From a virus: a stretch of 24,173 nucleotides of DNA. The stretch spans positions 1 through 24,173 of the IMG/VR virus record IMGVR_UViG_3300042900_000804. The stretch is one strand, 5' to 3'. The notes beneath the pieces were generated by a model. The model saw nothing but the letters and a program-made list of their open reading frames with translations, did no database searches and was not told the DNA's origin. Both the position numbers and the translations under genes were made by a program. Positions 1 to 24,173 of the stretch are shown piece by piece. Every line of letters starts with the position of its first letter. Position 1 is the stretch's first letter.

Positions 1-147
1 CTTCCCTCCATATTTTCCTCCATTCTTCCCTCCATTCTTCCCTCCATATTTCCCGCCATTCTTCCCACCATTCTTCCCCCCATTCTTCCCACCATTCTTC
101 CCCCCGTACTTCCCCCCGTACTTCCCACCATACTTCCCACCAATCTT
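1..147. repeat. 12-bp tandem repeat array (TTCCCNCCATNC-like units)
   Basis: About twelve head-to-tail copies of a 12-base unit with consensus close to TTCCCNCCATTC cover the left edge of the window and continue beyond it. The unit length is a multiple of three, so copies can be gained or lost without disturbing the coded FPPx repeat. The copies have drifted at a few fixed positions only. Confidence 0.85.
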
Positions 148-154
148 TAAATAA
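2..154 (+). CDS. C-terminal end of a protein with FPP(F/Y) repeats (partial, 5' end outside window)
   Basis: The reading frame beginning at base 2 stays open to TAA at 152-154 and codes twelve consecutive four-residue units of the type Phe-Pro-Pro-Phe or Phe-Pro-Pro-Tyr, ending in FPPIFK. Between units the first Pro codon varies only in its third base (CCT, CCA, CCC, CCG), and the main non-silent change swaps Phe for Tyr, so the aromatic-Pro-Pro pattern is kept. That favours this frame, although all six frames are free of stops across the repeat. The following fibre-type gene starts 12 bases after this stop, which fits a structural or adhesion protein of the same operon, but its function cannot be named from the tail alone. 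The reverse strand reads as a GGK(Y/N) repeat but has no usual start codon. Confidence 0.55.
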   Translation, partial: FPPYFPPFFPPFFPPYFPPFFPPFFPPFFPPFFPPYFPPYFPPYFPPIFK

Positions 155-165
155 AGAGTTATTCA

Positions 166-429
166 ATGGCAAATACTATTAAATTAAAAAGATCAGCAAC
201 ATCTTCTAGCAGCCCAGCGTCGCTAGAGCATGGTGAATTGGCAATAAATTACACAGATGAAAAATTATTCTATAAAAACGCGTCTAATTTAATAAAAGAA
301 TTTTCCTTAGACCAAAGTTCAGGAATAAGTGCTGGTGGAAATATAAATGGGGGAACTCCAATCGATGTTTTATTAGAAGCTGAAGTTACTAATAATATAA
401 TAATCTTATATGATGGCGGGGAAATCTAA
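166..429 (+). CDS. Small fibre-type structural protein
   Basis: This 87-residue protein begins MANTIKLKRSA and has, near residues 20-35, the pattern LEHGELAINYTDEKLFYK. That is a version of the N-terminal module of many phage tail-fibre and tropism-type proteins, where 'LGELAINTxDGKLF' follows a short beta-strand. It lacks the long repetitive shaft that normally follows, so it may be a free-standing attachment or adaptor domain. The start has a weak purine stretch (AAAGAG) 7 bases upstream. Its stop codon TAA overlaps the ATG of the large fibre gene by one base, so the two are translationally coupled and probably act together. No catalytic motif is visible. The family assignment is from pattern recognition only. 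Confidence 0.6.
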   Translation: MANTIKLKRSATSSSSPASLEHGELAINYTDEKLFYKNASNLIKEFSLDQSSGISAGGNINGGTPIDVLLEAEVTNNIIILYDGGEI

Positions 430-2693
430 TGGCAGCAACTATTCAATTTAAAAGAGGCTTAGCAGCATCTTGGACGTCAGTAAACCCCACTCTTGCTGTT
501 GGTGAATGTGGTTTTGAAAGTGATACTAGAAAATTAAAAATTGGAACTGGATCAACTGCTTGGACTTCTCTTCCGTATTTTGTTGGAGACGTATCAGCAG
601 CTAATCTAAATGATCTTGCAGATGTAACTATTACATCGGCCACGGACGGCGACTTCCTTCGCTGGAACGGGACAGCGTGGATAAATGATGCCGTCAATCT
701 CTCAACAGACACTGTCGGAAATTACATGGTTGACCTTACCCAAGGAACTGGAGTAACCATTACCCATACTCCAGGAGAAGGCTCTAACGCAACAATTGCA
801 ATTGGCCAAAGCGTTGCAACTTCTGCAACTCCAACATTTGCAGGACTTACCATTAATGGTGCAAGTATTATTATCGAAGGTGCAACAGCAAACGAGTTTG
901 AAACAACATTAGCTATTACAGATCCAACCGAAGACAGAACTGTCACCTTTCCTGACGCTACTGGCACAGTTGCTTTAGTCTCAGATCTCACAACTCATGC
1001 AAACCTAACAGAAGCTCATGGCGCAACTGGAGCAGTTGTTGGGACTACAAACACTCAAACTCTTACTAACAAGACACTTACCTCTCCAGTCATAAACACT
1101 CCAACTGGAATTGTTAAAGCAGATGTTGGCCTTGGAAACGTTGACAACACTTCGGACGCAAATAAACCGGTATCTACAGCAGGACAAACTGCTCTTGATC
1201 TAAAGGCAAACTTAGCAAATCCCACATTTACGGGAACAGTCGCTGCAGCAAATCTTACACTTTCTGGCGATCTAACAGTCAATGGCACAACTACAACAAT
1301 TAACTCTACAACACTTACTGTTGATGATAAAAATATTGAACTTGGGGCAGTAACTTCTCCTACAGACTCAACGGCTGATGGTGGTGGAATTACGCTCAAA
1401 GGAGCTACTGATAAGACCTTTAACTGGATAGATTCAACTGACGCATGGACTTCATCTGAAGATCTGAACCTTCTAGCTGGTAAAGTTTATGAGATTGATG
1501 GGACATCAGTACTTAGTTCAACAACTCTTGGATCTGGCGTTACCAGTTCGTCCCTTACTTCACTAGGAACTATAGCTGCCGGTGTTTGGAACGGAACATT
1601 GATTGGGTCAACATATGGTGGAACCGGCGTAAATAATGGTTCAAGTACAATAACTCTTGGTGGCAATCTTACAACATCTGGAGCATTCGCTACCACCCTT
1701 ACGGTAGGAGCTAATACAAGCGTAACCCTTCCTTCAACAGGAACTCTAGCAACTCTTGATGGAACAGAAACATTCACTAACAAAACACTAACTAGCCCGA
1801 CACTCACTACCCCAACTCTTGGGGTAGCTTCTGCTACAACAATCAATAAAGTTACCTTGACTGCTCCGACAACTGGATCGACACTAACTATTGCTGACGG
1901 TAAGACGCTCACAGTCAGCAACACCCTTACATTTACTGGCACTGATTCTTCATCAGTTGCATTTGGCACGGGGGGTACAGTTGCCTATACTGATGTTGCA
2001 ACCCTTTCATCCCTCACGAGTATTGGCACTATTGGCACCGGCACATGGCAAGGGACTTTGATTGGTGCAACTTACGGTGGCACTGGTGTAAACAATGGTT
2101 CTAATACAATTACACTTGGTGGAAACTTTACAACATCTGGAGCATTTACCACTACCCTTACAGCCACAGCAACAACTACTTTAACTCTACCAACTACTGG
2201 GACTCTAGCGACCCTTGACGGCACCGAAACTTTTACCAATAAAACTTTTACAAGTCCAGTAACTAATACTCCTACCCTAACACTTTCTACCTCATCTTCT
2301 ACTACAGATGCTAGACTATCTTGGGATTCTACCAATAAAAAATTGCAAGTAGGTAATGGAACAATATCTTTGGACTTTGCATCATCCAATGTCATCACTA
2401 ATGCCCAGGCCGCTAGCTATACTCTTGTGTTAGCTGACAAAGATAAGCTTGTAGAGATAAGCAATGGATCAGCCAATACACTGACTGTTCCATTAAACTC
2501 TTCTGTAGCTTTCCCAATTGGAACTCAAATTACAATCCTACAAACAGGGGCGGGAGCAACAACGATAACGGCAACAGGCGGCGTGACAGTCAATGCTACC
2601 CCTGGTCTGATTTTAAGAGCACAGTGGTCTTCAGTTACTTTAATAAAAAGAGCTGAAAATACTTGGGTGGCACTTGGAGACTTGAGAGCCTAG
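429..2693 (+). CDS. Tail fibre protein with Mtd-like N-terminal domain
   Basis: This 754-residue protein is a probable tail fibre or receptor-binding shaft. Residues 1-50 (MAATIQFKRGLAASW, then VGECGFESDTRKLKIG) match the N-terminal domain seen in major-tropism-determinant-like and other fibre proteins. The middle is Thr/Ser/Gly-rich and low in charge, with repeated beta-rich modules such as TLTNKTLTSP (near residues 210, 448 and 602) and YGGTGVNNGS (twice), typical of trimeric fibre shafts. Residues about 655-754 form a distinct terminal domain containing LVLADKDKLVEISNG, a pattern I associate with fibres of aquatic phages. The ATG overlaps the previous stop, with a GGGG Shine-Dalgarno about 7 bases upstream. 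The stop TAG shares three bases with the stop codon of the convergent oxygenase gene. The sequence has slightly more GC-rich codons than its neighbours. Confidence 0.85.
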   Translation: MAATIQFKRGLAASWTSVNPTLAVGECGFESDTRKLKIGTGSTAWTSLPYFVGDVSAANLNDLADVTITSATDGDFLRWNGTAWINDAVNLSTDTVGNYMVDLTQGTGVTITHTPGEGSNATIAIGQSVATSATPTFAGLTINGASIIIEGATANEFETTLAITDPTEDRTVTFPDATGTVALVSDLTTHANLTEAHGATGAVVGTTNTQTLTNKTLTSPVINTPTGIVKADVGLGNVDNTSDANKPVSTAGQTALDLKANLANPTFTGTVAAANLTLSGDLTVNGTTTTINSTTLTVDDKNIELGAVTSPTDSTADGGGITLKGATDKTFNWIDSTDAWTSSEDLNLLAGKVYEIDGTSVLSSTTLGSGVTSSSLTSLGTIAAGVWNGTLIGSTYGGTGVNNGSSTITLGGNLTTSGAFATTLTVGANTSVTLPSTGTLATLDGTETFTNKTLTSPTLTTPTLGVASATTINKVTLTAPTTGSTLTIADGKTLTVSNTLTFTGTDSSSVAFGTGGTVAYTDVATLSSLTSIGTIGTGTWQGTLIGATYGGTGVNNGSNTITLGGNFTTSGAFTTTLTATATTTLTLPTTGTLATLDGTETFTNKTFTSPVTNTPTLTLSTSSSTTDARLSWDSTNKKLQVGNGTISLDFASSNVITNAQAASYTLVLADKDKLVEISNGSANTLTVPLNSSVAFPIGTQITILQTGAGATTITATGGVTVNATPGLILRAQWSSVTLIKRAENTWVALGDLRA
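1548..2279 (+). repeat. Internal duplication in the tail fibre gene (1548-1820 and 2007-2279)
   Basis: Two 273-base segments, 459 bases apart, align without gaps and code closely similar 91-residue modules running from SSLTS through YGGTGVNNGS and LDGTETFTNKT to TPTL. Most of the DNA differences are at third codon positions, so the protein is conserved while the DNA has drifted. This points to an old in-frame duplication rather than a recent one. Confidence 0.85.
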
Positions 2694-3232
2694 TCTTTCT
2701 TAACGCACCAAAAGTTAGTAGAGCACCAACGGTATCCGCTCTTTATTTCTCTGACTTGATGTGGAAATCCATCTTTAGCTGGGAAGCAAATAAACATTCC
2801 AGGCTCTGGTTTAATAAGTAAATCTTGTTCAGGGAAGTAAATCTCTCCACCTTCATAATCATCATTATAGTAGAGTACTGAACTAAGGTCTCTTGATGGG
2901 TATCCGGCACCAGTCTTGAGTCCAACACTTTCATTTTGAGCAGATCCATGATCCAAGTGAACTGGCATTGAATCCCCAGTTTTCATCTCGACTATACTAG
3001 TTACGCCTTCATCATAAACTTTGCAATTAAAAGAAGTTTCAATAATTCCCTTTAATGTATTATGATATTTTTCCAAAAGATTAGGTAGGGTAGGACTACC
3101 ATTCCCGGCATAAACACCAAATGGCGAATATCCAGATTCATCAATCATAACTGGTGTATTTTTTAAATACAGTATAATTTGTTCTAAATCTTTTCTATCT
3201 ATAATATTTTTAGTAATATGAATCTTATCCAA
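2690..3232 (-). CDS. 2OG-Fe(II) oxygenase, prolyl-hydroxylase-like (TTG start)
   Basis: Probable 2-oxoglutarate- and Fe(II)-dependent hydroxylase of 180 residues. With the TTG start, the iron ligands are H92-x-D94 (in VHLDHG) and H158 (in FPHQV), with R168 ten residues later placed to bind the 2-oxoglutarate carboxylate. YYNDDYEGGEIYFP between them is the family's core-strand signature. I chose TTG at 3232 because AAAGGAG lies six bases upstream; the longer ATG start at 3349 would overlap the preceding gene by 125 bases and lacks such a site. The TTG start overlaps the stop of the upstream oxygenase by 8 bases, so the pair is coupled. It is the last gene of a three-oxygenase minus-strand operon. 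The substrate is unknown. Confidence 0.85.
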   Translation of the reverse strand: MDKIHITKNIIDRKDLEQIILYLKNTPVMIDESGYSPFGVYAGNGSPTLPNLLEKYHNTLKGIIETSFNCKVYDEGVTSIVEMKTGDSMPVHLDHGSAQNESVGLKTGAGYPSRDLSSVLYYNDDYEGGEIYFPEQDLLIKPEPGMFICFPAKDGFPHQVREIKSGYRWCSTNFWCVKKD

Positions 3233-4040
3233 AATTAGCTCCTTTAGAAAATATTGGCTTGGAATATAGGTCATAGTCGATCTTGTCTCGATAGGCCCAA
3301 TGTCTAGTGAAGGATCTTTCTCCAGGTAAAAATCCTCCCTTGACTGCATGAACTATTCTGGATAAGTCTATTAGGATAAAATCCCCTTCACTCCAATTCC
3401 ACCAAAAGGCATCTTGTTCTTTTTCTACAATTTCTGCAAAAACCCATTCAGTAATTTGTTTATATAGTTCAATGTCCAAACTAGAAGGTTCACTTAAGCC
3501 AACTCTGCAAAGTACCTCTCCGTTATAATATGGATGTAGTCTTAGTATTTTTCTACCATTATTCAAATGAGAAATAACACAAGGTCTTTCTATGTTTAAA
3601 CTATCTGCGTCTTTTATAAAACAATTGTCTAAAAATGTTTTCCATTGATCATTTAACCTATAATACAAAGCAGAAGAGTCAATGAAACCTGTTGCGCCAA
3701 ATTCATTTGAGCAAATAAATTTATCCATTCTCCATGAAGCTGCTACTTGAGGCCTAGATCTCTCTACATGCTCTAAGTGCCAGGGTATAAACAGGCTATC
3801 AATAGAACGTTCTTGGTCTTTAGTCATTTCAAAAGTTACCATATGGTCTTCTATGTGAGAATGATCAACGTAACCCCAGTCTAGCTTTTGACCGAACAAA
3901 GACATAAAGTCTAATTGTTCTGTGTCATTTAAATTTATTTTAGGAAATATAAGTAAACCATTTTTTAAAAATAAATTTATATAATTATCTATATTAAATT
4001 CAATATCTTTTAAAGAAGAATTTTTTATTATATTATTCAT
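3225..4040 (-). CDS. TauD/TfdA-like 2OG-Fe(II) oxygenase with HxE motif
   Basis: This 271-residue protein resembles the TauD/TfdA and clavaminate-synthase-like branch of 2OG oxygenases, unlike its neighbours, which are prolyl-hydroxylase-like. Residues 86-91 (PWHLEH) give H88-x-E90; the distal ligand is H231 in LSRIVHAVKGG, followed by the GERSFTRHW block with R242 and R246, one of which should bind 2-oxoglutarate. Glu in place of the usual Asp in the metal triad is known in clavaminate synthase and AsnO-type enzymes, so activity is likely retained. The ATG sits one base after the stop of the preceding oxygenase, with TTAAGG four bases upstream. Middle gene of the minus-strand operon. Substrates in this branch are usually small molecules or free amino acids; the actual one here is unknown. 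Confidence 0.75.
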   Translation of the reverse strand: MNNIIKNSSLKDIEFNIDNYINLFLKNGLLIFPKINLNDTEQLDFMSLFGQKLDWGYVDHSHIEDHMVTFEMTKDQERSIDSLFIPWHLEHVERSRPQVAASWRMDKFICSNEFGATGFIDSSALYYRLNDQWKTFLDNCFIKDADSLNIERPCVISHLNNGRKILRLHPYYNGEVLCRVGLSEPSSLDIELYKQITEWVFAEIVEKEQDAFWWNWSEGDFILIDLSRIVHAVKGGFLPGERSFTRHWAYRDKIDYDLYSKPIFSKGANFG

Positions 4041-4041
4041 T

Positions 4042-4662
4042 TTACCTTAATTCTGTAATCGTATAAAAAGATGGAGTTGTATATCTTTCTCCAGAAATAA
4101 CTGGCTTAACTCCATGTAGATAGTTTATATCTCCCGGATGGGCAACAGCCAGCCCAGGTTGTGGCGTAATGACCAAGTCGTGATCAGGATAATACAGTTC
4201 CCCACCTTGAAAATCATCATTGTAATAAAATAAAGAATTTATATCATATGTTGGAAATGGATTAGGTCTTCCATCATTAGTTTGTTTGTCTGCATGAGGT
4301 CTCTGCTCCATCCCAGGACGCCATTTAATTATTACTGGAGGTCTTGTGGATAGTTCAACATTAAAAGATTGTTCTAAAAATTGTTTCATTTTTTGAATGT
4401 ATCTATCAACAATATTGTAAACTTCAATATTAATTTTCTTCAGAATATCCCAGCTACACTGTCTATCGGCCCAGTAAGATGCATCATAGATGCATGTCCC
4501 ATCATCAGCATATTGGTTCTCTCCAGCATCCATCCATTCGTTAATGGTGGGCAAAAATTTTTGAATTACTTTAAGATCTTCTAATTCAATAAAATTTTTA
4601 TAAATTTTTATATTGTCAGTAGAACCGCCAAAATAACCTGGTTCAACGAGTGACTTTTCCAT
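4042..4662 (-). CDS. 2OG-Fe(II) oxygenase, prolyl-hydroxylase-like
   Basis: 206-residue 2OG/Fe(II) oxygenase, first gene of the minus-strand operon. Ligands are H123-x-D125 (RPHADKQ) and H183 (YLHGVKP), with R193 in SGERYTTP as the 2-oxoglutarate-binding Arg. FYYNDDFQGGELYYPD at about residues 145-160 is the same core signature as in the gene at 2690-3232, so the two are related although they differ elsewhere. PPVIIKWRPG before the HxD is typical of the prolyl-hydroxylase-like group. AGAGG lies a few bases upstream of the ATG, and an extended -10 promoter lies about 55 bases upstream. It is divergent from the oxygenase gene at 4766. A host or virion target is possible; none is shown by the sequence. 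Confidence 0.85.
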   Translation of the reverse strand: MEKSLVEPGYFGGSTDNIKIYKNFIELEDLKVIQKFLPTINEWMDAGENQYADDGTCIYDASYWADRQCSWDILKKINIEVYNIVDRYIQKMKQFLEQSFNVELSTRPPVIIKWRPGMEQRPHADKQTNDGRPNPFPTYDINSLFYYNDDFQGGELYYPDHDLVITPQPGLAVAHPGDINYLHGVKPVISGERYTTPSFYTITELR

Positions 4663-4687
4663 ATTTTGCCTCTTAATTTCTGTAGAC

Positions 4688-4717
4688 TTGACTACTGACT
4701 AAAACCCATGGTAAAGT
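4688..4717 (+). promoter_or_regulatory. Candidate promoter for the rightward oxygenase operon
   Basis: TTGACT at 4688-4693 is close to the -35 consensus, and TAAAGT at 4712-4717 is an imperfect -10 at 18-base spacing. It overlaps the leftward -10 element, so the two operons may share a control region. The -10 match is poor and this is tentative. Confidence 0.25.
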
Positions 4718-4723
4718 ATAGCA
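4715..4723 (-). promoter_or_regulatory. Candidate extended -10 promoter for the minus-strand oxygenase operon
   Basis: On the minus strand the sequence reads TG-C-TATACT, an extended -10 element with five of six matches to TATAAT. Transcription would begin near 4708 and give a leader of about 45 bases before the ATG at 4662. It lies in the only gap between the divergent oxygenase operons. Confidence 0.45.
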
Positions 4724-4755
4724 CTACATACGCTAGGTAGCTAGCCAAAAAAACT

Positions 4756-4768
4756 GGAGATTAAATTG
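4756..4768 (+). promoter_or_regulatory. Ribosome binding site selecting a TTG start
   Basis: GGAG at 4756-4759 precedes TTG at 4766-4768 by six bases. No in-frame ATG lies near, so the oxygenase gene at 4766 very likely starts with TTG. Confidence 0.7.
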
Positions 4769-5440
4769 GAAATTTACAACATAGAAGAACCAAAATTAGG
4801 AATAATCCTCTATAGAAATGCTATATCAGAAGAAGTAAATATCCCACAAAGACTAGAGACTACACTAAAAGATAGTAATCACGAATACTTCAAATGGAAT
4901 GAAGCTATGGTTGGATATAATGAAAAAATGCCAGATTATAGAGATTGCTATGATTTAAAAATAGGACCAAAACATTGGCCTCATCTTCCAGAAGAATTAT
5001 CAGAAATTAAAAATGTTTACGATGACTACAATTCTGTTTTAGCTACATGTTTAGAAGATTATGAAAAAAGATATAATTTTAAAATGGAATTTATGGAAGC
5101 AATTAACTTTATAAAATACGGAGAAGGTCAACATTTCCAAGTTCATACGGATTCAGGTTTTTCATACTTTTGCACACTTTCTTCAGTCGGATTCTTCAAT
5201 GACGATTATGAAGGAGGAGAGCTTTGGTTCCCTTATCTAAACCTTAAATTCAAAGCTCAAAAGGGAGATGTTATATTTTTCCCTTCAACGTACATCTATG
5301 CACATGGATCAATGGAAGTAACTAAAGGTACAAAGTATAGTGCAGTAACAATGTATAACTACAATGAGATTGGGCAAGCGAATACTGCATCTTCAGGGGT
5401 TCCAATTTCACCTCTGCCAACTTTAACAAAAGCCAATTAA
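4766..5440 (+). CDS. 2OG-Fe(II) oxygenase, prolyl-hydroxylase-like, Lys at the 2OG-binding site
   Basis: 224-residue 2OG/Fe(II) oxygenase starting with TTG. Metal ligands are H127-x-D129 (FQVHTDSG) and H180 (YAHGSMEV). FFNDDYEGGELWFP at about 143-156 and QKGDVIFFPSTY are strong family signatures. Where the other oxygenases here have Arg ten residues after the distal His, this one has K190 (KGTKYSAV); Lys at that site is normal in collagen-type prolyl 4-hydroxylases, so it should still bind 2-oxoglutarate. It opens the rightward operon, and the GPx-like gene follows after one base. The region after residue 205 is a short flexible tail. The substrate is unknown. Confidence 0.85.
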   Translation: MEIYNIEEPKLGIILYRNAISEEVNIPQRLETTLKDSNHEYFKWNEAMVGYNEKMPDYRDCYDLKIGPKHWPHLPEELSEIKNVYDDYNSVLATCLEDYEKRYNFKMEFMEAINFIKYGEGQHFQVHTDSGFSYFCTLSSVGFFNDDYEGGELWFPYLNLKFKAQKGDVIFFPSTYIYAHGSMEVTKGTKYSAVTMYNYNEIGQANTASSGVPISPLPTLTKAN

Positions 5441-5441
5441 A

Positions 5442-6122
5442 ATGAATGATAACTCACAAGAATCAATTGTAGAATATGTGGATAATAACATATATGATTT
5501 TCCACTTAAGTCAATAGACGGACAAGACGGCGTCTTGAAAAGCCTAAAGGGAAAAGTTTCTATGTTATTTAACGTAACTGGAGAATGCGCAAACTCTCCT
5601 CAGTACACGATTATCCAAGACATATACAATGAATACAAAGATTTTGGCTTTGAAGTATTAGCACTACCCAGTACAGATTTTTGCCAAGATGCCTATGGTC
5701 AATTTGCAGACTCTAACTCCAGCGCAGAAAATATGAGAGATCATATGAAGGAATTATATAAGACAGATTTACCATTTTCTGAGATGGTAAATATCCTAGA
5801 TGCAAGTAAGGACAAAGAAGATTATAAAAGAGTTAGAGAAGAGTACGATAAGACTGATGTAGATTACTATGAGCCAAAGGGTGAAATGCATCCTCTTTTC
5901 AAAGAGTTTCAGCAAAATAGCGATTTAATTCATGGAAATTTTGAAAAATTCATTATATCTAGGGATGGCTCTAAGTATATTAGATTTTGCAACTCAGACC
6001 TATTGAGTATGGGTTATGAAAGTGGAGAAAGAAATATTTCTCCTGAACAGGCTTTACAAAACATTAAAAAAGCAATAGAAGAATTTATCAAAGAAGAATA
6101 TGACGAAGATAACATTAACTAA
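5442..6122 (+). CDS. Glutathione-peroxidase-like thioredoxin-fold protein, divergent
   Basis: 226-residue protein with the thioredoxin-fold layout of glutathione peroxidases (GPx). LKGKVSMLFNVTGECANSPQ aligns with the block that in active GPx reads NVASKCGFTPQY, and C49 falls at or next to the peroxidatic position. EYKDFGFEVLALPSTDF aligns with the next block, but the usual FPCNQF is replaced by LPSTDF, so the conserved Cys, Asn and Gln are lost. Near the end GNFEKFIISRDG matches the WNFEKFLVDRDG block with Trp replaced by Gly. There is an acidic insertion of about 40 residues around 115-155. Peroxidase activity is doubtful; a redox-partner or structural role is possible. It follows an oxygenase gene with a one-base gap and no clear Shine-Dalgarno, so translation is probably coupled. 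Confidence 0.6.
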   Translation: MNDNSQESIVEYVDNNIYDFPLKSIDGQDGVLKSLKGKVSMLFNVTGECANSPQYTIIQDIYNEYKDFGFEVLALPSTDFCQDAYGQFADSNSSAENMRDHMKELYKTDLPFSEMVNILDASKDKEDYKRVREEYDKTDVDYYEPKGEMHPLFKEFQQNSDLIHGNFEKFIISRDGSKYIRFCNSDLLSMGYESGERNISPEQALQNIKKAIEEFIKEEYDEDNIN

Positions 6123-6801
6123 AACTCATCAAAATCCACCCAAGATACAACAGTCTAGACTTAAACGAGACTGGATGGATGAGACGTACAATAAGCACGC
6201 GTACAAGTGCCTACCGATGTCGGCAGCTAATGTAAATGGCTGGGAATTGGTCTTGCAGCAAGATGTAGTAGTCCAATGGGATGGCGGGAATACTCCACCA
6301 AGAGTTTTAGAAGGCGAATTCTTTAACGATAGACCTGTTGTAATTCCCTCTATAATTGGCATTATGTCTTTTGCCACAGGATGGGCTATTAATACCGAAG
6401 AAGGATATGATACCTGGATAACTGGATCTCCAAACTATTTTGTAGATGGAGCAGCGCCCTTATCTGCTACTATACCAAGTTCTTGGTGGCCAGATGAATT
6501 TAATATGAACTGGAAAATTACGAAAATTGGAGAACCGGTCAGATTTGAAGCTGGGATGCCGTTCATGTTTTTTAATATCTATAAGAATGATCTTCTAGAA
6601 AATACCGAGGTATTAGTTGAAAATCTTTGGGATAAACCAGAACTAATGGCCCAACGCCAATCTTATGGCGATGCAAAAATGAAGAAACTTCATGATCAAC
6701 CCTGGACTTGGATGAATGGCATTAGAACTGGCCTAGATGAAAATGGTAACCAAATTGGGCCAAAACATGATGGGCTATTAAAGCTTAGTGAACCAAATTA
6801 A
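6100..6801 (+). CDS. DUF6065-like protein of unknown function
   Basis: 233-residue soluble protein. The stretch RDWMDETYNKHAYKCLP followed by MSAANVNGWEL and VQWDGGN resembles the conserved core of the uncharacterised DUF6065 family, which carries similar 'RWMD...CLPLNIANAHGWE' patterns; this is recalled, not searched. It is Trp-rich (for instance SSWWPDEFNMNWK) and contains no metal-binding or nucleotide-binding motif I recognise. The ATG at 6100 overlaps the GPx-like gene by 23 bases and has AAAGAAG just upstream; a later start at Met26 would remove part of the conserved core. Gene order ties it to the oxygenase block, which suggests but does not prove a joint role. Confidence 0.5.
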   Translation: MTKITLTKTHQNPPKIQQSRLKRDWMDETYNKHAYKCLPMSAANVNGWELVLQQDVVVQWDGGNTPPRVLEGEFFNDRPVVIPSIIGIMSFATGWAINTEEGYDTWITGSPNYFVDGAAPLSATIPSSWWPDEFNMNWKITKIGEPVRFEAGMPFMFFNIYKNDLLENTEVLVENLWDKPELMAQRQSYGDAKMKKLHDQPWTWMNGIRTGLDENGNQIGPKHDGLLKLSEPN

Positions 6802-6836
6802 GATATCGTACTAAAATAGTAAATTTACAAAAATTT

Positions 6837-6845
6837 TGGTACTAT
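6837..6845 (+). promoter_or_regulatory. Candidate extended -10 promoter
   Basis: TG-G-TACTAT fits an extended -10 element, with transcription predicted near 6852 and a leader of about 26 bases before the ATG at 6878. The surrounding bases (ATTTTGGTACTAT...ATATG) closely resemble those at 8583-8606. Confidence 0.4.
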
Positions 6846-6865
6846 ATGTGATATGCCCAGAATCC

Positions 6866-6880
6866 AAAGGAACGGTTATG
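6866..6880 (+). promoter_or_regulatory. Ribosome binding site setting the start at 6878
   Basis: AAAGGA at 6866-6871 lies six bases before ATG at 6878. A longer frame open from TTG at 6836 has no such site and would overlap the predicted promoter, so the shorter start is preferred. Confidence 0.65.
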
Positions 6881-7135
6881 ATCTTTAACAATATAGATAA
6901 AAGCACAAAATTAGAAATTTTACAAGAAAATATTCCAAAATATGAAAAAGATATTTACGAGATTCTTATAAAATTGGGAATTAATCCAGCAACATTTGAC
7001 GAAGATAATTTTGAAGAAGAAGATCCATCGGTTGATGAAACGGATTTAACGACTATTGATTCACGTAGACGCTTAAAAGAAGCGATTGATTCCCTGAATA
7101 TGATTAACGAAGAAATTAAAAACTTAGAAATATAA
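6878..7135 (+). CDS. Small acidic helical protein, paralogue of the next gene
   Basis: 85-residue acidic protein of unknown function, mostly predicted helix. It has LGINPATFDEDNFEEEDP at about residues 33-50, flanked by charged heptad-like helices (KLEILQENIPKYEKDIYEILIK before, LKEAIDSLNMINEEIKNLEI after). The next gene repeats the pattern as LEIDPENFDEDSFVP, so the two arose by tandem duplication. A helix, a short acidic 'hinge' with Phe-Asp-Glu-Asp, and a second helix would suit a small coiled-coil hairpin. No enzymatic motif is visible. The gap to the next gene is two bases. Confidence 0.65.
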   Translation: MIFNNIDKSTKLEILQENIPKYEKDIYEILIKLGINPATFDEDNFEEEDPSVDETDLTTIDSRRRLKEAIDSLNMINEEIKNLEI

Positions 7136-7137
7136 AT

Positions 7138-7359
7138 ATGCAATTTAGTTTATCTTCCGAAGAAAAAAAAGAAGCATACGAATCTGTAAAAGCAGAACTT
7201 GAAAAAGCTTTAATTTTAAGATTGTCAATACTGGAAATAGATCCAGAAAATTTTGATGAAGATAGCTTCGTTCCCGCTGAAAATAGCACAGCTCAAAAAG
7301 ACATCTATAATATAATTTGTAAAATTAAAGACATAGATAATAAAATATCTTTATTGTAA
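7138..7359 (+). CDS. Small acidic helical protein, paralogue of the preceding gene
   Basis: 73-residue relative of the 6878-7135 product, sharing the helix, then I-(D/N)-P-x-x-F-D-E-D-x-F, then a second helix (DIYNIICKIKDIDNKISLL). It is shorter because the acidic hinge loses several residues. The ATG follows the previous stop by two bases with no strong Shine-Dalgarno, indicating coupled translation. No function can be assigned; two similar products from adjacent genes might form a hetero-oligomer. Confidence 0.6.
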   Translation: MQFSLSSEEKKEAYESVKAELEKALILRLSILEIDPENFDEDSFVPAENSTAQKDIYNIICKIKDIDNKISLL

Positions 7360-7370
7360 TTGGATAATAT

Positions 7371-8522
7371 ATGCAAGTTAAACTATCACAGGATTATAAT
7401 CCATCCAACTATGCATGCTATGCTGTCACTTCTATTAAAGAAGATTTTACCTTAAGCACAGTACATCCGAGTGGCCTTGAAGAGTATTCTGATTATGATG
7501 TTTATGACATTGGGGGTAATTACCTAATAGCTTTTACTAAGGTAAATTTTGATAAAACTGACTTTATATACAGGATTGTTTCAGAAAGTTACAAAGAAGA
7601 TATAAACGCTGAAAATTATGAAAATCTTCTTGATCTGTTAGACGGAACTTACGATGAAACAAAAAACGTATTTCACATAATGAATTCTGCTTCAAACTTC
7701 ATCGAAGCAGTGGGTGATAATCCAGTTTCAGTAGATGAGTCTAGAAGGTGTGATACAGAGAACTTCGCCGCTGTAGACTTCTATGATATCATTGCTGATG
7801 GAAAAAATGATTTTTTAGACAGAGATTATTTTAATAATAACAACATATTAGGTTGGCCTTTAATCCTAGCTTCAATGGGCAATATCTACATAGTTAGATT
7901 AAAAGTGGGGGAGATGAATGATAGGGCCTATAAGGATTGGGCATCTTGTGTTTTAACTGCTTCAAGCTTTTCCAATGCATTAAAGATGGCCTATGAATGG
8001 AACATCCTTGCCGGTGAACCATGGAATAGCGAGCAGACCGTAGCCATTAAATGTAAAGCTGCATTTGAAGATTGGCAAATGCCACAGAACGTAATTGATT
8101 CTGTCATTGAAAGTCAACCAGCTACTTCAATAGAATTGTTCCTAAGTGGAGATTCAGATCCAAGAAGATCAATTGAAGAGAATAAAACTTTACCTATAGA
8201 CCTTAAAAATTGGTTTACCTCAAAATTAAGATATAGAACTATTGTTTCACTTATGGAAAACTATCCAACAGAGCTAGAAATTCCAGCTTCAATGATTGAA
8301 GAAGAAAAGAAATTTTTTGAAAAAGAAATTTATAAATTTTGTATTGAAAATAAATTAGATATAAAAACAGTAACTTCAGTAGAGATACTTTCTGCTGCAT
8401 ATTTTTCTGGCCCTTCATATAAAGAAGCAAATAATAGTATTACTGATATTATTAAAAAAAATCTATATTTAGATGACTTTCCTTCGGTATTAGAGTATAT
8501 CGAAGAAATCGGCATAAAATAA
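7371..8522 (+). CDS. Unknown protein, 383 residues
   Basis: I do not recognise this protein. Residues 1-170 look like a mixed alpha/beta domain with many aromatic and acidic residues (for example EYSDYDVYDIGGNYLIAF), and about 170-240 includes a hydrophobic strand NIYIVRLKVG. The C-terminal third is helical and charged. There is no signal peptide, membrane segment or obvious catalytic motif, and the two Cys residues between 195 and 235 do not form a zinc site. It follows the small acidic pair by 11 bases and ends the first rightward block just before a hairpin and promoter. It could be a structural accessory protein or part of the modification block; the sequence does not decide. Confidence 0.6.
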   Translation: MQVKLSQDYNPSNYACYAVTSIKEDFTLSTVHPSGLEEYSDYDVYDIGGNYLIAFTKVNFDKTDFIYRIVSESYKEDINAENYENLLDLLDGTYDETKNVFHIMNSASNFIEAVGDNPVSVDESRRCDTENFAAVDFYDIIADGKNDFLDRDYFNNNNILGWPLILASMGNIYIVRLKVGEMNDRAYKDWASCVLTASSFSNALKMAYEWNILAGEPWNSEQTVAIKCKAAFEDWQMPQNVIDSVIESQPATSIELFLSGDSDPRRSIEENKTLPIDLKNWFTSKLRYRTIVSLMENYPTELEIPASMIEEEKKFFEKEIYKFCIENKLDIKTVTSVEILSAAYFSGPSYKEANNSITDIIKKNLYLDDFPSVLEYIEEIGIK

Positions 8523-8541
8523 TCTTAACATTTTAGCGCAA

Positions 8542-8560
8542 TTTACCTATTATAGGTGAA
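8542..8560 (+). other. Short hairpin between gene blocks
   Basis: TTTACCTA and TAGGTGAA pair over 8 bases (one G-T pair) around a three-base loop. There is no T-run after it, so it is not a standard intrinsic terminator; it might be a weak terminator or a processing site between the two gene blocks. Confidence 0.3.
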
Positions 8561-8588
8561 GCAGTTAGTTTATTGCACCGGTATTTTG

Positions 8589-8597
8589 TGGTACAAT
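8589..8597 (+). promoter_or_regulatory. Candidate extended -10 promoter giving a leaderless transcript
   Basis: TG-G-TACAAT is an extended -10 with five of six matches. The last T is six bases before ATG at 8604, so transcription would begin at or next to that codon. No Shine-Dalgarno precedes the ATG, which agrees with a leaderless mRNA. Confidence 0.45.
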
Positions 8598-8603
8598 TAT
8601 GAT

Positions 8604-8921
8604 ATGAATAAAATTTTTAGTGGTCAAAAATTTGTTGGCAAATGGGATATTACGGTTGACACTCCGTTTGGTAAAGAACAATACTCTTTAAACATAGACA
8701 GTGTTAACGATGCGTTATCTGGTTCAATTTCTCACGATAAGGGTAGCGCAGCTCTAACCGATGCTTCTTTTTTGGATGGAACATTTAAGTGTTTGTTAAA
8801 TGTAGAATTTCCAATAAAAGCAACTGTCAACCTACATGCTAATATCGTTGATGATAATAAAATGTTTGGAACACTACTGATTGATCAATACCTAGAAACA
8901 TTGTTTGTTGGAGTTCGATAA
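8604..8921 (+). CDS. Small beta-barrel-like protein (lipocalin-type pattern)
   Basis: 105-residue protein starting at ATG 8604; an upstream GTG frame would run through the promoter. The N-terminal FVGKWDITVDTPFGKEQYSL, then alternating strands with ALSGSISHDKG and a closing FGTLLIDQYLETLFVGVR, resemble small antiparallel beta-barrel proteins in which 'GxWxxxxxTPxG' opens the barrel and a 'G-R' ends it. Such proteins occur in bacterial genomes, but I cannot name the family with confidence. No signal peptide or catalytic residue is visible. It is the first gene of a tightly packed operon with a GPx-like protein and four oxygenases, so a small-molecule-binding helper role is possible but only inferred. 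Confidence 0.5.
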   Translation: MNKIFSGQKFVGKWDITVDTPFGKEQYSLNIDSVNDALSGSISHDKGSAALTDASFLDGTFKCLLNVEFPIKATVNLHANIVDDNKMFGTLLIDQYLETLFVGVR

Positions 8922-9535
8922 TGTCAATGTATAATTTTAGTGTTTCTTCAATACTGGGAAAAGAAGACTACCTTTCTGACTTCAAGGGTAAAACAACTTT
9001 AGTCGTCAATATTGCAAGTAAGTTTGGATATGAGCCCCAATGCTCCAAGCTTTGGTCATACGCAAGAACTTGTAGACAATTCTGGCAGCTGCAGTCTGTT
9101 CATGATCAGTTTAAGGATAGAGGATTTTCTGTTTTAGCATTTCCTTGTAATCAGTTTGGCTCTATGGATCCGGGAAGCAATGAAGAGATATCTCAGTTTA
9201 TTAAAATAAATTATCCTTTTGTAACTTTTCCTATTTTTGAAAAAGTTGAAGTAAATGGAAAAAATGAACATGAAATATTTTCTTTTCTTAAAGGTTATGA
9301 GAAAAGAGCTTATTCTGACTTTACTGCAGACGGCACAGAAGAAGCTAAAAAGGGGCAGAATCTAGCAGGCCAAGCAATGGCAAGAATTTCTCATAACTAT
9401 GAAAAGTTCTTGGTAAGTAGAGATGGAATTATGGTATCTAGATTCAACTGGCAAGATATGCCATTAGACGAAGTACCTAGAATACAAGGCGCAGGCTGGA
9501 CAATTAGAGAAGCAATAGATGAGGTGTTGGGATGA
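8921..9535 (+). CDS. Glutathione-peroxidase-like protein lacking the peroxidatic Cys
   Basis: 204-residue member of the GPx family. Blocks in order: NIASKFGYEPQ (residues 30-40), DRGFSVLAFPCNQFG (66-80), FPIFEKVEVNGKNEHEIF, and HNYEKFLVSRDG near the end, all with clear GPx counterparts. The catalytic Cys/Sec of ASK-C-G is Phe (F35), and the active-site Trp before N-(F/Y)-EKF is His. An insertion of about 13 residues after EPQ carries C41 and C51; the FPCNQF Cys is kept (C76). Classical peroxidase chemistry therefore looks lost, unless C41 substitutes. The ATG overlaps the previous stop by one base with GGAG seven bases upstream, and it overlaps the following oxygenase by four. Confidence 0.75.
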   Translation: MSMYNFSVSSILGKEDYLSDFKGKTTLVVNIASKFGYEPQCSKLWSYARTCRQFWQLQSVHDQFKDRGFSVLAFPCNQFGSMDPGSNEEISQFIKINYPFVTFPIFEKVEVNGKNEHEIFSFLKGYEKRAYSDFTADGTEEAKKGQNLAGQAMARISHNYEKFLVSRDGIMVSRFNWQDMPLDEVPRIQGAGWTIREAIDEVLG

Positions 9536-10635
9536 ATCAGGAAAATAACAATAGAGAAAATCCATATTTAGGAATGTCTCCGTATCCAGTATCTCCAGAG
9601 TTTACTGAGGAAACAATAGTTGAGATTGGTAACTTAGAAGCAGAAGAGTTAGCTCCTGGAATAGTTGTCATAAAAAATGCTTTTAAGATAGAGCAAGGTA
9701 AAATACTTGACCATATAGATTCCCAGGCAGAAGAGGCACATAGGACCAGATGGCAGTTTATAACAGCTGAGGATGGCGTTGAGTATGGTATAAACGAAGA
9801 TGGCTTCAGGTATAGGCTAGAAGATGTTCCCGCAGCTCCTGTTCGATTATTACAGCCTGTTAATTCAGAAACCCCTGAGAATGTAAAAGAATTTTTTATT
9901 TATTTAGAAGAACAAATATATAAATCATTAATAAAATATATAGATTTCTATCCACTTATGATAGGTAGTATTTGGTGGAAAAATAGAGGCCATATACTTA
10001 GATATGGAGATGGTGGCATATTAGGCTGTCATGCAGACAACGACACTAATTACAAAGTATCTCAAGGGGTTAGATACATGCCTAAGGGTATGGTTGCTTC
10101 TCGACAAACATGTGGAGCTTTAGTATACCTAAATGATCAGGTAGAGACTGAAGAGGAATTAGATGGGAAAAACTTTACTGGTGGAAATTTAAACTTTGTT
10201 CACCTAGGCATATCCTATGCTCCCAAAAGAGGGGATATTATATTCTTTCCAACCAACTACGTAGCAGCACATGAAGTGTCTAAAATGGGCAAGGGCGTCA
10301 GATATGCCTACCTAACTTTTTTTGGACAAGGAGATAGTGATGTTGAATCTAATATAGTTATCGTGGAGCCAGAAGAAAGTTACGATTGGTGTCCAGCTGT
10401 TTGGTTTAACAATATCTATGATGACTATGAAAGATATTGTAAAACTCCACATTCTAGATATTCTAATTTAGAAAAATATGGGGTTTCACCAGGTTGGAAT
10501 CCAGTTTATCAAGGAAGAAACGTAGCACAATACAATAAGAGTCATGAAGCAATTGTTGTTGAAAAAAAAGAAACTAAAGAAGTAGATCAAGAATTATCAG
10601 AAGGACCGTGTGGAACAGAACCTAGGTTAATATAA
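9532..10635 (+). CDS. 2OG-Fe(II) oxygenase, tandem copy 1 of 4
   Basis: 367-residue 2OG/Fe(II) oxygenase and the longest of the four tandem paralogues. Ligands are H167-x-D169 (GCHADND) and H247 (AAHEVSKM), with R257 (KGVRYAY) as probable 2-oxoglutarate-binding residue. Signatures shared with the next three genes include IWWKNRGHILRY before the HxD, YLND about 30 residues after it, FTGGNLNF, and KRGDIIFFPTNY. It has an extra 40-residue N-terminus and an extra C-terminal region of about 90 residues, polar and charged at the end (EKKETKEVDQ). ATGA overlaps the previous stop, with GAGG seven bases upstream. The size of this group exceeds simple prolyl-hydroxylase domains, suggesting an additional substrate-recognition part; the substrate is unknown. 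Confidence 0.85.
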   Translation: MNQENNNRENPYLGMSPYPVSPEFTEETIVEIGNLEAEELAPGIVVIKNAFKIEQGKILDHIDSQAEEAHRTRWQFITAEDGVEYGINEDGFRYRLEDVPAAPVRLLQPVNSETPENVKEFFIYLEEQIYKSLIKYIDFYPLMIGSIWWKNRGHILRYGDGGILGCHADNDTNYKVSQGVRYMPKGMVASRQTCGALVYLNDQVETEEELDGKNFTGGNLNFVHLGISYAPKRGDIIFFPTNYVAAHEVSKMGKGVRYAYLTFFGQGDSDVESNIVIVEPEESYDWCPAVWFNNIYDDYERYCKTPHSRYSNLEKYGVSPGWNPVYQGRNVAQYNKSHEAIVVEKKETKEVDQELSEGPCGTEPRLI

Positions 10636-11561
10636 TGTTTGAAATAAAAGAAGAAAATATAGAAATACATGATATGGGAATTGTTCTTTTTAAGAATGTA
10701 TTACCAATGGAGGCTCATGATTATATATTGGATTTTGCAAAATCGATAAGATTACAAGCGCTAAAAGATGATTACACCTACGTTAATGATGAATTAGGAA
10801 ATCCTTTATATGCCATAAATAGAAGTGGACATAGATATTCTTTAACCGATGTAAATATTGCATGTAATCATATTATGAATTTTCTACATGATGATTTAGA
10901 TGAAAAGTATTTTGCTTTTTTTAAAGCATGCGAAGACGTACTATATAAATGCATGATAAGGTATGTAGAGTTTTTCCCGATGATGCTACCATGTTTATGG
11001 TGGAGAACTCAAGGGCATATAGTAGCTTATAGTAAGGGTAGTAGATTTGGCAAACATTGTGACAATGATGTAAATTACCAGCCTGGGGCAGAGCCCGATC
11101 AACAATTGGCTATAAGAAATGTTTTAGGCGGTCTTATATATTTTAATAATTCAGTATCATCTATTGATGAAATGAAAAATAAAAATGATTACGTGGGTGG
11201 AGAAATATTTTTTCCTTATGCAAATTTTACATATTCACCAAAAGCAGGAGATGTAATAATGTTTCCCTCTAATTATTTAGGAACTCATAAAGTTTTTGAA
11301 TGCAAAGAAGGGGAAAGATATGCCTATGTTGGTTATTTTTCCCAGGGATCAAGCGATCCAAGTAGGGGCGTAAACATTAGGCAGCCATCAGACATTATGG
11401 ATAGCGGACAAGTTTGGATGCCAGATATAGTTGATGATTATTTACAAGCAATTAATGAGAAGTATGGGGATACAGACCCAGAAATTTTATCTCTTCTAAC
11501 AGAATCTGCCAAGAGACCATTAACTAGTAATAACACGAATGAAAAAATAGGTAGAGCATGA
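10635..11561 (+). CDS. 2OG-Fe(II) oxygenase, tandem copy 2 of 4
   Basis: 308-residue paralogue of its neighbours. Ligands H141-x-D143 (FGKHCDND) and H218 (GTHKVFE), then R228 in GERYAYVGYFSQG. LWWRTQGHIVAY, YFNNSV, YVGGEIFFP and KAGDVIMFPSNY match the corresponding positions of copies 1, 3 and 4. An N-terminal region (residues 10-70) has the group's pattern 'GIVLFKNVL ... YAINRSGHRYSL', which in copy 1 reads 'GIVVIKNAF ... YGINEDGFRYRL'. The start overlaps the previous stop by one base and the stop overlaps the next start, so the four copies should be made together. All catalytic residues are present, so activity is expected; the target is not evident. Confidence 0.85.
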   Translation: MFEIKEENIEIHDMGIVLFKNVLPMEAHDYILDFAKSIRLQALKDDYTYVNDELGNPLYAINRSGHRYSLTDVNIACNHIMNFLHDDLDEKYFAFFKACEDVLYKCMIRYVEFFPMMLPCLWWRTQGHIVAYSKGSRFGKHCDNDVNYQPGAEPDQQLAIRNVLGGLIYFNNSVSSIDEMKNKNDYVGGEIFFPYANFTYSPKAGDVIMFPSNYLGTHKVFECKEGERYAYVGYFSQGSSDPSRGVNIRQPSDIMDSGQVWMPDIVDDYLQAINEKYGDTDPEILSLLTESAKRPLTSNNTNEKIGRA

Positions 11562-12439
11562 TATTTAATAAAGTAGAACCAAAACACTTGGGTGGTGGAG
11601 TAGTTGTTTTTGAAAATTGTTTAGATTTAGATTGGAAAAATGTAATCAATAAAGCAAGCGAACTTATTGATGAAGAGTGGAATGAAATGTACTCCCTTGC
11701 AATCGATCCGGAAACCAACGAAGAAATTTACATAAATAAAAGTGGTTATTTTTTTGGGAAAGATAGCATTGACATAATGCCCAAAAGAGCTAGTGCCATT
11801 CACTACAAGGATGATGAAGATCTTAAGAGTATTTTATCTTTTATAGAATCTTCAAAAGATAAATGTTTGCTACAATATTTTGAGTTATTTCCATTGGCAT
11901 ACAAGTGTGTATGGTGGAAAGTCAAGGGGCATATTCTTCAGTATCCAAAAGATGTTTATCTTGGCTCTCACTCGGATATTAGTGGCGATTATATATATGG
12001 AGTTCTAGAGCCACAAGACCAATTGGCACTAAGAAATGTAGTGACTAGCTTAGTTTACTTTAACGATTCAGTTGACAAGCAAGAGGAACTAGACGGAAAT
12101 AATTATTTGGGCGGTCATCATTATTTTAACTATTTAGATATAGACTATTCTCCTAAGAAGGGGGATATATTATTTTTTCCCTCCAATTACATGGCGGCAC
12201 ATGAAGTTAAACCAGTCAAGGAAGGGTTTAGGTACAGCTACCTTGGATGGTATAGTCAAGGAACTCCCAACCCTGCAGTGCACGAATATGTTGCAGACCC
12301 GTTAAAGGACCCGGAGTTATCTCAGAAAGCGACTAATGTGTATATGCCAACGTTAAGAGATGACCTAAAGAATCATTTATTAGAATCTGGATACAAAGAA
12401 GATTCTCCTCAATTTTATATTACAAAATCAAATTATTAA
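11558..12439 (+). CDS. 2OG-Fe(II) oxygenase, tandem copy 3 of 4
   Basis: 293-residue paralogue with H138-x-D140 (LGSHSDIS), H215 (AAHEVKP) and R225 (EGFRYSYLGWYSQG). VWWKVKGHILQY, YFNDSV and KKGDILFFPSNY follow the group pattern, and the region of residues 10-70 (GGVVVFENCL ... YINKSGYFFG) is again shared. It differs at one otherwise stable point: the core strand after YLGG reads HHYFNY, where related copies have EIFFPY or NLNFVH. Extra His residues near the active site might alter substrate fit. The ATG overlaps the stop of copy 2 by four bases; nine bases separate it from copy 4. All metal and 2-oxoglutarate ligands appear intact. Confidence 0.85.
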   Translation: MIFNKVEPKHLGGGVVVFENCLDLDWKNVINKASELIDEEWNEMYSLAIDPETNEEIYINKSGYFFGKDSIDIMPKRASAIHYKDDEDLKSILSFIESSKDKCLLQYFELFPLAYKCVWWKVKGHILQYPKDVYLGSHSDISGDYIYGVLEPQDQLALRNVVTSLVYFNDSVDKQEELDGNNYLGGHHYFNYLDIDYSPKKGDILFFPSNYMAAHEVKPVKEGFRYSYLGWYSQGTPNPAVHEYVADPLKDPELSQKATNVYMPTLRDDLKNHLLESGYKEDSPQFYITKSNY

Positions 12440-12447
12440 GGAACCTT

Positions 12448-13254
12448 ATGAAATCTAAACATGTTGGAATGGGCGTAGTCATATGCGAAGACGTAATTGA
12501 CGTAGATCAGGACTTTCTTTTTGAATACATTAATTGGATTCGCAAAAATCAAGAAGACACTTTTACCTATACGGAAGAAGATGGCATAGAGTACGCTATC
12601 AATAAAACTGGTTTTAAATTTAAACTAGAAGACGTTAAGCAAGCACCGCAAAGATTCTTGGACACAAAAGGAAAACAGTTAAATTCTCCTGTTCCTCAAA
12701 AGTATATTGACTTTATAGATTCACTAGAGAACGCAGTCTATGATGCCCTTGTCGAATACTGCTGCTACTTCCCGGACGCAGGGACAACATCTTGGTGGAG
12801 ACCAACTGGTCATATAGCTGGGTATGAGAATGGTCAAAGAATAGGCCAGCATTGCGACGATCAAGTGCCTTACGAATGGGGAAAGCCAACAGGTAATCAA
12901 GTCTCGATGCATAACAGTTCAAGCATAAACTTGTATTTAAATGATTGCGTAGACTCAAAAGATCAAATAAATAGCTTTAATTATACTGGTGGAGAAATCC
13001 ATTTTCCAAATGTTCCATATGTTTGGAAGCCAAAGGCTGGCTCTGTGGCGATATATCCTTCTAGCTATATTGGTAGACATGAAGTTTATCCTGTAGATCT
13101 AGGTCAGCGTTATGCATTCTTAAGTATAGCTTGTTATGGGACTTCTTTTGACAGAGAAGAAGTAGTAGGGCAGGATAATGAACAGAAGCACTGGATGCCT
13201 AACTTAATAAAAGATGCGAATAATAGAGCTGGCAAAAAGAATTTTTTACTTTAA
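12448..13254 (+). CDS. 2OG-Fe(II) oxygenase, tandem copy 4 of 4
   Basis: 268-residue paralogue, the shortest of the four. Ligands H135-x-D137 (IGQHCDDQ) and H211 (GRHEVYPV), then R221 in GQRYAFLSIACYG. SWWRPTGHIAGY, YLNDCV, YTGGEIHFP and KAGSVAIYPSSY place it in the same group; the Gly-Asp of KxGD is changed to Gly-Ser. The shared N-terminal region (GMGVVICEDVI ... YAINKTGFKFKL) is present. Unlike copies 1-3 it has its own Shine-Dalgarno (AAGGA six bases before ATG). Last gene of the oxygenase operon; a structural-type gene follows after 36 bases with no hairpin between, so read-through into the tail genes is possible. Confidence 0.85.
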   Translation: MKSKHVGMGVVICEDVIDVDQDFLFEYINWIRKNQEDTFTYTEEDGIEYAINKTGFKFKLEDVKQAPQRFLDTKGKQLNSPVPQKYIDFIDSLENAVYDALVEYCCYFPDAGTTSWWRPTGHIAGYENGQRIGQHCDDQVPYEWGKPTGNQVSMHNSSSINLYLNDCVDSKDQINSFNYTGGEIHFPNVPYVWKPKAGSVAIYPSSYIGRHEVYPVDLGQRYAFLSIACYGTSFDREEVVGQDNEQKHWMPNLIKDANNRAGKKNFLL

Positions 13255-13290
13255 ATCGTTACTATAAAAGATGAACACCAAGGGGCGTAA

Positions 13291-13548
13291 ATGAGTCTTT
13301 TATACAATCAGTTATTATCATATAATGCCCCATCGGTTACATATGGTGGAAGTATAGAGGTTTCTCCTGCTAGTATCCTAAGCTCGATTCAAATAGGCGA
13401 TTTAAGCATATCTTCTGGAGCAATAAATAATCAATCTAGTTTGACCACAATAGGAGTCATATCCTATGACCTTGCTCCAAGTGGACAAATTACGATGGAA
13501 GTAACATCTTTTGGCGGAACAGCTGTATTGAGCTTGCAGCAGATTTAA
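13291..13548 (+). CDS. Small beta-rich protein, probably structural
   Basis: 85-residue protein of unknown function, rich in Ser, Gly and short hydrophobic residues, with predicted beta strands (SVTYGGSIEVSP, GQITMEVTSFGGTAVLSL). Low charge and low Lys/Glu content resemble virion decoration or fibre-tip proteins rather than the oxygenases to its left. AAGGGG lies five bases upstream of the ATG. It is the first gene after the oxygenase operon and precedes the connector-type gene by 59 bases. No family recognised. Confidence 0.55.
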   Translation: MSLLYNQLLSYNAPSVTYGGSIEVSPASILSSIQIGDLSISSGAINNQSSLTTIGVISYDLAPSGQITMEVTSFGGTAVLSLQQI

Positions 13549-13553
13549 CTATA

Positions 13554-13559
13554 TATAAT
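13554..13559 (+). promoter_or_regulatory. Possible -10 element before the neck/tail genes
   Basis: A TATAAT hexamer lies in the AT-rich 59-base gap before the gene at 13608. The only -35-like sequence, TTGAGC at 13528-13533, is badly spaced. The AT-rich surroundings make a chance match quite likely. Confidence 0.2.
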
Positions 13560-13607
13560 ATATTATTGCGCTACTATTGTATGTAAAGCTTTATTTTTGG
13601 AGATTCT

Positions 13608-14558
13608 ATGACTACTGGAAACGTTCTTGTAAACGACACTGTAAGAATTAGGGTTAGATTTATAGATATAGATCCGACCACTGGTGATGAGATTCAAATT
13701 TCTCCAACTTTAGTTACGGTTAACATATTTGATTCTGAAGATGTAATAGTGGAAACTGGTCAAGCTGAAGCCGTAAGTGGATCTACTTCTTCTTATTATT
13801 ACGATTTCACACCGACAATAGCAGGTGAATACAGAATAACTTTTGTTGGAACATTTGCTAATTCAACATTTGTAAACGTAAATCAAAACCTATACGTAAG
13901 TAGCCAAACGGCAGAATATAGACCAGTTATAACTTTGTCAGCAGATGAAACTATATCATTTGGAGCAGATATAACACCACTTTATGTAGATCCAGAAATC
14001 CTTCAAAGTACATTCCCAGATGCAACAAAGCTTGAAATAGCAGAACTAATACATAATTTTTCTCAAGAAATAAATAGCATTATTGGCATAAAGTCTACCA
14101 CAACAGATCCAGTTGCTGTAATGGAGAGCTATGGCGTAGCTCCTTATGCCGTAGTAGAGTACATTAAAGCAGCTACATGCTGTGAGCTTACTAGGGTGTA
14201 CGGTTTCGGCGGAGATGATGAGTTAAGTATACAGTTGGCAGATTTGCAGATTACAAACAGAAATACTCCAAGAAGTAATATAACAAGATCTAACGCAACA
14301 ACTTGGTGCCAAATAGCAGCTGCTTTAAGAAAAGAACTTTTGTCAAAGAGAACTGGCATAAGAGGCGTACAGCCAAAGGGAACGCCCCGAAGAGTTACTA
14401 CCCCATCTGGAGCATCATTGGATCTGCAAACCGGGGCACTTATATACATCAATGATACTAACGTATACGGCCCAAGGGATCTGTTCAGACAAGGTACTAG
14501 CGCTCAATCTGGCGTAGATGACCCCATGCCAAGCAGGGGCATAAAGAGATATGATTAA
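13608..14558 (+). CDS. Head-tail connector-like structural protein with Ig-like N-terminus
   Basis: 316-residue probable neck protein. Residues 1-100 look like an Ig-type beta sandwich (VRIRVRFIDIDP ... YYYDFTPTIAGEYRITFVG). From about residue 120 a helical part begins with YVDPEILQSTFPDATKLEIAEL, a pattern similar to gp6/gp36-type head-tail connector proteins, which begin with a short helix after 'P..L...FP'. The C-terminal 90 residues are basic and Thr/Gly-rich (LSKRTGIRGVQPKGTPRRV), unusual and perhaps an extension that contacts DNA or capsid. Its position just before other neck and sheath genes supports the call. TTGGAG lies five bases before the ATG. The role is inferred from weak similarity and gene order. 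Confidence 0.4.
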   Translation: MTTGNVLVNDTVRIRVRFIDIDPTTGDEIQISPTLVTVNIFDSEDVIVETGQAEAVSGSTSSYYYDFTPTIAGEYRITFVGTFANSTFVNVNQNLYVSSQTAEYRPVITLSADETISFGADITPLYVDPEILQSTFPDATKLEIAELIHNFSQEINSIIGIKSTTTDPVAVMESYGVAPYAVVEYIKAATCCELTRVYGFGGDDELSIQLADLQITNRNTPRSNITRSNATTWCQIAAALRKELLSKRTGIRGVQPKGTPRRVTTPSGASLDLQTGALIYINDTNVYGPRDLFRQGTSAQSGVDDPMPSRGIKRYD

Positions 14559-14931
14559 TGCTAAAAATATTATTAAAAAGATATTAAGAGAATGGGGTCA
14601 TGATATACTTTATCAAAGAAGAATATCTGACGATTTTACATACTCAGAAGTTTTAGAAAGAATAACCACAAGAAGCCAATTAGCTAAATCATCTAGAATT
14701 TCAACAACTTTAGAAGAAGAAACAGAAGGTTATTTTGTTAATTCTGATTTAGTATATTACTTTGAATCTTCGGTCAATCCTCAATCTGGGGATAGAATAT
14801 ATGAAGAGTCTTTTATAAATTTAGATGAAACAATAATTTACAGAATAGACGCTGCGTACGGTGTTAGAGGACGTTTTGGCGAAATAAATTATTGGATAGT
14901 TGGAGCAACAAAGGAAACGCCAGCAGGATAA
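14551..14931 (+). CDS. Probable neck / head-closure-type protein
   Basis: 126-residue protein overlapping the end of the connector-like gene by 8 bases. The N-terminal helix (NIIKKILREWGHDILYQRRI) followed by beta strands, with VNPQSGDRIYEESFINLDETIIYRID in the second half, fits the general plan of small head-closure or tail-completion proteins ('Y.V.SV.P...GDRI' with a terminal beta barrel). I cannot assign a specific family. Its place between connector-like and sheath-like genes agrees with a neck role. Confidence 0.4.
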   Translation: MINAKNIIKKILREWGHDILYQRRISDDFTYSEVLERITTRSQLAKSSRISTTLEEETEGYFVNSDLVYYFESSVNPQSGDRIYEESFINLDETIIYRIDAAYGVRGRFGEINYWIVGATKETPAG

Positions 14932-14932
14932 T

Positions 14933-16541
14933 ATGTTACTAGTAAGTCCAGGAACAGTAGTAGAGATTCCATTCGTGTACAGATCTGGGTATACCTACGT
15001 CGATCCAGATGTCAGTATAACAGTTCTTTTAAAGAGACGGATTTAATAGTGCAGGCCCGGTTATATCTGGTCCATATGTTTGGACTCCAGACTCAGGCAA
15101 TTGGGCAACCTACCCTGGTTATATAGCAGATTTTAGCGATCCAAATATAACCACTGTTGGCCTTAAAAGGGAGTCGCAAGGTTCTTTTATTGTTAAGCTA
15201 AAGATGCCAGAAAATCTTTTTGATGGAATGTACACAGTTCAAATAAATGCTGTGATAGATGGATTATTGGTATCAAAAGAAATAAATTTGCAATCATCTG
15301 ATGGATACCAGTCGTATGAAGATTCTTTTGATTTAGGTTCAAAATCTATAAAAATAGGTAATAGATCTCTGTATCAAAATATTGGAGATTCAACAACTCA
15401 GAATATAATACTAATAGGCCACACAGATGCCATGGAGCCTTACGGAGTAGTAAAATTAAAATCTATTCAAGATGGAATAAATATACTAAGAGGTGACACA
15501 AAGTCTCCATTACTCAGGGGAATGTTTGATGCTTACGCGTGCGGGGCCAGAGATATATATATAATGTCCTGCGGGTACATGAGTGAATATGTAGAAGAAG
15601 TCAGTGATAGAAATATAGAAATATTTTTTGACAACAATTCAACACCAAATCAATATTCTTTTTACGATCTATATTATTTAAGACTGAATGAATGTTATAC
15701 ATTGTTGAGAGATTATGAATTTTTAAACATAATAGTTCCACTAGAAACTTCAATAATTAATACTGGACTTAATAATTTTGTTGAGCAACTTGCAACCCAC
15801 TGTGAATTTATGCAAACTGAAACAGGCGAAGTGCAGTTTGGAATAATAGGATCTAAAAATAATGGATTATCAGTATCAGACATTGACCTATTGGAAGAAA
15901 AAGATTTTAATTTAGATCCAGTTATAACCGCTGAAGGTTATGTTATTTCTGATAAGGGTAGACATGTAATCTTGATTTATGGTGAAATAATTCTAAGCCA
16001 TAAACAACTACAGGTAAGTTATTCTAGTTCAACCGCTGCTGCAGTAGCTGGAATGATATCATCTACTAGAATTGATAGAGGGTTAACTAAAGCTAGAATA
16101 CCAGCGGCTTTTTCAATTTATGGAGCAGATTTAAACGCCGCACAAGTAAAAAGACTTCAAGACATAGGAATTAACACTATAGTTAGAGGGCAAAGATCTA
16201 GGAGAGCAGCAATCTTTGATATATCATTAAGTAGCGATTACACTAAATCTATCAGTGAGTCATACAAGGATTGCAGTAATGTTAGATTAGTTTCTTTAGT
16301 TATTAGAGAAATTCAATCTTTAGGAAATCTTGCTGTTGGAAAATTTGGATACGAAAAAGTTATATCCTATGTAGAAGAATTTTTATCAGCATTACAAAGT
16401 TCTAAAGTGATAGTAGATTACTCAATGAACGCATCCGTAAATAAACCAGATAAGGGTACTCTTTATTTTAATATATCGATTACATCTTCTAGAACTTTAA
16501 GACAGATTTCTTTTAATGTTGCTACAGGGAAGGGCGCATAA
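14933..16541 (+). CDS. Tail-sheath-like protein with N-terminal beta domain; reading frame interrupted by a +1 shift
   Basis: ATG at 14933 opens a frame coding MLLVSPGTVVEIPFVYRSG... that stops at TAA 15044-15046 after 37 residues. The following frame (+1) is open from 15033 and continues the same type of protein, GFNSAGPVISGPYVWTPDSG, to TAA at 16541. The two parts clearly belong together, giving about 535 residues. The first ~110 form a beta domain. The rest matches contractile sheath architecture: SPLLRGMFDAYACGARDIYI, then VSYSSSTAAAVAGMI, the 'LQDIGINTIV' block, and a C-terminal domain ending GTLYFNISITSSRTLRQISF. The next sheath gene has the same plan, so this may be a second sheath or sheath-adaptor. 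The shift may be a sequence error, a mutation or recoding. Without a shift, translation might restart at 15204. Confidence 0.6.
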
Positions 16542-17278
16542 TGACACAGAATGCTATAGGATTCCCATCAGGAAATAGAAACGATGTTAGTTTTGATAGA
16601 ACATTTGGAGAGCCACTTCAGGCAAGTGGAAATCTTAGTTACTTAGAATTTATAGCAGTAGTTAAATCTTTGTGGGAAAACGCTTATCCAGATATTAAAA
16701 TAAAACCAACACAAAGCGGAACGTATGCTGACTATCCGGTAATAGTATATGGATTGGAATTAAGAAAAGCTCACACCAGTGAGCCAAAGCCAAGAACTAG
16801 AACTACACAAACAAATAAAGATGTAGTTGTCTTTGGTCAAAGGTTCCAAAACATAGTTAGCTTTACTGTTATTACAGAAGCAAGTGCAGGAGCAGCACAG
16901 GGGTCTGCAGCAAGATATTCTGGTCCAGAGGTAGCGGACAATATTATAGAAATATTTGAAGACTTTATGTTAGAACATACTCCTGTATTTAAAAGGTTAG
17001 GAGCTTCAGAATTCGTCTACTCAAGAAGGCTTTCCGACTCTGAAGAAAATAGAGACAGTACTGACACTAATAAAAGAACTGTTACCTATATGTTGACGAC
17101 TGAAAAACTGTTTGCTCAAAATGTTAACCAAATTGAGAATATCGTTTTAGACGTTAGAAGATACATGGCCTATGAGAAGTCTATATGGGACACCGCCGAA
17201 GCGCAGGCTACTCCTAATTTCACTGGAACAGAGCTAAACATAATAGACTTATATCAAAGTTCTACCCCCAACACTTAA
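16541..17278 (+). CDS. Tail-terminator/completion-like protein
   Basis: 245-residue protein whose ATG overlaps the previous stop by one base. Its order (LSYLEFIAVVKSLWENAYPDI, a beta region with FGQRFQNIVSFTVITEAS, then helix NIIEIFEDFMLEHTPVFKRLG and YSRRLSDSEENRD) resembles tail-terminator or tail-completion proteins of contractile phages, which have 'Q.i.f.v.......A...ad.l...f......lk..G......R..ed'. It lies directly before the main sheath gene, the common place for such a protein. No membrane segment or enzyme motif. The call rests on pattern and position only. Confidence 0.45.
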   Translation: MTQNAIGFPSGNRNDVSFDRTFGEPLQASGNLSYLEFIAVVKSLWENAYPDIKIKPTQSGTYADYPVIVYGLELRKAHTSEPKPRTRTTQTNKDVVVFGQRFQNIVSFTVITEASAGAAQGSAARYSGPEVADNIIEIFEDFMLEHTPVFKRLGASEFVYSRRLSDSEENRDSTDTNKRTVTYMLTTEKLFAQNVNQIENIVLDVRRYMAYEKSIWDTAEAQATPNFTGTELNIIDLYQSSTPNT

Positions 17279-17284
17279 TGTAGT

Positions 17285-17314
17285 TTGTTTTTATATCTTA
17301 CCTATTACTATATT
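17285..17314 (+). promoter_or_regulatory. Candidate promoter before the tail sheath gene
   Basis: TTGTTT at 17285-17290 and TATATT at 17309-17314 are spaced by 18 bases in the 83-base gap before the sheath gene. The major tail genes need high expression, and a strong GGAGG lies further downstream at 17346-17350, 11 bases before ATG. The region is AT-rich, so the match is tentative. Confidence 0.3.
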
Positions 17315-17361
17315 GTCTGAAGTAATATATTTATCTGCCCTAATCGGAGGTCTAAAGTCTA

Positions 17362-18633
17362 ATGGCTCTACCAGGTGTAAAAACAGTAATTAAAGATCGC
17401 TTTTATAGCATCTCAAGACAGGATATTCCTGTCGGACCAAAAATTTGTCTCATTGCTCGCAGATCTACTGCTGACAATTTTGGCAATGTAAGGGACTTAG
17501 ACGTTGTTCAGGCAACAACGGAACAAGACGTCATAACTGCGTTTGGAGAAAATTCAGACGCACACAGAGGCTATTTCGAGCTTGTAGCAGGAGGTGCTGA
17601 AAGAGTTTTCATCGTACCACTTCCTAGCGATACAGCATGGAACTACACCACCGGTGCAGTTACCAGTGCGTCCTTTGGTGGAAGCGTTTTTGATGCTTGT
17701 TTCGAAGCAGCAGAAGCAGTTCAGCCAGACATCATCATACCTTGGGGTAGAGGTGGACACCCATATGACTACGATCAAGAGGGTGCTACTCCTAATGCTG
17801 GCACAACGGGACCAGCTTTTGGTTTTTATGCAGACAGTGCTGCAGGCGCAAATAGCCTTGTTGCCAAAGTTGGCGCAAAGGTAAAAGACATTGCAGAGAA
17901 TTCTTTTCCATGCTTTGCAGTTATGGGAATTAAGCCTTACATAGGTGGCGTATCAGAAATTATGACACCAGGTGAAGTATCAACTCACATTGGTAGCGCA
18001 GGACTAACCACTCTCGTTTCAAGAGACGATGCAACCTTTTCTGCTGGTTCAGCTAACGATGGCGTTAACAGATATGTAGTAGTTATAGCTTCAGAGCTTA
18101 AGCCAGTAAACTATGTAGCTGAATGGGGTTTCGCCAATGGTGCAACAACTTTTGCTGCTGCAATTAGCAGAATGGCTTCTTTTAGCTCACCAGTTAATAA
18201 GATAGCTTACAACGTTGCATCTATCAGATATAATCCAACTAGAACACAGCAAATAACAATGTCAGACAAGGGCGTTAACTTTATCGCTCTTAACTTTAAC
18301 AAAGTGCCAGTCTTCATTGAAGGTAGCACATTCGCTATGTCAACATCGGATTATACAAGAATTTCTACATATAGAATCATCTCAGAAGCAGCCACTTTAA
18401 TAAGACAAGTGTGCCAGAAGTTTATTGGTGAAGCATCAACCCTTCAGACAAGAAACTCTATGGAAACGGCTATCACTTCTGCACTAAGAGGGATGCAACA
18501 AATGGGTGCCTTGTTGGACAGTGACTTCAGCGTAAGTTACTTGCCAGCACAAAATAAGGCGTTTGTTGACCTCGTATTAACACCAGCATTTGAACTCAAG
18601 AACATTGAAGTTCAAGTATCTATAAGCATATAA
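17362..18633 (+). CDS. Contractile tail sheath protein
   Basis: 423-residue tail sheath. The N-terminus (ALPGVKTVIKDRFYSIS, then VQATTEQDVITAFG and GGAERVFIVPLP) and the middle FDACFEAAEAVQPDIIIPWG follow sheath organisation. The C-terminal domain is the clearest part: DYTRISTYRIISEAATLIRQ, MQQMGALLDSDFSVSYLP and FVDLVLTPAFELKNIEVQV match the conserved sheath C-terminus that makes the inter-subunit mesh. It is short for a sheath, so peripheral domains are probably missing. Codons are more GC-rich and ordered than in flanking genes, in line with high expression. The tail tube gene follows after 27 bases. Confidence 0.8.
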   Translation: MALPGVKTVIKDRFYSISRQDIPVGPKICLIARRSTADNFGNVRDLDVVQATTEQDVITAFGENSDAHRGYFELVAGGAERVFIVPLPSDTAWNYTTGAVTSASFGGSVFDACFEAAEAVQPDIIIPWGRGGHPYDYDQEGATPNAGTTGPAFGFYADSAAGANSLVAKVGAKVKDIAENSFPCFAVMGIKPYIGGVSEIMTPGEVSTHIGSAGLTTLVSRDDATFSAGSANDGVNRYVVVIASELKPVNYVAEWGFANGATTFAAAISRMASFSSPVNKIAYNVASIRYNPTRTQQITMSDKGVNFIALNFNKVPVFIEGSTFAMSTSDYTRISTYRIISEAATLIRQVCQKFIGEASTLQTRNSMETAITSALRGMQQMGALLDSDFSVSYLPAQNKAFVDLVLTPAFELKNIEVQVSISI

Positions 18634-18660
18634 CATAATACCGATTTGGAGGGTATATAA

Positions 18661-19365
18661 ATGGCAGAATATGAAGGTCCAGTAGCTAAGTATCTTAATA
18701 CTTATACTACATTTTCCGGAGCAGATATCGTAGCTACTTTTGGTGGCATTGAAATCGGAGCTCTATCTGGAATCACTTTCTCAGTTACGAGAGAAAAAGC
18801 ACCAATTTACACAATGGGTTCACCAAACCCACGTTCCTTCTCAAGAGGAAAAAGAGGTATCGCAGGCTCTTTGATCTTCACCGTATTTGACAGACCAGCT
18901 CTGTACCAAATGCTTGAAGCTAATTATCAGACAGACGGCGGAGGGGCACAATTCTTCACCAGAAAGAGCAATACCCTTCCAGGTGATGCAGGACACAAGA
19001 GAGGTATAGCAGAGTTTGACAAGCAGTCACTCGACGTAGTCAGTCAGATTCCTTACTATGCTGACCAGATTCCTCCATTCGATATTACAATTACCTTTGC
19101 CAACGAATATGGCCAAGGTGCAGTAAGATCAATCTTTGGTGTTGAACTTCTAAACGAAGGTTCTGGAGCTTCTATGGACGACATTGTTATCGAAGAAACG
19201 ATGACTTATGTAGCCCGTGAAATTGGACCTATGTACAAGATTTCAAACTCACAACTTACTGGCGGTCTCTTTAATGGTGAAAACAGCCTCAAAAATATTA
19301 TTAATGAAGATGTACCAGGAACAGCTGGTCTCAACAAAAACGGCGTTAAGATCATTAGACCTTAA
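18661..19365 (+). CDS. Tail tube protein (paralogue 1 of 3)
   Basis: 234-residue probable major tail tube subunit. The core reads IEIGALSGITFSVTREKAP, then GSPNPRSFSRGKRGIAGSLIFTVF, IPPFDITITFANEYG and IVIEETMTYVAREIGP, a beta-sandwich plan as in contractile tube proteins. The next two genes carry the same blocks with changes. GGAGGG lies seven bases before the ATG, the strongest Shine-Dalgarno in this part, and a terminator hairpin follows, which supports high expression with the sheath. Residues 190-234 form a Gly/Asn-rich tail unlike the paralogues. I name this copy the main tube because of position next to the sheath and expression signals. Confidence 0.7.
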   Translation: MAEYEGPVAKYLNTYTTFSGADIVATFGGIEIGALSGITFSVTREKAPIYTMGSPNPRSFSRGKRGIAGSLIFTVFDRPALYQMLEANYQTDGGGAQFFTRKSNTLPGDAGHKRGIAEFDKQSLDVVSQIPYYADQIPPFDITITFANEYGQGAVRSIFGVELLNEGSGASMDDIVIEETMTYVAREIGPMYKISNSQLTGGLFNGENSLKNIINEDVPGTAGLNKNGVKIIRP

Positions 19366-19383
19366 TAGTTTCAAAAACTAATT

Positions 19384-19428
19384 ATATATATGGGGACTGG
19401 ATTAAACTCTGGTCCCCATATTTATTTA
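19384..19428 (+). terminator. Rho-independent terminator after the tail tube gene
   Basis: ATATGGGGAC (19388-19397) and GTCCCCATAT (19412-19421) form a perfect ten-base stem around a 14-base loop, followed by a T-rich stretch (TTATTTATA). The flanking bases add a few more A-T pairs. It separates the highly expressed sheath and tube genes from the tube-like paralogues and would reduce, not abolish, downstream transcription. The T-run is imperfect. Confidence 0.75.
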
Positions 19429-19442
19429 TAAAGGAATAATCA

Positions 19443-20159
19443 ATGACTGGTGTATGGAAATACGATCAACAATCCATAAGTAAACATAGACAGGAACAAG
19501 GTCTTCCAGACCCATTTTCAAATATGTCTTTTGCTGGAACAGATATATCAGCAGCGATGGTGATTCCAGCTATAAATAGAGAAACTGGAACAATAGAAGG
19601 TACTGATATTCTGGAGCTGGGAGAGCTACAAACAATATCATACTCAATTCATAGAGAAAACTCTCCAGTAAGAACTATAGGCCATGTTAATCCAAGAGGA
19701 TTTGTAAAAGGTGGCAGAACTATAGCTGGTTCTTTAATCTTCACCGTGTTCAACGAGTATGCCTTTTATAGAATTAAAGAGTTTCGTCAGATGATGGGTG
19801 AAACTGGACTTTTTTTTGCTCCACTAGCTGACATGCTTCCTCCATTTGATGTGGTATTATCATTCTTCAACGAATATGGTTTAGCAGCTAAAATGAAGAT
19901 ATATGGCATTACTATAGTAGACGAAGGTCAGACAATGTCTGTCGACGACCTTATAACAGAGCAAACATACACATATATGGCTAGAGGTATTCAGCCCTTA
20001 ATGAGCGTAGAGAATGATCCATTGCTGCTACCAAACGATCAAAGAGACCTCTATCAACAAAGACAAGAGAACTTTTTTGGTGCAGCAAATCTCAAATCTT
20101 ACACTCAGTTAATTGAAAGAATTGTTCCACCAGGTGGACCTTCTGCAAATTCTAGATAA
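19443..20159 (+). CDS. Tail-tube-like protein (paralogue 2 of 3)
   Basis: 238-residue relative of the tube protein: ISYSIHRENSPVRTIGHVN, GFVKGGRTIAGSLIFTVFNE, LPPFDVVLSFFNEYGLAAK and ITEQTYTYMARGIQP line up with the corresponding blocks at 18661-19365. It has an extra N-terminus of about 30 residues and a Gln-rich, polar C-terminus. Such extra tube-like proteins may form the tube's first ring or baseplate hub end, or a tail-tip adaptor. AAAGGA precedes the ATG. It lies downstream of the terminator hairpin, so lower expression than the main tube is expected. Confidence 0.65.
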   Translation: MTGVWKYDQQSISKHRQEQGLPDPFSNMSFAGTDISAAMVIPAINRETGTIEGTDILELGELQTISYSIHRENSPVRTIGHVNPRGFVKGGRTIAGSLIFTVFNEYAFYRIKEFRQMMGETGLFFAPLADMLPPFDVVLSFFNEYGLAAKMKIYGITIVDEGQTMSVDDLITEQTYTYMARGIQPLMSVENDPLLLPNDQRDLYQQRQENFFGAANLKSYTQLIERIVPPGGPSANSR

Positions 20160-20173
20160 AGGAAATTAAATTG
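20158..20173 (+). promoter_or_regulatory. Ribosome binding site selecting a TTG start
   Basis: AAAGGA at 20158-20163 precedes TTG at 20171 by seven bases, and overlaps the end of the previous gene. No nearby ATG is in frame, so TTG is the likely start. Confidence 0.6.
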
Positions 20174-21358
20174 ATTGGTGACGCTACATCCGGTGGAGCT
20201 TCTGACTATGAACTAAGAGTAGGGCAAAGGCCCTATAGACCTTTTAGTACATATCTGCCAGCAGACTTGCAAGAAAAGTTGCATGGAAAAGGCGGAAGCC
20301 TTCCTCCAACTACAATTAGAACTGGACCATCCTATGATCCATTAAGTGCAAACATAGACACTCAATGGGCTGGTAAATCAACCGATGGGCAAAAGTTTAA
20401 TAGCTATTATGATTATTACTTCAGTGGCGAAGATGTAAAAGTGTACATAGATGGGTTATTTGATCCAGAACATGAACTTGATATTGCATCTTTTTCTTTT
20501 GTTATTAAGCAAGAAAAACAACCTCTATACGGTTTTTGGTCTTACAACTACGATGCCATGATGGTAGGCACTAGATTAATTTCTGGAGAGATGGTTGTAT
20601 ACACCAGATATCCAGGAAGAATGAGAGACCTTCTTACCTCTGCAGCAGAACAAAGAGTCTTGTTTAACAGCGACAAACCGGGAGCATCTAGAATCCAATC
20701 TTATCTAACTGGAAATAATGAGCAATCTTTAGACGATGAAAAGAATCTTCAAAGGTATTGGAAAAGATCAAATTTAGATAGACTTACGGCAGATAATGAT
20801 AAAACTGACAATAGAAACATATTTAGTTCTCATCCACCTTTTAACTTTATAGTTAAATACGGAACACAAGAAGGCTCAGTCAGTACAGTGGGTAGAAATT
20901 TAGGAACTGATTCTGGCGATAATCTTGAGACACTAGATAGGTTGATGGCTACTGATTACAATGAAAGATTAGTAAAGTCATCTAAAGCGAACACTGGAAT
21001 GGATATAGTTCTACAGGACGTTCACCTAACAAGTATGGGTACATCAATTGCACCTGGCGGTCAAGTGATGATTGAGAGTTATCAATTTATATCTAGAGAT
21101 ATGTACATTTCAAATGGCAACATTAGAAATACTCAGAAGTCTGTACTTTCAACCGTTGATTCTACAGGAGTTCAACAGACTCCAACAAACAAAATCCAAC
21201 CACCGTTAATACCTGGAAAAATCAAACAATTAAAAGATCTTCTTGAAGAGTCAATAAATGATGGCGGTGGCTTAGATTCTTTTAATGGCAGTGGTGGAGG
21301 TTTTTCTGGTGGAGGTGGCGGAGACTTCTCCGGCGGAGGAGCTGGCGGATCTTTCTAA
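20171..21358 (+). CDS. Tail-tube-like protein with extended N-terminus and Gly-rich tail (paralogue 3 of 3)
   Basis: 395-residue protein, TTG start. The central blocks IASFSFVIKQEKQPLYGF, then GTRLISGEMVVYTRYPGRM, PPFNFIVKYG and MIESYQFISRDMYIS follow the tube-fold order of the two preceding genes, but residues 1-90 are extra and a loop of about 60 residues is inserted before PPFNF. The last 30 residues are almost entirely Gly, Ser and Phe (GGGFSGGGGGDFSGGG), a low-complexity tail. Gene order before the chaperones suggests a hub- or tip-side tube-like component. The family relationship is seen in pattern; the role is inferred. Confidence 0.6.
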   Translation: MIGDATSGGASDYELRVGQRPYRPFSTYLPADLQEKLHGKGGSLPPTTIRTGPSYDPLSANIDTQWAGKSTDGQKFNSYYDYYFSGEDVKVYIDGLFDPEHELDIASFSFVIKQEKQPLYGFWSYNYDAMMVGTRLISGEMVVYTRYPGRMRDLLTSAAEQRVLFNSDKPGASRIQSYLTGNNEQSLDDEKNLQRYWKRSNLDRLTADNDKTDNRNIFSSHPPFNFIVKYGTQEGSVSTVGRNLGTDSGDNLETLDRLMATDYNERLVKSSKANTGMDIVLQDVHLTSMGTSIAPGGQVMIESYQFISRDMYISNGNIRNTQKSVLSTVDSTGVQQTPTNKIQPPLIPGKIKQLKDLLEESINDGGGLDSFNGSGGGFSGGGGGDFSGGGAGGSF

Positions 21359-21392
21359 ATATCTAATAAACTAGGTTGATGTATAATTTTTA

Positions 21393-21401
21393 TGTTATAA
21401 T
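21393..21401 (+). promoter_or_regulatory. Strong extended -10 promoter before the chaperone-like genes
   Basis: TG-T-TATAAT is a perfect extended -10 in the 82-base gap. Transcription would begin near 21408, leaving about 33 bases before the ATG at 21441 with AGGAG at 21430-21434. No well-placed -35 is evident, as is usual for extended -10 promoters. Confidence 0.6.
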
Positions 21402-21440
21402 GTAGATAGAAAAATCTTTAATTTAAATTAGGAGAGAAAA

Positions 21441-21974
21441 ATGGCCGAAGGCAGAAAAGTAATCGTGAAAAATTCTGAAGAACTTGCAAAAGAAAACGGT
21501 GCTGACGAAGCGTACACTGCAGAAGAAGTAACAGGAAGTGAAGAAGAACTTACTGAGATGCAGGCAGCTGCAGATTTTGTTAACGAAAACCCAACTACGG
21601 TAGAAGATCTTGCTGATGATGAATTAATCTGGCCAGATGGACCAAATGCTGGCCAAATCAAAATGTGGAAAAAAGAATATGGAGATGTTTATGTAACCTC
21701 TATTACCTTTGATAAGCACATTGCTTGGAGAACTCTTTCTAGACTAGAATACAAGAGCCTGGTAAGAAAGATGGAGCAGCTAATGGAGGCAGGACAACTT
21801 TCTTCTGGAGAAGCAAATCTTTGGAACGAAGAAGCTATTGCAGAGGTCTGCATACTCTTCCCACAGTACGATAGACAATCCATAACTGCAGACCTTGCTG
21901 GATTGCCATCATTGATCGCTCAAGAGGTGCTAGAGGCATCTGGATTCGTAGCCCTAGAGGTTCGACAGCTTTAA
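21441..21974 (+). CDS. Tail-assembly-chaperone-like protein 1
   Basis: 177-residue acidic protein. The N-terminal 60 residues are Glu-rich and probably disordered. The rest (YVTSITFDKHIAWRTLSRLEY, then EEAIAEVCILFPQYDRQ and LAGLPSLIAQEVLEASGF) has the pattern of tail assembly chaperones or baseplate-hub assembly proteins: a short strand, 'R.L...E', helix with 'A...C.L.P', then 'GL...L...ILE.SG'. The next gene shares this architecture. Two such genes between tube and tape measure genes are a hallmark of tail modules, where they bind the tape measure protein. Strong Shine-Dalgarno AGGAG. Its TAA lies in the same frame as the next ATG, two codons on. Confidence 0.6.
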   Translation: MAEGRKVIVKNSEELAKENGADEAYTAEEVTGSEEELTEMQAAADFVNENPTTVEDLADDELIWPDGPNAGQIKMWKKEYGDVYVTSITFDKHIAWRTLSRLEYKSLVRKMEQLMEAGQLSSGEANLWNEEAIAEVCILFPQYDRQSITADLAGLPSLIAQEVLEASGFVALEVRQL

Positions 21975-21977
21975 CAA

Positions 21978-22607
21978 ATGTTAGACTCAGATCTATTATA
22001 CGAATTAAAAAAACAGCATGGTTCTTTATTCCAAACTTCAATCAAGAACCAAGTAGTTGTTTTTAGAGAGCTAAAGTTTTCTGAGTTTGATAGAATAGCT
22101 GAACATCAACTATCTGGCGATTATACAAATTTAGATATAGAAGATTTTATAATAAAAAGTGCTGTAGTCTATCCACTAGAGTTTGATACAGACAGACTCC
22201 CAACTGGAATGATCTCTTCTTTAGCTGATGAGATCTTGCAAGAATCTGGCTTTTCTTCGGCTAAAAAAGCTAAAAATGTTTTAGAATCAAAAAGGCAACA
22301 AGCTTCTGAGGTAAGAAGCTTAATGAAAGCTTTTGTTTTGGCTACTATATCTACATACTCTGCTGAAGATTTAGATGATATGACTTATACAAAGTTGGCA
22401 GAAAACGTAGCTTTATCTGAAAAAATAATAGAAATTAAACAAAATATTCTTGGGATACAACCAACAAATGTAACCATCCAATTGGTAGACCCTGAAGAAG
22501 AAGCAGAAAAAGAACAAGACTTCGCTAATAGATTTAATCAATCTAGAGGTGCTGGAGAAGCAGCCTATCAAGACCCAGTTGCTCAAAAGTTGTGGGGAAT
22601 GCAATAA
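21978..22607 (+). CDS. Tail-assembly-chaperone-like protein 2
   Basis: 209-residue paralogue of the preceding product: VVVFRELKFSEFDRIAEHQL, then IEDFIIKSAVVYPLEF and MISSLADEILQESGF repeat its architecture, with a helical, charged C-terminal half (residues 105-209) that it does not have. The ATG follows the upstream stop by three bases in the same frame; no Shine-Dalgarno is close (GAGG is 17 bases upstream). Coupled re-initiation or stop-codon read-through would make it; neither can be shown from sequence. It sits directly before the probable tape measure gene. Many phages pair such genes by a -1 frameshift; here there is no overlap and no frame change. Confidence 0.6.
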   Translation: MLDSDLLYELKKQHGSLFQTSIKNQVVVFRELKFSEFDRIAEHQLSGDYTNLDIEDFIIKSAVVYPLEFDTDRLPTGMISSLADEILQESGFSSAKKAKNVLESKRQQASEVRSLMKAFVLATISTYSAEDLDDMTYTKLAENVALSEKIIEIKQNILGIQPTNVTIQLVDPEEEAEKEQDFANRFNQSRGAGEAAYQDPVAQKLWGMQ

Positions 22608-22624
22608 GAAAGGATCACTAAATC

Positions 22625-24173
22625 ATGATAAGAAATCGTGGTCCTATATCTACACTGGGGTACAACCTTACTTCTAGGGATCTCCCAGTTGACGAAGGGG
22701 AAACAGAAGGCCCAAGTCCTAACTCTGGAGCCATAGCAAAAGCGCTTAACGGTCATCCCGTTATGCGCTTTTTTGCATCTGCTGCAACTGCATTAGTCGC
22801 CACTCACGTATCATCTAAGTTTGTTTCAGCTGGTGGAATAAAACTTGCCACAAAAATACAAAGAGCATCTGATTCAGGTGGTCAATATGCTGGAGCAGCT
22901 ACTAGATTTATCGAAAGTGCTAGTAAGATAAAGAAAGCTTTAGATGAGCTAGAAGGTGTACATAGGAGTATTGATGGTGTTGATCCATCAGATGTTTATT
23001 CTAAATTAGTTTTTGAATCTGGTGGACAAAGACTAAAGCAAAATTTAGATAGAGTAACGGGTGGAAGGTTCTTATTAGAAGCTGGTTCTTATCTCAAGAC
23101 TTCTGAAATTAGAGCTGCTGGAAGAGGCATAACTCATGAGCCACCAGCAGTATGGACTCTTAAAGACGATATACAACAACTCTTAACGAGGAGAGCTAGA
23201 AATCTAGCTAGTGAATTGCCTGCAATGTATGTTGCTCAAAGAGTCGTTACGGAGCCATTGTATGGTGGTGGCGACAGAAGAGATAGAGGCAAATGGTATA
23301 ACCCAGTAGACGTTATATCAGACTTTGCTAGACAATCAACCATAAATATAGCAAGCATGTTGACCCCACTGGAGCTTGGTGGGGCAGGACTTTCTAGGGC
23401 TAAGTTCCTTGCATCAGCCCCTTATTCTAAGAATCCAAATTTAGTTTTAACTGCCAGGCAGACTAAGTTATCTGAATCATTCCTAGACATCAAGACCATC
23501 TTAGGTAGCTTTGGTCAAGATGTACAAAAGATCACGACTGGACTAACGAGGAACTCAACAGCTCTAGGGGTTGCCTTCAGCTCTGCCGCAGACACCGTTC
23601 AGGCGTCTTCAGGAAGCTCTGTTTTTGCGTTGCAGCAAGCTAGAAGGGGTCAGCAAAAAGCAGCACAGGCAGCCTCTGATAGGGGAGCTGGTAAATTACA
23701 AGTTGCTGCGTCAAAAGTAAAAAGCTATCTATTTGGCCATGAAGTAAATAATCCTTTAGACATAGATAATAATCAAACTTTTCAAGGGGCAATAGATGCG
23801 ATTCCGGCAATGAGGGGAACTACAACAGGTGCCAAGAACTTTAGAACAAGATTCAGAACTGCAAGAACAGCCTATGATGTATTAGATGGAGCTATATCTT
23901 ATGATGAAGCACTTCGTAAGGTTAGTGGATCAGTAAGTGGAACTCCAGACGATGTTAGCAAGGCTCTTCTTTCTTCAACTATATTAAAAGTTAGAGACTT
24001 ACACAGTAGCAAATTTACAGATTTTTCTAATTCATTACTAGCTGGGATTGAAACCGCAGAAGGTGGATCAGGTGGCATTAGTGCCAAAGAGATGTCTAGA
24101 GACATGCAGGTCAATGAGTATAAGAAAAATCTTAGATACAATCTCATCAATAGCGGAGTCAATGAAGACACAG
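22625..24173 (+). CDS. Probable tape measure protein, N-terminal part (3' end outside window)
   Basis: Open from ATG at 22625 through the right edge, at least 516 codons without a stop. AAAGGA lies ten bases upstream. Residues about 45-65 (VMRFFASAATALVATHVSSK) are weakly hydrophobic, and the rest is Ala-, Ser- and Lys-rich and mostly helical, with segments such as SASKIKKALDELEGVHRSI. Position straight after two chaperone-like genes and the large open size suggest the tail tape measure protein, which sets tail length and helps DNA entry. No enzymatic domain is visible in the part shown. Other large tail or baseplate proteins remain possible. Confidence 0.55.
   Translation, partial: MIRNRGPISTLGYNLTSRDLPVDEGETEGPSPNSGAIAKALNGHPVMRFFASAATALVATHVSSKFVSAGGIKLATKIQRASDSGGQYAGAATRFIESASKIKKALDELEGVHRSIDGVDPSDVYSKLVFESGGQRLKQNLDRVTGGRFLLEAGSYLKTSEIRAAGRGITHEPPAVWTLKDDIQQLLTRRARNLASELPAMYVAQRVVTEPLYGGGDRRDRGKWYNPVDVISDFARQSTINIASMLTPLELGGAGLSRAKFLASAPYSKNPNLVLTARQTKLSESFLDIKTILGSFGQDVQKITTGLTRNSTALGVAFSSAADTVQASSGSSVFALQQARRGQQKAAQAASDRGAGKLQVAASKVKSYLFGHEVNNPLDIDNNQTFQGAIDAIPAMRGTTTGAKNFRTRFRTARTAYDVLDGAISYDEALRKVSGSVSGTPDDVSKALLSSTILKVRDLHSSKFTDFSNSLLAGIETAEGGSGGISAKEMSRDMQVNEYKKNLRYNLINSGVNEDT

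Follow-up and report, generated by a model that had tools for sequence, protein, structure and literature searches.

The window analyzed here, the whole 24,173-nucleotide stretch of IMG/VR virus record IMGVR_UViG_3300042900_000804, carries a cassette of four tandem 2OG-Fe(II) oxygenase genes (c1–c4). We consider it about an even bet (roughly 0.5) that their products are peptidyl hydroxylases belonging to an island that modifies a large actinobacteriophage's own proline-rich repeat fibers. The regular occurrence of an oxygenase cluster behind a gene for a proline-rich virion repeat points to chemical modification of fibers by the phages that make them; from this and the evidence below, we infer the repeats as substrate, the residue modified, the division of labor, and the benefit. 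The genes of the cassette and its surroundings are listed in Table 1.

Table 1 Features of the window
Feature	Position	Strand	Details
3' end of (P-[YF]-F-P)n repeat gene (FPPYFPPFFPPFFPP...YFPPIFK stop)	2–154	+	Frame +2; cut by window start
Tail-fiber genes, 87 aa and 754 aa	166–2693	+	PHROG tail fiber/virion structural families
Oxygenase	2690–3349	-	PF13640
TauD oxygenase	3225–4040	-	PF02668
Oxygenase	4042–4662	-	PF13640
2OG oxygenase nearest PHROG 61	4766–5440	+	phrog_61, E 7.9e-25
Glutathione-peroxidase-like protein	5442–6122	+	PF00255, E 4.3e-13
DUF6065 protein	6100–6801	+	PF19541, E 5e-45
Small protein without assigned family	8556–8921	+	Conserved 5' partner of cassette
Glutathione peroxidase	8921–9535	+	Conserved 5' partner of cassette; overlaps c1
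c1, prolyl-hydroxylase-fold 2OG-Fe(II) oxygenase	9532–10635	+	367 aa; PF13640, E 2.3e-9, 38.5 bits
c2, same oxygenase family as c1	10635–11561	+	308 aa; PF13640, E 9e-7, 30.2 bits
c3, same oxygenase family as c1	11558–12439	+	293 aa; PF13640, E 6.4e-11, 43.5 bits
c4, same oxygenase family as c1	12448–13254	+	268 aa; PF13640, E 3.2e-8, 34.9 bits

The four ORFs are found at precisely the stated positions (Table 1), and all their products score above the curated gathering cut-off of PF13640 (2OG-FeII_Oxy_3; 27 bits). c1, c3, and c4 align with c2 at 33 to 37% identity over about 250 to 270 residues (146–175 bits, E = 1e-44 to 1e-53); the oxygenase at 4766–5440, next in the window, matches c2 with 39 bits over 70 residues. 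At the sequence level, the resemblance among c1–c4 is thus far beyond chance, and the paralogy proposed in an earlier note on this DNA, at about 33% identity, stands. The same note had described the genes as translationally coupled. ATGA overlaps join the glutathione peroxidase gene to c1 and c2 to c3, and a one-base overlap (TAATG) joins c1 to c2, but c3 and c4 do not overlap, being separated by 8 bases (ggaacctt) after the c3 stop. The WWxxxGHI block, the HxD motif, and the GGxxxF strand that it listed are seen in c1–c4, together with the distal His. Its N-terminal motif, Y-(A/G)-I-N, is complete in c1, c2, and c4, but c3 reads IYINKSGYF; common to all copies is only I/V-N-x-x-G, in which N62 and G65 are near-invariant. 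c1 has additional tails at both its N and C terminus and is the most conserved of the four copies.

The gene order c1-c2-c3-c4 is kept in nearly all related IMG/VR loci, and c1 and c2 are absent or relocated in some. Each copy forms one clade (SH-aLRT 97 for c1, 96 for c2, and 100 for both c3 and c4), and the four are grouped together against outgroups with moderate support (85); a separate origin for each copy, which would have spoken against duplication, was not seen. The Fe ligands and the 2OG-binding Arg (H141, D143, H218, and R228 in c2 numbering) are invariant in 179 of 179 distinct proteins, so that a search for relatives without catalytic residues returned none among them. Other residues are group-specific, such as P150 and Y234 in c2 and H191 and W234 in c3. 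Strong purifying selection acts on every copy, with dN/dS of 0.02 to 0.17, values that are only indicative because dS is saturated in many pairs. Taken together, the single clades, the invariant catalytic residues, and the low dN/dS place the duplications before the origin of this lineage, in agreement with the earlier proposal of duplication followed by divergence with catalytic residues retained. No cellular relative of the cassette came up in two scans covering about 85,000 species genomes, and 50,697 phage records contained no relative of c2 at E 1e-5; c3 gave only weak partial matches in cultured phages.

Structure models of c1 (AlphaFold2, pLDDT 84.1) and c2 (pLDDT 88.9, pTM 0.87) show the fold of the prolyl 4-hydroxylase/PHD2 (EGLN) family. 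The c1 model matches PHD2 with a Z score of 15.9 over model residues 30 to 292, and the closest folds to c2 are P3H1 (8k0m; Z = 16.4), PBCV-1 vCPH (5c5t; 16.2), PHD2 (16.2), and Bacillus P4H (5v7y; 16.1). In both models, a P4H-type N-terminal part accompanies the double-stranded beta-helix, the combination that characterizes the P4H/PHD fold group, and the match extends over almost the entire protein (Z 15–16). The cassette proteins and the family have in common the HxD...H triad, a basic 2OG-binding residue, and the N-terminal helices and hairpin. They differ in sequence (14–22% identity), in the tandem quartet of paralogues, in the C-terminal extensions, and in the 2OG-binding residue, which is Arg in the cassette and Lys in collagen P4Hs. 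The suggestion that residues 1 to 110 form a separate, undescribed domain was also considered and is rejected: almost the full length of the c1 and c2 models matches prolyl hydroxylases, the c2 alignments with P3H1, PHD2, and P4H begin at model residue 1, and the region makes up the N-terminal portion of the prolyl-hydroxylase fold.

Because PKHD and free-amino-acid enzymes share the prolyl-hydroxylase fold, the fold does not fix the substrate. Among PKHD-type hydroxylases (PiuC, YbiX), PiuC was the sole PDB sequence match (E = 0.04), and NCBIfam similarity is weak: the best cassette score against the equivalogs NF003973 to NF003975 was 31.9 bits, far below the 143-bit cut-off. The catalytic region of the cassette proteins also matches PHROG 61, the oxygenases of cyanophages and pelagiphages, with E = 5.6e-8 to 8.6e-15, the match being partial (profile positions about 449–669 of 689). 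An EGLN3-like fold has been reported for phage PHROG 61 members, and prolyl-hydroxylase-like folds are widespread in phage proteins (PMC12774648). Unlike the PHROG 61 systems, the cassette island adjoins a P/F-repeat gene. c1–c4 may be peptidyl hydroxylases, most likely of the prolyl type, with proline as the residue to which the fold and the linkage to proline-rich repeats would point.

This linkage is directional. All nine of nine large contigs have a (P[YF]FP)n gene on the 5' side of their oxygenase island; in G008 and G009, the most divergent two, it sits immediately next to an oxygenase gene. Of 50 cassette contigs, 45 bear the pattern on the cassette strand, and every mapped occurrence is 5' of the oxygenases. 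In the window, the tail-fiber genes separate the repeat gene from the oxygenase island. Long forms of the repeat gene carry Pfam fn3. Among the IMG/VR matches listed, a 2OG oxygenase follows within 3 kb downstream in 89 of 106 P/F-repeat fiber-like genes versus 0 of 30 repeat-free fn3 genes, leaving 17 repeat genes in which none was detected at that distance, and the sampled lineages in this comparison may be confounded. Upstream, the corresponding counts among the matches listed are 2/65 and 2/44. The association was retained, among the same matches, after dereplication at 85% (55/66 versus 0/27) and 75% (16/21 versus 0/15); at 70%, too few clusters were left for testing. Masked clustering was used and dereplication on unmasked DNA discarded, since the repeats alone had joined 171 of 220 loci. 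The composition cut of 0.6 used here lies at a gap in the distribution but was chosen post hoc, with the data already seen, and all three results among the matches listed are hence given: 86/103 versus 4/38 with a strict regex, 80/96 versus 9/40 at a cut of 0.75, and the above counts at 0.6. The cut was shifted because the four regex exceptions among the controls bear variant P/F repeats. A median of six oxygenases lies within 8 kb downstream of the repeat genes among the matches listed.

Fiber regions are known to be variable, and the fiber module could be an insertion hot spot that repeats and oxygenases entered as independent passengers. Some cassettes do lie away from tail sheath genes (L120, L124, and L127), and sharp differences in dS between adjacent copies of a cassette indicate that copies have been exchanged between phages. 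However, such an origin is improbable given that repeat-free fn3 genes in like places lack a downstream oxygenase, that the association is one-sided and persists after dereplication, and that gene order is conserved across wide divergence.

An auxiliary metabolic role is the usual proposal for cyanophage 2OG oxygenases. Applied here, the enzymes would act on host metabolites or on the 2-oxoglutarate/nitrogen balance, with the fiber neighborhood incidental, and the glutathione peroxidases and TauD of the same island fit this picture. Nevertheless, we regard it as unlikely: it predicts neither peptide-hydroxylase folds nor a one-sided link to one virion repeat type (downstream versus upstream, as counted above), and four divergent, order-keeping copies are an expensive route to 2OG consumption. 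There is likewise only a slim chance that the oxygenases serve to build or modify a small molecule, a lipid, or a glycan, such as one on the virion or host surface, in partnership with TauD and DUF6065 and, in some phages, a carbamoyltransferase and an SDR. Consistent with this are the carbamoyltransferase in L124, ORFs of the L387 island that look SDR-like and FkbM-like when their translations are read by eye, and the linkage of DUF6065, but such partners vary among phages, whereas the repeat protein and P4H-like oxygenases recur, and the nearest folds have peptide substrates. With respect to defense, PADLOC returned only a generic CRISPR-associated 2OG label.

Under the hydroxylation of virion fibers that we favor, the island would act during virion production on fiber proteins with proline-rich tandem repeats, the proposed substrate being the (Pro-Tyr/Phe-Phe-Pro)n tails, whose gene lies immediately 5' of the island; neighboring collagen-like Gly-Pro-Thr fibers may be an additional substrate. 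With Fe(II), O2, and 2-oxoglutarate, each enzyme would introduce hydroxyl groups, and the four copies may differ in the preferred residue or flanking sequence. One enzyme per substrate or sequential hydroxylations, the options raised in the earlier note, may either apply; that note did not recognize the likely substrate, the proline/aromatic repeat gene with its end at 2–154. The unmodified repeat would be very hydrophobic; hydroxylation could bring it into solution, stiffen it, make it sticky, or allow further modification. P/F repeats are present in many phages without c1–c4, which are thus not required for the repeat as such; what accompanies it constantly is DUF6065 together with relatives of the 4766 and 4042 oxygenases. 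Relatives of the 4766 oxygenase come after a P/F-repeat gene in other phages, and DUF6065 is likewise statistically linked to such genes.

More tentatively, and with the odds somewhat against it, many aquatic phages may use an oxygenase battery, one enzyme per repeat position, to hydroxylate fn3 proteins ending in (Pro-Tyr/Phe-Phe-Pro)n, so that a main role of phage 2OG oxygenases would be virion maturation and not host metabolism. The product would be a filament rich in hydroxyproline and perhaps DOPA-like, akin to mussel adhesive protein or plant extensin; to our knowledge, no filament of this kind is known from bacteriophages. Such post-translational hydroxylation is thought to be rare in bacteria. 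If phages do produce hydroxylated structural repeats, this would bear on host adhesion, virion stability, and biomaterials, and the one-sided link to proline/aromatic repeats gives many unexplained phage oxygenases a testable role that can be addressed by mass spectrometry.

The carriers of the cassette are probably large viruses infecting freshwater actinobacteria, and their lineage is probably actinobacteriophage, WhiB being present in seven of nine large contigs. The G008 repeat gene has three weak matches to Microbacterium minor-tail proteins, and no close cultured relative was found for the long repeat gene of G009 or for the DUF6065 protein; the examined virion genes of the cultured cyanophages S-SCSM1 and S-T4 contain no P/F repeats. 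In pairing a repeat-rich surface protein with a hydroxylase, the phage island resembles the collagen-like systems of PBCV-1, mimivirus, and Bacillus (BclA with P4H), but it differs in its constant P-Y/F-F-P repeat in place of Gly-X-Y, its bacterial hosts, its many oxygenases per phage, and its hydroxyproline, which is a prediction here. Collagen-like GPT runs of at least six triplets occur near the island in seven of nine large contigs and none occurs in the window, and PF01391 matches are found in 10 of 29 records, 7 of them above the cut-off.

The window (24,173 bases) contains a piece of a myovirus structural module, with an oxygenase-rich island situated between the fibre genes and the tail sheath gene. 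The four tandem oxygenase genes, c1 to c4, were found precisely where the earlier note had placed them. Stop and start codons overlap at three of the four junctions running from the glutathione peroxidase (GPx)-like gene 5' of c1 to c4, but not at the remaining one. This second GPx-like gene overlaps c1 and stays adjacent to it in most related loci. The mutual identity of c1–c4 is about 33–37% over 250–270 residues, and the other oxygenases of the window are much more distant; as judged from their sequences, the four are true paralogues.

Features of the structural module and oxygenase island in the window
Feature	Position	Strand	Remark
P/F-repeat gene, end portion	2-154		reads FPPYFPPFFPPFFPPYFPPFFPP...YFPPIFK, then stop
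Tail-fibre genes	166-2693		
Two PF13640 genes and one TauD gene	2690-4662	minus	island
Further PF13640 gene	4766-5440	plus	island
GPx-like gene, first	5442-6122	plus	island
DUF6065 gene	6100-6801	plus	island
GPx-like gene, second	8921-9535	plus	island
c1	9532-10635	plus	island
c2	10635-11561	plus	island
c3	11558-12439	plus	island
c4	12448-13254	plus	island
Tail sheath gene	17362-18633		more virion genes besides

2OG oxygenases of phages are already well known. In the chemistry established for the enzyme family, the HxD...H motif holds Fe(II), the metal and an arginine bind 2OG, O2 is activated, and a substrate C–H is hydroxylated. c1–c4 are members of PF13640 with a prolyl-hydroxylase fold, as modelled for c1 and c2. 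The best structural matches of the AlphaFold2 models of c2 (pLDDT 88.9, pTM 0.87) and c1 (pLDDT 84.1) are peptide prolyl hydroxylases. The c2 model matched P3H1 (Z = 16.4), a viral collagen prolyl hydroxylase (16.2), PHD2 (16.2), and Bacillus P4H (16.1), and because many Z scores are tied, no one subfamily is favoured. The c2 alignments cover model residues 1 to about 250; that of c1 with PHD2 (Z = 15.9) starts at residue 30. The suggestion that the N-terminal 110 residues form an undescribed domain was not borne out, as they belong to the prolyl hydroxylase fold in both models; what falls outside the shared fold is confined to the tails of c1 and the C-terminal ends. An EGLN-like fold of phage 2OG oxygenases has already been reported (PMC12774648), and pelagiphages and cyanophages encode many 2OG oxygenases (PMC9599517, PMC9602691). 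A PKHD equivalog identity for c1–c4 was ruled out in the family-profile comparison.

Five protein scans of IMG/VR yielded many relatives of c1–c4; none was confirmed in the species genomes scanned, and a search of 50,697 phage records gave no c2 relative. A tree of 85 proteins places each copy in a single clade (SH-aLRT 97, 96, 100, and 100 for c1, c2, c3, and c4, respectively), which implies that the duplications predate the entire sampled lineage; support for joining c1–c4 against the outgroup is only moderate (85). All 179 of the distinct proteins compared retain the iron ligands H141, D143, and H218 and the 2OG-binding R228 (residue numbers of c2), and pairwise dN/dS of orthologues is 0.02–0.17 wherever dS is unsaturated. 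Together, these results bear out the earlier reading of duplication followed by divergence with retained function. In some pairs, dS is sharply unequal between adjacent copies, which points to the swapping of single copies between phages, as judged from these sequence comparisons. Between the window and contig L089, dS is 0.58 for c1, 0.50 for c4, and 2.1 for c2, and it is saturated for c3; the synonymous divergence of c2 and c3 (L089 6188-8001 versus window 10635-12439) is thus far above that of the flanking copies.

Among loci complete around the cassette, most preserve the c1-c2-c3-c4 order. In variants, c1 is absent or elsewhere, c2 is absent, c2 is inverted after c4 (one subgroup), or an additional c4-like copy is present; such inversions and losses (L156-L160, L163, L241, L244, L245, L248-L250) indicate a modular cassette in which c3 and c4 remain together. 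The extra copy lies after c1 in some contigs (L014 4485-5279; L304, L305); that of L014 clusters with a divergent c4 subclade and is possibly a fifth paralogue. The divergent relative L124 has a carbamoyltransferase gene (13185-14624) close to the cassette.

The relatives include contigs of 124–268 kb. WhiB was found in seven of nine large contigs and an Rpf-type transglycosylase domain in five of nine; the presence of the WhiB family is taken to indicate an actinobacterial host (PMC6802176). The cassette relatives probably represent large phages infecting freshwater actinobacteria, "freshwater" being taken from the general literature on WhiB-bearing phages, and we infer the host of the window's own phage via these relatives.

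Proline-rich repeats lie immediately 5' of the island in a 210 kb relative, and a (P-[YF]-F-P)n repeat gene (P/F-repeat gene) precedes the oxygenase island in all nine large contigs. In the two most divergent (G008, G009), it directly adjoins an oxygenase gene and encodes a protein of 493–718 aa that has fibronectin-III domains and ends in the repeat as a C-terminal tail. The window start falls inside this gene, outside the coordinates of the finding in the earlier note. Of the 50 cassette contigs measuring at least 40 kb, 45 have the repeat DNA pattern, on a single strand only in each; in four of the five pattern-free contigs (G032, G037, G038, G051) the cassette is close to a contig end, and the fifth, G011, is possibly a true exception. 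Seven of the nine large contigs hold collagen-like stretches of at least six Gly-X-Y triplets, in most of them near the island.

P/F-repeat genes are widespread in IMG/VR, upstream of oxygenase runs. In our survey, whose counts cover the matches listed (at least these repeat genes), many repeat-bearing phages lack c1–c4 but encode several 2OG oxygenases right behind the repeat gene; the median number within 8 kb downstream on that strand is six. Among these matches, 89/106 repeat genes have a 2OG oxygenase within 3 kb downstream, compared with 0/30 repeat-free genes sharing the fibronectin-III motif (fn3); earlier, stricter repeat definitions gave 86/103 versus 4/38 (a strict regular expression) and 80/96 versus 9/40. 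The four exceptions under the regular expression bear variant repeats, e.g., FFSPPG. After dereplication of the matches listed, the counts were 55/66 versus 0/27 (85% rule, p = 6e-15) and 16/21 versus 0/15 (75% rule, p = 3e-6), p-values that need caution because the final definition was fixed only after earlier results were known and the comparison is open to confounding by phage lineage. On the upstream side, the counts were 2/65 versus 2/44. DUF6065 is likewise one-sided, within 3 kb downstream of 66/106 repeat genes versus 2/30 controls among the matches listed.

Based on the modelled fold and on gene linkage, the most likely substrate of c1–c4 is the proline-rich repeat carried by the fibre of the phage itself, which would be hydroxylated by the phage-encoded oxygenases. 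The four copies would differ in site or sequence preference, and their match with a four-residue repeat may be coincidence. Since the P/F repeat also occurs with other oxygenases and without c1–c4, the cassette may instead, or additionally, act on the collagen-like Gly-Pro-Thr fibres or another virion protein. Hydroxylated collagen is known from giant viruses and a collagen-peptide hydroxylase from Bacillus (PMC8968730). In a body of literature with few subscription journals or preprints, we found no published link of phage oxygenases to proline/aromatic virion repeats. Hydroxylation of the fibre repeat could affect the solubility, stiffness, or adhesion of the virion or provide a handle for sugars.

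A phage fragment without c1–c4 (L387 609-11174) carries an island of another, larger form, in which the repeat gene is followed by about nine 2OG oxygenases, with two DUF6065-like, one SDR-like, and one FkbM-like ORF. In the cultured cyanophage S-SCSM1 (L604 20681-29703), tail-fibre genes are bordered by two stretches of consecutive 2OG oxygenase genes, and one of these fibre genes, SSCSM1_245, carries Arg-Gln-Pro-rich repeats.
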